From positions 1-64,000 of the forward strand of contig JAGWWS010000011.1 of NCBI GenBank assembly GCA_018970255.1: a DNA stretch of 64,000 nucleotides, read 5' to 3'. The notes below the pieces were generated by a model. It saw nothing but the letters and a program-made list of their open reading frames with translations, was not told the DNA's origin and did not search any database. The DNA is from Verrucomicrobiota bacterium (GTDB taxonomy: Bacteria > Verrucomicrobiota > Verrucomicrobiia > Chthoniobacterales > Terrimicrobiaceae). The position numbers were made by a program, and so were the translations under genes. Position 1 is the stretch's first letter. Each line of letters opens with the position of its first letter. This document shows, piece after piece, positions 1 through 64,000 of this stretch.

Positions 1-585
1 TGTAAAAATTGAAAGATTTCTTAGTAAATCCATGTAAACATTTTGGTGAAGGGAATCAAAATTAGAAATAAAAAATGGATTTGTAGCGTATAAAAAACAG
101 CATATGAATGATAATCTTTTGCTTTTAGATATAAAAAATATGAAAAAATAAAAAATGCACACAGCCAAAATGCTGAGAGCAAGCGCCACAACTCTGAAAG
201 GGAGTAAATCATCATAAGAAAAACCAATTCTTTGAAAAAATCCATTAATCCAATGGAAAAGTGCAGGCAGGCGCGTATATGTTCCAAAAACATCTAAAGG
301 GGTCCACTCGGGTTTATCGGGTCGAACAGATGGAGGAACTGATTCTGCCCGGGGGTAAAAAATTGGAAGCCCCTTTGATTCCAAAAAGCCAATCTGGTTA
401 AAATTCTCGCCAGCAATTAGAACAGATCCATCAGCCCAATCATCTCCATGGCTTAATTCTATAAATGTCAGTCTTATAGTTACGAGGACTAAAAGTATCC
501 ACAACAACCCAAATAGGTAAAAATCGGGCTTTTTTGAGGCATCGATAGTCTGGTCGGGTTGCTTTGTTTTTCTCTTGCGTGGCAT
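1..585 (-). CDS. Partial membrane protein, glycosyltransferase-39/PMT-like N-terminus, cut by left edge
   Basis: An uninterrupted minus-strand frame runs from ATG 585 to base 1 and continues past the edge, giving 195 residues without a stop. After a basic start (MPRKRKTKQPDQ) comes a hydrophobic segment at about residues 24-36, a loop with acidic residues (HGDDWADGS), a stretch LPALFHWINGF and further hydrophobic segments at about residues 125-165. A first membrane segment followed by an acidic loop and a helix-rich membrane domain is the usual plan of PMT/GT39-type lipid-linked-sugar transferases, so that is the best guess; the catalytic part is not complete here. An in-frame ATG at 609 is an alternative start. 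It is divergent from the SDR gene and shares its AT-rich composition. Confidence 0.72.
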   Translation of the reverse strand, partial: MPRKRKTKQPDQTIDASKKPDFYLFGLLWILLVLVTIRLTFIELSHGDDWADGSVLIAGENFNQIGFLESKGLPIFYPRAESVPPSVRPDKPEWTPLDVFGTYTRLPALFHWINGFFQRIGFSYDDLLPFRVVALALSILAVCIFYFFIFFISKSKRLSFICCFLYATNPFFISNFDSLHQNVYMDLLRNLSIFT

Positions 586-753
586 TGTTGAGAGTCTTGT
601 AAAATGCATATTTGAATTCCAAAGCGGATTCAAACTATTTTCTTGCCAAAAAAATGGGTTTGCCTCATTATTTCAAGTGTTGTCGGAACTTGGTTAAAGT
701 TAAGATTTGGTATCTTGGAAAAGAAACTGATATAAAATCAGAAAATAGATAGA
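586..753. other. AT-rich divergent intergenic region
   Basis: 168 bases separate two divergently oriented starts. The stretch is AT-rich and must hold promoters for both directions if both genes are transcribed from here. I see no convincing -35/-10 pair at standard spacing and no RNA gene. Confidence 0.4.
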
Positions 754-1557
754 ATGTTAAAAACAATAGCGATAACAGGGGGGTCAAGCGGGATTGGATT
801 CCAACTGGCGAAAGACCTTTTAGCCAGAGGTGACAATGTGATCATAATCGCAGATGACCGGGGAAAGGTTGATAAAGCACACTTCTCGCTGTCCACGGCT
901 GACGACAGGCTGATGAGCAAAGCTTGCGATGTCAGGGATTTCTTAGGCTTGTGTGATGTGTTTTTATGTGCAAAAGAGCACTTTGGAAGAATTGATGTTC
1001 TGGTCAACAACGCAGGGTTTGCAACCTACAGGCCTTTTGAGAAAAGTTCACTACAGGAATTATTGGATATATCAGAAGTAAATTTTACTGGTGTCGTTAA
1101 GGCAACCAAAGCAGTTCTTCCATATATGCAAGCCCAAGGCGAAGGGCATTTGGTAAACATCGCCTCGCTTGCAGGAAAGTTTACAATTACTCCGAACGCG
1201 ATTTACTGTGGCGCAAAGCATGGTGTTGTTGGATTGTCTGGGGCCCTGCGGCACGAGTTGAAAAGGTTCAATATTGAAGTTTCCGTTGTATGCCCGGGCA
1301 GGGTTAACACGAATTTTTGCGATCACGAGACTTTTCAAAAACGCGCAGCTCGACCAGAAACATCTGTAAATACGCCAATTGAAAAAATGTCCAAAGAAAT
1401 CATCAAGGTTATTGATCGCCCAAGAACGCTGAAATTCATCCCTGGATATTGGTCGGTGGTGAGCTGGATGATTAACTCGATGCCATTTTGCATAGCGCCT
1501 TTGTTTGATTCCATTCACCATGATCGAATAGAGTGCATTTACAAAGAATACAACTGA
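754..1557 (+). CDS. Short-chain dehydrogenase/reductase
   Basis: A 267-residue classical SDR. The NAD(P)-binding motif TGGSSGIG lies at residues 8-15, followed by NNAG near residue 85, the catalytic serine in NIASLAG and the YCGAK active-site pair. The length is normal. It probably oxidises or reduces a hydroxyl/keto group on a small molecule; its place beside a methyltransferase, an epimerase and a glycosyltransferase suggests a sugar or lipid-linked sugar substrate, which is inference. Its stop overlaps the next start by one base (TGATG), so the two are probably translationally coupled. Composition is AT-richer than the genes after 4757. Confidence 0.88.
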   Translation: MLKTIAITGGSSGIGFQLAKDLLARGDNVIIIADDRGKVDKAHFSLSTADDRLMSKACDVRDFLGLCDVFLCAKEHFGRIDVLVNNAGFATYRPFEKSSLQELLDISEVNFTGVVKATKAVLPYMQAQGEGHLVNIASLAGKFTITPNAIYCGAKHGVVGLSGALRHELKRFNIEVSVVCPGRVNTNFCDHETFQKRAARPETSVNTPIEKMSKEIIKVIDRPRTLKFIPGYWSVVSWMINSMPFCIAPLFDSIHHDRIECIYKEYN

Positions 1558-2396
1558 TGACAACCCAAGTAGACTTTGGCGAAGCATTCTACGACAAAAA
1601 AGTATGGGGCTCTTCGGAGATTTCAAAGAGCCACAAAGGCATTGATCTCATCAAACTCGAAAGGTTACTTGAAAGCCGTGCAAATTGGGATGGCGTTAAG
1701 TGTCTTGAAATTGGGTGTGGAACGGGGAGATATCTCCGTGGTTTGAGGCGAATCCTTAATACAACCCAGAGCGAGTTGGCCGGAACGGACATCAGTTCTG
1801 CTTCGCTGGATATTGCGCGCTCTATGGGTGGCGGCATCGATTATCGGAATATCGAAAAAGGGGAAATGCCGTGGCCGGAGGCGACTTTTGATGTTGTCTG
1901 CTTTTTCGATGTTTTGGAGCATGTGGAGAACCCGGCAGATTTTGTAAAGTCATCGATGCGCGTGCTCAAGCCAGGTGGAATATTCCACGCATCCGTTCCG
2001 ATGGAAGGAGACTGGAGGTGTCTTTGGAGGTGGTTTGATTTTATTGACCTGCATAAGAAAACAAAATATCTGGACGGCCAGATTCAACGGTTCACCAAAA
2101 CTTCACTGAAGGATGTGTTTCTTGGGAATGGGCTCGTTTTGCAATCGGAGTCTTATAGTTATCAAGTGGTTGGAAATATTTTGGACCTCTTGTTGTTCAG
2201 CGGCCTGCAACTTGTCAGGAAGTTCAACCCCGACAAAACTCACTATGACATTGTGCGTCAATGTCGACCCGACAAACCGACTTTTTTCTCAAGGATCACT
2301 GGCGCACTCGAGGCGGCAATGTATTGGGAGGCAAAGTGGCTCAGGAATACTGCAGGGATGAATGCCCACCTGACATTCTTGAAACCTCAAACATGA
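1557..2396 (+). CDS. Class I SAM-dependent methyltransferase
   Basis: A 279-residue methyltransferase of the Methyltransf_11 type. The SAM-binding motif LEIGCGTGRYL is near residue 45, an acidic residue closing strand 2 is in GTDIS, and FFDVLEHV with VLKPGG give the later motifs. I chose ATG 1557 because it overlaps the SDR stop; an upstream in-frame ATG at 1533 would extend into that gene. The gene ends in a 4-base ATGA overlap with the epimerase. The acceptor is unknown; the context suggests a glycan precursor or lipid-linked intermediate. Confidence 0.85.
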   Translation: MTTQVDFGEAFYDKKVWGSSEISKSHKGIDLIKLERLLESRANWDGVKCLEIGCGTGRYLRGLRRILNTTQSELAGTDISSASLDIARSMGGGIDYRNIEKGEMPWPEATFDVVCFFDVLEHVENPADFVKSSMRVLKPGGIFHASVPMEGDWRCLWRWFDFIDLHKKTKYLDGQIQRFTKTSLKDVFLGNGLVLQSESYSYQVVGNILDLLLFSGLQLVRKFNPDKTHYDIVRQCRPDKPTFFSRITGALEAAMYWEAKWLRNTAGMNAHLTFLKPQT

Positions 2397-3349
2397 AGTT
2401 TTTCATTACAGGTGCTGCGGGATTTATCGGAAGCAATCTTTGCGATGCCCTTTTGTCCCGAGGACATGAAGTGGTGGGCTGGGACAATTTGTCAACTGGC
2501 AGGCTTGCCTTTTTGGCTGTAGCCGGCAAAAGCCCAAAATTTGAGTTAATCCAAGGGGACAACTTGGATTCTTGTGCTTTGGTCCGTGCGATGCAGGGAT
2601 GTGAATTTGTGGTGCATTTGGCCGCAAACGCGGATGTGCGGTTCGGTTTGGAGCATCCCGAGAAAGACTTGCAGCAAAATACGATCGCGACTTTCAATGT
2701 CCTTGAGGCAATGCGGTCCAACGGCATCAAGCAGGTTGCCTTCAGTTCCACGGGGAGTGTCTATGGCGAAGCCACAGTTATACCCACTCCCGAGGATGCC
2801 CCCTTCCCGATTCAAACATCCCTCTACGCCTCATCCAAGCTGGCGTGTGAGGGCTTGATCGAATCTTACTGCGAAGGTTACGGTTTCGAGGGATATATTT
2901 TCAGATTTGTTTCAATCTTAGGCGAGCGCTACACGCATGGTCATGTCGTCGATTTCTTTGATCAACTGCGGACGCACCCCGAGCGGCTCAAAGTTCTTGG
3001 CGATGGGACGGCCCGGAAATCCTATCTGTATGTGGGCGATTGCGTAGATGGAATTTTGGAGGTGATTGGCAAGCAAACTGCGAAGAAGGCAAAACACCGC
3101 GTGCAAATCTACAATCTGGGCACCGCCGAGTATTGTAGTGTGCGAGATTCCATCGGCTGGATTTGCAGCGAAATGAAGGTCACCCCCAATTTGCAGTTCT
3201 CTGGTGGAGACCGGGGATGGATCGGAGACAATCCCTTCATTTTTCTGGAAACAAAAAAAATGCGTTCTACTGGATGGCGACCGAAATTAAGTATCGAAGA
3301 ATCTGTTCGATTGACTGTGAGGTGGTTGCAGAGCAACTGGCCATGCTAA
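2393..3349 (+). CDS. NAD-dependent sugar epimerase/dehydratase (extended SDR)
   Basis: A 318-residue extended SDR. The Rossmann motif GAAGFIGSN is at residues 7-15, the active-site serines lie in FSSTGSVYGE and the YASSK pair follows at about residue 145. This pattern is typical of nucleotide-sugar 4-epimerases and 4,6-dehydratases (GalE/WbpP/RmlB group). The exact substrate cannot be read from sequence. The start at 2393 overlaps the methyltransferase stop (ATGA), which rules out the longer in-frame opening from 2261. It probably makes a sugar for the surface glycan assembled by the neighbouring transferases. Confidence 0.87.
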   Translation: MKFFITGAAGFIGSNLCDALLSRGHEVVGWDNLSTGRLAFLAVAGKSPKFELIQGDNLDSCALVRAMQGCEFVVHLAANADVRFGLEHPEKDLQQNTIATFNVLEAMRSNGIKQVAFSSTGSVYGEATVIPTPEDAPFPIQTSLYASSKLACEGLIESYCEGYGFEGYIFRFVSILGERYTHGHVVDFFDQLRTHPERLKVLGDGTARKSYLYVGDCVDGILEVIGKQTAKKAKHRVQIYNLGTAEYCSVRDSIGWICSEMKVTPNLQFSGGDRGWIGDNPFIFLETKKMRSTGWRPKLSIEESVRLTVRWLQSNWPC

Positions 3350-3361
3350 TTTTTTAGGACC

Positions 3362-4750
3362 ATGGAAGTGCCTTTCAATAGCGAAAAGACGAGCACCCGA
3401 AAGAAAATTACAGCCCAGCAATGCCCGATTTGCTCAAGTTCAAGATTTTACTATGCTTTTTCATCTAAAAGATTGCGCGTTTTACAATGCTTTGATTGTC
3501 GATTCTGTTGCCTATCACCTGATACCGCCCGTGGGCTGACAAACATTTCCCAACGAAAGCCTTTGATTTTTTCTGCATCGCCCCGCTGCCAAAATGTTGT
3601 AGAGGCTTCCCAAGAGCTACTTTCCCAGTTTTATGGTTTTGAGTCTATTAAGGAAAAAGAAGACTTTGGGTTTTTTGAAATTTCCGGAACAATAAAAGAC
3701 TTGGCTGGTTGGCAAACCACCGACCAAAATGATGAATTCAAGGAACTTGTTGTCTTTTTTTATCGAAAAACTTTCGCATCCGCAGGCAACCCAAATTCCA
3801 ATCATTTATCGCAGGGCGAGTTTATTTTGTCACCGCATACCGCTTCCAATTTGATTTTCAAGTTGGGATACAACCCACTGGGTTTTAACAAGCGCCCCTC
3901 CCCGGAATCCTTGCCAGATCAAAAATTTTCCGCGACGGAAAAAGAAGAGGTTTGCGTTTTTCTGGCAAGCAAGCGCAACCACGCAAGGCCCCTGATTTCT
4001 GTGGTGGTCCCGGTCTACAACGAAGAGAGAACAATTTCAAAAGTCGTTGATTCATTGATTAATCTGGAATTTTCTGGAGCGGATGTGGAAGTAGTTTTGG
4101 TAGAAAGCAATTCGTCTGATCGCTCAAGGGAAATTGTAAATTCCTACTCTGGTCGAAAAAATGTGAAAATTGTTTTGGAGGAAAAGCCTTCCGGAAAAGG
4201 GCATGCCGTCCGCTGCGGAATCAAACATGCAACCGGCGACATTTTTATCATTCAGGACGCAGATTTGGAATATGACATAGAAGACTACCATGCACTGGTC
4301 TCGCCTATCATCCAAGGTCAGGAGGCATTCGTTCTGGGTTCCAGGCATGGGGGTAGAAACAATCTCAAATTAAGGAATTTCCAGCGACCCTTCTTGAGTT
4401 TTTTCTACAACATGGCCCATATTTTGGTAACTTTTTACATAAACAAATTGTTCGGGCTTCGGCTTAAAGACCCGCAAACCATGTTCAAAGTGTTCCGCCG
4501 CGATTGCATCGAAGGCTTGCAATTCCAATGCAATTATTTTGATTTTGATTACGAGTTGCTTATTAAAATCGTCCGCAAAGGATTCAAACCGATAGAAGTG
4601 CCGGTGAATTACAACTCCAGGAGTCATGCAGAGGGGAAAAAAATCCGCATGTGGCGGGATGCCCCCCTCGGGTTGTTTGCCATCACCAAACTCAAATTCA
4701 CACCCTTGAAAAGTTTCTTAAAGATCGGGGAGCCGATTCCGAACGAATAA
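3362..4750 (+). CDS. GT2 glycosyltransferase with N-terminal zinc-ribbon/methyltransferase-remnant domain
   Basis: A 462-residue protein in two parts. Residues about 210-440 are a family 2 glycosyltransferase of the dolichyl/polyprenyl-phosphate sugar synthase type: ISVVVPVYNEE at its start, the metal-binding QDADLEYD, and a C-terminal region resembling DPM1-like enzymes. The first 190 residues carry a CPIC...CFDC zinc ribbon (Cys 21, 24, 43, 46), as seen at the front of many SAM methyltransferases, then a segment (EFILSPHTASNLIFKLGYNP) resembling the C-terminal helix region of those enzymes. The glycine-rich SAM site between them is missing. It starts 12 bases after the epimerase and ends 6 bases before hddA. 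Acceptor and donor are unknown. Confidence 0.83.
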   Translation: MEVPFNSEKTSTRKKITAQQCPICSSSRFYYAFSSKRLRVLQCFDCRFCCLSPDTARGLTNISQRKPLIFSASPRCQNVVEASQELLSQFYGFESIKEKEDFGFFEISGTIKDLAGWQTTDQNDEFKELVVFFYRKTFASAGNPNSNHLSQGEFILSPHTASNLIFKLGYNPLGFNKRPSPESLPDQKFSATEKEEVCVFLASKRNHARPLISVVVPVYNEERTISKVVDSLINLEFSGADVEVVLVESNSSDRSREIVNSYSGRKNVKIVLEEKPSGKGHAVRCGIKHATGDIFIIQDADLEYDIEDYHALVSPIIQGQEAFVLGSRHGGRNNLKLRNFQRPFLSFFYNMAHILVTFYINKLFGLRLKDPQTMFKVFRRDCIEGLQFQCNYFDFDYELLIKIVRKGFKPIEVPVNYNSRSHAEGKKIRMWRDAPLGLFAITKLKFTPLKSFLKIGEPIPNE

Positions 4751-4756
4751 CACGCT

Positions 4757-5740
4757 ATGCTTATCACCCGCTCCCCTTTGCGCATCAGCCTTGGCGGTGG
4801 AGGCACGGACCTCGCCAGCTACTACGGCGAGCACGGCGGGTTTCTCGTCGCCGGGGCGATCAACAAATACATCTACATCACGCTCCACGAGACCTTCGTC
4901 GAGGAGTTGATCATCAAATACTCGAAACTCGAGCGTGTGGCGCGGGCGGCGGAGATCGAGCACCCGATCATCCGCGAGGCGTTTGCTCTCCTCCACATTG
5001 ACCGCACCAACCTCGAAATGACCTCCATGGCCGACATCCCGGCGGGGACGGGGTTGGGGTCCTCGGGGAGTTTCACCACGGCGCTGCTGAAGGCGCTGCA
5101 CGCCTGGAACCGGAATTTCGTTCACCCGCATCATTTGGCCGAGCAGGCTTGCGAAATCGAAATCGGTCGCTTGCGGGAACCGATCGGCAAGCAGGACCAG
5201 TTCATCGCCGCATATGGCGGGATCACGGCGTTCACTTTCCACAAGGACGGCCGGGTGGAGGCCCGCAAGGCGGCACTGGCCGAGGAGACGGTCCACGACC
5301 TCGAGGACAACCTGCTTCTGTTTTTCACCGGATACTCGCGCTCGGCCTCGGAGATTTTGAAGGACCAAAAAACGCGGAGCGAGCAGGCGGATGCGGCGAT
5401 GATCGAGAACCTGCACCGCACGAAGGAACTGGGCCACCGCAGCCTGGATTGCCTGGAGCGGGGCGACACGCCGGGGTTTGCGGCCCTCATGCATGAGCAT
5501 TGGCTCGGCAAGCGCGCCCGCTCGGCGGGCATGAGCAACGACCGGATCAATGAATGGTATGGGCTCGCCATGGAGAACGGCGCCCTCGGCGGCAAGCTCA
5601 TCGGCGCGGGCGGCGGAGGATTTCTCATGTTCTACGCGGCGGACCGCACCCGCTTGCGCAAGGCCATGCGGGCCGCCGGCCTGCAGGAAGTGCGTTTCCA
5701 ATTCGATTTCGAGGGCACGAAAATCCTAACGATGGGGTAG
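4757..5740 (+). CDS. hddA: D-glycero-alpha-D-manno-heptose 7-phosphate kinase (GHMP family)
   Basis: A 327-residue GHMP kinase. The ATP-binding motif PAGTGLGSSGSF lies at residues 95-106, the N-terminal RSPLRISLGGGGTD matches HddA-type kinases, and the C-terminal GAGGGGF completes the fold. HddA phosphorylates heptose 7-phosphate at C1 with alpha configuration, on the route to GDP-heptose. Neighbours encoding the nucleotidyltransferase/phosphatase, the isomerase and a transaldolase support this over other GHMP kinases such as fucokinase. GC-rich codon use contrasts sharply with the gene ending 6 bases upstream. Confidence 0.86.
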   Translation: MLITRSPLRISLGGGGTDLASYYGEHGGFLVAGAINKYIYITLHETFVEELIIKYSKLERVARAAEIEHPIIREAFALLHIDRTNLEMTSMADIPAGTGLGSSGSFTTALLKALHAWNRNFVHPHHLAEQACEIEIGRLREPIGKQDQFIAAYGGITAFTFHKDGRVEARKAALAEETVHDLEDNLLLFFTGYSRSASEILKDQKTRSEQADAAMIENLHRTKELGHRSLDCLERGDTPGFAALMHEHWLGKRARSAGMSNDRINEWYGLAMENGALGGKLIGAGGGGFLMFYAADRTRLRKAMRAAGLQEVRFQFDFEGTKILTMG

Positions 5741-5816
5741 CCGCCGCGCGGGCTTTTCCTGGGGAAAATTGGTTCGGACACCTGCGATCTTGGGATGGGT
5801 TGGACGCAGTTCCCAC

Positions 5817-5844
5817 TTGAGCGCTCGAAGTAAGCCGGTATCTT
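5817..5844 (+). promoter_or_regulatory. Possible sigma-70 promoter of vapB, leaderless
   Basis: TTGAGC (5817-5822) and TATCTT (5839-5844) are 16 bases apart just before the antitoxin ATG at 5852. Transcription would start at or next to that ATG, giving a leaderless mRNA. Sequence match only. Confidence 0.35.
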
Positions 5845-5851
5845 ACTCCCG

Positions 5852-6082
5852 ATGACCTCCACGCTTTCCACAAAGGGCCAACTGGTTTTCCCGGCACCGC
5901 TGCGAAAACAGGACCGTCTTGAACAGGGCCAGACATTCGAAATCGAGCGCCTCGAAGAGGGAGAGTATCTCGTCCGGAGGGTTCCTGGCGAATCCGAAGG
6001 GGGATTGGTGGAATGGTTGCTCGAGTGCCCGGTGAAGGGGTGGTTCCAACCAATCGAATCGGAATCGACGGACACGCTCTGA
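5852..6082 (+). CDS. AbrB/VapB-type antitoxin
   Basis: A 76-residue protein whose first 45 residues match the swapped-hairpin AbrB/SpoVT DNA-binding fold (STKGQLVFPAPLRKQ, then a glycine-less turn and FEIERLEEGEYLVRR). The acidic/aromatic tail is the part that usually wraps the toxin. The PIN toxin starts 13 bases downstream, the normal VapBC order. The complex would bind its own promoter just upstream. The pair lies between hddA and the next heptose gene. Confidence 0.8.
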   Translation: MTSTLSTKGQLVFPAPLRKQDRLEQGQTFEIERLEEGEYLVRRVPGESEGGLVEWLLECPVKGWFQPIESESTDTL

Positions 6083-6095
6083 GGGGCCCGGGTCG

Positions 6096-6515
6096 ATGGA
6101 ATACCTGGTGGATGCGAATGTGCTCAGCGAGCCGACGAAGCCAAATCCCGACAACCGGGTGCTCGCTTGGCTGGGGCGGAACGCTCGGCATCTGAGGGTC
6201 TCTTCGATTGTGCTTGGGGAGTTGGAATACGGCGTCTTGCTTCTGCCTGCCGGGAAAAAGCGGCGGCAACTGGAAGCTTGGTTCGCCGGAGCGCGGGACC
6301 GGTTCGCAATTTTGGATTTCGATGCCGGTTGTGCGGCGGCTTGGGCCGGGCTGCTTGCAAAAATGAAAAAAAACGGAAGGTCCATGCCGGTGAAGGACAG
6401 CCTGATTGCAGCCACGGCGCTCGCCCACAATCTCGCCGTAGCCACGCGCAACACGCGGGATTTTGCGAATGCCGGCGTTCGGGTGGTGAACCCGTTTGAA
6501 TACGATGGACATTGA
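6096..6515 (+). CDS. vapC: VapC-type PIN-domain toxin ribonuclease
   Basis: A 139-residue PIN domain. Asp in YLVDANVLSE near the start, Glu in SSIVLGELEYG, Asp in VKDSLIAATA and Asp in TRNTRDF form the usual metal-binding acidic set, so it looks catalytically intact. VapC toxins cleave tRNA or rRNA and are neutralised by the antitoxin encoded just before. The last 11 bases overlap the start of the heptose nucleotidyltransferase gene at 6505, so the pair is tightly built into the heptose gene series. Confidence 0.86.
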   Translation: MEYLVDANVLSEPTKPNPDNRVLAWLGRNARHLRVSSIVLGELEYGVLLLPAGKKRRQLEAWFAGARDRFAILDFDAGCAAAWAGLLAKMKKNGRSMPVKDSLIAATALAHNLAVATRNTRDFANAGVRVVNPFEYDGH

Positions 6516-7752
6516 AAATTTGCCCGTCGCGATCCTCGCCGGGGGCTTGGCGACGCGGCTGAAGCCGCTCACGGAGAGGATTCCGAAGGCTCTGGTGGAG
6601 GTGGCGGGAAGGCCTTTTGTGGATTGGCAACTGGAGGCGCTCGCCGCGCAGGGGGTGGAGCGCGTGGTTTTTTGTGTGGGGCACCTCGGGGAAATGGTCG
6701 AGGCGCATGTGGGGAACGGGCGCAGGTTCGGGCTCGGGGTTTCGTATTCGCACGATGGCCCCGTGCTGCTCGGGACCGGGGGGGCGTTGAAGCAGGCGCT
6801 GCCGTTGCTGGGTGGGGAGTTTTTGGTGCTCTACGGGGATTCGTTTTTGCGGGTGGATTTCGGGGCGGTGGCACGGCGTTTCCGCGAATGCGGCAAGCCG
6901 GGGTTGATGACGGTGATGGAAAACGCGGGTCGCTGGGATGCGAGCAATGTGCTGATGGAAGGGGGGCGGTTGGTTCGATACGACAAAGCGGCCCGACTGC
7001 CGTCGATGCGGCACATCGATTACGGGCTCGAGGCTTTCCGGGAGGAAGTTTTTGCGGGCCGCGGGGACGGGGCGTTCGACTTGGCGGAGGTGATGGGGGA
7101 TTTGGTGGAATCGGGCGAAATGGAGGCGATGGAGGTGCGGGAGAGGTTTTACGAGATCGGTTCCGCACAGGGGATTGCCGACATGGAAAACTGGCTCGCC
7201 GGCAGGCCCAAGCGCCCAGCTGTTTTTTTCGACCGCGATGGAGTCATCAACGAGGTGGTGATGCGGGGCGGGGTGGCTTGTTCGCCGCGCATGGCAGCGG
7301 ATTTCCGTTTCAAGGAGGGGATCCAAGGGCTTTTCGCGGCGGTGAAGTCGAGGGGATGGCTGCGGATCATTGCAACGAACCAACCCGATGTGGAGCGCGG
7401 CCAAATTCCCATGGCGGAATACGCGGCGATGCGGCGAATGGTCTTCCGCGAATTGCGACCGGACGGTTTCGAGGCCTGCGAGGCTTCGTCGAACGACAAC
7501 CCGAGAAAGAAGCCGAATCCCGGCATGCTGCTCGATGCAGCGGCCAAGCATGCGGTGGACCTCGGGCGGTCGTGGTTCGTGGGAGATACCTGGAAGGACA
7601 TGGAAGCCGGGCGGCGGGCGGGGGTGCGCACCATCCTGCTGGAGACCGATTACAATTCCGAGGCGCGGACCATGGCGGATTTCTGCTTTCCAACGCTGGC
7701 CGCGATTGAGAGTTTCCTGCTTTCGCAAATCCCCGAAGCTTCCCGGACATGA
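6505..7752 (+). CDS. Fused heptose-1-phosphate nucleotidyltransferase and HAD heptose phosphatase (HddC-GmhB)
   Basis: A 415-residue two-domain enzyme. Residues 1-230 are a sugar nucleotidyltransferase (AILAGGLATRLKPLT at residues 9-23, YGDSFL at 110-115). Residues 236-410 are a HAD phosphatase of the GmhB/HisB-N type: FFDRDGVIN (nucleophile Asp243, acid Asp245), TNQ at 291-293, KKPNPG for motif III and GDTWKD near 360. Together they would remove the C7 phosphate and transfer a nucleotide to heptose 1-phosphate. The Cys/His zinc loop of classic GmhB is not apparent. ATG 6505 is used; an in-frame TTG at 6496 is possible. It ends in an ATGA overlap with gmhA. Confidence 0.85.
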   Translation: MDIENLPVAILAGGLATRLKPLTERIPKALVEVAGRPFVDWQLEALAAQGVERVVFCVGHLGEMVEAHVGNGRRFGLGVSYSHDGPVLLGTGGALKQALPLLGGEFLVLYGDSFLRVDFGAVARRFRECGKPGLMTVMENAGRWDASNVLMEGGRLVRYDKAARLPSMRHIDYGLEAFREEVFAGRGDGAFDLAEVMGDLVESGEMEAMEVRERFYEIGSAQGIADMENWLAGRPKRPAVFFDRDGVINEVVMRGGVACSPRMAADFRFKEGIQGLFAAVKSRGWLRIIATNQPDVERGQIPMAEYAAMRRMVFRELRPDGFEACEASSNDNPRKKPNPGMLLDAAAKHAVDLGRSWFVGDTWKDMEAGRRAGVRTILLETDYNSEARTMADFCFPTLAAIESFLLSQIPEASRT

Positions 7753-8345
7753 CTTTTTCGAAGGAATTTCTCAACAAGGCCGCAGCAGTTTGCGCCGCGC
7801 TCGATGATGCTGCCATCGAGCGAATGGCGGCGCTGCTCGCCACGGTGCGCGAGCGCGGCGGGCGGGTATTTTTCATCGGCTCCGGCGGCGGGGCGGGCCA
7901 CGCTTCGCATGCCACCTGCGACTTCCGCAAGCTGGCGGCCATGCAGGCCATTTGCCCCACCGACAATGTTTCCGAACTCACCGCCCGCATCAACGACGAG
8001 GGTTGGGAGACCTCCATCTCCGCGAACCTCGAAGCCAGCGGAATCGGCCCAAAGGATGCCGTTTTTGTTTTTTCCGTGGGCGGCGGCAACGAGCAGAAAA
8101 ACATTTCCGCCAACCTCGTGAACGCCGTGCGTGCTGCCAAGAAAGCTGGTGCAGCGGTGCTGGGCGTGGTCGGGCGCGACGGTGGATTCACGGCCGAAAA
8201 CGCCGACGCCTGCGTGGTGGTCGCCACGGTGGATGCCAATTTGGTCACGCCTCTCGCCGAGTCGTTCCAAGCCGTGGTGTGGCATTTGCTCGTTTCCCAT
8301 CCGCTCCTGCAAAAACAAACCGCCAAGTGGGAGGGCACAAAATGA
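7749..8345 (+). CDS. gmhA: SIS-domain phosphoheptose isomerase-like protein
   Basis: A 198-residue SIS protein. The phosphosugar-binding segments FFIGSGGGAGHASH (about residues 39-52) and FSVGGGNEQKNIS (about 101-113) are clear. GmhA converts sedoheptulose 7-phosphate to D-glycero-D-manno-heptose 7-phosphate, which fits the kinase, phosphatase and nucleotidyltransferase alongside. The first loop differs from E. coli-type GmhA, so it may be a divergent isomerase subgroup. Both ends show 4-base start/stop overlaps, with the HddC-GmhB gene and with the transaldolase. Confidence 0.8.
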   Translation: MTFSKEFLNKAAAVCAALDDAAIERMAALLATVRERGGRVFFIGSGGGAGHASHATCDFRKLAAMQAICPTDNVSELTARINDEGWETSISANLEASGIGPKDAVFVFSVGGGNEQKNISANLVNAVRAAKKAGAAVLGVVGRDGGFTAENADACVVVATVDANLVTPLAESFQAVVWHLLVSHPLLQKQTAKWEGTK

Positions 8346-9052
8346 ACCGGGCGTTCCGCATCAAAATTTTCGCCGATGGAGCGAGCCTCGGCGGCATGCT
8401 GGAAATGAGCAGGAACCCGCTCATTTCAGGTTTCACCACCAACCCCACGCTCATGCGCAAGGCAGGCATCACCGACTATGAGGCTTTCGCGCGCGAAGCG
8501 CTGCATGTGGTGCCAGAATTGCCGATTTCATTCGAGGTTTTCAGCGACGAATTGCCGGAGATGGAGCGCCAGGCATTGAAAATCGCGGGCTGGGGCAAAA
8601 ATGTCTTCGTCAAGATACCGTCAACAAACACGCGCGGCGAGTCCACGCACGAACTCGCCGGCCGCCTCGCCCAGGCCGGGGTGAAACTCAACATCACGGC
8701 CATGACCACACCGCGGCATGTGGAACGGATGTTGCCTTCGTTGGCCGGCGGTCCCCCTGCGGTCGCATCGATCTTCGCCGGGCGGGTGGCCGATAGCGGC
8801 CGCGACCCGGTTCCCCTGATGAAGGAATGCCTGGAAATCCTGCGCGCCGCCCCGAATGTGGAACTCCTCTGGGCCTCGCCGAGGGAACTCTTCAACCTCG
8901 TCCAAGCCGATCAAATCGGGTGCCACATCATCACGATGACAAACGATTTGATCTCCAAAATCCCGCTGCTTGGAAAAGACCTCGATGAATTCGCATTGGA
9001 CACCGTGAAAATGTTCGCCCGGGACTCCGAAGCGGCCGGCTACAGGCTTTAA
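8342..9052 (+). CDS. Transaldolase/fructose-6-phosphate aldolase-like protein
   Basis: A 236-residue short transaldolase of the TalC/FSA size class. GFTTNPTLMRKAG is the phosphate-binding start region and VFVKIPSTN carries the Schiff-base lysine (about Lys91). KLNITAM and ASIFAGRVAD follow in family order. Transaldolase makes or consumes sedoheptulose 7-phosphate, the first substrate of the heptose pathway, so an assigned supply enzyme in this operon is plausible; that link is inference. The start at 8342 overlaps the gmhA stop (ATGA). Confidence 0.84.
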   Translation: MNRAFRIKIFADGASLGGMLEMSRNPLISGFTTNPTLMRKAGITDYEAFAREALHVVPELPISFEVFSDELPEMERQALKIAGWGKNVFVKIPSTNTRGESTHELAGRLAQAGVKLNITAMTTPRHVERMLPSLAGGPPAVASIFAGRVADSGRDPVPLMKECLEILRAAPNVELLWASPRELFNLVQADQIGCHIITMTNDLISKIPLLGKDLDEFALDTVKMFARDSEAAGYRL

Positions 9053-9100
9053 GTTCGAGGGATTCCCACCGTGGAAAAATTTCCGGGCCCTTTTGTGATG

Positions 9101-9215
9101 CAATCCCGGCGGGAGAAGTATTTTTCGAGCCACATGAAGAGGTAGCGGCTGCCCATTTCCTTGATCTTGAGCTTGGCGGTGCCGGTGCGGCGGTTGCGCC
9201 AGGTGGTGGTGATTC
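9101..9215 (-). pseudogene. GT2 glycosyltransferase 3'-end fragment (copy 0)
   Basis: About 115 bases closely match the 3' end of the intact minus-strand GT2 gene at 13048-13833. Translated, it reads RNRRTGTAKLKIKEMGSRYL, then MWLEKYFSR. A 12-base stretch present in the intact gene is missing, and everything upstream of the last ~40 codons is gone. The similarity stops where the truncated methyltransferase begins. It is a recombination scar, not a working gene. Confidence 0.8.
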
Positions 9216-9221
9216 GTAGCA

Positions 9222-9743
9222 GTGCGCGAACTCGGTTACCGAATGCGCGGTCTCGATGTCGCCGAAGAGTCCCGCCAATATGCTGTCGATAGGGGGTTCC
9301 AGCCTGGGACCGCAGTCCAAAGCCTGGGCGAACTCGCGGATGCGAAGTTTGATTTGGTGGCGTTTTTTGATGCCTTGGAACACATTCCAGAGCCCGAGGA
9401 ATTCCTGAAAGAGTTGAGCCGCTATCTGAACCCCGGCGCGAAGCTCCTTGTCGTCATCCCGCGCGCCGATACAGCATCGCGGAAAATCTTGGGCAAACTC
9501 TGGCCCCATTACCTTGCCGACCACTGGGTGCACTTCTCGAGGCAAGGATTGGCCGCGCTCATGGACCGGGCAGGCTTCGCGCCCGAGCGCTACTTTTTTC
9601 CGGTCAAATGGATCACCCCGTTTACGATGGCAACACACCTTTTCCTGCACAGCGGAGTCGAAATCCCTGTGCCATCGCGGCCGATGATCCCATTCAACTT
9701 CGGAGAGGACGGCGCGGTGTTTGTGGCCAAGCGCTGTTTTTAA
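9222..9743 (+). pseudogene. 5'-truncated SAM methyltransferase
   Basis: A 173-residue open frame (GTG 9222) matches only the latter part of a class I methyltransferase: GLDVAEESRQYA is the region after the first glycine loop, then FFDALEHIPEPEEF, HWVHFSRQGLAALMDRAGF and a C-terminal helix. The N-terminal zinc ribbon and the SAM-binding GxGxG segment expected upstream are absent, replaced at about 9215 by a GT2 fragment on the other strand. Without the SAM loop it should be inactive. It is likely a remnant of a sugar C-methyltransferase from the original glycan locus. Confidence 0.72.
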
Positions 9744-10035
9744 CAGACGGATCGCACGCGGGTTCGGCAGGGTCCTCTTCTTCGGATGGAATGATGGAAT
9801 CGCAGTTGCCGTCCCAGGCGAAGAATTTTTCCCAATTCATTTCCTCATCCGTTGAAGCGCCAATGAAATTCCGCAAGCCGATCTGCTCGAATTCGGCCTG
9901 GGTGGAATCTTCCGCCAACGGTTCGCACTCCGAAGCAACGGCATTCGCCTGCCGCCGTGAAGGCACTTCAGGGAGAGGATTTTTCAGGATCAGGGTTCCC
10001 TTTTCCATTTGGCGTTTGATCACGGATATGAACAC
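9694..10035 (-). CDS. Hypothetical acidic small protein
   Basis: A 113-residue frame that I cannot assign to a family. The first 20 residues are basic/hydrophobic (MFISVIKRQMEKGTLILKNP) and the rest is acidic with Trp-Glu-Lys-Phe-Phe. It starts 55 bases after the vapC stop at 10091 on the same strand and its 3' end overlaps the end of the methyltransferase remnant on the other strand. It could be a third gene of that toxin-antitoxin operon or a chance frame. An internal ATG ten codons in is an alternative start. Confidence 0.35.
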   Translation of the reverse strand: MFISVIKRQMEKGTLILKNPLPEVPSRRQANAVASECEPLAEDSTQAEFEQIGLRNFIGASTDEEMNWEKFFAWDGNCDSIIPSEEEDPAEPACDPSVKNSAWPQTPRRPLRS

Positions 10036-10090
10036 GCATCAGGCCATCTGCACCAAAAGCTCAGGGTGGCGATGGGAGCGTGGACAGGAG

Positions 10091-10495
10091 CTACAATGGG
10101 GCAATTTCAAGGTCTGGAGCAACATGGCGGAAGTGGTTTTCGTTGAGGGTGTGGATTTTTGAACACCCCATTTTTCGCGCTGTTTCAGCATGGATGGCGT
10201 CGTAGAACGACCCGCCAGAAATGCCTCGTGATGGGGCGTTTTCAATGAGGGCAAGCGTTTCCGATTCGTCAAGGATGCCGGTTTGAAGTTTGGATGCACA
10301 ATTTAAAACCATCTCTGCGGCATCATGGGGATTGATCTTGAGGCGCTTGTCACCGGACAGAGTGGCGTAGGCCTCGGCAAGGGCGTGGATGGATGTGCAA
10401 GCACCGGACTGGACAAGGGCATCGGCGACTTCGAATTTGGTGCTGTTAAAAAGTGCGGCCTCTACGAGGACAGAGGCATCCAGAAAGACTTTCAT
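10091..10495 (-). CDS. VapC-type PIN-domain toxin
   Basis: A 134-residue PIN domain. Asp6 in KVFLDASVLVEA, Glu in SIHALAEAYATL and Asp in SFYDAIHAETA are present; the fourth site reads TLNENHF, with Asn where many VapC proteins have Asp. That substitution is common in this subgroup. The start overlaps the AbrB-type antitoxin stop by 4 bases. Expected role: RNA cleavage when the antitoxin is degraded. Confidence 0.84.
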   Translation of the reverse strand: MKVFLDASVLVEAALFNSTKFEVADALVQSGACTSIHALAEAYATLSGDKRLKINPHDAAEMVLNCASKLQTGILDESETLALIENAPSRGISGGSFYDAIHAETARKMGCSKIHTLNENHFRHVAPDLEIAPL

Positions 10496-10755
10496 GATTC
10501 AAGCCGCTGGCGGCGCATAGCGTTTACGGCATTTCCGCTGTTCCACTGGTCGGGCAAGGGACCTGAAAAAACCAAGCGTCCATTTTTCCTTTGAGTCTGC
10601 GAGCGGGGTGGTTCGGCAACGGAAATCTGCACCTTGTCGGCAAGGGTCTCCACTATGACCGTGCCTCGCCCCCAAACCCCAATGGCCTCCCGAATCGCCT
10701 TAGGCAATACCATGCGCCCGACATCATCAATCGAAACTGTCGCTTTCATTGGCAA
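10492..10755 (-). CDS. AbrB/SpoVT-type antitoxin
   Basis: An 87-residue protein with an N-terminal AbrB domain (MKATVSIDDVGRMVLPKAIR, then a GTVIVETLADKVQISV strand pair). The C-terminal tail is basic and ends in RRQRLES. It precedes and overlaps the PIN toxin by 4 bases, the usual VapBC arrangement. ATG 10749 is an equally good start. It probably represses its own operon. Confidence 0.82.
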   Translation of the reverse strand: MPMKATVSIDDVGRMVLPKAIREAIGVWGRGTVIVETLADKVQISVAEPPRSQTQRKNGRLVFSGPLPDQWNSGNAVNAMRRQRLES

Positions 10756-10848
10756 TCAATATACCAATCACCAAGATTTTTGCCAATCAAAAGTGGGAAG
10801 GCGGTTCTTTTGCGATCAACATTCCAGAGGTCCTAAAAGAAACTGATT

Positions 10849-11468
10849 TTGGTTATCGGAATGCGTAACCAGTTCGCGAACCTAAGGCCAACGGCACGCC
10901 GTTTGGTCGCTCATCCAAAGAAAGGCACAAGTGTCGAGGAGAAGCTTCACGCTGTGGTCTTTGTATCGGGAATCGGAAAAATCGGACCGTTGTGGAAGTC
11001 GTTCTCTGTCTCCGGATCGCGATGCAAAAATTCAAACCCCACAGGACAGAGGCCCTTCATAAGTCCGATTTTTCGTTTGGGGCGAAAAAAGGGCAATAAG
11101 CGAAGAGAGAAGGACATGTTTATGGACAACTTGTTCGTTGAACAAATCCCCCGGATTCACCGTTGACTTTGCCAGCCGGTCACGAGGATTGGACCGGATT
11201 TCAGCCGGTGGCCGGTGGCCGGGCACGAAGCGGGTTTCAGACCCCGTTTTTCGCCTTCGAGTAATCCCCGCGCGGGAGAAGTATTTTTCCAGCCACACAT
11301 AGAGGCAGATGAAGAGGTAGCGGCTGCCCATTTCCTTGATCTTGAGCTTGGCTGTGCCGGTGCGGCGGTTCCGCCAGGTGATGGGGATCGTTGTGAAACT
11401 GAAGCCGCGGATAATGGCTTTGAGCGGGAGTTCGACCGTGATGTTGAAATGCGGGGAGAGGATGGCGT
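10849..11468 (-). pseudogene. Decayed copy of a duplicated antitoxin-toxin-GT2 segment
   Basis: This stretch matches 12499-13274 almost base for base with scattered changes. Read on the minus strand it holds the last ~40 codons of the same GT2, then the C-terminal part of a Phd-type antitoxin (RPKRKIGLMKGLCP) without its N-terminus, then the first ~20 codons of a PIN toxin (LLLDT, AFLWMSDQTAC) interrupted by a stop codon. A 2-base insertion relative to the intact gene changes the GT2 reading frame near its end. No product is expected. Confidence 0.8.
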
Positions 11469-11488
11469 CGGGGAAAGCACGGTCCGGT

Positions 11489-11905
11489 TCAAGGTTGTAG
11501 GGGGTGTTCCAGTTGCAAGTTCGTCATCTTGCGAAAATCAGCCAGATTCAAAGTCACGATGCATGACGCCCCGAAGGCTTCGGCCGTGCGCGCATGCAGG
11601 AAGTCGTGGAAATTGCTTCCACGAATTCCATCCCGCTTAGCAGCCAATCCGGCGGCTTCCAGAATCTGGGGACCGGATAAATCCCGAAAGGTCAGCCGGG
11701 AGAATACTCGCTGGGCTTCGCTGGCGGCATCTGAGGGGGAGAGGTTTCGTTTGGCCAATTGGCCGTCAGGCGTGCGGTAAACCAAGCCGCGGCCGGTTTG
11801 AATGGCAATCCACTCCGCAACCGTGTGCGAACGGGTCATGCCTTCCAGAGGCATCCAGCCTTCTTTCCATGCCCGCAGAAGGGCGGATGTGTCGTAATAC
11901 TTCAC
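11489..11905 (-). CDS. VapC-type PIN-domain toxin
   Basis: A 138-residue PIN protein. MKYYDTSALLRAW gives the first Asp, HTVAEWIA the Glu, NFHDFLHARTA the third acidic residue, and TLNLADFRK the last. All key positions look intact. It overlaps the Phd-type antitoxin stop by 4 bases. Its 3' end lies about 20 bases from the decayed duplicated segment. A working RNase toxin is likely. Confidence 0.84.
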   Translation of the reverse strand: MKYYDTSALLRAWKEGWMPLEGMTRSHTVAEWIAIQTGRGLVYRTPDGQLAKRNLSPSDAASEAQRVFSRLTFRDLSGPQILEAAGLAAKRDGIRGSNFHDFLHARTAEAFGASCIVTLNLADFRKMTNLQLEHPLQP

Positions 11906-12162
11906 GGGGCAACGGGGAGTTCCGATTCGTCCTCACGGGCTTCGATGATGGCTGCCAAGATACGGTCGTCATCCAAAGTTCCACTTTCCCTGGCTTGCGA
12001 GGGGCTGATGGTGATGGTCGGCATGTAGGGCACGATCCGGGCGACTGGTTTTCCGAAATCGGTGAGCACAACCTCTTCGCCGCCATGGATGACAGGACGA
12101 ACGATGCGGCGGGTCTCGCGGTGCAACTGGGATAGTGTGGCTTGCATATCCAAAAAATACAC
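11902..12162 (-). CDS. Phd/YefM-type antitoxin
   Basis: An 86-residue protein (or 81 from the internal ATG at 12147). ATLSQLHRETRRIVRPVIHG followed by EEVVLTDFGKPVARIVPY is the Phd/YefM DNA-binding fold. The acidic C-terminus (DDDRILAAIIEAREDESEL) is the likely toxin-binding tail. It sits just upstream of and overlaps the PIN toxin. Autorepression with its toxin is the norm for the family. Confidence 0.82.
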   Translation of the reverse strand: MYFLDMQATLSQLHRETRRIVRPVIHGGEEVVLTDFGKPVARIVPYMPTITISPSQARESGTLDDDRILAAIIEAREDESELPVAP

Positions 12163-12211
12163 AAAGTATGTAGAATGTCAATTTTGGCGTTCGGATGCTG
12201 AGCGACCGGCT

Positions 12212-12600
12212 TCACCAAACATAATTCACGGGGTATTGGTGGATAAGGGGGGCCGGGTTCAGGATTGTGAGCCCGTTAATGATGGCGTGGCATACCAAAA
12301 GCCGGTCGAAGGGGTCGCGGTGCAACTTCGGAAGGCGCTCGAGGAAATAGATATCGGCATCCGAAAGCGTGCTGTAGAGAAGATGGTGCTTGGCAATCGA
12401 ATCCGGCACGAATTTTTGTGGGGGGGGGCGCGGAGCGGGAGGTTGCCCTTGTCGTATTTGATTTGAATTTCCAGTGTGCTCGCCTGGTGAAGGACGAGTT
12501 GGTTGCCCGGATCCGTGACCAGTTCGCGGACCCGGGGAGAAAGGCAGGCCGTTTGGTCGCTCATCCACAGAAAGGCAAAAGTGTCGAGGAGGAGGTTCAC
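12212..12600 (-). pseudogene. VapC-type PIN toxin, frameshifted at a C9 tract
   Basis: Two frames together make one PIN domain of about 129 residues. The first part (start GTG 12600) reads NLLLDTFAFLWMSDQ, then RVRELVTDPGNQLVL and EIQIKYDKGNLPL. The second reads KFVPDSIAKHHLL, then ERLPKLHRDPFDRLLVCHA and GLTILNPAPLIH, ending at 12212. The switch falls at nine consecutive G on the plus strand (12420-12428, C9 in the gene); one added C restores the frame. It may be a pseudogene, a phase-variable gene, or a sequencing error. It overlaps its Phd-type antitoxin by 4 bases. Confidence 0.8.
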
Positions 12601-13274
12601 ACCGCGGGTTTTGTGGCGGGAATCGGAAAAATCGGACCGTCTTGGAAATCATGCTCGTTCTCAGGATCGCCCTGCAAAAATTCCAACCCCAGGGGGCAGA
12701 GGCCTTTCATGAGTCCGATTTTTCGTTTTGGGCGTTTGGAGGAGAATTTTCCGAGCGGGCGAATTTCGGCAATTGGCTTATTTCTCTCGCAAAGCACCAC
12801 CGGCGTTCCACTTTTCACAAGACTCGTGTAATGGGCAAAACGCTTTTTTGCCTCGGCCAGATTGGTCGTGACCATGTTTACTTGACTTACTCGCGCTCAA
12901 AAAAAGTCAATTTTACAAAAAATGCAGCCCATGTTTATGGACATTTTTTTGGCGGAAAAATTTCCCGGATTTGCCTTTGACTTCGCCGGCCAGTCGAAAG
13001 GAGAAATGCCTTTGAGTCGATAGCCGGGGCCGGGCACGAATCGGGTTTCAGACCCCGTTTTTCGCCTTCGAGTAATCCCCACGGGAGAAGTATTTTTCCA
13101 GCCACACGTAGAGGCAGATGAAGAGGTAGCGACTGCCCATTTCCTTGATCTTGAGCTTGGCGGTGCCGGTGCGGCGGTTGCGCCAGGTGATGGGTATTGT
13201 GGTGAAACTGAACCCTCGGATGATGGCTTTCAGCGGGATTTCGACCGTGATGTTGAAATGCGGGGAGAGGATGG
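12499..13274. repeat. Intact copy of the duplicated segment
   Basis: This segment is the better-preserved partner of 10849-11468. It spans the 5' part of the frameshifted PIN toxin, the whole Phd-type antitoxin, the intergenic stretch and the 3' third of the intact GT2. The two copies are direct repeats. Similarity ends abruptly inside the GT2 gene at about 13274. Confidence 0.78.
12597..12875 (-). CDS. Phd-type antitoxin
   Basis: A 92-residue protein. MVTTNLAEAKKRFAHYTSLV and TPVVLCERNKPIAEIRPL form the N-terminal Phd DNA-binding domain. The C-terminal half (KIGLMKGLCPLGLEFLQGD) would bind the toxin and is duplicated in the decayed copy upstream. The partner PIN gene overlaps by 4 bases but is frameshifted, so this antitoxin may now be an orphan regulator. 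Confidence 0.78.
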   Translation of the reverse strand: MVTTNLAEAKKRFAHYTSLVKSGTPVVLCERNKPIAEIRPLGKFSSKRPKRKIGLMKGLCPLGLEFLQGDPENEHDFQDGPIFPIPATKPAV

Positions 13275-13833
13275 GGCGGACGCCATCGATGACTTCGCGG
13301 CGGTAGGCTTTGAAGGCGTTCGTGGTGTCATTGAGGCCGTGGCGGAAGAGGAGCCTGATGAAAAGGTTCGCGGCGCGGTTGAGGGCGAGCTTGAGGGGCG
13401 GGTAGTCGATCACGCCGCCGTGCTTGAGGAAGCGGCTGCCGAAAACGCAGTCGTGCCCTTCGTTGAGCTTTTCCCAGTAGCGGACGACATCGCGGCAGTC
13501 GTCGGATTCATCGGCCATCATGATGACCACGGCATCGCCTGCCATGGAATCCAGCCCGCGGACGATGGCGCGGCCGAAACCGTGGGGACCGGGGTTTTTA
13601 ACGGGGCGTAGGGCGGGGATTTTTGCGGATTCGGCCTGGAGGATTTGCCAAGTGGAATCGGTGGAGCCGTCGTCCACCACGACGATTTCATGCGGGACGC
13701 CGCGGAGGGAAAGTTCAAGGTGGAGGTGCTCAATGGTCGAGGCGATGCACCCCTCCTCGTCCCGCGCAGGAATGACGACCGAAAGGAGCGAGAGCGGGCG
13801 GGATTTTTTTAACTCGGAATCACTGGGGAGCAC
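13048..13833 (-). CDS. GT2 glycosyltransferase, polyprenyl-phosphate sugar synthase type
   Basis: A 261-residue family 2 transferase. LSVVIPARDEEGCIASTIEH opens the nucleotide-binding fold, VVVDDGSTDSTW and the MMADESDD metal site follow, and FKAYRREVI then GFSFTTIPITWRNRRTGTAK close it. This is the DPM1/Ppm1-like class that loads a sugar onto polyprenyl phosphate at the membrane; no transmembrane extension follows. The final 75 codons are duplicated at 11100-11468 and the last 40 at 9101-9215. It is the only complete copy. Confidence 0.84.
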   Translation of the reverse strand: MLPSDSELKKSRPLSLLSVVIPARDEEGCIASTIEHLHLELSLRGVPHEIVVVDDGSTDSTWQILQAESAKIPALRPVKNPGPHGFGRAIVRGLDSMAGDAVVIMMADESDDCRDVVRYWEKLNEGHDCVFGSRFLKHGGVIDYPPLKLALNRAANLFIRLLFRHGLNDTTNAFKAYRREVIDGVRPILSPHFNITVEIPLKAIIRGFSFTTIPITWRNRRTGTAKLKIKEMGSRYLFICLYVWLEKYFSRGDYSKAKNGV

Positions 13834-13963
13834 GAATGATTTTCAACACGAAAGACGAAGAGCGGGCGAGATATCTTTGGGTGTTACGCAATCGGGCAAT
13901 TTTATCGCTAAGGAAATGCCCCCACCTTGCGCGATGGCAGCGCCCGTGTAGGATTGGCGGCCT

Positions 13964-14560
13964 ATGAAGCAAGCATTCCTTATCCTCCTCGCCGCGACGG
14001 CCCTCGCCTACGCGGATGTCAAGGTCGGCCAGCCCGCTCCGGATTTCACGCTCACCGACTGCTCCGGAAAATCTGTCTCGCTCTCGGACTTCAAGGGCAA
14101 GACGGTCGTTCTCGAATGGGTCAACCACGGCTGCCCGTTCGTGGTGAAGCACTACGGCTCCGGAAACATGCAGAAACTCCAGGCGGACGCCACCGCGAAG
14201 GGCGCCGTTTGGCTCTCCATCTGCTCCTCAGCGCCGGAAAAACAGGGCCACATGTCCGCTGCGGATGCCGCGAAAAAATGCACAGAAGTCGAATCCGCCG
14301 CCACCGCCTACCTCATCGACGAGTCCGGCGAAGTCGGGAAAAAATACGGCGCCAAGCGCACCCCCGAAATGTATGTCGTGAATGCCGAGGGCATCCTCGT
14401 TTACCACGGCGCCATCGATGACAAACCCTCCACGGACCCCGGCGACATCGCAGGTTCGAAAAACTTTGTGGCCGCAGCCTTGGAGGAAACGCTGGCGGGC
14501 AAACCCGTCTCCACCCTGCAGACCGAAGCCTACGGCTGCTCGGTGAAATACGGGAACTGA
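13964..14560 (+). CDS. Secreted thioredoxin-fold redoxin (AhpC/TSA-like)
   Basis: A 198-residue protein. The first 18 residues are a signal peptide (MKQAFLILLAATALAYA). The mature part starts KVGQPAPDFTLTDCSG and carries EWVNHGCPFVVKHY, with a single active-site Cys in place of CxxC. This NHGCPFVxKHY group is related to ResA/peroxiredoxins and is probably periplasmic. RTPEMYVVNAEGILVYHGAID is the conserved cis-Pro region. It may reduce peroxides or protein thiols; the exact substrate is unknown. It converges with purU, with one base between the stops. Confidence 0.83.
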   Translation: MKQAFLILLAATALAYADVKVGQPAPDFTLTDCSGKSVSLSDFKGKTVVLEWVNHGCPFVVKHYGSGNMQKLQADATAKGAVWLSICSSAPEKQGHMSAADAAKKCTEVESAATAYLIDESGEVGKKYGAKRTPEMYVVNAEGILVYHGAIDDKPSTDPGDIAGSKNFVAAALEETLAGKPVSTLQTEAYGCSVKYGN

Positions 14561-14561
14561 T

Positions 14562-15410
14562 TCAGTCCCGGAAAACGATCGCGCGGTTTCCATGGACGAG
14601 GACCCTGTCCTCGACATGGAACCGCACCCCCCGGGCGAGCGCGAGCCGCTCGCAATCCCTCCCGAGCCGCACCAGGTCCTCGGGGTCGTGGTAGTGCTCC
14701 ACGCGGGCGACCTCCTGCTCGATGATCGGTCCTTCGTCCAGTTCGGGCGTGGCGTAGTGGCAGGTGGCGCCGATCAATTTCACGCCGCGCTCGAAGGCCC
14801 GCCGGTAGGGGTTCGCACCGACAAAAGCCGGCAGGAAGGAATGGTGGATATTGATCACCCGGCCGGCATAGGCGGCGCAGAGGGAATCGGGCAGGATTTG
14901 CATGAAGCGCGCGAGCACGACGAGTTCGGCGCCGAGTTCCGAAAGGCGGGCTTCGAGTTGCCCGAACGCAGCCGGCTTGTCCGAGAAATCGATTTCTTCA
15001 AACGGGAGCCCCTCGCGCTCGGCGAGCGGGCGGCAGCTTTCGTGGTTGGAAATCACGGCGGGGATTTCGATGTTCAATTCCCCCGAGCGCCAGCGCCAGA
15101 GCAGGTCGGCGAGGCAATGGTCCTCGCGGCTGACGAGCACCGCCGTCCTCACCGGCCGGTCGGCCGGGCGCAATTGCCACTCGGCCTGCAGGGGTCCCGC
15201 AAGGCGCTGGAACCCTTCGCGGAATTTCCCGGGGTCCGCCTCCGCCAACCCGCCGGTGAACGCCAGCCGCGTGAAGAACCAACGCGCCACCGGGTCCGTG
15301 TATTGGCCCACATCGAGGAGGTTGCCGCCCGATTCCGCGATGAACCCGGTGATGCGGGCGAGCAGGCCCACCGCATCGGGGCAATTGAGTTTGAGGATGT
15401 TTGCAGTCAT
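14562..15410 (-). CDS. purU: Formyltetrahydrofolate deformylase
   Basis: A 282-residue PurU. Residues 1-80 form the ACT domain (LNCPDAVGLLARITGFIAES). The C-terminal formyltransferase-like hydrolase has NIHHSFLPAF with catalytic Asn and His and ELDEGPII with the Asp. PurU hydrolyses 10-formyl-THF to THF and formate. ATG 15410 overlaps the stop of the upstream cytochrome-fused gene by 4 bases, so the two are probably co-expressed. That pairing hints at one-carbon/purine turnover. Confidence 0.92.
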   Translation of the reverse strand: MTANILKLNCPDAVGLLARITGFIAESGGNLLDVGQYTDPVARWFFTRLAFTGGLAEADPGKFREGFQRLAGPLQAEWQLRPADRPVRTAVLVSREDHCLADLLWRWRSGELNIEIPAVISNHESCRPLAEREGLPFEEIDFSDKPAAFGQLEARLSELGAELVVLARFMQILPDSLCAAYAGRVINIHHSFLPAFVGANPYRRAFERGVKLIGATCHYATPELDEGPIIEQEVARVEHYHDPEDLVRLGRDCERLALARGVRFHVEDRVLVHGNRAIVFRD

Positions 15411-16675
15411 TGGAGCGATTTGATGTAGGCGACGAGTTCGTCCACCTGTTCGGGCTTGAGGTGCGCGAACGATGGCATGGCGGCGGGGTAGCCCTTCACG
15501 AGCTTCGCCTGCGGCTGGAGGATGGACTCGCGCAGATACGATTCGTTCGCCTGTGTGCGCGTCCCGTCGGCGAGGAGAACCGTGGTTCCGTAAAGCCCGT
15601 TCAACGACGGCCCGAGCTGCGAGGACCCCGCCTGGTGGCAGGTGGCGCAGGTTTGGGAAATGAAAAGTTTCGCGCCCGCCTTCGCGAGCGGGTCCACCGC
15701 CACGGCCGGTTCGCCGGTTTTCCCCTCCAACCGCACGGGCGCGGGCTCCGCATCCCCCGGCAGCACGAGCATCCAGCCAATCGCAATGCCCGCCAGCACC
15801 AGCGCGCCGAGCATCGAAACGAGCCAATTCGGGTTGTGGCCGCGGGTGTTCATCATGTGTTTCCCCCACATGAGGGTCGCCACGATCACTGCCAGAATCG
15901 GCACGCTCCACTCCGCGCTCGTCACCTGCGGGAAATGCGCGCTGAGCATCAAGAACAAGACCGGGAAGGTCATATAGTGGTTGTGGAGCGAGCGGGTCTT
16001 CGCGGCCTTGCCGTATTTCGGGTCGTGCGCGGCGCCCGATTCAAGCGACGCCATGAATTTTTTCTGGTTCCGGATGATGTGGAAAAAAACATTCGCCGAC
16101 ATGAACGATCCCATCATCGCGCCGATCTGGAGGTAGACCGCCCGGCCGTTGAAAAACTGGTCGAAAAACCACGCCGCCCCGATGAGCAGGGCGAACGAAA
16201 CGCCCAGCGCCGCCCGCGGGAAGTGCCCGAGCGGCGAACGCCACAGCGCGTCGTAGGCGCACCATCCGAAAACAATGCCCCCGATGCTCAGCGCAATCGC
16301 GCCGGAGCCGGGCAGCGCCGTTTTGGTGGCATCGAGCAGCGCCGTCCCGCCGTTGATGTAAAAAACCGCCACCAGCAGCACCACGCCGGAGATCCAGGTC
16401 GTGTAGGACTGCCACATGAACCAATGCAGCGGCACGGGAATCGCCTTCGGGTCCAGCACGCGCTTTTGGAGGTGGAAGACCCCGCCGCCATGGAGCATGT
16501 CGAGGTAGCCGAGCAGTTGATCGTCCTTCGGCGTGCCGTCCGCCTTCTTCGCCGGCGGCAGGAGGTTCAATTCCATCCAGGTAAAAAGGAGGGAATTCCC
16601 GATCCACATGATCGCGGCCACGACATGCACGAAACGCGCCGCCACCGCGAGCCAGCCTGCGATCTCAGCTTCCAT
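15407..16675 (-). CDS. PuuD-like membrane urate oxidase with C-terminal cytochrome c
   Basis: A 422-residue protein. The N-terminal 310 residues are a multi-helix membrane domain of the urate oxidase N (PuuD) type, starting GWLAVAARFVHVVAAIMWIG and with conserved His residues at helix ends. The C-terminal ~90 residues are a class I cytochrome c (TCATCH, and a Met ligand in AAMPSFAHL). PuuD hydroxylates urate and passes electrons to the respiratory chain. No other urate pathway gene is visible here. It is divergent from rpoN and overlaps purU. Confidence 0.82.
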   Translation of the reverse strand: MEAEIAGWLAVAARFVHVVAAIMWIGNSLLFTWMELNLLPPAKKADGTPKDDQLLGYLDMLHGGGVFHLQKRVLDPKAIPVPLHWFMWQSYTTWISGVVLLVAVFYINGGTALLDATKTALPGSGAIALSIGGIVFGWCAYDALWRSPLGHFPRAALGVSFALLIGAAWFFDQFFNGRAVYLQIGAMMGSFMSANVFFHIIRNQKKFMASLESGAAHDPKYGKAAKTRSLHNHYMTFPVLFLMLSAHFPQVTSAEWSVPILAVIVATLMWGKHMMNTRGHNPNWLVSMLGALVLAGIAIGWMLVLPGDAEPAPVRLEGKTGEPAVAVDPLAKAGAKLFISQTCATCHQAGSSQLGPSLNGLYGTTVLLADGTRTQANESYLRESILQPQAKLVKGYPAAMPSFAHLKPEQVDELVAYIKSLQ

Positions 16676-16756
16676 CTAAGTTTGCGATAAAACAGCGGCG
16701 CTCCGGTGCTGGAAACAAAAAAGGCGCCCGAGCCATGGCGGCACGAAGGGAAAGAA

Positions 16757-16772
16757 TGGCGCGGAAATTGCT
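16757..16772 (+). promoter_or_regulatory. Near-consensus sigma-54 promoter before rpoN
   Basis: TGGCGCGGAAATTGCT has the invariant GG (16758-16759) and GC (16770-16771) exactly ten bases apart and differs from the TGGCAC-N5-TTGCW consensus at one conserved position. Transcription would begin near 16783, shortly before the rpoN start at 16800. It points to autoregulation of rpoN. No activator site was identified. Confidence 0.55.
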
Positions 16773-16799
16773 TGCCGCAGCAGCATTCGTGCCCGCCTA

Positions 16800-18173
16800 A
16801 TGTCGCCAATGGCTGGAATGCAACAAGTGGCGAAGATGGCGCTGCAGCAATCGCTGTCGCCTCAAATGCAGCAAAGCCTGAACATTCTTCAGGCTCCGCT
16901 CACCGAACTCCGCCAGCTCGTCGATACCGAACTCCGCGCGAATCCCGCCCTCGAGGAGGTTGCACCGGAAAAGCCCGTGCTCAACGAGGAGGCGCCCGCA
17001 TCCAACCTCGAGGACCAGTGGAACGAATACTATTCCCAGCGCGCCACTGCGGAACCCTGGACACGTGAGGCGCTCGAGCGACGCCAGCATTTTCTCGATT
17101 CACAAGTCCGCCCCCCCACCCTCACCGAGCACCTCCTCGAGCAACTCCACACCGCCTCCTGGCCGCGCGAGGAGGCGACCATCGCCGCCGAAATCATCGG
17201 GAATCTGGACGATGGCGGTTACCTGCGAGCCAGCATCGAGGAGATCGCGGCGAACCTCGAAGTTCCCGCCACCGATGTCGAAACCATCTTGGGAAAAGTC
17301 CAGGAGTTCGATCCCGCCGGAGTCGCCGCACGCACGCTCTCCGAGTGCCTCCTGCTCCAACTCAAAGCCCAAGGCCGCCAGTATTCCACCGAGATGCGGA
17401 TCGTCCGCCATTACCTCGACGAGTTGGGCAGAAAAAAACTCTCCGAAATCGCAAAGGCCCTCGACCTCGAGATTCCCGAAATCCAGCGCGCGGCCGAAGT
17501 CATCGCCCACCTCGATCCCGCACCCGGGCGGACTTTTGCACCGGATAGCAATCAAATCGTCACACCCGAGGTGGTGGTGGAATACGACGGCGAGGATTAC
17601 ACGGTCAGCCTGAACAGCGACGAGGTCCCGCGCTTGCGAATCTCCGATTCCTACAAGGACATGCTCGCCGGGAATTCCAAGGAGGTGCGCGATTACCTGC
17701 GCGACAAGATTCGCACGGGGAATTTTTTCATCAAAAGCATCCAGCAGCGCCAGCAGACGATCATGAACATCGCTCGCGAAATCGTGGTGCGTCAGCGCGA
17801 ATTCATGGAGCGCGGGCCCACGCATCTCAAGCCGATGACCATGGGACAGGTCGCCGATGCGGTCGGTGTCCACGAAACCACCGTGAGCCGCGCCGCGGCC
17901 GGCAAGTTCATGCTCACGCCGCAGGGCATTTTCGAGATGAAGTATTTCTTCACGCACGGCTACACGAACAGCGATGGCGAGGGCGTGAGCAACGAAAGCG
18001 TGCGACAGGCGATCGCCCAAATCGTGAAGGAGGAGAACCCGAAAATTCCCCACAGCGATCAGGATATCGTCACCATGCTCTCCGGCCGCGGCATCAAGGT
18101 CGCCCGCCGCACTGTGGCGAAATACCGAGAGCAACTCGGCATCCTCCCCAGCCACTTGCGGAAGGGATTTTAG
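16800..18173 (+). CDS. rpoN: RNA polymerase sigma-54 factor
   Basis: A 457-residue RpoN. Region I is glutamine-rich (QQSLSPQMQQSLNILQAPL). Region II is acidic and short. The core-binding region spans about residues 105-300, a helix-turn-helix lies at VGVHETTVSRAAAGKF, and the RpoN box ARRTVAKYRE is near the end. ATG 16800 is followed by other ATGs at codons 4 and 7 that could serve. No bacterial enhancer-binding activator gene is in the window. It is convergent with cysN. Confidence 0.95.
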   Translation: MSPMAGMQQVAKMALQQSLSPQMQQSLNILQAPLTELRQLVDTELRANPALEEVAPEKPVLNEEAPASNLEDQWNEYYSQRATAEPWTREALERRQHFLDSQVRPPTLTEHLLEQLHTASWPREEATIAAEIIGNLDDGGYLRASIEEIAANLEVPATDVETILGKVQEFDPAGVAARTLSECLLLQLKAQGRQYSTEMRIVRHYLDELGRKKLSEIAKALDLEIPEIQRAAEVIAHLDPAPGRTFAPDSNQIVTPEVVVEYDGEDYTVSLNSDEVPRLRISDSYKDMLAGNSKEVRDYLRDKIRTGNFFIKSIQQRQQTIMNIAREIVVRQREFMERGPTHLKPMTMGQVADAVGVHETTVSRAAAGKFMLTPQGIFEMKYFFTHGYTNSDGEGVSNESVRQAIAQIVKEENPKIPHSDQDIVTMLSGRGIKVARRTVAKYREQLGILPSHLRKGF

Positions 18174-18202
18174 AAATTCAAAACGAGCCGGGCGCCCGGC
18201 TC
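18172..18202 (-). terminator. Rho-independent terminator of cysN
   Basis: A perfect 18-base palindrome (GAGCCGGGCGCCCGGCTC, 18185-18202) overlaps the cysN stop codon. On the minus strand it is followed by GTTTTGAATTTC, the expected U-rich tail. The plus-strand side lacks such a tail, so it serves cysN rather than rpoN. Confidence 0.65.
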
Positions 18203-19448
18203 AAACGACCATGCCGGCGGCGACGGTTTCGTGGGTGCCGGGGTCGACGAGGATGAACGAACCTGTGAGGCGGTTGCGGCGGTAGCTGTCGTGGAAAAGC
18301 GGGTTCGCGGTGCGCAGGGAGATGCGGCCGATGTCGTTCATCCCGAGCGAGGGCACGCCTTCCTTTTTGTGGAGGGTGTCCACATCGACCTGGTAGCGGA
18401 GTTCCTGCACGATCGCCTTCGTTTCGCGGCTGGTGTGGCGGAGGAGGTATTTGCCGCGCGGTTCCATGGGCTTTTGGGAAAACCAGCAAACCATGGCCTC
18501 GACATCCTGCGAGTTGCGCGGCGGGTTGTTCGCCTTCACGAGCATGTCCCCGCGGGAGATGTCGATCTCGTCCTCGAGCGTCATCACCACCGATTGCGGC
18601 GGGAACGCCTCGGGCGCCTCGGCGCCGCCGGGCAGGTGGATTTTTTTGATGCGGGACTGGAAGCCGCTCGGCAGCACGGTGACGGCATCGCCGGGCTTGA
18701 AGACGCCGCCGGCCACGCGCCCGGCGTAGCCGCGGAAGTCGTGGTGCTCCTGCGAGAGCGGGCGGATGATCCATTGGACCGGGAAGCGCGCGTCCACATG
18801 GTTCGAGGTGCCGCCGGTGTAAACGGTCTCGAGGTGGTAGAGGAGCGAGGAGCCCCGATACCACGGCATGCTTTTCGATTTTTCGACCACATTGTCGCCG
18901 TTGAGCGCGGAGAGCGGGATCGAGGTGATGTCCGCCACATCGTCGAGGCGGGAGGCGAAATCGTGGAAACTGGCGACGATGTCGTTGAAGACCTGTTCGC
19001 TGAAATCCACGAGGTCCATTTTGTTGACGGCCACGACGAGGTGGCGGATGCGGAGGAGATTCGAGACGAAGGCGTGGCGCTTGGTTTGCTCGATCACGCC
19101 CTTGCGGGCATCGACGAGGATGATGGCGAGGTCGGCGGTGGAGGCGCCGGTGACCATGTTGCGCGTGTATTGGATGTGGCCGGGGGTGTCCGCGATGATG
19201 AACTTCCGGCGCGGCGTGGCGAAATAGCGGTAGGCGACATCGATCGTGATCCCCTGCTCGCGCTCGGCGCGGAGGCCGTCGGTGAGGAGGGCGAGGTTCA
19301 CCACCGCATCGCCGCGGCGGCGGGAGCTTTCCTCCACGGCGAGGAGCTGGTCCTCGAAAATGCTTTTCGAATCGTAGAGCAACCTGCCGATGAGCGTGGA
19401 CTTGCCGTCATCGACGGAACCGGCAGTGGCGAAGCGGAGGAGGTCCAT
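18201..19448 (-). CDS. cysN: Sulfate adenylyltransferase subunit 1 (GTPase)
   Basis: A 415-residue CysN. The GTPase motifs are clear: GSVDDGKST (G1), DTPGH (G3) and NKMD (G4). The C-terminal beta-barrel domains finish near LVDPGTHETVAAGMVV. There is no fused APS kinase domain; a separate cysC precedes. With CysD it forms ATP sulfurylase, coupling GTP hydrolysis to APS synthesis. It starts 3 bases after the cysD stop. The pathway would continue to PAPS or to sulfite by enzymes not seen here. Confidence 0.94.
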   Translation of the reverse strand: MDLLRFATAGSVDDGKSTLIGRLLYDSKSIFEDQLLAVEESSRRRGDAVVNLALLTDGLRAEREQGITIDVAYRYFATPRRKFIIADTPGHIQYTRNMVTGASTADLAIILVDARKGVIEQTKRHAFVSNLLRIRHLVVAVNKMDLVDFSEQVFNDIVASFHDFASRLDDVADITSIPLSALNGDNVVEKSKSMPWYRGSSLLYHLETVYTGGTSNHVDARFPVQWIIRPLSQEHHDFRGYAGRVAGGVFKPGDAVTVLPSGFQSRIKKIHLPGGAEAPEAFPPQSVVMTLEDEIDISRGDMLVKANNPPRNSQDVEAMVCWFSQKPMEPRGKYLLRHTSRETKAIVQELRYQVDVDTLHKKEGVPSLGMNDIGRISLRTANPLFHDSYRRNRLTGSFILVDPGTHETVAAGMVV

Positions 19449-19451
19449 AAC

Positions 19452-20357
19452 TTAAAAATACCCCTCGCGTTTGCGGTCTTCCATGGCGGTTTCGGAGCGT
19501 TTGTCGTCGGCGCGGGTGCCGCGTTCGGTTTGGCGGGCGGCGGCGACTTCGGCGATGACTTCCGCAAGGTTGGCGGCCTGCGATTCCACCGCACCGGTGC
19601 AGGTGATGTCGCCGATCGTGCGGAAGCGGACGGTCCTGCGGGACGGCTTTTCGTTTTCGAGCAGCGGGATGAATTCGGAGGCGGCGAGCAGGGAGTTGTT
19701 GCGCTCGAAAACCTCGCGCTCGTGCGCGAAATAGAGGGTCGGGAGTTCGATGCCCTCGCGCTGGATATACATCCACACATCCATCTCGGTGAAATTCGAG
19801 AGCGGGAAGACGCGGAAATGTTCGCCGGGGTGGTATTTTCCGTTGAAGAGGTTCCAAAGTTCGGGCCGCTGGTTTTTGGGGTCCCACTGGCCGAACTCGT
19901 CGCGGTGGGAGAAGAAGCGCTCTTTCGCGCGGGCCTTTTCCTCGTCGCGGCGGCCGCCACCGAGGCAGGCGTCGAATTTGTGCTCCTCGATCGTGTCGAG
20001 GAGGGTGACGGTTTGCAGTTTGTTGCGGGAGGCGAAGGGGCCCTTCTCCTCCTGCACGCGGCCCTTGTCGATCGAGTCCTGGACGAGCCCGACGACGAGC
20101 CGGGCGCCGAGTTTTTCCACAAAAGCGTCGCGGTATTCAAGGGTCTCGCGGAAGTTGTGGCCGGTATCGATGTGCAGCAGCGGGAACGGGATTTTTGCGG
20201 GCCAGAACGCCTTCGCCGCGAGGTGTGCCATAACGATCGAATCCTTGCCGCCGGAGAATAGGAGCGCCGCGTTTTGGAATTGCGCGGCTGTCTCGCGGAG
20301 GATGTGGACGGACTCCGCCTCCAATTGGTCGAGATGGTCGAGTTGGTAGTTTGGCAT
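19452..20357 (-). CDS. cysD: Sulfate adenylyltransferase subunit 2
   Basis: A 301-residue CysD of the PP-loop ATP pyrophosphatase superfamily. FSGGKDSIVMAHL is the P-loop, and HIDTGHNFRETLEYRD and the C-terminal RFRTIGDITCTGAVES are typical. ATG 20357 is used; the frame stays open upstream, but the family begins at MPNYQLDHLDQLEAE. It makes APS together with CysN. It lies between cysC and cysN on the same strand, so the three form a cysCDN operon. Confidence 0.94.
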   Translation of the reverse strand: MPNYQLDHLDQLEAESVHILRETAAQFQNAALLFSGGKDSIVMAHLAAKAFWPAKIPFPLLHIDTGHNFRETLEYRDAFVEKLGARLVVGLVQDSIDKGRVQEEKGPFASRNKLQTVTLLDTIEEHKFDACLGGGRRDEEKARAKERFFSHRDEFGQWDPKNQRPELWNLFNGKYHPGEHFRVFPLSNFTEMDVWMYIQREGIELPTLYFAHEREVFERNNSLLAASEFIPLLENEKPSRRTVRFRTIGDITCTGAVESQAANLAEVIAEVAAARQTERGTRADDKRSETAMEDRKREGYF

Positions 20358-20394
20358 CGGTGTTCTGCGCCCTGCCTGTGCCGTGGCGGGGGTC

Positions 20395-21012
20395 TCAGCC
20401 GGCACGCCCGCCGGCCGTCCAGGCGCGGAGATGTTCGAGCAAAAGCGAGGCACATTCCTCTTCCGAAGCCGCCTCGGTGTCAAGGGCAAGGCAGCTGTTC
20501 ACAGGCTCCTCGAACCCGCTGTCCTTGCCGGTGAAGCGGCTGATCGCGCCATCGCGCGCCTTGGCGTAGAGCCCCTTGGGATCGCGCTGCGAGCAGGTCT
20601 CGAACGCCGCCCTCACATAGACCTCGTGGAAATCCGCGCCGATGATTTTCGCTGCCAGTTCCCGCAATTCCCGCCGGGGCGTGATGACCGAAACCAGCAC
20701 CACGGTGCCGAGGTTTGCGAGGATTTTTGCCACCTCCGCCACGCGCCGCACATTTTCGGCGCGGTCTTCGTCGGAAAAGCCGAGGTTGGAATTGAGGCCC
20801 GTGCGCAGGTTGTCGCCATCGAGGATGGCGGTGAACCTCCCCTCCCCGTGCAGCGTGCGTTCCACGCGGTTGGCGATGGTCGATTTGCCGGATCCCGAGA
20901 GTCCGTAGAGCCAAACCACGATGCCCCGCTGCCCGAGCAACCTCTCCTTCTCGGCGCGCCCGAGAAACCTGCCGGTCTCGGGGTGGATATTTCGATCCTT
21001 GTGCTCTTGCAT
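20395..21012 (-). CDS. cysC: Adenylylsulfate kinase
   Basis: A 205-residue APS kinase. The Walker A motif is WLYGLSGSGKST and DGDNLRTGLNSNLGFSDEDR is the APS-binding region. KGLYAKARDG is the lid. CysC phosphorylates APS to PAPS. As a stand-alone enzyme ahead of cysD and cysN it completes sulfate activation in one operon. A leader of about 45 bases separates it from the end of the PIN-PhoH gene. Confidence 0.94.
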   Translation of the reverse strand: MQEHKDRNIHPETGRFLGRAEKERLLGQRGIVVWLYGLSGSGKSTIANRVERTLHGEGRFTAILDGDNLRTGLNSNLGFSDEDRAENVRRVAEVAKILANLGTVVLVSVITPRRELRELAAKIIGADFHEVYVRAAFETCSQRDPKGLYAKARDGAISRFTGKDSGFEEPVNSCLALDTEAASEEECASLLLEHLRAWTAGGRAG

Positions 21013-21057
21013 GGACCGACTCTCGCAATCACGAGCCCCGCTTAAAACTTAAAACTT

Positions 21058-22566
21058 CTACATCCTCCCCGCGCCCAATTCCGCCAGCGGGCTCCGCTCG
21101 CCCTTGGTCAGCCGGATGTGCGCCGTGAGCGATTGGCCGCGCAATTTGTTCCTCGTGTAAACGAGCCCGTTCGACCGGCTGTCCACATACGGGTTGTCGA
21201 TTTGCGCGGGGTCGCCGACCATCACGAGCTTCGACCCCCGCGACATGCGCGTCACCACCGTCTTCGCCTCGAGCGGCGTCAACTGCTGCGCCTCGTCGAG
21301 CACGAAAAACCGGTTCGGGATCGACCGCCCGCGGATGTAGCACAGCGCCTCGATCTCAAGCAGCCCGCGCTCCATCAATTGCTCGTAGGGCTTCACCACA
21401 GGTTGGTGCGCCGGCGCGGCGGGACCCTCTTTTTTCGCCGCATCGGCTTTGCGGTTCTTCCCCGACCCCGGCGGGTTCAGCGGCATCAACACCTCGCACG
21501 CATCGTAAATCGATTGCAGCCACGGGTGCATCTTCTCGTTCAGCGTGCCGGGCAAAAACCCCAGCGTGTCGCCCATCGCCACCACCGGGCGGCTCACGGT
21601 CATGCCGTTGAAATCCCGCCTGCCGGTCTGATACAGCCCCGCCGCCACCGCGAGCAGCGTCTTGCCCGTCCCCGCCTGCCCGTAGCAGGTCACGAGCGCG
21701 ATCGAGGGGTCGAGCAGCGCATCGAGGAAACACTGCTGCCCCGGGTTCACCGGCTTCAACTCAATGCCCCGCGGAATCTGGATGCCCGCCGGAATGTTCA
21801 GCCGTTTCAAAACCCCGCCGCCCGCATGGCGCGCCGGCAGCAGCTTGTTCTCCGCCGCCCGCAGCAAAATGTATTCGTTCAAATCCAGCTCGCCCGTGCG
21901 CTGCACCGGCAGCGTGATCGTCCCGCTGCTGCCGAACCTCTGCAGCTCGTGCGCCTCCACCTCCGCCTCGCGCAGCACCGACCCCTCCGCATCGCGCGCC
22001 CCCACTTTGTCGTTCAAATAATCCTCGCACGGCAGCCCGATCGACATCGCCCGCAGCTGCATGTTGAGGTCCTTCGTCACGAGCGCCGTCGGCGCGCCGC
22101 CCCGCTCCTGGAGAGCCAGCGCGGCTCCCATGATCCGGTGGTCCATGCGGTCCTGGTCGGGGAAAATCCTGTGGAACCTCCGCATCGCCGCGGACTGCTT
22201 CCCCTTCTCGCCCGAATTGTCCACGAGGATCCTCACCGTCCCGCCGCCCACCGTTTGCGCCCCGCCGGTCACGCTCGCCGGGTCGCCGCGGAAAATCGCA
22301 CTCAGGAACCGGTGCGCCTGCCGCGCATTCGCCCCGCGCTCGCTTTGCTCGTTCTTGAAAGCGTCGAGTTCGGTCAGCACATCCACCGGAATGAAAACAT
22401 GGTTGTTCTCGAACCGGTTCAGGCAATGCGGGTCGTGCAGCAGCACATTCGTATCGAGCACGAAATTCTTCGCCGCGCCCGCCGCGCCGCTCCCCCGGTT
22501 CCTCTCGAGTTCCGGAAAAAACAAACCCTGTTCCTCGTTCGTTTCAAATGCCGCTGGTCGGTGCAT
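21058..22566 (-). CDS. PIN-PhoH fusion (PhoH2-type RNase/helicase)
   Basis: A 502-residue two-domain protein. An N-terminal PIN domain begins FVLDTNVLLHDP and carries PVDVLTELDAFK. A C-terminal PhoH ATPase has the Walker A GQAGTGKTLLA, a Walker B in RFFVLDEAQQLT and MVGDPAQIDNPY. PhoH2 proteins unwind and cleave RNA. ATG 22566 is chosen; the frame is open to 22626 but that extension is not family-like. A proline/alanine-rich insert lies near residue 390. It is usually monocistronic or grouped with stress genes. Confidence 0.9.
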   Translation of the reverse strand: MHRPAAFETNEEQGLFFPELERNRGSGAAGAAKNFVLDTNVLLHDPHCLNRFENNHVFIPVDVLTELDAFKNEQSERGANARQAHRFLSAIFRGDPASVTGGAQTVGGGTVRILVDNSGEKGKQSAAMRRFHRIFPDQDRMDHRIMGAALALQERGGAPTALVTKDLNMQLRAMSIGLPCEDYLNDKVGARDAEGSVLREAEVEAHELQRFGSSGTITLPVQRTGELDLNEYILLRAAENKLLPARHAGGGVLKRLNIPAGIQIPRGIELKPVNPGQQCFLDALLDPSIALVTCYGQAGTGKTLLAVAAGLYQTGRRDFNGMTVSRPVVAMGDTLGFLPGTLNEKMHPWLQSIYDACEVLMPLNPPGSGKNRKADAAKKEGPAAPAHQPVVKPYEQLMERGLLEIEALCYIRGRSIPNRFFVLDEAQQLTPLEAKTVVTRMSRGSKLVMVGDPAQIDNPYVDSRSNGLVYTRNKLRGQSLTAHIRLTKGERSPLAELGAGRM

Positions 22567-22782
22567 GGTGCTCTGTGGAAGGAAGACTCCGGTTGGGGTG
22601 GAAGGAATTCCCCCGGCGAAAAACAAGCCGCCGGAGGGTGTGGACTGGCTGGATCGGGAGTCTCAACTCGCGCGGACTATGAAAACCCCGCCCCGACCGC
22701 GCAAGCACTATTTGTGGTCAATTCCGTCACAAACGACCACAAGATATTGCGTTCGGGAAAAAATCCATTCCCGCGCCTTGCG

Positions 22783-22860
22783 AGGAGGGCGCTGCTTGTC
22801 AGCGCCGGTTCGGCGTGATAGCGCAAACCGCCCCGGTCCTGACAAGCAGGACCCTCCTGG
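22783..22860. repeat. Paired-hairpin intergenic repeat, copy A
   Basis: Two stem-loops in inverted arrangement: GGCGCTG-CTTGT-CAGCGCC and GGTCCTG-ACAAG-CAGGACC. They are flanked by AGGAG and CTCCT and separated by about 25 bases. It lies 17 bases 3' of the ECF sigma gene. The two stems differ but each pairs perfectly, a compensatory pattern. The rest of the 310-base gap 22567-22876 holds no gene I can see. Confidence 0.75.
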
Positions 22861-22876
22861 TGACACCAATCTTCAT

Positions 22877-23443
22877 TCACCCCTCCGCGAGATACCCCTT
22901 CAACCTCACCTGCAAATCCGCCCGCGCGCGAAACAGGAGGCTCTTCACCGCCGGGACACTCGTCCCCAAAACCTCCGCGATTTCCCCATACGGCATCGCC
23001 TCGAACCTCCTCAAAACCACCGCCAGCCTTTGCGACTCGGGCAACGCCGCGATCGCCGCATCCACCGCCCGCTCGAGCTCGCGTTCGTGCAACGCCTCCG
23101 CCCCGGCGGCGCCTCCACACGCCCTCTCGGGCAAACCCGAATCCGGGTCGTCCAACGAAACCGTCCTGTGCGCCATGCGCCGCCGGCATTCGTTGAAAAC
23201 CAAATTCCGCGTAATCGTCAAAAGCCAGGTCGTGAATTTCGCCGTCGGGCGGTAGCGCCCCGCCGCCTGCCACGCGCGCAGGAAGACCTGTTGCGCCAAA
23301 TCCTCCGCGCCCTCCACGCCGCCGAGCATCTTCGCCGCCGTCCCCACCACCATGTTCTGGTGGCGCTCGACGAGGATTTCGAACGCCCGTTCGTCCCCGC
23401 CCGCCGCGAGCCGCATCAACCCGGCGTCGTCCAGCTCCTCCAT
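22877..23443 (-). CDS. ECF-type RNA polymerase sigma factor
   Basis: A 188-residue sigma-70 family protein with only regions 2 and 4. Region 2 runs AFEILVERHQNMVVGTAAKM to FLRAWQAAGRYRPTAKFTTW and FNECRRRMAHR. Region 4 is LPESQRLAVVLRRFEAMPYG, then GTSVPAVKSLLFRARADL. ATG 23443 overlaps the ispE stop by one base; the frame is open further upstream but inside ispE. No anti-sigma factor is encoded next to it, so its control is unclear. Confidence 0.9.
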   Translation of the reverse strand: MEELDDAGLMRLAAGGDERAFEILVERHQNMVVGTAAKMLGGVEGAEDLAQQVFLRAWQAAGRYRPTAKFTTWLLTITRNLVFNECRRRMAHRTVSLDDPDSGLPERACGGAAGAEALHERELERAVDAAIAALPESQRLAVVLRRFEAMPYGEIAEVLGTSVPAVKSLLFRARADLQVRLKGYLAEG

Positions 23444-24279
23444 CAAGCCGACCCCAGCGAGGCGCAACGCCGCACCGCAAACGATTCGCCGAACTCCCCG
23501 CGCAGCCTTTCCCCAAGCCCCTCGGCAGGTTTTTCCAAAACCGCGAACACCGTGGACCCCGAGCCCGACATCATCGCATGCGCCACGCCATCCTGCCGCC
23601 GCAGCCAGTCGCGCAGCGCCTCCAGGACCAAATGCTTCGAAAAAACCGCCGGCTCAAGGTCGTTCACCCACTCGATGGAACCCCGCCGCACGCGAAAAGT
23701 TTCGCCCTTTCCCTCCCCGCGCGAAAACGCACCGTAAGCCCATGGGGTCGAAACCGGGAACGGCGGCATCACGAGCAGCAACCGCTCGCCCGCCACACCA
23801 CCCACAGGTTCCACCCTCTCGCCCCGCCCGCGGCAAACCGCCGGCAGGCAACGAATGAAAAACGGAACATCCGACCCCAGCTCCGCCGCCATTTTTTCGA
23901 GCCGCTCAATGCCCAACCCCGTCCCGAGCAACTTGTCGAGCGCCTTCAGCACCGCCGCCGCATCGCTGCTCCCGCCGCCCAAGCCCGCCCCGTGGGGGAT
24001 GTTTTTGTGAATGAAAATTTCTGTCCGGAATTTCAACCCCGTCTCCCTGGCGAAAACCTCCGCCGCGCGCCACGCGAGGTTCGCGCCATCGGTGGGAAGC
24101 GAGGAATCGGAACAGCCGAGCAAAATCCCCTGACCCTCGCCCGCCGTGATTTCCAGCCGGTCCGCGAGGTCCAGCGGCACCATCAGCGTCTCGAGTTCGT
24201 GGTAGCCGTCCGCCCGCTTCCCCAGCACGCGGAGCGTGGGGTTGACTTTGGCGGGGGCGTCGATTTCCATCCGCCGCAT
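23443..24279 (-). CDS. ispE: 4-diphosphocytidyl-2-C-methyl-D-erythritol kinase
   Basis: A 278-residue GHMP kinase of the non-mevalonate isoprenoid pathway. The start (M)EIDAPAKVNPTLRVLGKRAD and the ATP loop PHGAGLGGGSSDAAAVL (about residues 95-111) are diagnostic, and MMSGSGSTVFAV is the third motif. ATG 24270, three codons in, is an alternative start. Divergent pyrF starts only 10 bases away. It supplies isoprenoid precursors also needed by the polyprenyl synthase at 54733. Confidence 0.94.
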   Translation of the reverse strand: MRRMEIDAPAKVNPTLRVLGKRADGYHELETLMVPLDLADRLEITAGEGQGILLGCSDSSLPTDGANLAWRAAEVFARETGLKFRTEIFIHKNIPHGAGLGGGSSDAAAVLKALDKLLGTGLGIERLEKMAAELGSDVPFFIRCLPAVCRGRGERVEPVGGVAGERLLLVMPPFPVSTPWAYGAFSRGEGKGETFRVRRGSIEWVNDLEPAVFSKHLVLEALRDWLRRQDGVAHAMMSGSGSTVFAVLEKPAEGLGERLRGEFGESFAVRRCASLGSA

Positions 24280-24289
24280 CTACCCGCGA

Positions 24290-24997
24290 ATGCCGTCCAG
24301 CGCCAAAGAAAAAATCATCGTCGCCGTCGATGCGCCTGACGCCGGAGCCGCTCTGGAACTGGCTCGCCCGCTTCTCGGCGAGGGTTGCCTCTTTAAAATC
24401 GGGCTCCAACTTTTCACCGCCGAGGGACCATCCATCGTCGAAAAATTCCGCGCCCTCGGCGCCCGCGTTTTTCTCGACCTGAAATTCCACGACATCCCGA
24501 ACACCGCCCGTGAAGCGATGCACTCCGCCACGCGCCTCGGCGTGGAAATGGCGACCATCCACCTCGCCGGCGGACCGCGCATGGTCTCCGATGCCGTTGC
24601 CGCCGCCCAGGGCACACCCACACTCGTCCTCGGCGTGACCGTCCTCACGAGCATGGACGCCGCCTCGCTCCAAGCCGTGGGCGTGGAATCCGAGCCCGAA
24701 GCCCAGGTCCTGCGCCTCGCCGGGATGGGATTGGAAAACGGTCTGCGCGGCGTCGTCGCCAGCCCGCTCGAAATCGCACCGCTCCGCGCCAAGTTTGGAA
24801 ATTCCCTCAAAATCGTGACGCCCGGCGTGCGCCTCGGCGGCAGCGACCATGGCGACCAAAAACGCGTGATGACCCCAGCCGATGCCATTCGCGCCGGAGC
24901 CGATTTCCTCGTCATCGGTCGCCCCATCACCGGAGCCGCCTCGCCGCTCGAAGCGCTCCGCTCCATCGCCTCCGAGATGGAAGCCGCTATGGCATGA
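24290..24997 (+). CDS. pyrF: Orotidine 5'-phosphate decarboxylase
   Basis: A 235-residue PyrF. VAVDAPDAGAALELARPL opens the barrel, FLDLKFHDIPNT carries the catalytic Asp-Lys-Asp group, and TPGVRLGGSDHGDQKRVMTP holds the phosphate-binding site. It makes UMP from OMP. ATG 24290 gives the family N-terminus; longer frames run into ispE. It ends in an ATGA overlap with the chloride channel gene. It is separate from the pyrR-pyrB-pyrC group. Confidence 0.95.
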   Translation: MPSSAKEKIIVAVDAPDAGAALELARPLLGEGCLFKIGLQLFTAEGPSIVEKFRALGARVFLDLKFHDIPNTAREAMHSATRLGVEMATIHLAGGPRMVSDAVAAAQGTPTLVLGVTVLTSMDAASLQAVGVESEPEAQVLRLAGMGLENGLRGVVASPLEIAPLRAKFGNSLKIVTPGVRLGGSDHGDQKRVMTPADAIRAGADFLVIGRPITGAASPLEALRSIASEMEAAMA

Positions 24998-26307
24998 CGC
25001 CCCCCGTCAACCTCCCCGAAGAATTTCCCACCCGCCCCCGCGAGTCGCTCCTTCTCATCGCCGGAGCCACCCTCGTCGGAGCCGCCACAGGATTTGTGGG
25101 AGTCGCATTCCTCCGCGCGCTGGAATTCGGCAACCAACTCCGCATCGGCGCCACGAATTCCCTCGCCCACCTCCCCGCCGGCTCGGGTCTCGCCATTTTC
25201 GCAGTGGGCACGGGCGCCTGCGCCGCCTTCGCGGCATGGCTCGTCCTCCGCTTCTCGCCAAACGCCGCCGGCAGCGGCATCCCCTACGTCGAAAAAATCC
25301 TGCGCGGTCCTGGCGAGCCCGACCACCGCTTCGTCCTCCCCGTGAAATTCCTCGGCGGCTTCATCGCGCTCTCCTCGGGGCTCGTCCTCGGTCGCGAAGG
25401 TCCTTTGGTGCAAATGGGAGCCGTCATTGGCGAACGCATCGGGCGGTTTTTCAAAGGCGTCGAAAACGCCTGGAAGCCGCTCATGGCTGCGGGAGCGGGC
25501 GCCGGGGTCGCCACCGCCTTCAACGCCCCCGTCGGCGGCACCATTTTCATCCTCGAGGAGGTCCTCAAAAAAGCCACGCCCCTCGCCTTCGCGCTCGCAG
25601 CGGCGGCGGCGGTTTCCTCGGCGGTCGTCCAACGCGGCATCTTCGGCATGGGAGCCGATTACTCGGTCCCCGGCGCCCCGGCGGGTCCGGTGGAAAACAT
25701 CTGGCTCTACGCTGCGCTCGGCATCGCCCTCGGCGCCCTCGGCGTGCTCTACAACCGCCTCATGCTCTCGCTCGTTTCCCCCCGCAGCCTCCTCAAAAAA
25801 ATCCCAGCCATCCCGCGCGCACTCGCCATCGGGGCGCTGGTGGGAACCGTCGGCTGGTTCCTGCCCGACGACTTCTCCGGCGGCGACGCGCTCACCCAAC
25901 AAATCCTCTCCGGCTACGGCACCTTCGCCCTCCTTGCCACCATCGCCCTCGCGAGGTTTTTCACCGGACCGCTCAGCTACGCCGCAGGCACGCCCGGCGG
26001 GCTTTTCGCCCCGGTGGTCGCACTTGGCGCACTCCTCGGAGCCGCCACGGGATTGCTTCTCCACGCCGCCTCGCCGGAACTCGCCCCCTCGCCCGCCGCA
26101 TTCGCCGTCGCAGGCATGGCGGCATTTTTCACCGCCACCATCCGCGCCCCGCTCACAGGCATCGTGATTTGCCTCGAGATGACCGGTTGCTACCAACTCT
26201 TCCTCCCCATGCTCGCCGCCTGCCTCGGCGCCTACGCCACTTCCATCCTGCTTCGCGGCGAACCCATTTACGACGCCCTCGCCGCACAGGCACAGGCGAA
26301 GGTTTGA
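24994..26307 (+). CDS. ClC-type chloride channel/antiporter
   Basis: A 437-residue polytopic membrane protein. The ion-pathway motifs are GSGIP (about residue 93), GREGPLVQMG with the gating Glu (about 136), and GGLFAPVVALGA (about 335). TIFILEEVLKK has a Glu where many transporters carry the inner proton Glu. It is likely a H+/Cl- or anion antiporter. No CBS domains follow. It is translationally coupled to pyrF by overlap, which looks like packing rather than shared function. Confidence 0.93.
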   Translation: MTPPVNLPEEFPTRPRESLLLIAGATLVGAATGFVGVAFLRALEFGNQLRIGATNSLAHLPAGSGLAIFAVGTGACAAFAAWLVLRFSPNAAGSGIPYVEKILRGPGEPDHRFVLPVKFLGGFIALSSGLVLGREGPLVQMGAVIGERIGRFFKGVENAWKPLMAAGAGAGVATAFNAPVGGTIFILEEVLKKATPLAFALAAAAAVSSAVVQRGIFGMGADYSVPGAPAGPVENIWLYAALGIALGALGVLYNRLMLSLVSPRSLLKKIPAIPRALAIGALVGTVGWFLPDDFSGGDALTQQILSGYGTFALLATIALARFFTGPLSYAAGTPGGLFAPVVALGALLGAATGLLLHAASPELAPSPAAFAVAGMAAFFTATIRAPLTGIVICLEMTGCYQLFLPMLAACLGAYATSILLRGEPIYDALAAQAQAKV

Positions 26308-26338
26308 AAATTCCCGCCGCGCGCCGATACTCGCCGCC

Positions 26339-26758
26339 ATGGCAAACAAATACCCGCGCTCGCCCCAGGAAACCCTCGGTGGAATCGTCTACATCGCCCG
26401 CATGGTCGAAAAAATCCGCCTCATGGCTGCTGGCGAACTCCACCCGGACCTCCACGCCAACCTCGGCAAGGGCTTCGACGAACGCGCCGCCACCTTCCTC
26501 GGCGTGGATTACAATTCGCTCGCCGAACGCGTGCGCGCCGGCGGCACCGACGCCGAGATCCTCGAGTGGTGTTTCGAAAACGGCAGGCGCCCGACCGAGG
26601 AGCAAATCGAGGTCTGGAACGGATTCATGCTCAAGCGCGGTTGGAACGACGAACTCGTCCCCACCCTGCTCCGCCGCAAGAAAGAGAGCGGCTTCGAGCA
26701 CCGCGACGAAATCCAGACGATGTTCCAATACATCGACGCCGACGAGGGTCGCCTTTGA
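26339..26758 (+). CDS. DUF5069 family protein
   Basis: A 139-residue soluble protein. YPRSPQETLGGIVYIARMVE and LHANLGKGFDERAATFLGVD are the signature of DUF5069, known mainly from Verrucomicrobiota and related phyla. It is mostly helical with many charged residues and has no signal peptide. Function is unknown. It begins 31 bases after the ClC gene and precedes the metallo-beta-lactamase nuclease on the same strand. Confidence 0.8.
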   Translation: MANKYPRSPQETLGGIVYIARMVEKIRLMAAGELHPDLHANLGKGFDERAATFLGVDYNSLAERVRAGGTDAEILEWCFENGRRPTEEQIEVWNGFMLKRGWNDELVPTLLRRKKESGFEHRDEIQTMFQYIDADEGRL

Positions 26759-26815
26759 ACCGGGGCGGTTTTTAGGGTTGAGCGCGGCGCCCCGCTCCAG
26801 CACCCTCCGCCCTTC

Positions 26816-28189
26816 ATGGAATTCGTCAACCTCACGCGCCACGCGGGCATCGGCGCGAACTCCTATTGGCTGCGGGTTGGCGGAAAAAGCATCATCCTTG
26901 ATGCCGGGTCGGACCCCAAGGTCGACGGTCTCGGCACCACGCCCGATTTCTCGCCCGTGCCCGAGGGCAGCGTCGATGCCATCATCATCACCCACGCGCA
27001 CCAGGACCATATCGGCTCCCTGCCGTTCCTGACGCGCCGCGAGCCCCAGTGCCCGGTCTTCCTCACCGAGCCCACCGCGCACATCACCGAAATCATGCTC
27101 CACAATTCCGTGAGCGTGATGACCCGCCAGCGCGACGAGCTGAACCTCCCCGAATACCCGCTCTACACGCACCGCGGCGTCGATTTTTGCGAACAACAAT
27201 GGGTCCGCTGCGCGCTCCGCAAGCGCTTCAACCTCTCCGGCGAGCCTTCCGAGGACGACAACGAAGTCACCTTCGAGTTTTACCACGCCGGGCACATCCT
27301 CGGTTCCGCCGGCGTCCTCATCCGCCACGCCGGGCGCTCGTTTTTCTACACCGGCGATGTGAATTTCGAAAACCAGACGCTCATGACCGGCGCGGAATTC
27401 CCCGAGGAAGGCGTGGACATCCTGCTCATGGAAACCACGCGCGGCGACTCGCCCCCGCCCACCGGCTTCACCCGCGCCGCCGAAGAGGAACGCTTCTGCC
27501 GCCGCGTCTCGAAAGCCATCTCGCAGGGCGGCACCGTCACCATCCCCGTTTTCGCCCTCGGGAAAACCCAGGAAGTCCTCGCCATGCTCTGGAAAATGCG
27601 GCTCCGCGGCGAACTCGGGAACATCCCCATCTACATCGGCGGGCTCAGCGTGAAGGTCACCACCGTCTACGACGCCCTCGCGAAAAATTCCATCCGCAGC
27701 CACCCCGAACTCCAAATCCTCCAGGAACTCGCCCCCTATGTCCTCTCCGGGCGCGAAATCGCCGAGGCGGTCCCCCGCAAGCGCGCCATCTACGCCCTCT
27801 CCAGCGGCATGATGACCGAGCACACCCTCTCGAACATCTTCGCCCGCCGCGTCCTCCCCGACCAGCACCAGAGCCTGTTCTTTGTTGGTTACTCGGACCC
27901 CGACTCCCCCGCCGGGAAAGTCCGCGCCTCCGCCCCCGGCAGCCATGTCGACCTGGACGAAGGGCACAAAAACATCCCCATCCACTGCAGCATCGCCGAA
28001 TTCCAATTCAGCGCCCACTCCAGCCGCGACACCCTGCGGAACTACGCCCTACTCCTGCGCCCCTCGACCATCCTGTTGGTCCACGGCGACAAACCCGCCA
28101 CCGACTGGTTCCAACTCGCCCTCTTCAAGGAACTCGAAGGCACCGAAGTCTTCACCCCCGACCCCGGCCGCAAATACAAACTCGGGTAG
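26816..28189 (+). CDS. Beta-CASP metallo-beta-lactamase RNA nuclease
   Basis: A 457-residue protein of the CPSF73/RNase-J-like group. THAHQDHIGSLPF gives the HxHxDH metal site, HAGHILGSAG the next His, and FYTGDVNFENQTL the bridging Asp. TIPVFALGKTQEVLAML and the C-terminal FSAHSSRD with LVHGDKPA complete the beta-CASP pattern. It should cleave RNA in the cytoplasm. No KH domain is seen. It starts 57 bases after the DUF5069 gene and is followed by a hairpin repeat. Confidence 0.9.
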   Translation: MEFVNLTRHAGIGANSYWLRVGGKSIILDAGSDPKVDGLGTTPDFSPVPEGSVDAIIITHAHQDHIGSLPFLTRREPQCPVFLTEPTAHITEIMLHNSVSVMTRQRDELNLPEYPLYTHRGVDFCEQQWVRCALRKRFNLSGEPSEDDNEVTFEFYHAGHILGSAGVLIRHAGRSFFYTGDVNFENQTLMTGAEFPEEGVDILLMETTRGDSPPPTGFTRAAEEERFCRRVSKAISQGGTVTIPVFALGKTQEVLAMLWKMRLRGELGNIPIYIGGLSVKVTTVYDALAKNSIRSHPELQILQELAPYVLSGREIAEAVPRKRAIYALSSGMMTEHTLSNIFARRVLPDQHQSLFFVGYSDPDSPAGKVRASAPGSHVDLDEGHKNIPIHCSIAEFQFSAHSSRDTLRNYALLLRPSTILLVHGDKPATDWFQLALFKELEGTEVFTPDPGRKYKLG

Positions 28190-28226
28190 AAACCCACGCG
28201 GATTTCCCTTGCCAAAAACGCGTCCC

Positions 28227-28277
28227 AGAAGGGCGCTGCCCGTCAGCGCCGGAGCGATTTCCCCAGCCCCGACGATG
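28227..28277. repeat. Half copy of the paired-hairpin repeat, copy B
   Basis: One clean stem GGCGCTG-CCCGT-CAGCGCC lies 38 bases 3' of the nuclease stop, with a degenerate second half up to about 28273. It may act as a transcript end. The gap 28190-28418 holds no gene otherwise. Confidence 0.6.
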
Positions 28278-28418
28278 CAGCGCCAAAAAAACCCGCCTCA
28301 TTAGTCCCTCCCTCATAATGGCCTTAAATCCACTCGAAGCTTTCGACTTTCCGCAACGCAGTTTCGAAAATGCAGGGAAGGTATTGCCGCATTTGAAAAA
28401 GAGTGTATTTTTTCAAGT

Positions 28419-28679
28419 GTGGAGTTCGAATATGACCCGACAAAAAGCGCCGCAAATCTTGCAAAGCATGGGATCGATTTCGGGCAAATCCAAAAGCTCT
28501 GGGATGGAAAAGTCGTTGCTGCTCCGGCAAGGGACAGTTCGGAGCAACGATTGCTCGCAATTGGGCAGTTGGATTCGAAGTTTTGGACAGTAATTATCAC
28601 GCTAAGAAACAGTAAAATCCGAATCATCAGCGCACGGAGGAGTCGAAAAAATGAAATCAAAAACTACAAAAACGCCTAA
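28419..28679 (+). CDS. brnT: BrnT-type toxin
   Basis: An 86-residue protein. EFEYDPTKSAANLAKHGIDF opens the BrnT fold, with RLLAIGQLDSKFWTVIITLR and IRIISARRSRKNE closing it; the ARR...E end is the catalytic region of this RelE-like ribonuclease. It starts with GTG 28419. The antitoxin follows and overlaps by 29 bases, toxin first as is usual for BrnTA. AT-richer than its neighbours, suggesting transfer. Confidence 0.82.
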   Translation: MEFEYDPTKSAANLAKHGIDFGQIQKLWDGKVVAAPARDSSEQRLLAIGQLDSKFWTVIITLRNSKIRIISARRSRKNEIKNYKNA

Positions 28680-28926
28680 CGCCACTGCCTCCGCAAAATT
28701 GGAGGAACGGTTCGACGCCGGCAAGGACATCAGCGGCTACTTTGATTTCTCCCGGGCCATTGTGTGGGGCGGAAAGCGCGCCGGAGCCGGACGAAAACCC
28801 CTTGGCAAAGTGCGCAAACAAGTCCTCCTCTCAAAGGCGGCGGTCAAAAAAATCCACGCAATCGCAAAAAGGAAAAAAGAGAGCTTCTCCTCGGTCATCG
28901 AGAAAGCCTGTGCAGCCCTCGGATAA
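28651..28926 (+). CDS. BrnA-like antitoxin
   Basis: A 91-residue protein encoded right after and overlapping the BrnT toxin. EERFDAGKDISGYFDF is the toxin-contacting segment seen in BrnA-like/CopG antitoxins. The C-terminal VRKQVLLSKAAVKKIHAIAKRKK is basic and could fold as ribbon-helix-helix DNA-binding. The GGKRAGAGRKP linker is unusual for BrnA. Family assignment rests on position and these two features. Confidence 0.7.
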   Translation: MKSKTTKTPNATASAKLEERFDAGKDISGYFDFSRAIVWGGKRAGAGRKPLGKVRKQVLLSKAAVKKIHAIAKRKKESFSSVIEKACAALG

Positions 28927-29039
28927 GCGCAAAACCCACCAGACTGACGTATCGACTTATTGCCATAAGTCCATAAGACCGCAGCAGAGTTGAGCGCCTT
29001 CCTACTTTTGCTGCAACAGCTCCGGCAAACCATCCCACC

Positions 29040-29672
29040 TCACCTCTGCGACACCGGCGTGTGCAGTTCGAGCCTCACCTCATACTGCGCGCCGATTTCC
29101 ACAAACTTCCTCCGCACCGGCACGCCCAACACCTGCCTCACCATCCCCTCCTCCAGTCCGTCGCACTCGGGAAACGTCTTGTGAAGGGCTCGCCAGGGCG
29201 AGTGTCGCTCCACCACCGCCGTTCCCGGATCGCACTCCGCCATGCATCCCTCCGCATCTCGCAACTTCGCAAATGCCTCGAGTTTCTCCGCAAGACCGGC
29301 GCCAGCCGGAATCTGCGAGCGGTATTTCTCCCCGCGTTCCTGGAAATACAAAAACAGCAACTTTCCCGCAGTCGCCGCGCCGAACAAATTCTGCGCGTGC
29401 TTTAACAACGCGATCGCCGCCGCATTGTCATCATCCTCGAACCACGCCTGCCCTCGCCGCGTCAGCGAATAAACCAACAGCGGCCGCCCCTTGCCCCGGT
29501 GCACATTCCTGCTTGAGAGCAACCCGCGCGCCTCGAGCGCGAGACAATGCTCCTTCGCCCCCATGTAACTGCACTCGAGCCGGGCCGCCACATCGCGCAC
29601 ATGCAACGGCCCCGCCCCCTTGATCGTCCTCAAAACCTCATCCTGCCTGCAGGTGGTTTTCGGGGGATTCAT
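29040..29672 (-). CDS. Winged-helix transcriptional regulator (SufR/COG2345-like)
   Basis: A 210-residue regulator. Residues 8-70 form a winged helix-turn-helix (DEVLRTIKGAGPLHVRDVAA, LECSYMGAKEHCLALEARGL). The rest resembles the sensor half of SufR/COG2345 proteins (VVERHSPWRALHKTFPECDG, RQVLGVPVRRKFVEIG). Most Cys ligands expected for an iron-sulfur cluster are missing. Start ATG 29672 is 13 bases after the gpsA stop, so it is probably the last gene of plsY-gpsA transcription or an own unit. Its targets are unknown. Confidence 0.72.
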   Translation of the reverse strand: MNPPKTTCRQDEVLRTIKGAGPLHVRDVAARLECSYMGAKEHCLALEARGLLSSRNVHRGKGRPLLVYSLTRRGQAWFEDDDNAAAIALLKHAQNLFGAATAGKLLFLYFQERGEKYRSQIPAGAGLAEKLEAFAKLRDAEGCMAECDPGTAVVERHSPWRALHKTFPECDGLEEGMVRQVLGVPVRRKFVEIGAQYEVRLELHTPVSQR

Positions 29673-29685
29673 CGCGCAGGAAATT

Positions 29686-30708
29686 TCAACCGGCAGCCGC
29701 GGCGCGTTTTTCTTCGTTCTCGGGCTTGGGCGGCCGCCCGAGCAGCGTGGATAGGGACTCCATCGGCGGCTTGCCTTCGTGCACCACCGAAAAAACCTCG
29801 GCCGTGATCGGCGCATCGATGCCGAAGCGCCCGGCGCATTGGCAGGCACTCCGCACCGTGGGCACCCCTTCGGCCACCGTGCGCACCGAAGCCACGATGT
29901 CGGGCACTTTTTCCCCGCGGCCGACCCGCTCGCCGAATGCCCTGTTGCGGCTCTTCCCGCTGAAGCAGGTCACCATCAAATCCCCCATCCCGCTCAACCC
30001 GAAAAAAGTCTCCTTCCGCCCGCCGAGCGCCACGCCGAGCCTGGTCATCTCGGCGAGCGAACGCGTCACCAGCGCGGCCTTGGCATTGTCGCCCATGCCG
30101 AACCCGTCGGAAACCCCGGCCGCAATCGCATAAATATTCTTCAGCGCACCGCCGAGTTGGATCCCCGTCACATCGTCGCTCGTGTAGGCGCGGAATCCTT
30201 TCACCGAAAAAACCCGCTGCAGCGGTTCGAGCAAATCCACATGCGCGCTCCCCACCACGCTGGCGGCGGGAATGCGCCGGGCGACCTCTTGCGCGAGGTT
30301 GGGTCCCGAGAGCACAGCCATTCGGCATTGCGGCAGGCACTCGCCGAGCACCTGCCCCATGAGTTTCCCCGAATCAAACTCGATCCCCTTGGTGCAAGAA
30401 ACCACCGGCACGCCGTTGGCCAAATCCAGCGCCGCCAATTGCCCCGCCACACCTCGCATCGATTTTGAAGGCACCGCCACCACGAAGAGCGATGCCCCGC
30501 GCAAACCACCCATCTCGGAAGTCGCCCGCACATTGGCCGGAAGCCCGATGCCGGGCAGGTAAACTTCGTTGCTGCGCTTTCCGTTCATCCCCTCCGCCAC
30601 TTCGGGGCTATGCGCCCACACATCCACCGGCACGCCATGCTCGGCCAGCAACACCGCCAGCGCCGTCCCCCAGCTCCCGCCCCCGATCACAGCGATCCTG
30701 TCGAACAT
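29686..30708 (-). CDS. gpsA: Glycerol-3-phosphate dehydrogenase (NAD(P)+)
   Basis: A 340-residue GpsA. IAVIGGGSWGTALAVLLAEH is the nucleotide site, SCTKGIEFDSG and VLSGPNLAQEVA the next motifs, and LKNIYAIAAGVSDGFGMGDN carries the catalytic Lys. It makes sn-glycerol 3-phosphate for phospholipids. It begins one base after the plsY... stop region on the same strand; plsY, the first acyltransferase, is directly upstream, which makes a lipid-precursor pair. The C-terminus is lysine/alanine-rich. Confidence 0.95.
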   Translation of the reverse strand: MFDRIAVIGGGSWGTALAVLLAEHGVPVDVWAHSPEVAEGMNGKRSNEVYLPGIGLPANVRATSEMGGLRGASLFVVAVPSKSMRGVAGQLAALDLANGVPVVSCTKGIEFDSGKLMGQVLGECLPQCRMAVLSGPNLAQEVARRIPAASVVGSAHVDLLEPLQRVFSVKGFRAYTSDDVTGIQLGGALKNIYAIAAGVSDGFGMGDNAKAALVTRSLAEMTRLGVALGGRKETFFGLSGMGDLMVTCFSGKSRNRAFGERVGRGEKVPDIVASVRTVAEGVPTVRSACQCAGRFGIDAPITAEVFSVVHEGKPPMESLSTLLGRPPKPENEEKRAAAAG

Positions 30709-30709
30709 C

Positions 30710-31351
30710 TCAGGCGGCCTCCGTCCGTTTTTTTTCGAAGCGTTTTTCCGTCCCGTCCACCAACCGCCCGATGTTCCCCTTGTGCCTCCACACCGCCAGC
30801 AGGCACATCGCCAGCGCGATCCCCGCCCTCAACCCGTCGCACTCGCCGCGCAGCCACAAAACCCCCGCGCTCGCCGGCAGCGCCACAGCCGCCCCCAGCG
30901 AAGCCACCGAGACATACCGCGTGGAATAAAAAAGGACCACCCACACCGCGAGGCCGCTCCCGAAAACCACCGGCGGGAAAAGCGCCAGCATGATGCCCGC
31001 CGCCGTGGCAATCCCCTTCCCGCCCTGGAACCGCAGCCACACCGGGTAAGTGTGCCCGGCCATCGCGGCGATCGCCGCCACCACCCCGGCCACGATCACT
31101 CCGTGCTCGGCCTCGCCGTATCCCACGCCCGCCACGAAAAACGCCAGCATCACGGCCGCCCAACCCTTCGCCGCATCGAGCGCGAACACACTGTAGCCCC
31201 AACCCTTCCCAAGCACGCGCAGCGCGTTCGTCGCCCCGGTGTTGCCGCTCCCCTCCTTCCTCAAATCCACGCCGTTGAGCTTCCCCGCGAGGAATCCCCA
31301 CGGGACCGATCCCAGAAAATAGGCCAGCACGGCGGAGATCAAATACGGCAT
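30710..31351 (-). CDS. plsY: Glycerol-3-phosphate acyltransferase
   Basis: A 213-residue integral membrane protein with about five segments. GSVPWGFLAGK, LRKEGSGNTGATNALRVLGK and FQGGKGIATAAGIM are the three conserved PlsY motifs. It transfers an acyl group from acyl-phosphate to glycerol 3-phosphate. ATG 31351 is used; the frame is open to 31447 but that leader is basic and not family-like. It is followed by gpsA with one base between, so supply and use of G3P are co-encoded. Confidence 0.93.
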   Translation of the reverse strand: MPYLISAVLAYFLGSVPWGFLAGKLNGVDLRKEGSGNTGATNALRVLGKGWGYSVFALDAAKGWAAVMLAFFVAGVGYGEAEHGVIVAGVVAAIAAMAGHTYPVWLRFQGGKGIATAAGIMLALFPPVVFGSGLAVWVVLFYSTRYVSVASLGAAVALPASAGVLWLRGECDGLRAGIALAMCLLAVWRHKGNIGRLVDGTEKRFEKKRTEAA

Positions 31352-31458
31352 CGGGCGAATGAATTGTCTCCCCCGCCCGATCCCCTCAAGAAAATTCCGG
31401 CAAACCCGGCGCGACTTCCCGCTTGGCACGCGCCGCGATTTTCCCATGATAGCGGCAA

Positions 31459-32394
31459 ATGGCAGTTCAACCCCCGCGCACCCTCCGCGCGCTCCTCACC
31501 GAAATCGGCCCCGTCGACCAGGTCGGCATCGAAGAGCGCGTGGCCAAATACACCACCCGGTCGATCAAAAAAGCCTCCAAGGTCCAGGCCCTCAAACTCG
31601 CCGTCTCGATGGTCGATCTCACCACCCTCGAAGGCAAGGACACCCCCGGCAAAGTCGCCTCGCTGTGCCTCAAAGCCCTGCACCCGCATGACGATCCGAC
31701 CATTCCCTCGACCGCCGCGGTCTGCGTTTACCCGCGCCTCGTCAAGCACGCCAAAAAACTCCTCCGCAACTCTCCGGTGAAAATCGCCTCCGTGGCGACC
31801 GCCTTCCCCTCCGGCCAGGCCCCGCTCGAAACCCGCCTCGCCGAAGTCCGCGCCGCCGTCGAGGACGGAGCCGACGAGATCGACATGGTCATCAGCCGCG
31901 GCGCCTTCCTCGCCGGCGAACTCGCCCTCGTGCAGGACGAAATCTCCGCCGTCCGCGAAGCCTGCGGCCCCGCCACGCTCAAGGTCATCCTCGAGACCAG
32001 TGAACTCGAAACCTACGACAACATCCGCGCCGCCTCTTTCCTCGCCATGCGCGTCCTCCGCCCGGGCGACTTCATCAAAACCAGCACCGGCAAGACCTCC
32101 TCGAACGCCACCCTCGGCAACAACCAGGTCATGCTCGACGCCATCCGCGACTTCTATTTGGAAACCGGCACGCCCATCGCCATGAAGCCCGCCGGCGGCA
32201 TCCGCACCGCGAAGCAAGCCATCCAATTCCTCATCGCCGTCAAAGAAACCCTCGGCGACGCCTGGCTGAACAACGCCCGCTACCGCTTCGGCGCCTCCGC
32301 CCTCCTCAACGACCTCCTCCGCCAACTCGCCAAGGAAAAAACCGGCGCCTACCAGGCCCCATACTCCTTCACCGAAGCCTCCGGAAGCTACTGA
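31459..32394 (+). CDS. deoC: Deoxyribose-phosphate aldolase
   Basis: A 311-residue DeoC. DFIKTSTGK carries the Schiff-base Lys (about residue 206), AMKPAGGIRTAKQA the second Lys, and VCVYPRLVKHAKK the N-terminal motif. It splits deoxyribose 5-phosphate into glyceraldehyde 3-phosphate and acetaldehyde. Length is typical of the long DeoC form. An aldehyde dehydrogenase starts 2 bases downstream and would oxidise the acetaldehyde. It is divergent from plsY with about 107 bases between starts. Confidence 0.94.
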   Translation: MAVQPPRTLRALLTEIGPVDQVGIEERVAKYTTRSIKKASKVQALKLAVSMVDLTTLEGKDTPGKVASLCLKALHPHDDPTIPSTAAVCVYPRLVKHAKKLLRNSPVKIASVATAFPSGQAPLETRLAEVRAAVEDGADEIDMVISRGAFLAGELALVQDEISAVREACGPATLKVILETSELETYDNIRAASFLAMRVLRPGDFIKTSTGKTSSNATLGNNQVMLDAIRDFYLETGTPIAMKPAGGIRTAKQAIQFLIAVKETLGDAWLNNARYRFGASALLNDLLRQLAKEKTGAYQAPYSFTEASGSY

Positions 32395-32396
32395 CC

Positions 32397-33875
32397 ATGC
32401 CCGCCAAACGCCCCAACAACCCGGCCCGCGAACTCCTCTTCGGCGACCTCTGGGAATACGACCCCGCCCCCGAGACCGCCCCAGCCCACATCGCCCCGCA
32501 ATACGGCCTCTTCATCAACGGCAAATTCACCGCCCCGAAGTCGAAAAAGTTTTTCGACTCCATCTCCCCCGGCAACGAGAAAAAAGTCTCCGAAATCGCG
32601 CTCGCAAACGGGGCCGATGTGGACGCCGCCTTCGCCGCAGCCAGCGCCGCCTTCCCGAAATGGAGCAAAACCCCCGGCGCCGAGCGCGGGAAATACCTCT
32701 TCCGCATCGCACGCCTCCTACAGGACCGCGCCCGCGAATTCGCCGTCGCCGAGTCCATCGATGGCGGCAAGCCCATCCGCGAATCCCGCGACTTCGATGT
32801 CCCCGTCTCCGCCGCCCACTTCTTCTACCACGCCGGCTGGGCCGACAAACTCGACTACGCCGCGCCCGGCCGCACCCTCGCCCCGCTCGGCGTCGTCGGC
32901 CAAATCATCCCGTGGAATTTCCCCCTCCTCATGCTGGCGTGGAAAATCGCCCCCGCCCTCGCCTGCGGAAACACCGTCGTCCTCAAGCCCGCCGAGACCA
33001 CCTCCGTCACGGCCATGAAATTCTGCTCCATCCTCCAGGACGCCGGCCTCCCGCCGGGGGTCGTCAACATCGTCACCGGCGCGGGCGACACCGGCACGAA
33101 CATCGTCCAACACCCCGCCGCCGCGAAAATCGCCTTCACCGGCTCCACCGCCATCGGGAAATTCATCCAGCGCACCCTCGCCGGCTCCGGGAAAAAAATC
33201 ACCCTCGAGCTCGGGGGCAAGGCCGCGAATATCGTGTTCGAGGACGCCCCCATCGACCAAGCCGTCGAAGGCATCGTCAACGGCATCTTCTTCAACCAAG
33301 GCCACGTCTGCTGCGCCGGCTCCCGCCTCCTCGTCCAGGAAGGCATCGCCGACGAAGTGCTCCGCAAATTGAAAATGCGCATCCGCCACCTCCGCGTCGG
33401 CGACCCCCTCGACAAGAACACCGACATCGGCGCCATCAACTCCCGCAAGCAGCTCGAAAAAATCCAGGAACTCGTGAAGAGCGGCGTCAGTGAAGGCGCG
33501 GAAATCCACCAGCCCGCCTGCCGGCTCCCGAAGCGCGGGTTCTACTTCGCCCCCACGCTCTTCTCGAATGTCTCCCTCAGCCACCGCATCGCCCGCGAGG
33601 AAATTTTCGGCCCCGTCCTCTCCATCCTCACCTTCCGCACCCCCGAGGAAGCCGTGGAAAAAGCCAACAACACCCCCTACGGCCTCAGCGCCGGCGTCTG
33701 GACCGACAAAGGCTCCCGCATCCTGAAAATGTCCACCGAACTCAAAGCCGGCGTCGTTTGGGCGAACACCTACAACAAATTCGACCCCGCCAGCCCCTTT
33801 GGCGGCTACAAGGAATCCGGCTTCGGCCGCGAAGGCGGCAAACAAGGCCTCCTCGACTACGCCCAAATCGCCTGA
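32397..33875 (+). CDS. Aldehyde dehydrogenase
   Basis: A 492-residue ALDH. IIPWNFPLLMLAWKIAPALA binds NAD, LELGGKAANIVF holds the general base Glu (about 272), and GHVCCAGSRLLVQ the catalytic Cys (about 304). EEIFGPVLS and NTYNKFDPASPFGGYKESG complete the family. It is intact and cytosolic. Just after deoC, it probably oxidises acetaldehyde or a related aldehyde from deoxynucleoside breakdown. It is followed by a shorter ALDH-like gene. Confidence 0.93.
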   Translation: MPAKRPNNPARELLFGDLWEYDPAPETAPAHIAPQYGLFINGKFTAPKSKKFFDSISPGNEKKVSEIALANGADVDAAFAAASAAFPKWSKTPGAERGKYLFRIARLLQDRAREFAVAESIDGGKPIRESRDFDVPVSAAHFFYHAGWADKLDYAAPGRTLAPLGVVGQIIPWNFPLLMLAWKIAPALACGNTVVLKPAETTSVTAMKFCSILQDAGLPPGVVNIVTGAGDTGTNIVQHPAAAKIAFTGSTAIGKFIQRTLAGSGKKITLELGGKAANIVFEDAPIDQAVEGIVNGIFFNQGHVCCAGSRLLVQEGIADEVLRKLKMRIRHLRVGDPLDKNTDIGAINSRKQLEKIQELVKSGVSEGAEIHQPACRLPKRGFYFAPTLFSNVSLSHRIAREEIFGPVLSILTFRTPEEAVEKANNTPYGLSAGVWTDKGSRILKMSTELKAGVVWANTYNKFDPASPFGGYKESGFGREGGKQGLLDYAQIA

Positions 33876-33896
33876 AACCCCGCGCCATGAATTTCC

Positions 33897-33996
33897 ACCA
33901 CGGAGAACACGGAGGACACGGAGAAAAAAACAGGGCTATGCTTCTTGTTTCCTCCCTCCTCCTCTTCCCCTCCGTGTTCTCCGTGTCCTCCGTGGT
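33897..33996. repeat. Inverted repeat between the two ALDH genes
   Basis: Arms of 27 bases (33897-33923 and 33970-33996) begin ACCACGGAGAACACGGAG and pair with two mismatches. Each arm is itself made of ~9-base GACACGGAG-like units. Such CACGGAG elements recur in many genomes as mobile repeats; here it could also end the first ALDH transcript or reduce expression of the second. Confidence 0.72.
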
Positions 33997-34017
33997 TAAC
34001 CCCCTCGTCCGACTCCC

Positions 34018-34884
34018 ATGACCCGTCTGCCCATCACCAAAACCCCGAAATGCTATGTCGGCGGCGCGTTCATCCGCTCCGAGAGCGGCCGCGTTTACGC
34101 GCACAACGACTCCGCCGGCGCCTTCGCCTGCAACATACCTCTCTGCACCCGCAAGGACCTCCGCAACGCCGTCGAAACCGCCGCCAAAGCCGGTCCCGGA
34201 TGGTCGAAACGCAGCGCCTACAACCGCGGCCAAATCCTCTACCGCATCGCCGAGATGCTTGAGTCGCGCGCCGGGGAAATGTCCGCCGCCCTCGCGCTCA
34301 CCGGCGCCAGCCCCACCACAGCCGCCCGCGAAGTCCGCGCCTCCATCGACCGCGCCGTCCACTACGCCGGCTGGACCGACAAATACGAATCCCTCCTCGG
34401 CAGCGTGAACCCCGTCTCCACGCCCCACTTTAATTTCACCGTCATGGAGCCCATGGGCGTCATCGGCATCCTCGCCCCCGAGGAAGCCCCGCTCCTCGGC
34501 CTCCTCTCCATGGTCCTCCCCGCCATTGCCAGCGGGAACACCGCCATCGCCCTCGCCTCCCACAGCCAGCCCTACCCCTCCATCCTCCTCGGCGAAATCC
34601 TCGCTGTCAGCGACCTCCCCGGCGGCGTCGTGAATCTGCTCACCGGCAAGCGTGCCGACATCCTGCCCACGATGGCCACCCACGCCCACCTCCGCGCCGT
34701 CTACGCCGCCGCCGACAAAACCGAGCGCACCGAGATCCAGCGTGGCGCCGCTGAGCATGTGAAACGCACCGTCTTCATCCACTCCGAGACCCCCTGCGAC
34801 TGGTTCGAAGAAAAGGCCCAAGGCCCCTACCAAATCCGCCACTTCCTCGAGGCCAAAACCACCTGGCACCCCATCGGCGCCTGA
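34018..34884 (+). CDS. Truncated aldehyde dehydrogenase-like protein, catalytic half missing
   Basis: A 288-residue protein matching the N-terminal cofactor half of ALDH (MEPMGVIGILAPEEAPLLGL, GNTAIALASHSQPYPSILLG, SDLPGGVVNLLTG). It stops where the catalytic domain should start and ends with a short own tail (FLEAKTTWHPIGA). The catalytic Cys and the Glu are absent, and the PWNFP loop is replaced. It may be a dead paralogue with a structural or regulatory role, since deoC-ALDH-ALDH clusters occur elsewhere. The frame is clean and codon use is like its neighbours. Confidence 0.78.
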   Translation: MTRLPITKTPKCYVGGAFIRSESGRVYAHNDSAGAFACNIPLCTRKDLRNAVETAAKAGPGWSKRSAYNRGQILYRIAEMLESRAGEMSAALALTGASPTTAAREVRASIDRAVHYAGWTDKYESLLGSVNPVSTPHFNFTVMEPMGVIGILAPEEAPLLGLLSMVLPAIASGNTAIALASHSQPYPSILLGEILAVSDLPGGVVNLLTGKRADILPTMATHAHLRAVYAAADKTERTEIQRGAAEHVKRTVFIHSETPCDWFEEKAQGPYQIRHFLEAKTTWHPIGA

Positions 34885-35080
34885 CCCCCGACCAGGTAGG
34901 GTCGGCTCTCCGAGCGGACCCAATCCTCAGGCGCAAAGCGCCGTCTCAAATATGCACTGCCTCGCAAAGAGAGGCACGCGTATACCAAGCAGTGCCGTCG
35001 TCGAAAAGAGTGTGTTTTCTGTATGAAGACAGCAGAAAATACATTGTTACGCCCCGCTTATTCTCATAGGAATTTCTCAA
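34885..35080. other. Intergenic region with small hairpins
   Basis: 196 bases without a gene. It holds GGCGC-aaa-GCGCC (about 34932-34944), a TGCCTC...GAGGCA stem-loop, and TTTTCTG...CAGAAAA before the PEGA lipoprotein. AGGA lies about ten bases before the ATG at 35081. The first hairpins could end the ALDH transcript. Confidence 0.4.
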
Positions 35081-35473
35081 ATGAAACTCGCCTCCCATCC
35101 ACAAATCGGTCGGTTTGCAATCAACGCAACATTGGCAATCGCTTTGACCTCATGCTCCGCGTTCCAACCCGCACGCCAAGACGTGACAGTCAATACCACT
35201 ACCCCAGGGGCCACAATCAAGGCCAACGGCGTAACGGTTGGCACATCACCGGTAACTTTCTCTGCCAAAAGAAACCAAGACCTCAACCTCGTTGCCACCA
35301 AGCCGGGTTACCAAGCAAGCGTCATGCAAATTTCCCGTCAAACCAGCGGCACATTCGCTTTGGATTTGATCGGAGGATGGTTCCTCCTTTTACCGTGGAT
35401 CGGTCTGTTGACTCCAGGTGCATATGAACTCTCAAGCACCCAAGTCGAAATGCCGTTGAATAAGGCGAATTAA
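35081..35473 (+). CDS. PEGA-domain lipoprotein
   Basis: A 130-residue protein with a lipobox (AIALTSCSA, Cys about 25). Residues 32-90 are a PEGA domain (TPGATIKANGVTVGTSPVTF, LVATKPGYQASVMQ). A hydrophobic segment GWFLLLPWIGLLTPGAYEL follows, typical of this lipoprotein group. It is probably anchored to the outer or inner membrane and faces the periplasm. Function is unknown. The gene is AT-richer than its flanks and converges with the giant GH13 gene, which ends right after its stop. Confidence 0.8.
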   Translation: MKLASHPQIGRFAINATLAIALTSCSAFQPARQDVTVNTTTPGATIKANGVTVGTSPVTFSAKRNQDLNLVATKPGYQASVMQISRQTSGTFALDLIGGWFLLLPWIGLLTPGAYELSSTQVEMPLNKAN

Positions 35474-38400
35474 CTACCAAGCCCTGATTCGATAAAATCC
35501 ACGCGGGGCTCCGGCGGTTGGAATTTCGTAGGTCCAACGCTGCAGATCCGTGTCGGCGGGTTCGGTTGAGGGTTGGATGGAGACAGCTTGCCAAGCGCCA
35601 CTCGCCAGATCGCTTTTGAATTCGACCACATGGTTCAGTGAGGAGTCGTCGGTGCGCCGCACAAAACTCAAACGCACATTCGATCCCGACGGCGCGAAGG
35701 TTGGCAGGTGCGCGACGGGAGGGGCTTGGTCCGCGGTTCCGCCGAAAAGATATTCGACCTTCGCCGACAGTCCGCGAATCGTTTGGTTCGCGGAAAATCC
35801 CGGATAGCGATCGGAAAACGAATTCGTGACCAAGGCGACGGTGAAAGCACGCGTCACATCATTCACCTCGAAACGGTAGTTCCCGACTCCCAGATTCGGC
35901 AGAGCGGCGTTGCCGGTTCCATTGCCCCAGTTCGTCGCATTCCAAGTGTTCCCAGCGACGAATTTGAATTCCTGGGCCGTGGAATTCGAGATCACGAGGT
36001 CCAGTCGCCAGAGATTATCGCCAACCAGATTCATCGTCGGAGCCGTCGCTGGCGACCAACCATTGAAACTTCCCGAGACCCTCAACTCTTGATGGCTGCG
36101 GAAATACTGGTCGGCCACATTCGGGTCCGAGCCACGCGCGAATTCCTGGGCGTTTGTGAAAGGGTCTCCATCGGGATTTCCGGTGGAGCCTGAGACGCCA
36201 TGAAAACCGGCCCATGCATCGGCCAAGCCATCGCTGTTGCTATCGGTCGCCGGCATGACGCCCGCGAAATACTCATTCGTGATCTCGTCGAAGCTGAAGA
36301 ACAGATAGGCCGGCGCTTGGGTGACTGTGTATTTGAAATCCGAGCCGCCGGATTCTGCGATGTTGTCGAAAGGCGTGTTGTTGTCGCCCCAGTTGGGATT
36401 TTCCCAAAGATTCGGGAGATTCGGGTTGTCCACGCGGACAAATTTCATCTTCTGCTCGGCTGTCGTAGCCGCGACGCGCTCCAGCCATTCCCAGCGCAGT
36501 GTGCGGGAGTTCCAAGTCATCGGGCGGTTGGTGAAACTCCAGCCATTCAAATCCCCGACCATGTTCAAACTGGCAAAATGGTCCGCGAATCTCGGGTGAC
36601 CGCCGCGGGTGAATTCCCCGGCATTGGGCACGCCATCGGAGTCGGAGTCCACAGTCGGCGAAGTGATTTCAAAAACCCTTTCCCAGGCATCCGGCATTCC
36701 GTTGGAGTTCGAGTCTGTGGCGGGCATCGGCTCGATGGTGTAATTGCCGCTGATCTCCTCGAAGCGGACCAAATTCCAGACACGCCCGGACCACGAGGCG
36801 ATAATGTCGTCATTCGCCCACTTCACGGAAGCGCCAACGGTTCCCGTGCCATTCCAACCCCAGGTTCCATTTCCCCAAGAACCGGCGGCGAACTTGAATG
36901 GCAGAGTTCCAGATCGCGGACCGAAGAAGGCGCCCTCCCACCGCGCCACGGCGGAATTCCAAGTCATGCGGAATTTTTGCAATTCAGGATTCCACTCCGG
37001 ACCGTAAACGAGCGACATCGACGAGTTGCGATCGGCCAGGCGCGGATTGCTGCCGCGCGCGAACTCAAACCCGTTCAGCACTTGATCCCCATCCGCATCA
37101 CCGCTGGCGTCGTTCACAGCGGGGTTGAAGGAGTGAAAGCGCTCCCAGTCATCCGGCATTCCATCGCCATCAGAATCGGTCGTCGGCATGCCAGCGATCG
37201 TGTAGTTGCCGGAAATTTCCTCGAACCGTGCCAGATAGTAGCCCGCCTCGGAGAGCGTTGCCTTGAGATTGTCGTTCGTCCACTTGATGGAAACTCCCGG
37301 CGTTCCGGTGCCATTCCAACCCCATGTTCCCGCGCCGTAGGTTCCAGCCATGAATTTGAACTCCCGCAGGCCCGGGTTCGCTAGAAAGACAGACTCCCAA
37401 CGAGCCAAATCGCGGTTCCAAACCATCCGCGTGCGCGAGTCATTTTCAGCCCAAAGCCCGTCACCCGGCATGTGCATCACCGGATTGCGATCGGCCACCA
37501 AGGGATGGCTGAGTCGCGCGAATTCCAAGCGATTCAACACATCGTCGCCATCCGCATCGGTCGATGCGTCAGCCGCAGAGTAGGCATCCAGACCAAAAGA
37601 CCGCTCCCATTGATCGGGCATCGAATCGCCGTCTGTGTCCGTCGTGGAGGGTGCTTCCACTGAGGTGGCGGAACTTTTTTCGTTGAAGCGAATGATTCGC
37701 CAGCCTGAAACATTCGATGCCCACTGAAAATCCGTGCTCGATTTGTAGCCGGTGGGCAGCTGCAGGGTGGGCTGGCCCCAGTTGTCATTATCGTTCGTGG
37801 GGCCGACACCGAATTTGTAATTCCTGTCGGAAGGAGCCGCGGTGAAAGGAATCGCCGCCATCCAAACCCCGTGACCCTCATAGCGCATGTTTCGGGCATT
37901 CCAGTTCCATCCATTGTAACCACCCACCACTCCCATCGCGGGTTGATCAAACTCCGTCGGGTCGCTGCCGCGCTGGAATTCCTGCAAATTCGTAAAGGCG
38001 TCGCCATCGGGGTTCGCGGAGGCATTTGCCGATGTCGCTGGATAAAAATAGAAGCCTTCCCATGTGTCTGACATTCCGTTGCCGTTGGAATCCGCATCGT
38101 GCGAGACCACGGAATAGTTTCCTCCTGCCGGACTATAGGTGATCTCGAATGTCCCCGCCGCCGGAACCTCGAACCACGCATCATCCCCGGGCGCCCATCC
38201 GTTATTACCGGCAGACCAACCACCCGGCTTGTAGGCCTTGCAGTTGAACCACCCCCGCTCGGTGAAGCGAACCACATGGCGCCAGACAGACCGCACCGGT
38301 TCCCAGCGCATGTTTCTTGAGGCGATGTTCCAATTGTTGAAAACCCCCGGCAGCGAGACGCGATCAGGAACGGTCGGATCGGTTTGGTTTTGAAACTCCG

Positions 38401-40483
38401 CCAAATTGTTGAATCCGTCGGCATCGGGATCGGCGGTGGCGTTCCCCGCGGAAAACAACATTTCCCAGCCATCGGTGATGCCATTCGCATTCGCATCGGA
38501 TGAGAGAGCGGGCGGTTCGGCCTTGCCCAAAATCACAGCGCTGAACGGCGCGACCTGGAAGTTCAGCGTGTTGGTGACACCCGAAGTGGTGAGGTTGCCG
38601 CCTTGGACAGGGCCCACGCCGCCGAGGTCGGATCCGTAGAGTTTCCAGTCACTGTTCACAAAAACTCTCCACGGCCCTGCGGAGGTCGCGTTGACGCTCA
38701 CGGTTCTGTTGGAAGCAGAAAAATTCACCGCCACCAGGATGCTCTCGCTGGCGTTGCCGGTTTTGCGTTCGTAGGCCATCCAGCCCTCCGATTCGTTTGC
38801 AGCCAAAATGGATGTCACATCCGTCAGGTCATCGACCTCCGGCAACGAAGTGAAAGTGAGTGCGCGGGTTTTGTTCGCCAGGTTTCGACGAAGCCCAACC
38901 AAATCGCGGTGAAACCGGACCATTCCCTCAAATCTGCCCGCCCTAAGCCAATCCATCGGCACGGCATCCTTGAATTCGTCCTTCGCGAGGTGCTCCTGGC
39001 CCATCCACAGCATGGGCGTGCCGGCGGATGTCAAAGTGATCGCCGTCGTGAGCATCGTCTTGCGCCGTGCAGCAAGGCTCTCCGGGTTCACAGGATCGAA
39101 ATCGCTGGCGAGCCGCGCGCCATCGGTGGCCGAATTGTGATCGCCGCATTTGTCGTGGTTCTCGGAAAAAATCACGCGAAACCCGGGCGGTTCCTTGGTC
39201 TCGAGTCGGTAGCCGATGTTGGTCCCGTTACGGGTATTCAGCGTTGGAAATTCCAAGCGGCCCACAAAAGGCGCCGGCAGCGTGCCATTTTGCGTGAGCG
39301 GAAGAAGGCGCGGGAAAACCACATTATGGAAAGAAATCTCCCAATGGCCGGAATACCCGCCCGGGGAATTGGCATCCTCCGCGATGCTGTAGTAGCGGGG
39401 GTTCCGCGAATGAATGCTGGCATTGATCTGCTGCATCATCGTGACCGCCTCGGGAATCTCAGTATCCGGATCCCCGATCTGCGCCCCGGGACTCGAATCG
39501 TATCCCGTGATGTTCCTCGGCGAGTCCCAGCGCAGCGCCCAGATTTTATATTCATCAAGATACATCCGGATGTTGTCGCTGATGAATTGCCTCACATTCG
39601 GATCGCTGTAACGCGGCCGCGGACCCCATTTGGTCCGGCTGATGCCGGGTCGCGCGGTCTCATCACTCGCGTTGTAGAAATACGGCTCGCCGCCGTCGAA
39701 ATTCTCCAAATCCGAAGCCCCGGAATCGGCCAGATCGCCATAGTGGTTGTGGACCACATCCACCTGCACGGCCATGCCTTTTTTGTGGGCCTCGTTGACG
39801 AAAAACTTCAACGCATCCGGGCCGCCATAAGTTTCCTCGATCGCGAAAAGCGCGGTCGGGTTGTAGCCCCAGCTATGCCGACCGTTGAACTCGCTTACAG
39901 GCATCAACGCAATCATGTTGACACCGAGGTCGCGGAGGTAATCGAGTTTCAACGCAGCATCGTAAAGAGTCGCCGGTTGGCCATCATTCGGCGTCGGATC
40001 GTAAAAAGACCCGACATGCAGCTCATACATCACAATCTCGTTCGGGAATGGCGGCTCGTAATCCCCGTCCTCCCAAACAAATGCCGCCGTATCGTAAATC
40101 ACCGCCGCCTGTGATCCATCACTCATCGTCCGCACCAGCCTCGCACGCGGATCCTTGCGCCAAAGCTGCGTCCCATTGCCCGCCGTGATCACATATTTGT
40201 AGGCGTGGCCTGTGCGCGCCGCGTTTATCGTTCCGCTCCACACATTCGTCGTGGAATTTTTTGTGAGTGCGTTCGCAGTGGCATTCCAGGAATTGAAATC
40301 CCCCGCCACCCTCACCGCTGAGGCATTCGGGGCCCAAACACGAAAAGTGACGCTGGTTGTGGAATTGCCCGACTTGTTCAGCGTCGCCCCAAGCTCCTGA
40401 GCTCGCACGGGACCAAACACCAAAAAGACGGAAAAAAATGCGAGTGCCAGCGGGAATCCCGCCGGAAACTTGAGGTTGGGCAT
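35474..40483 (-). CDS. Giant secreted GH13 alpha-glucan enzyme with six starch-binding-like modules
   Basis: A 1669-residue protein with a signal peptide (about residues 1-28). A CBM48-like domain (VRVAGDFNSWNATANALTKN) covers about 40-120 and a GH13 barrel about 145-560. The catalytic triad is readable: Asp320 in ALRWDSP, Glu369 in SIAEDANS and Asp444 in SENHDK. From about 660 six units repeat, each with a calcium-type linker (DSDGDGMPDDWER, then DADGD and EFARGSNP) and a beta module with FNGW/FNNW and EFKFxAG. A Verrucomicrobia-type C-terminal domain ends YRIRAW. It probably branches or hydrolyses starch/glycogen outside the cell. Confidence 0.88.
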   Translation of the reverse strand: MPNLKFPAGFPLALAFFSVFLVFGPVRAQELGATLNKSGNSTTSVTFRVWAPNASAVRVAGDFNSWNATANALTKNSTTNVWSGTINAARTGHAYKYVITAGNGTQLWRKDPRARLVRTMSDGSQAAVIYDTAAFVWEDGDYEPPFPNEIVMYELHVGSFYDPTPNDGQPATLYDAALKLDYLRDLGVNMIALMPVSEFNGRHSWGYNPTALFAIEETYGGPDALKFFVNEAHKKGMAVQVDVVHNHYGDLADSGASDLENFDGGEPYFYNASDETARPGISRTKWGPRPRYSDPNVRQFISDNIRMYLDEYKIWALRWDSPRNITGYDSSPGAQIGDPDTEIPEAVTMMQQINASIHSRNPRYYSIAEDANSPGGYSGHWEISFHNVVFPRLLPLTQNGTLPAPFVGRLEFPTLNTRNGTNIGYRLETKEPPGFRVIFSENHDKCGDHNSATDGARLASDFDPVNPESLAARRKTMLTTAITLTSAGTPMLWMGQEHLAKDEFKDAVPMDWLRAGRFEGMVRFHRDLVGLRRNLANKTRALTFTSLPEVDDLTDVTSILAANESEGWMAYERKTGNASESILVAVNFSASNRTVSVNATSAGPWRVFVNSDWKLYGSDLGGVGPVQGGNLTTSGVTNTLNFQVAPFSAVILGKAEPPALSSDANANGITDGWEMLFSAGNATADPDADGFNNLAEFQNQTDPTVPDRVSLPGVFNNWNIASRNMRWEPVRSVWRHVVRFTERGWFNCKAYKPGGWSAGNNGWAPGDDAWFEVPAAGTFEITYSPAGGNYSVVSHDADSNGNGMSDTWEGFYFYPATSANASANPDGDAFTNLQEFQRGSDPTEFDQPAMGVVGGYNGWNWNARNMRYEGHGVWMAAIPFTAAPSDRNYKFGVGPTNDNDNWGQPTLQLPTGYKSSTDFQWASNVSGWRIIRFNEKSSATSVEAPSTTDTDGDSMPDQWERSFGLDAYSAADASTDADGDDVLNRLEFARLSHPLVADRNPVMHMPGDGLWAENDSRTRMVWNRDLARWESVFLANPGLREFKFMAGTYGAGTWGWNGTGTPGVSIKWTNDNLKATLSEAGYYLARFEEISGNYTIAGMPTTDSDGDGMPDDWERFHSFNPAVNDASGDADGDQVLNGFEFARGSNPRLADRNSSMSLVYGPEWNPELQKFRMTWNSAVARWEGAFFGPRSGTLPFKFAAGSWGNGTWGWNGTGTVGASVKWANDDIIASWSGRVWNLVRFEEISGNYTIEPMPATDSNSNGMPDAWERVFEITSPTVDSDSDGVPNAGEFTRGGHPRFADHFASLNMVGDLNGWSFTNRPMTWNSRTLRWEWLERVAATTAEQKMKFVRVDNPNLPNLWENPNWGDNNTPFDNIAESGGSDFKYTVTQAPAYLFFSFDEITNEYFAGVMPATDSNSDGLADAWAGFHGVSGSTGNPDGDPFTNAQEFARGSDPNVADQYFRSHQELRVSGSFNGWSPATAPTMNLVGDNLWRLDLVISNSTAQEFKFVAGNTWNATNWGNGTGNAALPNLGVGNYRFEVNDVTRAFTVALVTNSFSDRYPGFSANQTIRGLSAKVEYLFGGTADQAPPVAHLPTFAPSGSNVRLSFVRRTDDSSLNHVVEFKSDLASGAWQAVSIQPSTEPADTDLQRWTYEIPTAGAPRGFYRIRAW

Positions 40484-40645
40484 GACGCGTGAACCTCCTT
40501 CCTCGCCTCAGGAGTGTCAAACGCCATCGCATTCAATAAGCCGCACGGATGGAACAAAATTATTGAACAGTTCAAAAAGACCACCCCCGTCTTGCAAAGC
40601 ACACCCGCGAAGCTAAAACAACGCCCCCGATACCAAACCTCTCCC

Positions 40646-42295
40646 ATGCTTCACCAATCCGCCCTCGCCCAAGCCCGCTCCGCCTACCGTCCGAAGCTCC
40701 CCGCCTCGCTCAACGAAAAATCCACCGCCCAGCCGCAAGCCTCCCCCGATGCGGTTGACGAAGCCATACGCGCCCAATTCCCGCAAACCTACGGCCAGCC
40801 GGCCGTCACCTTCGCAGCGGGCAATGCCCCTGTGCCCACCAAGCCCCACCGCGCGGGCGTGATCCTTTCCGGCGGCCCCGCCCCTGGCGGCCACAATGTC
40901 ATCGCCGGCCTCTTCGACGCCCTCAAAAAGCTGAACCCCGCCAGCACCGTCTTCGGCTTCCGCAACGGACCCGACGGCCTGCTGAAAAACGACGGCATCG
41001 AAATCGACTCCGCCCTGCTCGATGCCTACCGCAACACCGGCGGGTTCGACATCATCGGCTCCGGTCGCACCAAGCTCGAATCCGAGGCCGATTTCCTGAG
41101 AGCCCTCGAAACCGCCGCTGCCCGCCAACTCACCGCCCTCGTCGTCATCGGCGGCGACGATTCGAACTCGAACGCCTCGAAGCTCGCCGAGTTCGCCAAG
41201 TCCCGCGGTTCCGCGCTTACCGTCGTGGGCGTGCCGAAAACCATCGATGGCGACCTCAAGGGCGCCGGCATCGAGACGAGCTTCGGCTTCGACACCGCCT
41301 GCAAGGTCTATTCCGACCTCATTGGCAACATCCAGCGCGACGCCCTCTCCGCCCGCAAATACTGGCACTTCATTAAGCTCATGGGCCGCTCCGCCTCGCA
41401 CATCGCCCTCGAGTGCGCCCTCCAGACCCGCCCGAACATCACGCTCGTCTCCGAAGAGGTCGCAGCGAAAAAATCCACCCTCGGCGGCATCGTCGCCGGG
41501 ATCGCCGATACCATCGCCGCCCGCGCGGCCAACGGCGAAAAATTCGGCACCGTCCTCATCCCCGAGGGCCTCATCGAATTCGTCCCCGAAATGGGCAGCC
41601 TCATCTCGGAACTCAACGAAACCCTCGCCCACCACGCCGACGCCTTCAACGCCATCCCCGCGCTCCCCGAAAAACGCGCGTTCGTGGCCGCGAAGCTCCA
41701 GCCCGCCGCCGCCGCGCTCTACAAATCCCTCCCGGACGACATCGCGAACCAGCTCATCCTCGACCGCGACCCGCACGGAAATGTCCAGGTCGCCCGCATC
41801 GACACCCAGCGCCTCCTCATCGACCTCGTCGAAGCGCGCCTCAAGGAAATGAAAGCGGCCGGGGCCTACAAAGCCTCCTTCGCCCCGCTCCCGCACTACT
41901 TCGGCTACGAGGGCCGCTGCGCCGCGCCGTCGAATTTCGATGCCGATTACTGCTACACGCTCGGCTTCACGGCCGCCCTCCTCATCCGCGACGGCCTCAC
42001 CGGCACCATCGCCTCCGTGCGCGGCCTCACCCGCCCCGCCTCCGAATGGCAGGCCGGCGGCGTCCCGCTCGCCCGCATGATGAATATTGAACGGCGCCAC
42101 GGCAAAATGGTCCCCGTCATCAAAAAAGCCCTCGTCGAGTTGGACGGCGCCCCCTTCCGCGAATTCGAAAAACACCGTGCCGCCTGGGCCATCGAAACCT
42201 CCTACGCCTTCCCCGGTCCCATCCAATACTTCGGCCCCGCCGAGGTCTGCGACACCACCACCGCCACCCTCCGCCTCGAAACCGCGGCAAGCTAA
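40646..42295 (+). CDS. pfp: Diphosphate--fructose-6-phosphate 1-phosphotransferase
   Basis: A 549-residue long-type PFP. LSGGPAPGGHNVIAGL, VVIGGDDSNSNASKL (about residue 169) and PKTIDGDLKG (about 197) are the key motifs; the GGDDS Asp marks PPi rather than ATP as donor. ATG 40646 matches the family start; the frame is open upstream to 40514. It is divergent from the GH13 gene, so starch breakdown and glycolytic entry are neighbours, which is suggestive only. Confidence 0.92.
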   Translation: MLHQSALAQARSAYRPKLPASLNEKSTAQPQASPDAVDEAIRAQFPQTYGQPAVTFAAGNAPVPTKPHRAGVILSGGPAPGGHNVIAGLFDALKKLNPASTVFGFRNGPDGLLKNDGIEIDSALLDAYRNTGGFDIIGSGRTKLESEADFLRALETAAARQLTALVVIGGDDSNSNASKLAEFAKSRGSALTVVGVPKTIDGDLKGAGIETSFGFDTACKVYSDLIGNIQRDALSARKYWHFIKLMGRSASHIALECALQTRPNITLVSEEVAAKKSTLGGIVAGIADTIAARAANGEKFGTVLIPEGLIEFVPEMGSLISELNETLAHHADAFNAIPALPEKRAFVAAKLQPAAAALYKSLPDDIANQLILDRDPHGNVQVARIDTQRLLIDLVEARLKEMKAAGAYKASFAPLPHYFGYEGRCAAPSNFDADYCYTLGFTAALLIRDGLTGTIASVRGLTRPASEWQAGGVPLARMMNIERRHGKMVPVIKKALVELDGAPFREFEKHRAAWAIETSYAFPGPIQYFGPAEVCDTTTATLRLETAAS

Positions 42296-42375
42296 GCGAA
42301 AGCCTCCTGTGCGTCCAAATCTCTGGACGTGTGCGGCGGCACTCACGAAACTCGGCACCTCACTAACACTCTCCC

Positions 42376-43029
42376 ATGTCTAAAAAATCCTCCTCTGGAA
42401 ATTCCCTCATCAAAAACATCGCCGTCATTGCCGGCATCTTGATTGTTTTCGTCATCATCCTCCGCGCGGCACTGACTCCCCTTTATCAAGAGGTCGCCGA
42501 CATGGAGCGCTTGCAACAACAGCAGCAACAGCAGTCCTCTCAAAATTCGGGTGGCGGTTCTGGCGGCGGCAGTGGCGGAGGCTCGGGAGAAAACGTCAAT
42601 GTCAACATCGCTCCAGGTGGTTGGTTGAACTGGGCGCTGGGCTGGATGTGGGGCGGTCCCGGTTGGTATGGCGGCCCGAGCTACGGCTGGTGGGGGGCGA
42701 ATATTTGGAATGGCTGGATGAACTGGTGGGGCGGCGGCAACAACCGTGTTTGGAACGGAAATGTGAACGAGACCTTCAATCGCGATGTGAACAACAATTT
42801 CCAGCACGACCGGATCGGCGATGGAAACGATGACCGCCTCCGCGACGATCTCGGCGATGGAAACGATGACCGCCTCCGCGACGATCTCGGCGATGGAAAT
42901 CTCCGCGATGCCGAGAGGGATGCTGTCCGCGAGGGAGGCGACGGCGGCGGGGAGCGTCGCGAGGAAGGCGGCTTCCATGGATTCGAAGGTGGTGGTGGAG
43001 GCGGAGGACACCACGGCGGTCGCAGATAA
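42376..43029 (+). CDS. Single-pass membrane-anchored low-complexity protein
   Basis: A 217-residue protein of unknown function. One membrane segment (NIAVIAGILIVFVIILRAAL) is followed by a poly-Gln run, Gly/Ser repeats, a Trp/Gly-rich belt (WLNWALGWMWGGPGWYGGP), an Asp/Arg repeat (GDGNDDRLRDDL twice) and a Gly/His-rich tail. The bulk is probably outside the membrane. It lies between pfp and nusA on the same strand, 80 bases after pfp. The low-complexity part evolves by slippage, as the exact DNA repeat shows. Confidence 0.7.
   Translation: MSKKSSSGNSLIKNIAVIAGILIVFVIILRAALTPLYQEVADMERLQQQQQQQSSQNSGGGSGGGSGGGSGENVNVNIAPGGWLNWALGWMWGGPGWYGGPSYGWWGANIWNGWMNWWGGGNNRVWNGNVNETFNRDVNNNFQHDRIGDGNDDRLRDDLGDGNDDRLRDDLGDGNLRDAERDAVREGGDGGGERREEGGFHGFEGGGGGGGHHGGRR
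42816..42887 (+). repeat. Exact 36-base tandem duplication within a coding region
   Basis: Two identical 36-base units (42816-42851 and 42852-42887) encode GDGNDDRLRDDL twice; a third unit begins at 42888 and diverges after 12 bases. The frame is kept. Confidence 0.9.
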
Positions 43030-43177
43030 TTTTTCTGAAACCCCCGACCGCGAGAACGGGGCAATTGGGGGTTGACCACCCCAACCATCCCGCCCATATT
43101 TGCCGGTCCGGGAAATCAACGATGCAGACGGGCTCCGGCCCGTTTGTTCGTTTTATGACGCCCGCACAAACGAGTTT

Positions 43178-44437
43178 ATGAATTCCGAACTGATCACAAT
43201 GCTGGACCTGCTCGAGCGCGAGAAGGGCATCAAACGGGCCGTGCTCGTCGATGCCATTTCCACAGCGATCCTCGCGGCATCCAAGAAAAGCTTCACCTCC
43301 GGCACCCGCGAACTCCGCATCGACATCAACCCCCAGACCGGCGCCATCCGCGCCCTCGCCCGGTTGATCGCCGTCGAAAAAGTGGACAACCCCCACGACG
43401 AGGTCCTGCTTTCGAAAGCCCGCGCCGCCAAGCCGGACGCAAAGCCGGGCGACGAGGTGGAAATCGAAGTCACCCCGCGCGACTTCGGCCGCATTGCCGC
43501 CCAAGCCGCCCGCCAGGCCATCAACCAGCGCCTTCGCCAAATCGAGCGCGAGATGATCTATGACGAATTCAAGGACCGCGCCGGCGAGATTGTGACCGGC
43601 ACCGTCCGCCGCTTTGAGAAGTCCGATGTCATCATCGACCTCGGCAAGTTCGAGGGCGTCATGCCCTCCCGCGAGCGCGTCCTCACCGAGGAATACAATG
43701 TCGGCGACCGCCTCCGCGCCTATGTCGTCGCCGTCGAGACCGGCAACCGCGGCCCCGAGATCATCCTCTCCCGCAGCCATCCGAATTTTGTCCGCCGCCT
43801 CTTCGAACTCGAGGTCAGCGAAATCGCCGACCGCACCGTGGAACTCAAGGTCATCGCCCGCGAAGCCGGCTTCCGCACGAAGGTCGCCGTCCACAGCGGC
43901 GATGCCAAGGTCGACCCCGTCGGCGCCTGCGTCGGCATGCGCGGGGCCCGCGTGAAAAATATCGTCCGCGAACTCAACAACGAAAAAGTGGATATCATCC
44001 GCTGGGACCCGGACCCCTTGAAATTCGTCGGCGCGGCCCTCAAGCCAGCGAACATTCGCTCCATCACCGCCGACGAGGCCACGAAGACCATCCATGTCCT
44101 CGTCCCGAAGGACGACCTCTCGCTCGCCATCGGCCGCCGCGGCCAAAACGCCCGCCTCACCTCGAAAATGTGCGGCTGGGATGTCGATATCCAGGAAGAC
44201 CTTCGCGACCAGCAAGCCATGCAAACCAAGACCGCCGAGGCCGCGCAATCGCTCGCGGGCGTCCTTGGAATCACCGAAGAGCAGGCGCAAAAACTCACCG
44301 AAAGCGGGATGAACTCGGTCGAGGTGGTCCTCACGGCCGCCGCGGAAGACATCGCGGGCGTCCTCGGCTGCGATGCGGAAACCGCGCAGCGCATCCTCGA
44401 AGCGGCCCAGGCACAACAAAAAGCCCCCGCCGCCTGA
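43178..44437 (+). CDS. nusA: Transcription termination/antitermination factor NusA
   Basis: A 419-residue NusA. The N-terminal RNA polymerase-binding domain covers residues 1-130, an S1 domain follows (GEIVTGTVRRFEKSDVIIDL), then two KH domains with VDPVGACVGMRGARVKNIV and LAIGRRGQNARLTSKM. A short C-terminal helical repeat (ITEEQAQKLTESGM, DAETAQRILEAAQ) replaces the E. coli AR1/AR2 domains. ATG 43178 gives the standard start. It heads the nusA-infB run; rimP is not upstream. Confidence 0.94.
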   Translation: MNSELITMLDLLEREKGIKRAVLVDAISTAILAASKKSFTSGTRELRIDINPQTGAIRALARLIAVEKVDNPHDEVLLSKARAAKPDAKPGDEVEIEVTPRDFGRIAAQAARQAINQRLRQIEREMIYDEFKDRAGEIVTGTVRRFEKSDVIIDLGKFEGVMPSRERVLTEEYNVGDRLRAYVVAVETGNRGPEIILSRSHPNFVRRLFELEVSEIADRTVELKVIAREAGFRTKVAVHSGDAKVDPVGACVGMRGARVKNIVRELNNEKVDIIRWDPDPLKFVGAALKPANIRSITADEATKTIHVLVPKDDLSLAIGRRGQNARLTSKMCGWDVDIQEDLRDQQAMQTKTAEAAQSLAGVLGITEEQAQKLTESGMNSVEVVLTAAAEDIAGVLGCDAETAQRILEAAQAQQKAPAA

Positions 44438-44474
44438 GGGGTTATGGAAACGCTCCCTCCGGCCGAAACCAACC

Positions 44475-46610
44475 ATGGCAGACAAACTCAAATCCAAGCC
44501 CACCGAAAAGAAGCCCGCCGCAGCCAAGCGCCCGGCGGCTTCCGCACGCGCCAAGCGCCCCGCCGATGCGGCTCCCGCCACTGAAGCTGCCAAACCCGCC
44601 CCCAAGCCCCCAGGACCCACGCTCGACCTCCTTGAGCCCGCCAAGAAGGTAAAAAAATCGGACCCCTCGAAAGCCGCGGGCCTCAAGCCGTTCATCAAGC
44701 CCCTCGGGCAACCCGCCGCCCCGCCCCCGCCACCCGCGCCACCAGTCGCGGAAAAAGTTGAAGCCCCCGAGCCCGCCCCGTCGCCGGAACCCGAAGCCGC
44801 CCCCGAGGCACCGTCCGTCGACGCCTCCGGCCGCAAGGTCATCCAAATCAAACCCCCGATCGTCGTCCGCGCCCTCGCCGACCACCTCGGTCTAAAGCCG
44901 TTCCAGCTCATCAAGGACCTCATGTCCTTGCAGATTTTTGCGAACCTCAACCAAACCGTCGAAGCCGATGTCGCCGCGAAAGTCTGCGAAATGCACGGCT
45001 TCGTCTTCGAGCGCGAGCGCAAGGACACCTCGAAAGGCCACCACAAGGTCGAACAAAAAATCGAGGTCCCGAAAGCCCCCGCGCCCGCGAAGGCCGAGGA
45101 ACTCCAAAACCGCGCGCCCATCATCACTTTCATGGGCCATGTGGACCACGGCAAAACCTCGCTCCTTGATTCCATACGCAAATCCCGCGTCGCAGCCGGC
45201 GAGGCGGGCGGCATCACCCAGCACATCGGCGCCTACAGCGTCGAGCGCAAGGGGCAAAAAATCACTTTCCTCGACACACCCGGCCACGCCGCCTTCACGG
45301 CCATGCGCGCCCGCGGCGCGAATGTCACAGACATCGTCGTCCTTGTGGTCGCCGCCGACGACGGCCTCATGCCCCAGACCCTCGAAGCCATTTCCCACGC
45401 GAAGGCCGCCAAGGTCAAAATCGTCGTCGCCATCAACAAAATCGACCTCCCGTCCGCCAATGCCGACCGCGTTAAGCAGCAACTCCAGGAAAAAGGCCTC
45501 GCGCCCGAAGATTGGGGCGGCGACACAATTTGCGTCCCGGTCAGCGCGACCAAGGGCACCGGCATCGACCAGCTTTTGGAATCCGTCCTCCTCGAATCCG
45601 AAATGCTGGAACTCAAGGCCAGCCCCGCCCAACCCGCCCGCTGCAATGTCATCGAAGCGCAGGTCGAGCAGGGCCGCGGCCCCACCACAACCGTGATTGT
45701 CCGCACCGGAACGCTCCGCGCCGGCGATGTGTTCATTTGCGGCAACCACTGGGGCAAGGTCAAACAGCTCATCGACGACCTCGGCAAACCCGTAAAGGAA
45801 GCCGGTCCCTCCACGCCCGTGAAGGTCCTCGGCCTCAGCGGCCTCCCGAATGCCGGCGACGAACTCGTCGTGATGGATTCCGAGAAATCCGCCCGCATCC
45901 ACAGCGAGGAGCGGCTCGCCGAACTCCGCGATTCCAAGCTCGCCGCCCCGCAACGCGCCACGCTGGAGAACCTCTTCGCCAGCATCGCCTCGGATGCCAA
46001 GCCCACGCTCAAAGCCATCGTCAAATGCGATGTCCAGGGCTCGCTCGAAGCCGTCGTGGCCTCGCTCAACGAAATCCCGCAGAAGAAAATCACCCTCGAT
46101 ATCATCCACTCGGCCGTCGGCCCCATCACCGAGTCGGACGTCCTCCTCGCCAGCGCCTCGAACGCCATCATCATCGGCTTCAATACCAAGACCGAAAACA
46201 CCGGCGCCCAGGCGGCCAAGCGCGAGGGCGTCCAAATCAAGCTCTACAGCATCATTTACGAACTCCTCGACCAGGTCCGCGAGGCCATGGGCGGCATGCT
46301 CGCCCCGGAACTCCGCGAAGCCGTCATCGGCCACGCCGAGGTCAAGCAGGTCTTCGACCTCACGAAAGGCAAGGTCGCCGGCTGCATGGTGGTGGACGGC
46401 CGCATCGCCCGCACCGCCCGCGCCCGCGTCCTGCGCCGCAAGCAGCCGATCTACGACGGCGGCATCGCGACCCTCCGCCGCTTCTCGGACGAAGTGAAGG
46501 AAGTCCGCTCCGGCCTCGAGTGCGGCATCAAACTCGGCGATTTCTCCGAATACATGGCCGAGGACATCATCGAGTGCTACACGCTCGAAAAAATCCCGCA
46601 GCAACTCTAA
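44475..46610 (+). CDS. infB: Translation initiation factor IF-2
   Basis: A 711-residue IF-2. The first ~140 residues are lysine/alanine/proline-rich and disordered. A short IF2-N region leads to the GTPase at about 220 (GHVDHGKTSLLDSIRKSRVA, DTPGHAAF, NKIDLPSA). The C2/C3 domains end DFSEYMAEDIIECYTLEKI. IF-2 brings initiator tRNA to the ribosome. It starts 37 bases after nusA and is followed by rbfA; the three are co-transcribed in many bacteria. Confidence 0.96.
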   Translation: MADKLKSKPTEKKPAAAKRPAASARAKRPADAAPATEAAKPAPKPPGPTLDLLEPAKKVKKSDPSKAAGLKPFIKPLGQPAAPPPPPAPPVAEKVEAPEPAPSPEPEAAPEAPSVDASGRKVIQIKPPIVVRALADHLGLKPFQLIKDLMSLQIFANLNQTVEADVAAKVCEMHGFVFERERKDTSKGHHKVEQKIEVPKAPAPAKAEELQNRAPIITFMGHVDHGKTSLLDSIRKSRVAAGEAGGITQHIGAYSVERKGQKITFLDTPGHAAFTAMRARGANVTDIVVLVVAADDGLMPQTLEAISHAKAAKVKIVVAINKIDLPSANADRVKQQLQEKGLAPEDWGGDTICVPVSATKGTGIDQLLESVLLESEMLELKASPAQPARCNVIEAQVEQGRGPTTTVIVRTGTLRAGDVFICGNHWGKVKQLIDDLGKPVKEAGPSTPVKVLGLSGLPNAGDELVVMDSEKSARIHSEERLAELRDSKLAAPQRATLENLFASIASDAKPTLKAIVKCDVQGSLEAVVASLNEIPQKKITLDIIHSAVGPITESDVLLASASNAIIIGFNTKTENTGAQAAKREGVQIKLYSIIYELLDQVREAMGGMLAPELREAVIGHAEVKQVFDLTKGKVAGCMVVDGRIARTARARVLRRKQPIYDGGIATLRRFSDEVKEVRSGLECGIKLGDFSEYMAEDIIECYTLEKIPQQL

Positions 46611-46655
46611 CAGCGCGCCACCGCGCCCCCGGCGGCCGCCAAAAGCCACGCCAAA

Positions 46656-47009
46656 ATGAAAAACCGCCTCGCCAGGGTCTGCGAAGTCATCAAACGGGAA
46701 CTCGGCCTGCTCATCCCGCGCCAAATCGAGTTCGGCGGGGCGCTCGTCACCGTCAGCGGCGTGGACATCACGCCGGACCTCAAGCAGGCCCATGTCTTCA
46801 TCTCGGTCCTCGGGGGCGGCCCCGGCGCCCGCCGCCGCGCCATGGAACTCCTCGATGCCCACCGCGCCGAACTCCAATCGGGCATCGCCTCCCACATCAA
46901 AATGAAAAACACGCCCCACCTCCACTTCCGCCTCGACGAGTCCGTGGAGCGCGGCTCGCGCATCATCGGCATCATGGACGAACTCGGCCTGCTGGAGGAA
47001 AAACAATGA
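46656..47009 (+). CDS. rbfA: Ribosome-binding factor A
   Basis: A 117-residue RbfA with the KH-like fold: NRLARVCEVIKRELGLLIPR, then VTVSGVDITPDLKQAHVFIS and a C-terminal PHLHFRLDESVERGSRI. It helps 16S rRNA maturation in the small subunit. It starts 45 bases after infB and ends in an ATGA overlap with the DHH phosphoesterase. Operon position is normal. Confidence 0.93.
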   Translation: MKNRLARVCEVIKRELGLLIPRQIEFGGALVTVSGVDITPDLKQAHVFISVLGGGPGARRRAMELLDAHRAELQSGIASHIKMKNTPHLHFRLDESVERGSRIIGIMDELGLLEEKQ

Positions 47010-47977
47010 GCGCGACTTTCGATTCCATCGCCGCTGCCGTTGCAAGTGCGCACACCATCGGAGTCGCCAGCCACATCCGGCCCGATGCCGACGCACTCGG
47101 TTCCACCATCGCCTTCGCCATGTGGCTCCGCTCGCTCGGCAAGGACGCCCGCGCGTTCAACGAGGAGGGCTCGACCCCGAAGTTCCACTACCTCCCCGGC
47201 CACGAACTTGTCGCCACCCCGCCGGCCGCACCGCAAAAATTCGACCTCTTCGTCGCCCTCGACACCTCGGTGAAAAACCGCCTCGGCACCGTCCTCGGCG
47301 CCATTGCGCCCGGCACGCCGCTCGCGAACATCGACCACCATGTCAGCAACGAGCAATTCGGCGACCTCAACTTCGTGGACCCCACCGCACCGGCCACCGG
47401 GCAAATCCTGGTCGAATTCTTCCGCCACACCGGCGCCGAGATCACCCCGGCCATGGCCGCAAACCTCTTCGCCGCGATTTCCACGGACACCGGTTCGTTC
47501 CAATACGCGGGAACCAACGAGCGCACCTTCGCCGCCGCCTCGCACTTGATTTCCTGCGGCGTCGATGTGCCGGGGCTTTCGCGCGCGATGTATGATTCGC
47601 AGCCCCGCCGCCGCTTCAACCTGCTGCGCCACGCGCTCAACACCGCGGAGTTCCATTGCGGCGACCGCATCGCCTCGTTTTCCCTGCCGCTCGAAACCGT
47701 GCGCGAACTCCAGGTCGTCCCCGAGGACAACGAGGGCATCATCGACCACCTCCGCTCCGTCGAGGGCGTCGAGGCAGCCGTGTTTTTCGAGGAACTCCCG
47801 GAAGGGAAAGTCCGCGTCAGTTCGCGTTCGAAGTTCCCCTCTATCGATGTCTGCAAGGTTTGCAAAATCTTCGGCGGCGGCGGGCATCCGATGGCCGCCG
47901 GCGCGCGCATCAACGGCCCCCTTCAAAAAGTGAAACACGACTTCCTCCAAGCCCTCGCCAATGAAATCCGGAACTGA
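47006..47977 (+). CDS. nrnA: DHH-family bifunctional oligoribonuclease/PAP phosphatase
   Basis: A 323-residue DHH/DHHA1 protein. SHIRPDADALGS and the signature NIDHHVSNEQFGD bind the metal ions; the C-terminal DHHA1 half ends KIFGGGGHPMAAGARI. NrnA degrades short RNA and 3'-phosphoadenosine 5'-phosphate. The latter is a by-product of PAPS use, matching the cysCDN operon in the same window. It overlaps rbfA by 4 bases and truB by 17. Confidence 0.92.
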   Translation: MSATFDSIAAAVASAHTIGVASHIRPDADALGSTIAFAMWLRSLGKDARAFNEEGSTPKFHYLPGHELVATPPAAPQKFDLFVALDTSVKNRLGTVLGAIAPGTPLANIDHHVSNEQFGDLNFVDPTAPATGQILVEFFRHTGAEITPAMAANLFAAISTDTGSFQYAGTNERTFAAASHLISCGVDVPGLSRAMYDSQPRRRFNLLRHALNTAEFHCGDRIASFSLPLETVRELQVVPEDNEGIIDHLRSVEGVEAAVFFEELPEGKVRVSSRSKFPSIDVCKVCKIFGGGGHPMAAGARINGPLQKVKHDFLQALANEIRN

Positions 47978-48683
47978 CATCGACGGCGTCCTCCTCGTGG
48001 ACAAATCGCCGGGTATGACATCCCACGATGTCGTCGCCATCACGCGCCGCTCGCTCGACACCAAAAAAGTCGGCCACTGCGGCACGCTTGACCCGCTCGC
48101 CACCGGCCTCCTCATCATCACCATCGGCCGCGGCACGAAAATCCAGGACCTCCTCATGAGCGAGGACAAGGAATATGCCGGCACCCTCCGCCTCGGCGAA
48201 ATCACGGACAGCCAGGATTCCGACGGCCAAATCGTTGAAACCCGCCCGGTCCCGGAGTTTTCACGGGAACAACTCGATGCCGCCTTTGCGAAATTCCACG
48301 GCGATTTCTACCAGACCCCGCCGATGGTCAGTGCCATCAAGAAGGACGGCGTGCCGCTCTACAAGCTCGCGCGCCAGGGCAAGACCGTCGAGCGCGAGCC
48401 CCGCTTCGTCCATGTCTACGCCCACGAGATCAAGGAAGTCCGCCCGCAGGAAATCGATTTCCGAGTTGTGTGCAGCAAGGGTTTCTATGTCCGCACCTAC
48501 GCCCACGACATCGGCCAGGCGCTCGGCTGCGGCGCCCACCTGAAATCCCTGCGCCGCACGAAATCCGGGAAATTCTCGGTGGACGGAGCCATCACCGTCG
48601 AGGAACTCAAAGCCGGCCCCGCCAGCGCCATTGCCGCACGGGTCCTCAGCCTGCCGACCGTCTCCCGGCTCCGCGGCGCATAA
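47961..48683 (+). CDS. truB: tRNA pseudouridine(55) synthase
   Basis: A 240-residue TruB. VDKSPGMTSHDVVAITRR opens the fold and GHCGTLDPLATGLL carries the catalytic Asp. YEGTLR-like EYAGTLRLGEITDSQDSDG and FHGDFYQTPPMVSAIK are further signatures. It modifies U55 in tRNA. No PUA domain is present, giving a short form. The start is 17 bases inside nrnA and ribF begins 2 bases after its stop. Confidence 0.95.
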   Translation: MKSGTDIDGVLLVDKSPGMTSHDVVAITRRSLDTKKVGHCGTLDPLATGLLIITIGRGTKIQDLLMSEDKEYAGTLRLGEITDSQDSDGQIVETRPVPEFSREQLDAAFAKFHGDFYQTPPMVSAIKKDGVPLYKLARQGKTVEREPRFVHVYAHEIKEVRPQEIDFRVVCSKGFYVRTYAHDIGQALGCGAHLKSLRRTKSGKFSVDGAITVEELKAGPASAIAARVLSLPTVSRLRGA

Positions 48684-48685
48684 CC

Positions 48686-49624
48686 ATGCCCATCCTCCGC
48701 TCCATCGACGCGCTCGCGGAAATCGAACGGCCCGTCGTCCTGGCGGCGGGGGTTTTCGACGGGATGCACCTCGGCCACCAGGCGGTGCTCCGCGCCGCAT
48801 TGGCCCAATCGGAAAAAACCGGCGGCACCGCCGTCGCGCTCACCTTCGACCCGCACCCCGCTGCGGTCCTGCGGCCGGGCAAATCCCCCCGCATCCTGAC
48901 CTCCACCGAACTCAAGCTCCGCCTCATGGCCGAACTCGGCGTCCCGGCCGCCCTCGTCGTGGAATTCAACGCCGCCTTCGCCGCCGTCGAGGCCGGGGAC
49001 TTCATCAGGCACCTCCACGCCTCCGCGAAAAAACTCGCCGGAATTTGCGTGGGGGAAGGTTGGCGGTTCGGCCATGCGCGGAAGGGCGACGCCGCACTGC
49101 TGCGCTCGCTCGGATCGGAACTCGGATTTTCCACCACTTCCGTCGAACCCGTCGAAATCGATGGGGCCGTCGTGAGCAGCACTTCCATACGGGCGGCGCT
49201 CGAAAGCGGCGACCTCGCCACCGTTTCGAAACTCCTCGGCCGCGACTACGCCATCCCGGGCACAGTCCTCCGCGGGCGCGGCATGGGGCGCCAACTCGGC
49301 TTCCCCACCGCAAACATCGGCAACCACGGCGAACAATTCCCTCCCGACGGCGTGTATGCCGTCCGCGCCAGCCTCGATGGCGAAAGCCTCGGCGGCGTCG
49401 CCAATATCGGCGTGCGCCCGACCGTCACCGATTCGCGCGAAAGGGCGCTCGAAGTCCACCTGTTCGATTTTTCCCGCGATATCTACGGCTCCGAAATCGA
49501 GGTCGCATTCCTCCACTACCTCCGCCCCGAAAAAAAATTCTCCGGCCCCGGGGAACTCCGCCGGGCCATTGAAACCGATGCCACCACCGCGCGCGGCATC
49601 CTCTCGTCCCGCCAAGCCGCATGA
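48686..49624 (+). CDS. ribF: Bifunctional riboflavin kinase/FAD synthetase
   Basis: A 312-residue RibF. The N-terminal FMN adenylyltransferase has GVFDGMHLGHQAVL and VGEGWRFGHARKGD, with SSTSIRAALESGD closing it. The C-terminal riboflavin kinase domain starts GTVLRGRGMGRQLGFPTANI. It converts riboflavin to FMN and FAD. ATG 48686 is used; the frame runs on into truB. The stop overlaps the following ATP-grasp gene by ATGA. Confidence 0.95.
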   Translation: MPILRSIDALAEIERPVVLAAGVFDGMHLGHQAVLRAALAQSEKTGGTAVALTFDPHPAAVLRPGKSPRILTSTELKLRLMAELGVPAALVVEFNAAFAAVEAGDFIRHLHASAKKLAGICVGEGWRFGHARKGDAALLRSLGSELGFSTTSVEPVEIDGAVVSSTSIRAALESGDLATVSKLLGRDYAIPGTVLRGRGMGRQLGFPTANIGNHGEQFPPDGVYAVRASLDGESLGGVANIGVRPTVTDSRERALEVHLFDFSRDIYGSEIEVAFLHYLRPEKKFSGPGELRRAIETDATTARGILSSRQAA

Positions 49625-52140
49625 GCGCCCGCTGGCATTTCCGCACCTTCGACGAAAATTGCGGTCCCGACGGCCAGCCGCGCGAAGTTTACCGCCCGCT
49701 CTTCGCCCGCATCGGCGATATGGCCGATTCGCAGCTCCGCTCCCTCGACAGCCGCCTCGAAGCCACGATGCGCGAGATGGGCGTCACCTTCGACATCCAC
49801 CGCGAACTCCCCTGGACCAAGCGCGCTTGGTTCTGCGACCTGCTCCCCCAGATTTTCACCCCCGCCGAGTGGTCGCCGCTCGCCGCCGGAATCCGCCAGC
49901 GCCTCCGCGCCTTCGAGATGTTCCTTGCCGATATTTATTCGGAGAAAAAAATCCTCCTCGACGGTGCGGTTCCGGTCACGCCCGTCCTCGGCAGCGATTT
50001 TTTCCAGCGCGCCGCCCACGGGCTCCCCACGCCGGGCTCGTCGCGCCTGCACCTCAGCGGCATCGCCGTTTGCCGGCTGCCCGACGGCACGCTCGCCGCG
50101 AAGCACCACTATTTCGCGAACGCCTCGGGAATTTCCTACATGGTGCAAAACCGCCGCGCCCTCACGCGCGTCATTCCCCAATCTTTCCACGACACCGGCA
50201 TCCACCCGATTTCCGACGCACCCACGCGCATCATCGAAATGCTCCGCTCCCTCTCGCCGGAGCCTGACCCCATGGTCGTCCTGCTCACGCCCGGACCGCT
50301 CAGCCCCGCGTATTCGGAGCACAGCTTCCTCGGCCGCCGCATGGGCATCCCGCTCGTGCAGGGCGGCGACCTCCTCGTCCTCAACGACGAGGTCTACCTC
50401 AAAACCGTCTCCGGCCTGAACAAGGTCGATGTCATCTACTCGCGCCTTTCAGACCGCTGGCTCGACCCCATGGTTTTCCGCCGCGATTCCGTCCTCGGCG
50501 TGCCGGGGCTCGTGCATTGCATCCGCAAAAAAAGCGTGGCCGTCGTCAATGGCATCGGTTCCCAACTCGCCGACGACCGCGCCTTGCTGCCGTTCTCGCA
50601 GCAAATCATCCGCTATTACCTCGGCGAGCGCCCGCTGTTGCCGACGCTGCCCACCTATTGGCTCGGCGACCCCGACCAGCGCGACATGGTCCTCGGCGAC
50701 CTCGAAAAATTCACCATCCGCGTCCTCTACGGCGAGGAGATTGTCCTCGGCGGCGACGGTCGGCTCCCCCAGGAGGAAAAAATCGAAGCGGCCCGCGCGA
50801 GGATTGCCGCCAACCCCTCGGGGTTCGTCGCGCAGCCGCAGGCCTGCGATGCGGAAACCATCTCGTTCCAGGAGGGCGAACGCCGCCGCCGCCGCCAGGA
50901 CCACATCGTTTTCGCCATCCGCGAGGGCAACGATTTCCATGTCTTCCCCGGCGCGCTCACCCGCGTTTCCACATCCAGTTCCGAATTCACCTCCTCCGAA
51001 CTCGGCGGCGGCTCGAAGGACACCTGGGTCCAGGTCGGCCTCGGCACCGGCGCAGACGAATGGGACCCCTCGCGCCAAATCGATGCGAAGCTCCCGTCCC
51101 ACGGCGTCAGCAGCCGCGTCGCGGATTCGTTCTACTGGATCGGCCGCTACCTCGAGCGCGCCTACGACCTCGCAGGAATGGTCGCCGCCATCGAGTCCTT
51201 GGAACTCGAGGAACTCAACCCCGTCGAGCGGATGAACTACCGCCCGGTCTGGAACCGCATCCTGCCTGTCCTTGAAGGGCATGGCTCCCCCACGCGCCGC
51301 ACAATTTCGAGCCCCGAGGGGCGCTACCGCCTCACGCTCGACCCCGCCGAACCGGGCTCCATCACGGCCACGATTTCACGCGCGTTCGGCAACGCCCAAT
51401 CCGTTTTGGAAACATTGAGCATCGATGCGTGGGCCGTCATGAACCGCATCCGCGAAAAATTCGATGCGGCCGGTTTCGCGCCCGATGCGCCCGCCGAGGC
51501 GCTTGCCTCCACGAGCCGCGACCTTTGCCTCTTCGCCCGCGGCACCATCCCGCAATTTTTCGGCACCGCAAAAGCCACCATGCTCGCGGACGACGGCTGG
51601 GGTTTTTGTGAAATCGGCCAACTCATCGAACGCGCCGCCGTCACAGCCAATGCCGTCACCTCGATTTCCGCCTCGCTCCTCGAGAACGCCGATTCCTCCC
51701 GCCGACGCGGCGCCCTCGAAATCCGCCTCTCGGCCTTCCTGCGCATGCTGAACAGCCGCGACATCTACCGCCGCGTTTACCAAATGCGCATCGAGCCCCT
51801 GCCCATGCTCGAACTCCTCTGGGCGAACCCGGTGACGCCGCGTTCCGTCCTCCGCTGCCTGAACGGCTGCGCCTCCCGCATCCGCGAGAGCGAGAGCGGC
51901 CTCTCCCCCGCAACCGGGCGCGCCTTGTCCGAAATCGAGGCCCTTGTTTCGGCCATCCGCTCCACCGATTGGGCGGCGCTCCTCGAATCGGGAACCGGCG
52001 GCTCCGCGAAACCCCGAATCCAAGCCCACTCCGAGTCGCTCCTCGCATCCCTCCTCGCCCTCCACACCACGATTTCCGACAGCTTCCTGAACCACCAAAT
52101 CCTGATGCACGGCGGCACGCGCCCGCTTTTTTCGAACTGA
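49621..52140 (+). CDS. Fused circularly permuted ATP-grasp and alpha-E domain protein
   Basis: An 839-residue fusion. Residues about 1-480 are a circularly permuted type 2 ATP-grasp (DUF404/407 type): RPLFARIGDM, TPGPLSPAYSEHSFLGRRMG and VLGDLEKFTIRVLYGEE. Residues about 497-830 are an alpha-E helical domain (SRVADSFYWIGRYLERAYDL, IGQLIERAAVTANAVT). In other genomes these are often separate genes next to transglutaminases, proposed to make or trim peptide bonds. Two transglutaminases follow here. The substrate is unknown. It overlaps ribF by 4 bases. Confidence 0.9.
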   Translation: MSARWHFRTFDENCGPDGQPREVYRPLFARIGDMADSQLRSLDSRLEATMREMGVTFDIHRELPWTKRAWFCDLLPQIFTPAEWSPLAAGIRQRLRAFEMFLADIYSEKKILLDGAVPVTPVLGSDFFQRAAHGLPTPGSSRLHLSGIAVCRLPDGTLAAKHHYFANASGISYMVQNRRALTRVIPQSFHDTGIHPISDAPTRIIEMLRSLSPEPDPMVVLLTPGPLSPAYSEHSFLGRRMGIPLVQGGDLLVLNDEVYLKTVSGLNKVDVIYSRLSDRWLDPMVFRRDSVLGVPGLVHCIRKKSVAVVNGIGSQLADDRALLPFSQQIIRYYLGERPLLPTLPTYWLGDPDQRDMVLGDLEKFTIRVLYGEEIVLGGDGRLPQEEKIEAARARIAANPSGFVAQPQACDAETISFQEGERRRRRQDHIVFAIREGNDFHVFPGALTRVSTSSSEFTSSELGGGSKDTWVQVGLGTGADEWDPSRQIDAKLPSHGVSSRVADSFYWIGRYLERAYDLAGMVAAIESLELEELNPVERMNYRPVWNRILPVLEGHGSPTRRTISSPEGRYRLTLDPAEPGSITATISRAFGNAQSVLETLSIDAWAVMNRIREKFDAAGFAPDAPAEALASTSRDLCLFARGTIPQFFGTAKATMLADDGWGFCEIGQLIERAAVTANAVTSISASLLENADSSRRRGALEIRLSAFLRMLNSRDIYRRVYQMRIEPLPMLELLWANPVTPRSVLRCLNGCASRIRESESGLSPATGRALSEIEALVSAIRSTDWAALLESGTGGSAKPRIQAHSESLLASLLALHTTISDSFLNHQILMHGGTRPLFSN

Positions 52141-52142
52141 CC

Positions 52143-53012
52143 ATGCTTTTCGAAATCGTGCACACCACCGCCTACCGCTACGCGGACGCCGCGATGGAAG
52201 CCTACATCGAGGCCCGCCTTACACCGCCCGAGCGCCCGACCCAGGAAGTGCTGCGCCACCGCATCGAGTTCGAGCCCGCCGCCCGCGTTTCCGAATACAC
52301 GGACTATTTCGGCAACACCGCGACCTTCTATTCCATGACCCTGCGCCACACCCGCCTCAAGGTCACCAACCGCGCCACCGTCCGCACCAAGGAACACCGC
52401 CTGCCCGCTGGCGGCCTGGCACCCACCGTCGCCGAGGCCCGCCAAATCCTCTCCTCCGCCGGCACCCGCATTTTCGACTACATCCAACCAAGCGCCGCCG
52501 TCCCCCTGCGCGGCCCATCTTCCACTTGGGCGCGCGAACTCGTCCGCCCCGACCGCCCGCTCGGCGATTGCCTCGAAGCCCTCAATTCCGCCATCCACCG
52601 CGAATTCCAATACCGCTCCGGCTCGACCGACAACGAAACCCCTCTCGATGAAGTCTGGGAAAAGCGCGAAGGCGTTTGCCAGGATTTCGCCCATGTGATG
52701 CTCGGCATCCTTCGCACGGCCGGCATCCCGTGCCGCTATGTCTGCGGATACATCGAGACCGAGCCCGCCCACCCCGGCGAAAAACTCGTCGGAGCCGTCG
52801 CCACCCACGCCTGGGTCGAGGTCCTGGTCCCCGGCATGGAATGGGTCGCCCTCGACCCCACGAACAACAAATGGCAGGGCGAGCAGCATGTCGTGGTCGC
52901 GGTGGGCAGGGACTATCTTGACGCCACCCCCGTCCGCGGCACATTCAAGGGCGCGGCGTCCCAGCAAATGAAGGTCCAAGTCACCATGCGCCGAATGGAA
53001 GGGAAACCATGA
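52143..53012 (+). CDS. Transglutaminase-like cysteine protease (first of two)
   Basis: A 289-residue protein with an N-terminal beta-domain (FEIVHTTAYRYADAAMEAYI) and a C-terminal transglutaminase core. Catalytic residues are visible: Cys about 179 in REGVCQDFAHVML, His about 222 in ATHAWVEVLVPG and Asp about 238 in LDPTNNKW. No signal peptide, so it acts in the cytoplasm. It starts 2 bases after the ATP-grasp/alpha-E gene and overlaps the second transglutaminase. These probably hydrolyse peptides or form isopeptides made by the ATP-grasp enzyme. Confidence 0.9.
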   Translation: MLFEIVHTTAYRYADAAMEAYIEARLTPPERPTQEVLRHRIEFEPAARVSEYTDYFGNTATFYSMTLRHTRLKVTNRATVRTKEHRLPAGGLAPTVAEARQILSSAGTRIFDYIQPSAAVPLRGPSSTWARELVRPDRPLGDCLEALNSAIHREFQYRSGSTDNETPLDEVWEKREGVCQDFAHVMLGILRTAGIPCRYVCGYIETEPAHPGEKLVGAVATHAWVEVLVPGMEWVALDPTNNKWQGEQHVVVAVGRDYLDATPVRGTFKGAASQQMKVQVTMRRMEGKP

Positions 53013-53857
53013 AACTCCGCATCAAAAAGGAAACCAGCTACACCTACGCGCGGCCGGTCTCGTTCGGCCCGCACCATGTCCGCGTCTTCCCCCGCGCCGA
53101 CCTCTCCGTGAATGTCGGGAAAATCGACTTCTCCACCGGTGCCGGCGGCGATGTCCAATTCCGCCAAGACCTCTTCGACAACCACATCGCATATTGTTTC
53201 TACCCGAACCCCTCCGCCTCGCTGCCGTTCCGGCTCGAGATGGAAATCGAGGTCCGCGAAAAAAACCCGTTCCACTTCCTGCTCGACCCGGGCGGCCTGC
53301 AAATCCCGCCCGCCTACAAGCCGCAGGCGCTTGAAATCCTCCAGCCCTACCTTTCTCCCGCCGGGGATTGCAAACTCCCGGAACCGCTCGCGCCCACCGT
53401 CCCCCGCCCGACCGTCGAAACGCTCGTGAATTTCAACCACTGGCTCCACGAAAACCTCGACTACATCCCGCGCGAGGAGGGCGAGCCACAAACGCCCGCC
53501 GAAACGCTCGCCAAAGGCTCCGGTTCCTGCCGCGATTTCGCCGTTCTCCTCGCCGAGGCGCTCCGCCGCAATGGTGTTGCCGCCCGCCTCGCCAGCGGTT
53601 TCGTGTGGGAAGGCGACAAGCCGAAAAAAGAAAAACGCTCCACCGGCGCGATGCACCTTTGGGTTGAAGCCTGTCTCCCCGGCGCCGGCTGGATCGGCCT
53701 CGACCCCACCAACGGCGTCCTCACCGACCACCATTTCATCACCACCGCCGTCGGGCGCTTCCATGCCGATGTCGCCCCGGTCTCCGGTGCCTACTACAGC
53801 GACGACCCCGTCGAATCCGAAATGTCCTCCAAGGTTTCCGTGGAGAAAATTCCATGA
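53009..53857 (+). CDS. Transglutaminase-like cysteine protease (second of two)
   Basis: A 282-residue paralogue with the same plan: KETSYTYARPVSFGPHHVRV, then Cys about 174 in GSGSCRDFAVLL, His about 215 in AMHLWVEACLPG and Asp about 231 in LDPTNGVL. Sequence between the two copies is much diverged, so they likely split roles. It overlaps the first copy by 4 bases. It closes the cassette; the next gene starts 51 bases on and is unrelated. Confidence 0.9.
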   Translation: MKLRIKKETSYTYARPVSFGPHHVRVFPRADLSVNVGKIDFSTGAGGDVQFRQDLFDNHIAYCFYPNPSASLPFRLEMEIEVREKNPFHFLLDPGGLQIPPAYKPQALEILQPYLSPAGDCKLPEPLAPTVPRPTVETLVNFNHWLHENLDYIPREEGEPQTPAETLAKGSGSCRDFAVLLAEALRRNGVAARLASGFVWEGDKPKKEKRSTGAMHLWVEACLPGAGWIGLDPTNGVLTDHHFITTAVGRFHADVAPVSGAYYSDDPVESEMSSKVSVEKIP

Positions 53858-53908
53858 ACCCGCCGAAACCCGCAGCCCCCGCCTTTCGTAAATAAGCTCG
53901 GACATCCT

Positions 53909-54721
53909 ATGAAATTCTTCGAAGGCTGCACCTCGCTCATCACCGGCGCCTCCTCCGGCCTCGGGGCGGAATTCGCCCGCCAGCTCGCCCCCTTCGCCCG
54001 CCGCCTCGTGCTCGTCGCCCGCCGCAACCAGCGCCTCGAAGAACTCTCCTCCGAACTCCGCAGGGTCCACCCGAACCTCGATGTCCGCGTTTTTTGCGCC
54101 GACCTCTCCGACCCTGCGCGCCGCCATGCGTTGGCCGATTGGCTCCGCGGCGAAGGCATCCGCGTCGATTTCCTCGTGAACAACGCCGGGCTCGGCGACC
54201 ACGGCGAATTCGAAACCGCCGATTGGAACCGCGTGCGCGAAATGCTCGACCTCAACATCACCGCACTCACCCACCTCACGCACCTCCTCGTCGGCCCCAT
54301 GGCTGCATCCGGCCGCGCAGCCATCCTGAATGTCAGCAGCGTCGCAGGCTTCATCCCGCTCCCGAACATGGCGGTCTACGCCGCGACCAAAGCCTATGTC
54401 ACCAGCTTCTCGGAAGCGCTCGGCATCGAACTCCGCCCGAAGGGCATCACCGTCACCGCGCTTTGCCCCGGCCCCGTGAAAACCGAATTCTTCGACATCG
54501 CCACCCGCCCCGGCGGCGAAGGCCAAGCCTCGCATTTCAAAACCTTCCCCATTTTCGTCGTCCCGCCGAACGAAGCCGTCCGCGCCGGCCTCGAAGCCGT
54601 GGCCCGCGACCGGGCGCGCGTGGTCCCCGGCCCCATCCTCGCCGCCGCCGTGGCCTTGGCGCTTGCAGTCCCCTTCTGCATCGTGCGCCATTTCCTCCGC
54701 GCCAAAGCCTCCACCCTTTAG
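53909..54721 (+). CDS. Short-chain dehydrogenase/reductase
   Basis: A 270-residue classical SDR. TGASSGLG (about residues 12-19), NNAG near 90, the serine in LNVSSVAGF and YAATK are all present. A C-terminal hydrophobic helix (ILAAAVALALAVPFCIV) suggests membrane attachment, as in the DltE/SadH-like lipid-related subgroup. It sits directly before the polyprenyl synthase gene, 11 bases apart, so an isoprenoid or lipid substrate is possible. This is inference. Confidence 0.87.
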   Translation: MKFFEGCTSLITGASSGLGAEFARQLAPFARRLVLVARRNQRLEELSSELRRVHPNLDVRVFCADLSDPARRHALADWLRGEGIRVDFLVNNAGLGDHGEFETADWNRVREMLDLNITALTHLTHLLVGPMAASGRAAILNVSSVAGFIPLPNMAVYAATKAYVTSFSEALGIELRPKGITVTALCPGPVKTEFFDIATRPGGEGQASHFKTFPIFVVPPNEAVRAGLEAVARDRARVVPGPILAAAVALALAVPFCIVRHFLRAKASTL

Positions 54722-54732
54722 GAACCCGAAAC

Positions 54733-55737
54733 ATGCCCGCCGCCACCAAAAAAACCGCCGACGCCGGCAGCCCCTCGTTCGCCGAGGCGTTCGAACTCGT
54801 CAACCCGCACCTCTACACCGTCGAGGAACGCATCCGCGCCCAGGCGAAATCCTTCGACCCCGCGGTCGAAGGCTACATTTCCTACGTCTGCGGCGCCGGC
54901 GGCAAACGCCTCCGCCCCGCCCTCGCGCTGCTCTCCGCCGGCGCCACCGGGAAAATCACGCCCGCCCATGTGGACCTCGCGGTCATCCTCGAGCTCATCC
55001 ACATCGCCACGCTCGTCCACGACGACATCATCGACGGCGCCGAACTCCGCCGCGACCAACCCTCCGCCAACGCCAAATGGGGCAACGCCATCAGCGTCCT
55101 CCTCGGCGATGTCCTCTTCGCCCACGCCCTGCGGCTCTCCACGAATTTCAGCAACTCCGACATCTGCCGCCGCATCGCCGACGCCGCAGCCGAAGTTTGC
55201 TCCGGCGAAATCCTGCAAACCCAGCGCCGCTTCGACCTCAAGCTCACCACCGCGGACTACTACCGCATCATCGAGATGAAGACCGCCGCGCTCTTCTCGG
55301 CCGCGTGCGAACTCGCCGCATTCATCTCCGAGTCCAGCCCCGCCGTCATCGGCGCGCTGAAAACCTTCGGCACCAAGCTCGGCACCGCCTACCAAATCTA
55401 CGACGACATCCTCGACCTCGCCGGCAACGAAGAGGAAACCGGGAAAACGCTCGGCACCGACCTGAAGAAAGGCAAATTCACTCTCCCCGTTTTGCTCGCC
55501 CTGCATGGCGGCAAGGACATAGCCGGCCTCCGCGACCTTTTGCTCAACGAGGAATCCGCACCCGATGCGCTGGCATCGCTCCTTCACGGCTCCGGCGCCG
55601 TGGACAGCGCGAAATCCATCGCCCGCCGACTCATTTCCGAAGCCTCGGAACAGCTCGGCGAAATCCAGGACAACCGCTACGCCCGCGGCCTCCGCGCCAT
55701 CCCCCAGCACCTCGACGGCCTGCTCAACGGGCTCTAA
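54733..55737 (+). CDS. Trans-polyprenyl diphosphate synthase
   Basis: A 334-residue all-helical synthase. GGKRLRPALALLSAG, the first Asp-rich motif LVHDDIIDGAELRR and the second YQIYDDILDLAG are clear. Such enzymes build the octaprenyl or similar chain of quinones. Residues before the first Asp motif suggest a long-chain product, but length cannot be set from sequence alone. The start at 54733 follows the SDR by 11 bases. It uses precursors from the IspE pathway. Confidence 0.91.
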   Translation: MPAATKKTADAGSPSFAEAFELVNPHLYTVEERIRAQAKSFDPAVEGYISYVCGAGGKRLRPALALLSAGATGKITPAHVDLAVILELIHIATLVHDDIIDGAELRRDQPSANAKWGNAISVLLGDVLFAHALRLSTNFSNSDICRRIADAAAEVCSGEILQTQRRFDLKLTTADYYRIIEMKTAALFSAACELAAFISESSPAVIGALKTFGTKLGTAYQIYDDILDLAGNEEETGKTLGTDLKKGKFTLPVLLALHGGKDIAGLRDLLLNEESAPDALASLLHGSGAVDSAKSIARRLISEASEQLGEIQDNRYARGLRAIPQHLDGLLNGL

Positions 55738-55817
55738 GAAAAGACGGGGCGTTCATTCTTGAAAGCTGTGCACGTGCTGCACATTTTTCGAGGCACGGAA
55801 ACTTCCGCAGCCTCACT

Positions 55818-57089
55818 TCATTTTTCCCAAACCGTCTTTCCGCCGACAATGGTGCGGACCGTGCGGCCGCGCCAGGTGTGGCCGTGGAAGGGGGTGTTTT
55901 TTGACAAGGACTGCGATTGGTTTTTGTCGAACGTCCAGTCGAGGGCGGGGTCGATGAGCGTGATGTCGGCGGGGGCGCCTTCGGCGAGGGTGCCGCGGTC
56001 GAGTTTGAGCAGGGCGGCGGGTTCGCTGGTGTAGAGGGCGATGAGGCGCGGGAGGCCGATGGCGCGGCGTTTGTGGACGAGGATGTCGTGGAAGATGGCG
56101 AATTGGGTTTCGAGGCCGGTGATGCCGAAGGGGGCGTGGTCGATTTCGACTTCCTTTTCGTAGGCGGCGTGCGGGGCGTGGTCGCTGCAGAGGATGGTGA
56201 GGGTGCCGTCGGCGATGCCTTCGACGAGGGCGTCGATGTCGGCTTCAGTGCGCAGCGGGGGGTTCATTTTGAAATCGCTGTCGAAGGCGGCGAGCGAGGC
56301 GTCGGTGAGCGCGATGTGGTGGGGGCAGGCTTCGCCGGAGATTTTCACGCCGCGGGCGCGGGCTTCGCGGAGGAGGCGGACGCTGCCGGCGGAGCTGATG
56401 TGCTGGCAGTGGATGGGGGAGTCGAGGAGTTCGGCGAGGAGGATGTTGCGGGCGACGATGATTTCCTCGCCGGCGCGGGGCCAGCCGGGGAGGCCGAGGC
56501 GGAGGCTCCATTCGCCTTCGTGCATGATGCCGTCGCCGACGAGCGAGTAGTCCTGGCAATGGTCCATGACGGGGAGGCCGAACATTTTGGCGTATTCCAC
56601 GGCGCGGCGCATGACTTCGTGGTTTTGGACGCAATGGCCGTCGTCGGTGAGCGCGACCACGCCGGCGTGGAAGAGGGCGCCGTAGGGGGCGAGTTCCTCG
56701 CCTTTGAGGCCCTTGGTGATGGCCCCGGTGGGGAAAACATTCACGCAGGCGGTGCGTTCGGCCTTCTCCTTGATCCAGGAAATCGTGGCGGCGCTGTCGG
56801 CGGCGGGGTTGGTGTTCGGCATCGCGACGACGGAGGTGAACCCGCCTGCGGCGGCGGCACGGGTGGCGCTGGCGATGGTTTCCTTGTGCGATTGGCCGGG
56901 CTCGCGGAGGTGGACATGGATGTCGATGAGGCCGGGGGTGACGACGAGGCCGGCGGCGTCGATGGTATCGAAATCGGAGTCGGGCTGCGGGGCGGTGATT
57001 TTTCCGCCGGAGAACCAGAGGTCGGCCGTTTCGTCGCGGTGGTTCGCGGGATCGATGATGCGGCCGTTTGTGATGCGGGTGGGTTTCAT
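55818..57089 (-). CDS. pyrC: Dihydroorotase
   Basis: A 423-residue class I dihydroorotase. GLIDIHVHLREPGQSHKETI holds the first metal site, LTDDGHCVQ, VMDHCQDYS, IHCQHISSAG and CSDHAPHA the rest. It makes dihydroorotate from carbamoyl-aspartate. It is the last gene of the pyrR-pyrB-pyrC set, separated from pyrB by 241 bases that contain a hairpin repeat. The preceding base composition is unremarkable. Confidence 0.94.
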   Translation of the reverse strand: MKPTRITNGRIIDPANHRDETADLWFSGGKITAPQPDSDFDTIDAAGLVVTPGLIDIHVHLREPGQSHKETIASATRAAAAGGFTSVVAMPNTNPAADSAATISWIKEKAERTACVNVFPTGAITKGLKGEELAPYGALFHAGVVALTDDGHCVQNHEVMRRAVEYAKMFGLPVMDHCQDYSLVGDGIMHEGEWSLRLGLPGWPRAGEEIIVARNILLAELLDSPIHCQHISSAGSVRLLREARARGVKISGEACPHHIALTDASLAAFDSDFKMNPPLRTEADIDALVEGIADGTLTILCSDHAPHAAYEKEVEIDHAPFGITGLETQFAIFHDILVHKRRAIGLPRLIALYTSEPAALLKLDRGTLAEGAPADITLIDPALDWTFDKNQSQSLSKNTPFHGHTWRGRTVRTIVGGKTVWEK

Positions 57090-57227
57090 GGATTGACCAC
57101 AATCGAAAAGGCGGGGGCCTTTGAGATGGACCGACGCAAGTTGGCCCGAAGGGCGAGACGAGCGGGAGCGAGCGAGTCAAAGGACACAGAGGGCACTGAG
57201 GAAGATGTTTGGGAGGGGGACTGGAAC

Positions 57228-57305
57228 AGGAGGGCGCTGCTTGTCAGCGCCGGGCCGATGTGTTTGCGGGAACCGCTCCGGCGCTGACGAGCAGCGCCCT
57301 CCTGG
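57228..57305. repeat. Paired-hairpin intergenic repeat, copy C
   Basis: Stems GGCGCTG-CTTGT-CAGCGCC and GGCGCTG-ACGAG-CAGCGCC, flanked by AGGAG and CTCCT, lie 26 bases 3' of pyrB and before pyrC. The arms also pair with each other over 24 bases with one mismatch. It could separate pyrB and pyrC expression. Confidence 0.78.
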
Positions 57306-57330
57306 GCTGCCGAAAGGCATGGGGAATTTT

Positions 57331-58265
<935 letters not shown>

Positions 58266-58269
<4 letters not shown>

Positions 58270-58829
58270 GGTTTGACGACGGAGACGGAGTCGGGGACGC
58301 CATCGAGGTTTTCGAATCGGACGCGGATTTTTTCCCCGCGCGAGGTGGGGAGGTTTTTTCCGACGAAGTCGGCGCGGATGGGGAGTTCGCGGTGGCCGCG
58401 GTCCACGAGGACGGCGAGCTGGACCAGCGAGGGCCGGCCGAAGGAGGCGATGGCATCGAGCGCGGCGCGGGTGGTGCGGCCGGTGAAAAACACATCGTCG
58501 CAGAGGATGAGGGGTCGGCCGTCGAGGTCCACGGGGAGGTCGGTGGGTTCGAGGGCGGTGAGGCGGCCGCGGGTGGAGAGGTCGTCGCGGTGCATCGAGA
58601 TGTCGATGGTGCCGGCGTAGGGGCGGGCGCCTTCGATTTTTTCGATGTGGTCGGCGAGGCGGCGGGCGACTTCCACGCCGCGGGTGGGAATTCCGGCCAG
58701 GACGAGGCGGCCGGGGGAATGGTGCTGCTCGACGATTTCGTGGGCCATGCGCCGGATCGCTTTTGCGATCGCATCGGCATCCATGGCTGCGGGGGCGGAC
58801 CCCGCTTGGTCGGGTGGTGGGTTTTTCAT
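58266..58829 (-). CDS. pyrR: Bifunctional pyrimidine regulator/uracil phosphoribosyltransferase
   Basis: A 187-residue PyrR. The PRPP loop is [20 protein letters not shown], and [13 protein letters not shown] and [17 protein letters not shown] are typical. PyrR binds pyr mRNA when UMP is high and also makes UMP from uracil. A binding motif lies 11 bases before its own start. It heads the pyrR-pyrB-pyrC group. The N-terminal 15 residues are an extra Pro/Ala-rich stretch; Met16 is an alternative start. Confidence 0.94.
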
Positions 58830-58840
58830 GCGTCCTTGGC

Positions 58841-58854
58841 GGCCTCGCGGGACC
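58841..58854 (-). promoter_or_regulatory. PyrR-binding RNA motif in the pyrR leader
   Basis: On the minus strand GGTCCCGCGAGGCC matches the PyrR loop consensus ARUCCNGNGAGGYU at 12 of 14 positions and can form a hairpin with GCGG/CCGC below. The ribosome-binding AAGGA lies just downstream, before ATG 58829. This position suggests direct block of translation rather than attenuation. Confidence 0.7.
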
Positions 58855-58880
58855 GCTTTAAAGGGCGGGATTTTTTTGGT

Positions 58881-59111
58881 TTAGGCGGGTGCGATGGCTT
58901 GGTCGCGGAGGAGTTTCGCGCGGTTGGTGCGCCAACCGGAGCGGTATTTGATGATCCAGTCGAGGAGGGCTTTTTCAAAGCCGATATCGTGGCCGATTTT
59001 CTCGCTCTCGATCCACTTGTGGCGGAGGATTTCGTCCCTTTCGGCGAGGAACTCTTTGTAAAGCACAGAGTTTTTGACCAAGTCCGGGGTCTCGGCCGTT
59101 GCAGGGGTCAT
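58881..59111 (-). CDS. Conserved small protein of unknown function
   Basis: A 76-residue soluble protein (or 79 from ATG 59120). SVLYKEFLAERDEILRHKWI, SEKIGHDIGFEKALLDWIIK and SGWRTNR form two amphipathic helices with conserved Trp, resembling a short motif family found in Verrucomicrobiota and Planctomycetes as I recall it; no function is known to me. It precedes pyrR by 51 bases and follows nupC on the same strand, so it may be in the pyrimidine operon. Confidence 0.6.
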   Translation of the reverse strand: MTPATAETPDLVKNSVLYKEFLAERDEILRHKWIESEKIGHDIGFEKALLDWIIKYRSGWRTNRAKLLRDQAIAPA

Positions 59112-59217
59112 ACGGGGCATACGATGCGGGGATGAGGGTTGCGTGTCAAGTGAACGGTTCAATACATGGTTTGACAGCCGAACGGCGGAATCGTTCGACC
59201 GCAGATGGAATAACGAT

Positions 59218-60525
59218 TCAAACCGGGACAAGGATGCCGGAAATTGTGGCGGTGAGGAAACAGGCGATGCTGGAGGCGAGGAGGGCTTTCCAGCCGAGGC
59301 GGGCGAGGTTTTGGCGCTGGGAGGGGGCGATGGAGCCGATGCCGCCGATCTGGATGCCAATGGAGACGATGTTTGCGAAACCGCAGAGCGCGTAGGTGAG
59401 GATCATGAGGTCGCGGGGGTTGGTGAATTTCCCGGCCTCCTTGAGTGCGGCGAGGTCGAGGAAGGCGACGAATTCGTTCAATGCGGTGCGCGTGCCAAGG
59501 AGGGCGCCGGATTGGAGAACGGAGGCCTCCCCCACCCCCATGAGCCAGGCGACGGGGGCGAAGAGGATGCCGAAGAGGAATTCGAGCGAGAAGTTTTCAA
59601 ACACGCCGCCGGAGAGCGAGGAGACGGCGGCGTTGAGGCCGAGCGGGGCGCCGATCCATTGGGAGAGGATGTGGTTTGCGAGGGCGACGAGGGCCGTGAA
59701 GACGATGAGCATGGCGCCGATGTTCGCGGCGAGCTTGAGGCCGTCGGTGGTGCCGCCGCAGACGGCATCGAGGAGGTTGCAGTGGGGGCGTTCGTTGCCG
59801 AGGCGGAGGGAGGTGTCGATTTCGCCGGATTGGGGGATGAGGATTTTCGCCACCATGAGGGCGGCGGGGACGGTGATGACGGATTTCGTGATGAGGTGGG
59901 TGGCGAAGGCGACTTGCTGGGCGGGGTCGGTGCCGCCGAGCAGTGCGATGTAGGCGACCATCACGCCGCCGGCCACGGTGGCCATGCCGCCGACCATGAT
60001 GCAGAAGATTTCCGAGCGCGACATGGCGGCGAGGTAGGGCTTCACGAGCAGCGGGGCTTCAGTCTGGCCGAGGAAGACATTCGCCGAGGCGCTGAGGGTT
60101 TCGGGACCCGAGAGGCGCATGGTTTTGGTGACGAGCCAGGCGATGCCGAAGACGATTTTTTGGAGGATGCCGAGGTGGTAGAGCGCGGAGGTGAACGCCG
60201 AGAAAAAAATGATCGACGGCAGCACGCCGAGGGCGAAGACGACGCCGTGTTTTTGTTCGTCCATGAGCGAGCCGAAGAGAAAGCGCGTGCCCTCCTGCGA
60301 AAAGGAGAGGAGCATCGCGAAGAAGGCGCCGACGCCGTCGATGGCCCAGCGGACGGGCGGAGCGTGGATGACGAGGGCGGCAAAGGCGAATTGGAGGGCT
60401 AGGCCGATGGCGGCGACGCGCCAATTAATTGCTCGGCGGTTCTCACTGAGGAGCACGGCGATGCCGGTGAAAACGGCGATGCCGAGGAGTCCACGAAGGA
60501 TGTGCAGGATGGCTTCCTGGGACAT
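59218..60525 (-). CDS. nupC: Concentrative nucleoside transporter
   Basis: A 435-residue polytopic protein of the CNT family. QTEAPLLVKPYLAAMSRSEI, GGMATVAGGVMVAYIALLGG and NEFVAFLDLAAL are the substrate-site and membrane motifs. It imports nucleosides with H+ or Na+. ATG 60525 fits the family; a longer frame to 60651 reads through non-homologous sequence. It lies ahead of pyrR and pyrB on the same strand, linking salvage to synthesis. Confidence 0.92.
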   Translation of the reverse strand: MSQEAILHILRGLLGIAVFTGIAVLLSENRRAINWRVAAIGLALQFAFAALVIHAPPVRWAIDGVGAFFAMLLSFSQEGTRFLFGSLMDEQKHGVVFALGVLPSIIFFSAFTSALYHLGILQKIVFGIAWLVTKTMRLSGPETLSASANVFLGQTEAPLLVKPYLAAMSRSEIFCIMVGGMATVAGGVMVAYIALLGGTDPAQQVAFATHLITKSVITVPAALMVAKILIPQSGEIDTSLRLGNERPHCNLLDAVCGGTTDGLKLAANIGAMLIVFTALVALANHILSQWIGAPLGLNAAVSSLSGGVFENFSLEFLFGILFAPVAWLMGVGEASVLQSGALLGTRTALNEFVAFLDLAALKEAGKFTNPRDLMILTYALCGFANIVSIGIQIGGIGSIAPSQRQNLARLGWKALLASSIACFLTATISGILVPV

Positions 60526-60734
60526 GGGGGGAGGATGCCAGCGACGGGCGGGTGCGCAAGGATGGATGGCAGGGCGATGCCTCACCCGAAGGCCTGCGGA
60601 GTTTTTCACTCCACGGGCGGCGGGTTTGGTGATTTTTTGAGGGCATTCCAAGGCAACGGTTCAAAGTTCAAGCACCCGGAGTTTCCTGGATCTGCGCGCA
60701 GATCGGGGCCAGGGAGCACTATGCGATTCCGCGC

Positions 60735-61910
60735 GTGCTGCACCGTTCGGGCAAGCTGGAGGCGCTTTTCACGGACTACTGGTCGCAGGGAGTCTGGCGG
60801 GCGCTCGGAGGATTGGCGGGCGGGGCGAGGCTGTCGGGGCGCTGGCATGAAGAGTTGAGCGATGCCGAGGTCTATGGATTCAATGCGACGGCTCTTCTGG
60901 AGGGGGTAAGGCGGCGGTTCGAGGGACGCGGCGATTCGTATTTTTCATTTCTTAGAATCGGAAGCGGGTTTGGTCGTCAAACGCGGACGGCGATGCGGAA
61001 GAGGCGTGAGCAGAATTGGGAGAACACGGTTTTTTTTGGATACGACACTGGGTTTTTGGAAGCGGCGGCCTGGGCGAAGGACCGGGGGGCGGCGTGTGTG
61101 GTTTGCCAGATGGACCCGGCGCGGACCGAGGTGGATTTGGTGCGGGAGGAGGAGAGTCGCTGGCCGGGTTGGGCAAAGACCCCGCTGCTGGTGCCCGATG
61201 AATACTTTGCCTGGCGCAAGGCGGAGTGGGCGCTCGCGGACATCGTGATGGTGAATTCTAAATGGACGCGTGATGCGCTGGTGGAGCAGGGCGTAGTGGG
61301 TGAGAAGATTGAAATCGTGCCGCTGGCTTATGAGCCCGAGCCTTTGCCGGAGGACTCCCCTCCCCCGCTGCCGAGGCGGGATGATGAGCCTCTGCGGCTG
61401 CTTTATCTCGGACAGGTGAATCTGCGGAAGGGCGTGCAGTATTTGCTCGAAGCCGCGAAGGAACTCGGAAAGACCGTGCTCATCGACATCGCGGGGCCAA
61501 TCGCGATTTCCGACAAGGCAGTGGTGGGTGCGCCGGCGAATGTCCGATTCCACGGCGCGGTGACGCGCAATCGGGTCAGGGATTTTTACAGGTCCGCGGA
61601 CGTTTTTATTCTGCCGACGATTTCGGATGGCTTCGCGCTCACGCAACTCGAGGCGATGGCGCATGGACTGCCCGTGGTGACAACGCCGAATTGCGGGGAT
61701 GTGGTGACCGATGGCGTGGATGGTTTTTTGGTTCCGCCAAGGGATGCTACGGCTCTGGCAAAGGCACTGCGGACTTTGGCCGATGACCCCGAGAGGCTGG
61801 ATGCGATGAAAGATGCGGCGAAGCGTGCGACCGAGCGCTTCGGCTTGGACGCGCTCGACAAGAATCTTCGGGCACTGGAAGCGAAGTTGATGGTGGGCCA
61901 CAAGGCCTGA
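60735..61910 (+). CDS. GT4 family glycosyltransferase with an unclear start
   Basis: A GT-B transferase. GQVNLRKGVQYLLEAAKELG, the DVFILPTISDGFALTQLEAM and the Glu-containing EAMAHGLPVVTTPNCG motif form the family 4 donor site. The first standard start is GTG 60735, but clear sequence (VSWICAQIGAREHYAIPRV) continues upstream in frame to about 60660. There a TTC stands six bases after an AAGG ribosome site, and no ATG, GTG or TTG lies between 60633 and 60735. So the true start is either non-standard or mutated. It probably acts on a lipid or glycan. Confidence 0.82.
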   Translation: MLHRSGKLEALFTDYWSQGVWRALGGLAGGARLSGRWHEELSDAEVYGFNATALLEGVRRRFEGRGDSYFSFLRIGSGFGRQTRTAMRKRREQNWENTVFFGYDTGFLEAAAWAKDRGAACVVCQMDPARTEVDLVREEESRWPGWAKTPLLVPDEYFAWRKAEWALADIVMVNSKWTRDALVEQGVVGEKIEIVPLAYEPEPLPEDSPPPLPRRDDEPLRLLYLGQVNLRKGVQYLLEAAKELGKTVLIDIAGPIAISDKAVVGAPANVRFHGAVTRNRVRDFYRSADVFILPTISDGFALTQLEAMAHGLPVVTTPNCGDVVTDGVDGFLVPPRDATALAKALRTLADDPERLDAMKDAAKRATERFGLDALDKNLRALEAKLMVGHKA

Positions 61911-61964
61911 CGAAACGGGCGGGGCGTCTCGACAACCGCGCGGGATTGTTCCACAGAATGGCAG

Positions 61965-63200
61965 ATGCTTTTTCGCCGATTGGTTCTGAATAGTTTTGCC
62001 AAGCTCCAGCGCGGGCGGATGGAGGTGTCGCTTCCCGATGGCGGCCGCGCCTCTTACGGTAATGGGGCAGGCGGGGTTTCCGCCTCGATGGAAATCCTCA
62101 GCGAAAATTTCTTTCGGCGCTGCGTGCTGCACGGCCCGATCGGTTTTGCGGAAAGCTATATTGCTGGCGAGTGGGGAACGGGGGATTTGGTGAAGGCCAT
62201 CGCGTGGTTCATACTCAATGCGGACGACGCGCCGGGCATGGAAACGCGGCGTTCGCGCGGGAAGGGGGGCGTGGATTTGTTGAATTTCGTCAACCGCCTG
62301 CGGCACCTGCGGCGCCCGAACAGCCGGTCGATGAGCCGCGAAAACATCCGCGAGCACTATGACCTCAGTAACGAGTTCTTCCAGCTGTGGCTCGACCCGA
62401 CAATGACCTACTCGAGCGCGTGGTTCGAGAGGCCGGACGAGCCTTTGGAAGCCGCGCAGCTGCGGAAATACGGGAAGCTTTGCCAACGGCTGCGTTTGGT
62501 TTCCTCCGACCATGTGCTCGAGATCGGGAGCGGCTGGGGCGGGTTTTCGATCTATGCCGCGCGCACCCACGGGTGCCGGGTGACGACGGTGACGATTTCG
62601 CAGCGGCAATACGACGAGGCGGCGCGCCGGATCCGCGAAGCCGGGCTCGGGGAGAGGATCCAGCTCCTGCTTTGCGACTACCGGGACCTGCGCGGGAAGT
62701 TCGACAAGGTGGCTTCGATCGAAATGCTCGAGGCGGTCGGCGACCGGTATGTGGACGGGTATTTCGCAAAGATCGATGAATTGCTCGAGCCGCACGGGCT
62801 GGCGGGGCTGCAAGCGATCCTTTGCCCGGACAACCAATACCCGATCCTGCGCGACGGCGTGGATTTCATCCAAAAGCACATTTTCCCGGGGTCGCTGCTG
62901 ATGAGCAACGCGCGGATCGGCCAGGCGCTGCGGGCCTGCGGGGAGTTGAACCTTTTCGAATACCAGGACATGGCGCCCCACTACGCGCTCACGCTGCGGC
63001 GCTGGCGAGAGGCGTTCGAGGGAAAGCTCGGGGAAGTGCGCGCGCTGGGGTTCGGCGAGGATTTCATCCGCAAGTGGCGCTACTACCTGTGCTATTGCGA
63101 GGCGGGTTTCGGCACGCGGCACATCACGGTTGCACAAATGGTTTTTTCGCGGCCGGACAACCTCGGTATCCGCTCGGGGATTTACCGCCTCGGGGATTGA
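61965..63200 (+). CDS. cfa: Cyclopropane-fatty-acyl-phospholipid synthase family protein
   Basis: A 411-residue CFA-type methyltransferase. IREHYDLSNEFFQLWLDPTM is the lipid-binding signature, LEIGSGWGGFSIYAA binds SAM, and EMLEAVGDRYVDGYFAKID and YYLCYCEAGF complete it. It adds a methylene to unsaturated lipids at the membrane. The N-terminal 120 residues form the usual lipid-binding lead. It starts 54 bases after the GT4 gene and is followed after an intergenic repeat by a DUF1295 membrane gene often found beside cfa. Confidence 0.92.
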   Translation: MLFRRLVLNSFAKLQRGRMEVSLPDGGRASYGNGAGGVSASMEILSENFFRRCVLHGPIGFAESYIAGEWGTGDLVKAIAWFILNADDAPGMETRRSRGKGGVDLLNFVNRLRHLRRPNSRSMSRENIREHYDLSNEFFQLWLDPTMTYSSAWFERPDEPLEAAQLRKYGKLCQRLRLVSSDHVLEIGSGWGGFSIYAARTHGCRVTTVTISQRQYDEAARRIREAGLGERIQLLLCDYRDLRGKFDKVASIEMLEAVGDRYVDGYFAKIDELLEPHGLAGLQAILCPDNQYPILRDGVDFIQKHIFPGSLLMSNARIGQALRACGELNLFEYQDMAPHYALTLRRWREAFEGKLGEVRALGFGEDFIRKWRYYLCYCEAGFGTRHITVAQMVFSRPDNLGIRSGIYRLGD

Positions 63201-63295
63201 ACGGAGTTCGCAAAACCCGGGCGCCAGAAAAATCCCTGAAGTTTGAGTTTTCTAAAAATGCCGAGTTTGAGGCTGAGTGTGGTTGGCGCTTTGCG

Positions 63296-63374
63296 AGAAG
63301 GGCGCCGCTTGTCAGCGCAGGAGTCGTCGTGTTTGGGGAAACCACTCTGGTCCTGACAAGCAGGACCCTCCTGG
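63296..63374. repeat. Paired-hairpin intergenic repeat, copy D
   Basis: The right stem GGTCCTG-ACAAG-CAGGACC is perfect and identical to copy A; the left stem (GGCGCCG-CTTGT-CAGCGCA) has two mismatches. It lies 96 bases 3' of cfa. The rest of 63201-63450 shows no gene. Confidence 0.75.
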
Positions 63375-63450
63375 GCTTTCCGTTCAAATGGACATCTTCC
63401 CAAGAAGGTCCAGGCAATACTCGAATGTGAGATTGGCAAAATCGGTGCGC

Positions 63451-63672
63451 TTACTTGGCAAGGTTGCCAAGAGCTCTACTGTAGCGCTTCATGCCCTGAC
63501 CAGCGATCGCCATCATGTCTTTGATGCCCGGATTCTCCATTGGGAGGCAAGAGGATGCTCCCTGCAGATCCATGGGATAGGACAGCATTCTTTCCTCGGG
63601 TTGGAATGCTTTTTCGGCATGGGCGCTGCCGATGCGTCGTTCGGTTTTGTCGTTCCTGTTTTTTGCAACCAT
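63451..63672 (-). CDS. Hypothetical small protein
   Basis: A 73-residue frame that I do not recognise. It begins MVAKNRNDKTERRIGSAHAE and ends MKRYSRALGNLAK, with a Met-rich middle. It is convergent with cfa and divergent from the right-edge gene, in sequence less GC-rich than the flanks. A longer frame upstream runs antisense to the DUF1295 gene and is not credible. It may be a chance frame. Confidence 0.33.
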   Translation of the reverse strand: MVAKNRNDKTERRIGSAHAEKAFQPEERMLSYPMDLQGASSCLPMENPGIKDMMAIAGQGMKRYSRALGNLAK

Positions 63673-63760
63673 GGAATGAAATTCGTTGCCGGTGGTTTCC
63701 GAATCAAGTCTTGCGCGGTTTTGGGTTCCACGGACCGGTTGCGGCAGGGATAGTGCCGGC

Positions 63761-64000
63761 ATGGATGCACTGCCGTTGATTGTTGTGGGGACCGCCATGG
63801 CGATGGCGATGATGGTGGCGGTTTGGTTTTTCGCCCGGCGGATGGACAACGCGGGGATCGTGGATGTCTGGTGGTCGTTCGGATTCGCGCCGGTAGCGGT
63901 TTTTTGCGGGGTGTTCGGCAGCGGGCACATGGTGCGCAACGGGCTCCTTGCCGCGATGGTGTGCGCTTGGAGCATCCGGCTCGGCATGCACCTGCACAAG
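63761..64000 (+). CDS. Partial DUF1295 (steroid 5-alpha-reductase-like) membrane protein, cut by right edge
   Basis: From ATG 63761 a frame of 80 codons runs to the end of the window without a stop. It encodes two to three membrane segments and the signature RRMDNAGIVDVWWSFGFAP and WSIRLGMHLHK of DUF1295. These proteins often sit beside cyclopropane synthases and reductases that modify lipids. Only the N-terminal third is visible. Confidence 0.82.
   Translation, partial: MDALPLIVVGTAMAMAMMVAVWFFARRMDNAGIVDVWWSFGFAPVAVFCGVFGSGHMVRNGLLAAMVCAWSIRLGMHLHK

Follow-up and report, generated by a model that had tools for sequence, protein, structure and literature searches.

A predicted sigma-54 promoter of rpoN, faced by a candidate mirrored site, in a freshwater member of the Verrucomicrobiota

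The gene for sigma-54, rpoN, lies within a 64,000 nucleotide stretch of DNA (hereafter the window) from a freshwater Verrucomicrobiota bacterium with a genome of 2.56 Mb in 88 contigs. The encoded protein has all three RpoN Pfam domains (AID, core-binding and DNA-binding; Table 1), and its closest relatives, at 76-81% protein identity, are found in metagenome-assembled genomes of the Spartobacteria or Terrimicrobiaceae, within the Verrucomicrobiota. The gene is present as a single copy with its own promoter site directly before it. As judged from alignment, translation probably begins at the ATG at 16809 rather than at 16800, since an ATG is found at exactly this position in 14 of the 15 genus genomes, including that of the window, and one codon away in the fifteenth. 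Measured to this start, a gap of 133 bp separates rpoN from its divergently transcribed neighbour, and the gene occupying this upstream position varies among relatives. No sigma-70 promoter or terminator signals were found between 16600 and 16900, and the failure to find a sigma-70-type promoter there leaves basal rpoN expression unexplained.

Table 1. Positions of the genes and predicted regulatory features around rpoN in the window.
Feature	Position	Strand	Basis
Predicted -24/-12 sigma-54 promoter of rpoN, TGGCGCGGAAATTGCT	16757..16772	+	11/12 strict consensus; conserved
Extension TGC following the -12 element (TGCT-TGC)	16773..16775	+	Column conservation
Expected transcription start	16783..16783	+	12 nt after the -12 C
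Minus-strand -24/-12-like site, GGGCACGAATGCTGCT	16779..16794	-	Opposed to the promoter; centre of dyad ~16775.5
rpoN, sigma-54	16809..18173	+	Pfam PF00309, PF04963, PF04552; start aligned in relatives
Divergent neighbour of rpoN, urate-oxidase-N-type membrane protein with C-terminal cytochrome c	15407..16675	-	PF06181, PF00034

The letters of the window place the forward site exactly where a sequence-only reading had found it, with GG (16758-16759) and GC (16770-16771) ten bases apart, and bear out the single mismatch which that reading had reported to the -24/-12 consensus, TGGCACGNNNNTTGCW, 11 of the 12 strict positions being matched. The distance of about 28 bases that it had given between the site and rpoN has to be revised to 36 nt, because the start is probably that at 16809. 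The site agrees with the TGGCAC/TTGCW consensus and the GG-N10-GC arrangement by which membership of the sigma-54 promoters was judged. When this arrangement is required, it is the only site in the window to match 11 of the 12 strict positions, with seven others matching 10, and in a scan using a matrix built from 42 sites upstream of rpoN, all from other families, it scores 26.2 and ranks first of approximately 128,000 window positions, the runner-up scoring 15.0. Sites with two or fewer mismatches are nevertheless not commoner in the window than in shuffled sequence (12 observed versus 10.4 expected), and the pattern TGGCRYGNNNNNTGCTT is matched six times across the genome, against five for a backwards control. 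As the genome-wide count equals that of its control, the sequence match is weak evidence by itself, and pattern abundance was rejected as an argument for a promoter. The -12 element is followed by a TGC extension. Among the 17 sequences from families f1 and f66, its TG never varies and its C is retained in most; the extension is also largely preserved in 22 sequences from f65, f69, f5 and f67. Transcription from sigma-54 promoters begins 12 nt downstream of the C of the -12 element; polymerase would be expected to bind at the forward site and to start at about 16783.

Absence of the motif from close relatives had been named beforehand as the observation that would count against the promoter; it is present in every testable genome of the genus. 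Relatives were scored for sites within the last 100 nt before rpoN in which GG-N10-GC was obligatory and 10 or more of the 12 positions matched TGGCRYG-N4-TTGCW, a loosened consensus written after the relatives had been seen, with the start codon of each relative chosen automatically as that nearest to the aligned start. On this basis, such a site precedes rpoN in 15/15 genomes of the genus (0.19 expected from dinucleotide shuffles, as for all the following expectations), 5/6 of the rest of the family (0.10 expected), 33/59 of the rest of the order (0.64 expected) and, in samples of the remaining class and phylum made up of the 30 best loci by E-value and 40 stretches picked by family from 288 genomes, 11/22 (0.18 expected) and 3/47 (0.28 expected), respectively. 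One of the 16 genus genomes (G014) was dropped as the 5' end of its rpoN is missing; 75 of the 77 order genomes searched have rpoN, and the 66 outside the family were reduced to 59 by the two without the gene and by five whose upstream DNA was truncated, split or not retrieved (G271, G333, G342, G359 and G367). One phylum locus, L114, was dropped for want of a start.

The distribution follows family lines. The site is found in all members scored of f65 (9/9), f69 (7/7), f66 (3/3), f10 (6/6), f7 (3/3) and f8 (2/2), and in part of f5 (5/8) and f2 (6/9, or 9/9 at a looser cut of 9), and is missing from the 100 nt before rpoN throughout f64 (0/9), f9 (0/4) and other families. It is also present in all seven named Verrucomicrobia genomes L041-L047, for which RpoN identity is 46-50%. 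Its position is nearly constant: within the order, 48 of 53 sites are 33-39 nt ahead of the ATG. Within the 17 f1 and f66 sequences, mean column information is 1.62 bits for the site, versus 0.23 for the 30 nt upstream, a stretch in which no conserved enhancer block was found, although more distant or less regular enhancer sites would escape such a comparison. That the match arose by chance and rpoN has an ordinary promoter, as the control-level pattern counts would allow, is contradicted by this orthologous conservation across families and is most improbable.

The genome encodes both sigma-54 and the enhancer-binding activators on which promoters of this class depend, with three strong enhancer-binding proteins that each have a receiver-AAA-HTH_8 (REC-AAA-HTH_8) architecture, and a flagellin gene has a similar site, TGGCACGCTTGTTGCTT, 75 bp upstream; to judge from its gene content, the sigma-54 system appears complete. 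Conservation of the site at the same place, together with this complete-looking system, strongly supports a sigma-54 promoter for rpoN, and the forward site is very probably read by sigma-54 polymerase and opened by an NtrC-type enhancer-binding protein. Such a promoter is of a known kind, as autoregulation of rpoN in Verrucomicrobiia is already in print: rpoN has been reported to be enriched among the genes with sigma-54 promoters in this class, implying autoregulation, and sigma-54 promoters of rpoN have also been predicted in Planctomycetia, Bacilli, Clostridia and Proteobacteria, with Geobacter sulfurreducens and Dokdonia cited in the same context (PMC12316311, 2025). The class-level claim is the same as that made here; the portion of that paper covered gives neither aligned sites nor their spacing. 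Similarly, the prxS-rpoN2 operon of Rhizobium etli is activated by NifA, so that there too the transcription of an rpoN gene depends on sigma-54 and an activator, although rpoN2 is a second, symbiosis-specific copy within an operon, whereas the rpoN described here is single and has its own promoter (PMC3538637, in the part covered).

On the opposite strand, directly downstream, a second -24/-12-like sequence faces the forward site. It has GG-N10-GC, GGCA and TGCT, the features taken to mark a candidate sigma-54 binding site, and the two sites together form the dyad TGGC-N8-TGCTTG-N4-AGCA-N7-TGCC. In the 17 f1 and f66 sequences, AGCA (16779-16782) and TGCC (16790-16793) are invariant apart from one base in L145, while the bases between them vary in both families; the 16 columns of the minus-strand site average 1.36 bits, versus 0.15 in the 22 control sequences of f65, f69, f5 and f67. 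The dyad pattern, likewise written after the relatives had been seen, is matched in 23 of 197 order genomes (15/16 of the genus, 5/10 of the other f1 genomes and 3/4 of f66), once in each and always directly before rpoN, and its backwards control is never matched.

The reading of the minus-strand site that we tentatively favour, as somewhat less than evenly probable, is that it constitutes a second sigma-54 binding site, an addition to the forward promoter rather than an opposite of it. Seven determinants, GGC and TGCT, are arranged in exact two-fold symmetry about one centre with N10 preserved, the dyad is confined to rpoN, and in L147 (f3) and L244 (f62) two sites oppose each other in the same way, offset by one base. 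T at -26 is a consensus position of sigma-54 promoters that is not strictly required; the minus-strand sites of f1, f66 and f3 have another base there (A, G or C), and only that of L244 has the T, which counts both against this reading in the former families and for it in f62. Further against it, the site scores 9.6 in the window, far under the 26.2 of the forward site and ranking 13 of approximately 128,000 positions, and it is partly lost in three f1 sequences (L141, L142 and L145).

It is unlikely, if less so than the neighbour-based explanation considered below, that the AGCA-N7-TGCC block serves instead as the operator of another regulator, or as a leader RNA or translation element. The block is conserved at the level of DNA sequence, and RTGCC resembles a start codon followed by a proline codon. 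However, across 21 sequences the predicted fold of the leader RNA is no more stable than that of shuffled sequence (mean z -0.10), and in 21 relatives neither the frame nor the length of the putative upstream ORF is maintained. A conserved leader structure and an upstream ORF were both rejected in these relatives, and no hairpin was supported in the leader of the window itself (z +1.04). Another DNA-binding regulator may nevertheless act at the block.

That the minus-strand site is the promoter of a divergently transcribed neighbour seems rather improbable. The neighbour is divergent in the window, a divergent dehydrogenase-like gene, named by eye, is common to f66 and f3, and in f2 and f4 minus-strand sites elsewhere in the gap are followed, some 27-28 nt on, by a small divergent gene. 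Yet neither the identity nor the strand of the neighbour is conserved in f1, and the upstream gene is co-directional with rpoN in eight genomes having the minus-strand site (L014, L016, L017, L018, L021, L143, L144 and L146), four of these neighbours having been checked by Pfam. Retention of the site in these genomes argues that it is not simply the promoter of the neighbour, and weakens a divergent promoter as the general reason for its presence; it is also in keeping with a second sigma-54 binding site.

Were both sites bound by sigma-54 polymerase, a circuit with two opposing arms can be proposed. Sigma-54 polymerase requires an activator to initiate transcription; it would occupy the forward promoter until an activated NtrC-type protein opened the complex, yielding more sigma-54, such that switching on the activator would raise sigma-54 and amplify the whole sigma-54 regulon, probably including flagellin. 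It is possible, though on balance doubtful, that holoenzyme on the weaker, opposed minus-strand site would exclude the complex at the forward promoter and so cap the feedback: rising sigma-54 would limit its own synthesis, because holoenzymes on the two sites could not coexist. The predicted dose response is amplification at low sigma-54 and a ceiling at high sigma-54. The proposal from the sequence-only reading that sigma-54 drives its own gene in a positive feedback is strongly supported as regards the promoter, through its conservation and the sigma-54 system of the genome, while the positive sign is something we only infer, because the polymerase needs an activator and the minus-strand site could make the net feedback self-limiting. 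Tentatively, and with rather less than even confidence, the strong forward promoter and its weaker, opposed copy about one centre suggest that sigma-54 may both activate and block rpoN.

To our knowledge, little has been established about how sigma-54 levels are set outside the Proteobacteria. An order in which the distance between this promoter and rpoN hardly varies, but some families of which have lost the promoter, offers a natural comparison of autoregulated with non-autoregulated rpoN. If bound, the mirrored element would form a compact, self-limiting circuit; if the proposed circuit is real, it would amount to a homeostat encoded in DNA and run by a single protein, with rpoN as its sole location in every genome carrying the dyad.

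The mirrored element appears to be new within the literature covered. The main text of PMC12316311 does not use the terms orientation, opposite strand or divergent; the mirrored layout was not found in the parts covered of PMC2725144 and PMC3616915, nor is such a site described in the titles and abstract beginnings covered of the literature on rpoN autoregulation. Negative autoregulation of rpoN has been described in Rhizobium leguminosarum (PMC3538637), a case in which sigma-54 restrains its own synthesis much as the minus-strand site is suggested to allow here; the portion of that source covered gives no mechanism or site, and the brake suggested here is putative.

A number of further observations were made at these loci. 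In f64, rpoN of L150, L151, L153, L160 and L163 has no sigma-54 site, and by eye is preceded by an apparent sigma-70-type promoter, TTGCAG and TAxxxT separated by 17 nt; minus-strand matches in this family overlap that promoter and were left uncounted. In most of these five, a gene for a response-regulator-like activator lies before rpoN in the same direction. The minus-strand sites of f4 and f2, such as TGGAACGTTTTCTGCT (L157, L207, L214 and L222), precede a divergent gene whose small product looks secreted and ends in IYAGRAG, IYSSRG or similar; in some genomes a second gene of like kind follows. This divergent gene may be a sigma-54-driven partner of rpoN. In two members of the genus (L025 and L026), the gene divergent from rpoN looks by sequence to be a flagellin. 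Elsewhere in the genome of the window, on contig C60 (L110), TGGCACGGATGGTGCTT is found 114 bp upstream of a gene whose product looks secreted and has no Pfam match, a possible further sigma-54 target. Within the window itself, the ORF list suggests by eye that small genes on the minus strand between 11902 and 12875 resemble Phd/YefM-type antitoxins, alongside a PIN-domain toxin gene with an apparently broken frame.

Follow-up and report, generated by a model that had tools for sequence, protein, structure and literature searches.

The ATP-grasp/alpha-E/transglutaminase gene set is widespread, and the question of its substrate dates from 2009. A role in amide or peptide modification was proposed for the operon that combines these genes with Anbu (Iyer et al. 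2009, as taken up in PMC6376114 and PMC5666114), and phosphate release from ATP has been seen with the purified split ATP-grasp of the Yersinia Anbu operon (PMC6376114). Trypanothione synthetase holds two Mg ions through D330, E344 and N346 and binds the ATP phosphates through K513 and K548 (PMC3581523). The locus analysed here encodes the same domain set, as judged from Pfam matches, the alpha-E ER motif and the transglutaminase triads, which upholds the link to the published peptide-modification proposal made in the original prediction. The same prediction spoke of an undescribed system; what we find instead is a variant of one that has already been described.

The window, a stretch of 64,000 nucleotides, is part of a 2.56 Mb genome in 88 contigs. 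Its closest named relatives are Spartobacteria/Terrimicrobiaceae MAGs, mostly lake-derived (AMD-G4, UBA5019, Lake Pavin) and placed in the order Chthoniobacterales, Verrucomicrobiota; the window's genus is called freshwater. The upstream part of the operon lies on the plus strand and has the same gene order in relatives: nusA (43172-44437), infB (44478-46610), rbfA (46656-47009), a DHH phosphoesterase gene named from its sequence (47006-47977) and truB (47961-48683), with nusA, infB, rbfA and truB assigned by Pfam. These are followed on the same strand by ribF, encoding FAD synthetase/riboflavin kinase (48686-49624; Pfam FAD_syn and Flavokinase), which shares a 4-nt ATGA overlap with the gene for an 839-residue ATP-grasp/alpha-E fusion protein (49621-52140). 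Pfam places both domains in this one protein: a circularly permuted ATP-grasp domain in residues 1-470 (49621-51030; CP_ATPgrasp_2, PF14403, 367 bits; CP_ATPgrasp_1, PF04174, 309 bits) and an alpha-E domain in residues 497-839 (51109-52140; PF04168, 167 bits). Two transglutaminase-fold cysteine enzymes come next on the plus strand, TG1 (52143-53012; PF01841 and PF08379) after a gap of 2 nt and TG2 (53009-53857; Transglut_core and Bact_transglu_N) after a 4-nt overlap. The coordinates and junctions originally given for these genes are exact, and Pfam agrees with the permuted ATP-grasp fused to alpha-E and the two transglutaminases behind it. The directon continues 51 nt after TG2 with a Pfam-assigned SDR oxidoreductase (53909-54721, plus strand) and a polyprenyl synthetase named from its sequence (pps, 54733-55737, plus strand), both in genus-conserved synteny. 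Recent transfer of the cassette was rejected for now, the GC3 of its genes (0.80-0.84) being equal to that of the neighbours. Two further reading frames of the window were noted in passing: one of 217 residues just upstream of nusA (42376-43029), which has an internal tandem repeat (GDGNDDRLRDDL) and stretches rich in Gln, Gly and Asn, and one of 1669 residues on the minus strand (35474-40483), whose N-terminal half looks amylase-like by eye and precedes several mutually similar repeats that bear calcium-binding-like motifs.

Throughout the genus, even where the fusion is only 45% identical (G022), the genes follow the order nusA-infB-rbfA-DHH-truB-ribF-fusion-(TG1)-TG2-SDR-pps. Adjacency of ribF and the fusion gene was found in 15/15 testable genomes of the genus (G024, which cannot be tested, lies outside this count) and persists at ribF identities as low as 48%. 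This genus-wide gene order, the overlap and the spacing support the view that the cassette continues the nusA-ribF operon. A promoter-like site is present before nusA, but at chance frequency, and the terminator-like stem after pps (55767-55783) is not above chance either; the operon interior showed no above-chance terminator and, in a scan that knows the sigma-70 consensus only, no promoter-like site. Beyond the genus the picture changes. The other genera of the family have a ribF operon without the cassette, which is located elsewhere: in sister genera it is intact and adjoins other genes, for example rpsI or aroB/dihydroorotate dehydrogenase. Outside the family, 41 genomes have the fused gene and 38 of them a ribF match, with both on one contig in a single case, a genome from another family (G026, the same as L114) in which one gene separates ribF from the cassette. 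Contig breaks in MAGs may hide some ribF links from this count, but the well-assembled G008, G010 and G027 clearly lack it. The intervening gene of G026 (L114:7856-8974) looks from its sequence like a member of the M24 family (Xaa-Pro peptidase-like). The linkage is thus not unique to the genome of the window, being found in the 15 genomes of the genus and in G026; as a general housekeeping rule it is not supported, since the two genes share no contig in the family's other genera or in 37 of the 38 further genomes of the order that carry both. From this pattern of adjacency across genus, family and order, the ribF link is older than this species and stable in one genus, and it is not general.

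Whether the junction with ribF has any functional meaning is an evenly balanced matter. A cassette under its own selection may have landed there once and stayed by inertia, with read-through expression sufficing, and the intact cassettes that sister genera hold beside rpsI or aroB/dihydroorotate dehydrogenase speak for this, as does the one case in 38 elsewhere in the order, where the M24 peptidase gene lies between the two. Against inertia stands the adjacency itself, which was retained throughout the testable genomes of the genus despite the divergence of ribF and despite the relocation of TG1 in one subclade. In that subclade TG1 is out of the operon, and in three of the four genomes concerned it was found on another contig (G015, G018, G021). 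There TG1 (L189:5076-5999, L190:5038-5952, L191:1-843) adjoins a small gene beginning MKQ(K/R)ILIVDGHSMIF, and a gene resembling it was found close to the cassette in another genus (L044:12407-12877); the small gene may mark an older position of the cassette.

The ATP-grasp domain of the fusion protein has kept its fold and the majority of its structural residues, but not the canonical residues of its metal and nucleotide site. PDB 3n6x is its only PDB sequence match (E 3e-85) and the best structural match of an AF2 model of the domain (pLDDT 80; TM 0.87 on target). A residue table was compiled from 33 fused Chthoniobacterales proteins and 38 canonical ones (family cassette-B copies, described below, other phyla and 3n6x). 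All 33 fused proteins lack D148, E161, N163, R165, K321, K368, G374-G375-Y376-G377 and R430 (3n6x numbering), whereas D148, E161, N163, K321, K368 and the GGYG loop are conserved in at least 94% of the canonical sequences. The window protein has A149, H162, Y164, A166, R320, R367 and I429 at the lost sites and E373-I374-V375-L376 where the canonical proteins have their Gly loop; both ATP-phosphate lysines have become arginine, and D318/D319 are retained. The D..ExN site can be aligned without ambiguity thanks to the anchors on either side of it (H..G....R and SG.SY..xNR), and the cassette-B copy of the same genome retains the canonical residues. The counterparts of the lost residues in trypanothione synthetase are those that hold the two Mg ions and the ATP phosphates. 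E. coli GspS shows D..ExN and K..Gly-loop in the same order as the canonical relatives; since profile alignment of the ATP-grasps to GspS (hhalign) gave no significant match, residue equivalence rests on motif order and the shared fold. The domain is 79-80% identical to its nearest relatives, with a dN of 0.14 and a dS of 0.9 (dN/dS about 0.15), tighter than ribF, and is under strong purifying selection rather than decaying. As Mg ligands, ATP lysines and Gly loop are lost from a domain that is nevertheless under selection, the fused ATP-grasp is probably not a classical ligase. The assumption that it makes a peptide in the usual way is not supported, given the loss of the Mg and ATP residues in 33 of 33 fused proteins of the order, and inspection of the active site, which had been suggested as a check, revealed the fold of 3n6x around a non-canonical metal/nucleotide site. 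The absence of these ligands is no proof that the domain cannot bind nucleotides, given the arginines in place of the lysines and the remaining D318/D319.

Similar losses occur outside the order. Fused proteins encoded on Azospirillum, Sinorhizobium, Caballeronia and Tsukamurella plasmids likewise lack E161, N163 and the Gly loop, all of which are kept in the split proteins from the Caballeronia and Sinorhizobium plasmids. We tentatively propose, at somewhat short of even confidence, that fused ATP-grasp/alpha-E proteins of several phyla are conserved pseudo-ligase (or re-purposed ATP-grasp) adaptors for transglutaminase-fold enzymes that exist beside a separate split canonical ligase, and that in the genus of the window such an adaptor, together with its two cysteine enzymes, has become part of a core translation operon. 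A single origin of the fusion across phyla was considered and set aside, the tree having three clusters and no outgroup to root it.

A different explanation of the same residues, which we regard as rather unlikely, is that the fused ATP-grasp catalyses a new kind of reaction, in which the conserved H163, Y164, R320, R367, Q426, H428 and C300 would activate or bind a different phospho-donor or an acyl group. Thirty-four type-specific positions (at least 90% in the fused group, at most 10% in the canonical one), several of which lie at the former active site, could be read in this way, as could the exchange of both phosphate lysines for arginine instead of a neutral residue and the purifying selection on the domain. 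The conserved set differs in the fused proteins of other phyla, however, which have x-x-R for E-x-N and no H428, so that no single new site is common to the fused proteins, and the joint loss of three carboxylate/amide metal ligands and the Gly loop is the usual sign of a pseudoenzyme.

The other parts of the cassette are intact. In the alpha-E domain, R509, R513, E670 and R671 are invariant and E512 is nearly so among 31 relatives, which includes the ER motif (E512, R513, E670, R671); its AF2 model is good (pLDDT 90) and had no match in the PDB below E 0.001. Transglutaminase-fold enzymes hydrolyse or transfer amides, and the intact Cys-His-Asp sets predicted for both proteins are present: C179/H222/D238 of TG1 is invariant in 35 sequences and C174/H216/D232 of TG2 in 36. 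TG1 and TG2 are the only transglutaminases of the genome above the Pfam cut-off.

A fourth gene is missing. Most of the order, sister genera included, has a four-gene cassette, fusion-TG1-TG2-DUF2126 amidoligase, with DUF2126 following TG2, and in other phyla TG2 is fused to or adjoins DUF2126. The operon of the window's genus has lost DUF2126, and 14 of its 16 genomes are without any copy; an unlinked one was found in the genome of the window (contig C64; L093:6854-8836) and in G011. These two copies are 60% identical and have different surroundings, and both group with a copy from a genome outside the family (L118, the VE1 genome) and not with the family's cassette copies (100 SH-aLRT), which disfavours vertical descent for the copy in the genome of the window. 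The copy on contig C64 retains many residues that are conserved across phyla. Loss of DUF2126 from the operon followed by regain is apparently the simplest reading of these sequences. Repeated loss is possible, since several other genomes of the order (L117, L121-L124) likewise have no DUF2126 beside TG2.

The canonical counterpart of the fused cassette (cassette A) is cassette B, a split ATP-grasp and alpha-E pair on contig C16 (L033:8953-12229), unlinked to the fused genes and followed, in this genome and in most family relatives, by a squalene/phytoene-synthase-like gene. The ATP-grasp gene of the pair occupies positions 23798-25189 of contig C16. No transglutaminase gene is found in the cassette-B neighbourhood. 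At least one further ATP-grasp match is present in 59 of 65 fused-type genomes of the order, a raw count that ignores kinship and in which only the second matches within the family are established as canonical; the six genomes without one are all under 90% complete. About as many genomes of the order have the other ATP-grasp type only. Because of this asymmetric co-occurrence, again with kinship ignored, the data suggest that the fused cassette needs the canonical one, co-occurrence being all that points to a functional tie between cassettes A and B.

We give about an even chance to a reading in which the fused-protein cassette belongs, as a variant, to the known ATP-grasp/alpha-E/transglutaminase amide-bond system, with a pseudo-ligase adaptor that offers a substrate to two cysteine enzymes. 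An amide or isopeptide product would come from cassette B, with or without DUF2126. The fused protein would not ligate, but bind this product or its carrier as a non-catalytic adaptor, leaving TG1 and TG2 to cleave the amide bond by hydrolysis or to transfer it in the cytosol. Expression would be tied to the translation operon in the genus of the window only, where placement behind ribF would make it constitutive. In favour of this reading are the residue losses in the fused proteins of the order and of other phyla, the canonical residues of the cassette-B copy, the purifying selection on the domain, the 34 positions conserved in the fused type alone, the co-occurrence with a second ATP-grasp, the ATP turnover of the split Yersinia protein, and the retention of TG1 on another contig in three of the four genomes that lack it in the operon.

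Use of the cassette for nitrogen salvage, in which the transglutaminases of nitrogen-limited cells would act on amide-linked peptides to free ammonia or amino acids, seems improbable. Relatives of these genes are nitrogen-starvation genes elsewhere, belonging to the NtrC/sigma-54 regulon in Burkholderia cenocepacia (PMC5491218) and rising on nitrate in Pseudomonas putida (PMC8050072), but in the window they are carried along by a translation operon, and the sigma-70 consensus scan found no promoter-like site within it. The scheme of the original prediction, an active ATP-grasp ligase that synthesises a peptide or tag for the transglutaminases to trim as a housekeeping modification, agrees with the domain make-up, the gene co-occurrence and the published Anbu-operon proposal (PMC6376114, PMC5666114) but is very unlikely, as canonical ligand residues are lost in all fused proteins of the order examined and the GS-like DUF2126 ligase is absent from the operon and from 14 of the 16 genomes of the genus.

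Two further candidates were rejected. A proteasome-fold gene (PF00227, Anbu) was found in none of 26 family genomes, and in 41 genomes of the order such genes are absent or never on the contig of the cassette, so an Anbu or other proteasome-fold partner was discarded. Adjacent pairs of proteasome-fold genes resembling 20S alpha/beta (families f4, f5 and f6) do occur in many Chthoniobacterales genomes, never on a cassette contig. An anti-phage defence system was dismissed after PADLOC gave no match for six proteins. A comparison with NCBIfam yielded nothing at E 0.001.

If the fused class are not ligases, the gene with the looks of a ligase should not be the one assayed as such: the split copy suits a ligation test and the fused copy a binding test. 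The stripped-down, constitutively placed cassette of this genus—an adaptor and two transglutaminases, mostly without DUF2126 and with no Anbu—would offer a minimal set for the substrate hunt.

Compared with described systems, the cassette resembles the Anbu operon in combining a permuted ATP-grasp, an alpha-E domain and a transglutaminase in one operon. It differs in having no Anbu, a fused ATP-grasp/alpha-E protein that has lost metal and nucleotide residues, two transglutaminases and a site in the nusA-ribF operon. The putative glutathionylspermidine synthase of Methylobacillus flagellatus (3n6x) has the same fold as the window ATP-grasp, but keeps D148, E161, N163, K321, K368 and GGYG and has no alpha-E domain. 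E. coli GspS and Leishmania TryS also share the ATP-grasp fold (2io7 and 2vob are among the Foldseek matches of the ATP-grasp model), and the D..ExN order is common to them and the canonical relatives of the window protein; the window protein itself lacks the Mg ligands and has no significant sequence similarity to either. A proteobacterial cluster on a plasmid of Caballeronia sp. Sq4a (NZ_CP084253.1, 216022-223032) encodes a fused ATP-grasp/alpha-E protein, a TG-DUF2126 protein and a further transglutaminase. Like the window cassette, it has a fusion without E161, N163 and the Gly loop and one stand-alone transglutaminase; its other transglutaminase is linked to DUF2126, and a canonical split pair lies nearby, whereas in Chthoniobacterales TG2 is separate from DUF2126 and in the genus of the window DUF2126 is out of the operon. 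In an unrooted tree with three clusters, the Chthoniobacterales fused proteins form a deep branch separate from the proteobacterial ones. The literature searched, which did not include Iyer et al. (2009), held no statement that fused ATP-grasp/alpha-E proteins are pseudo-ligases; the gene set is already known, and the fused ATP-grasp as a pseudo-ligase variant of it is probably new.
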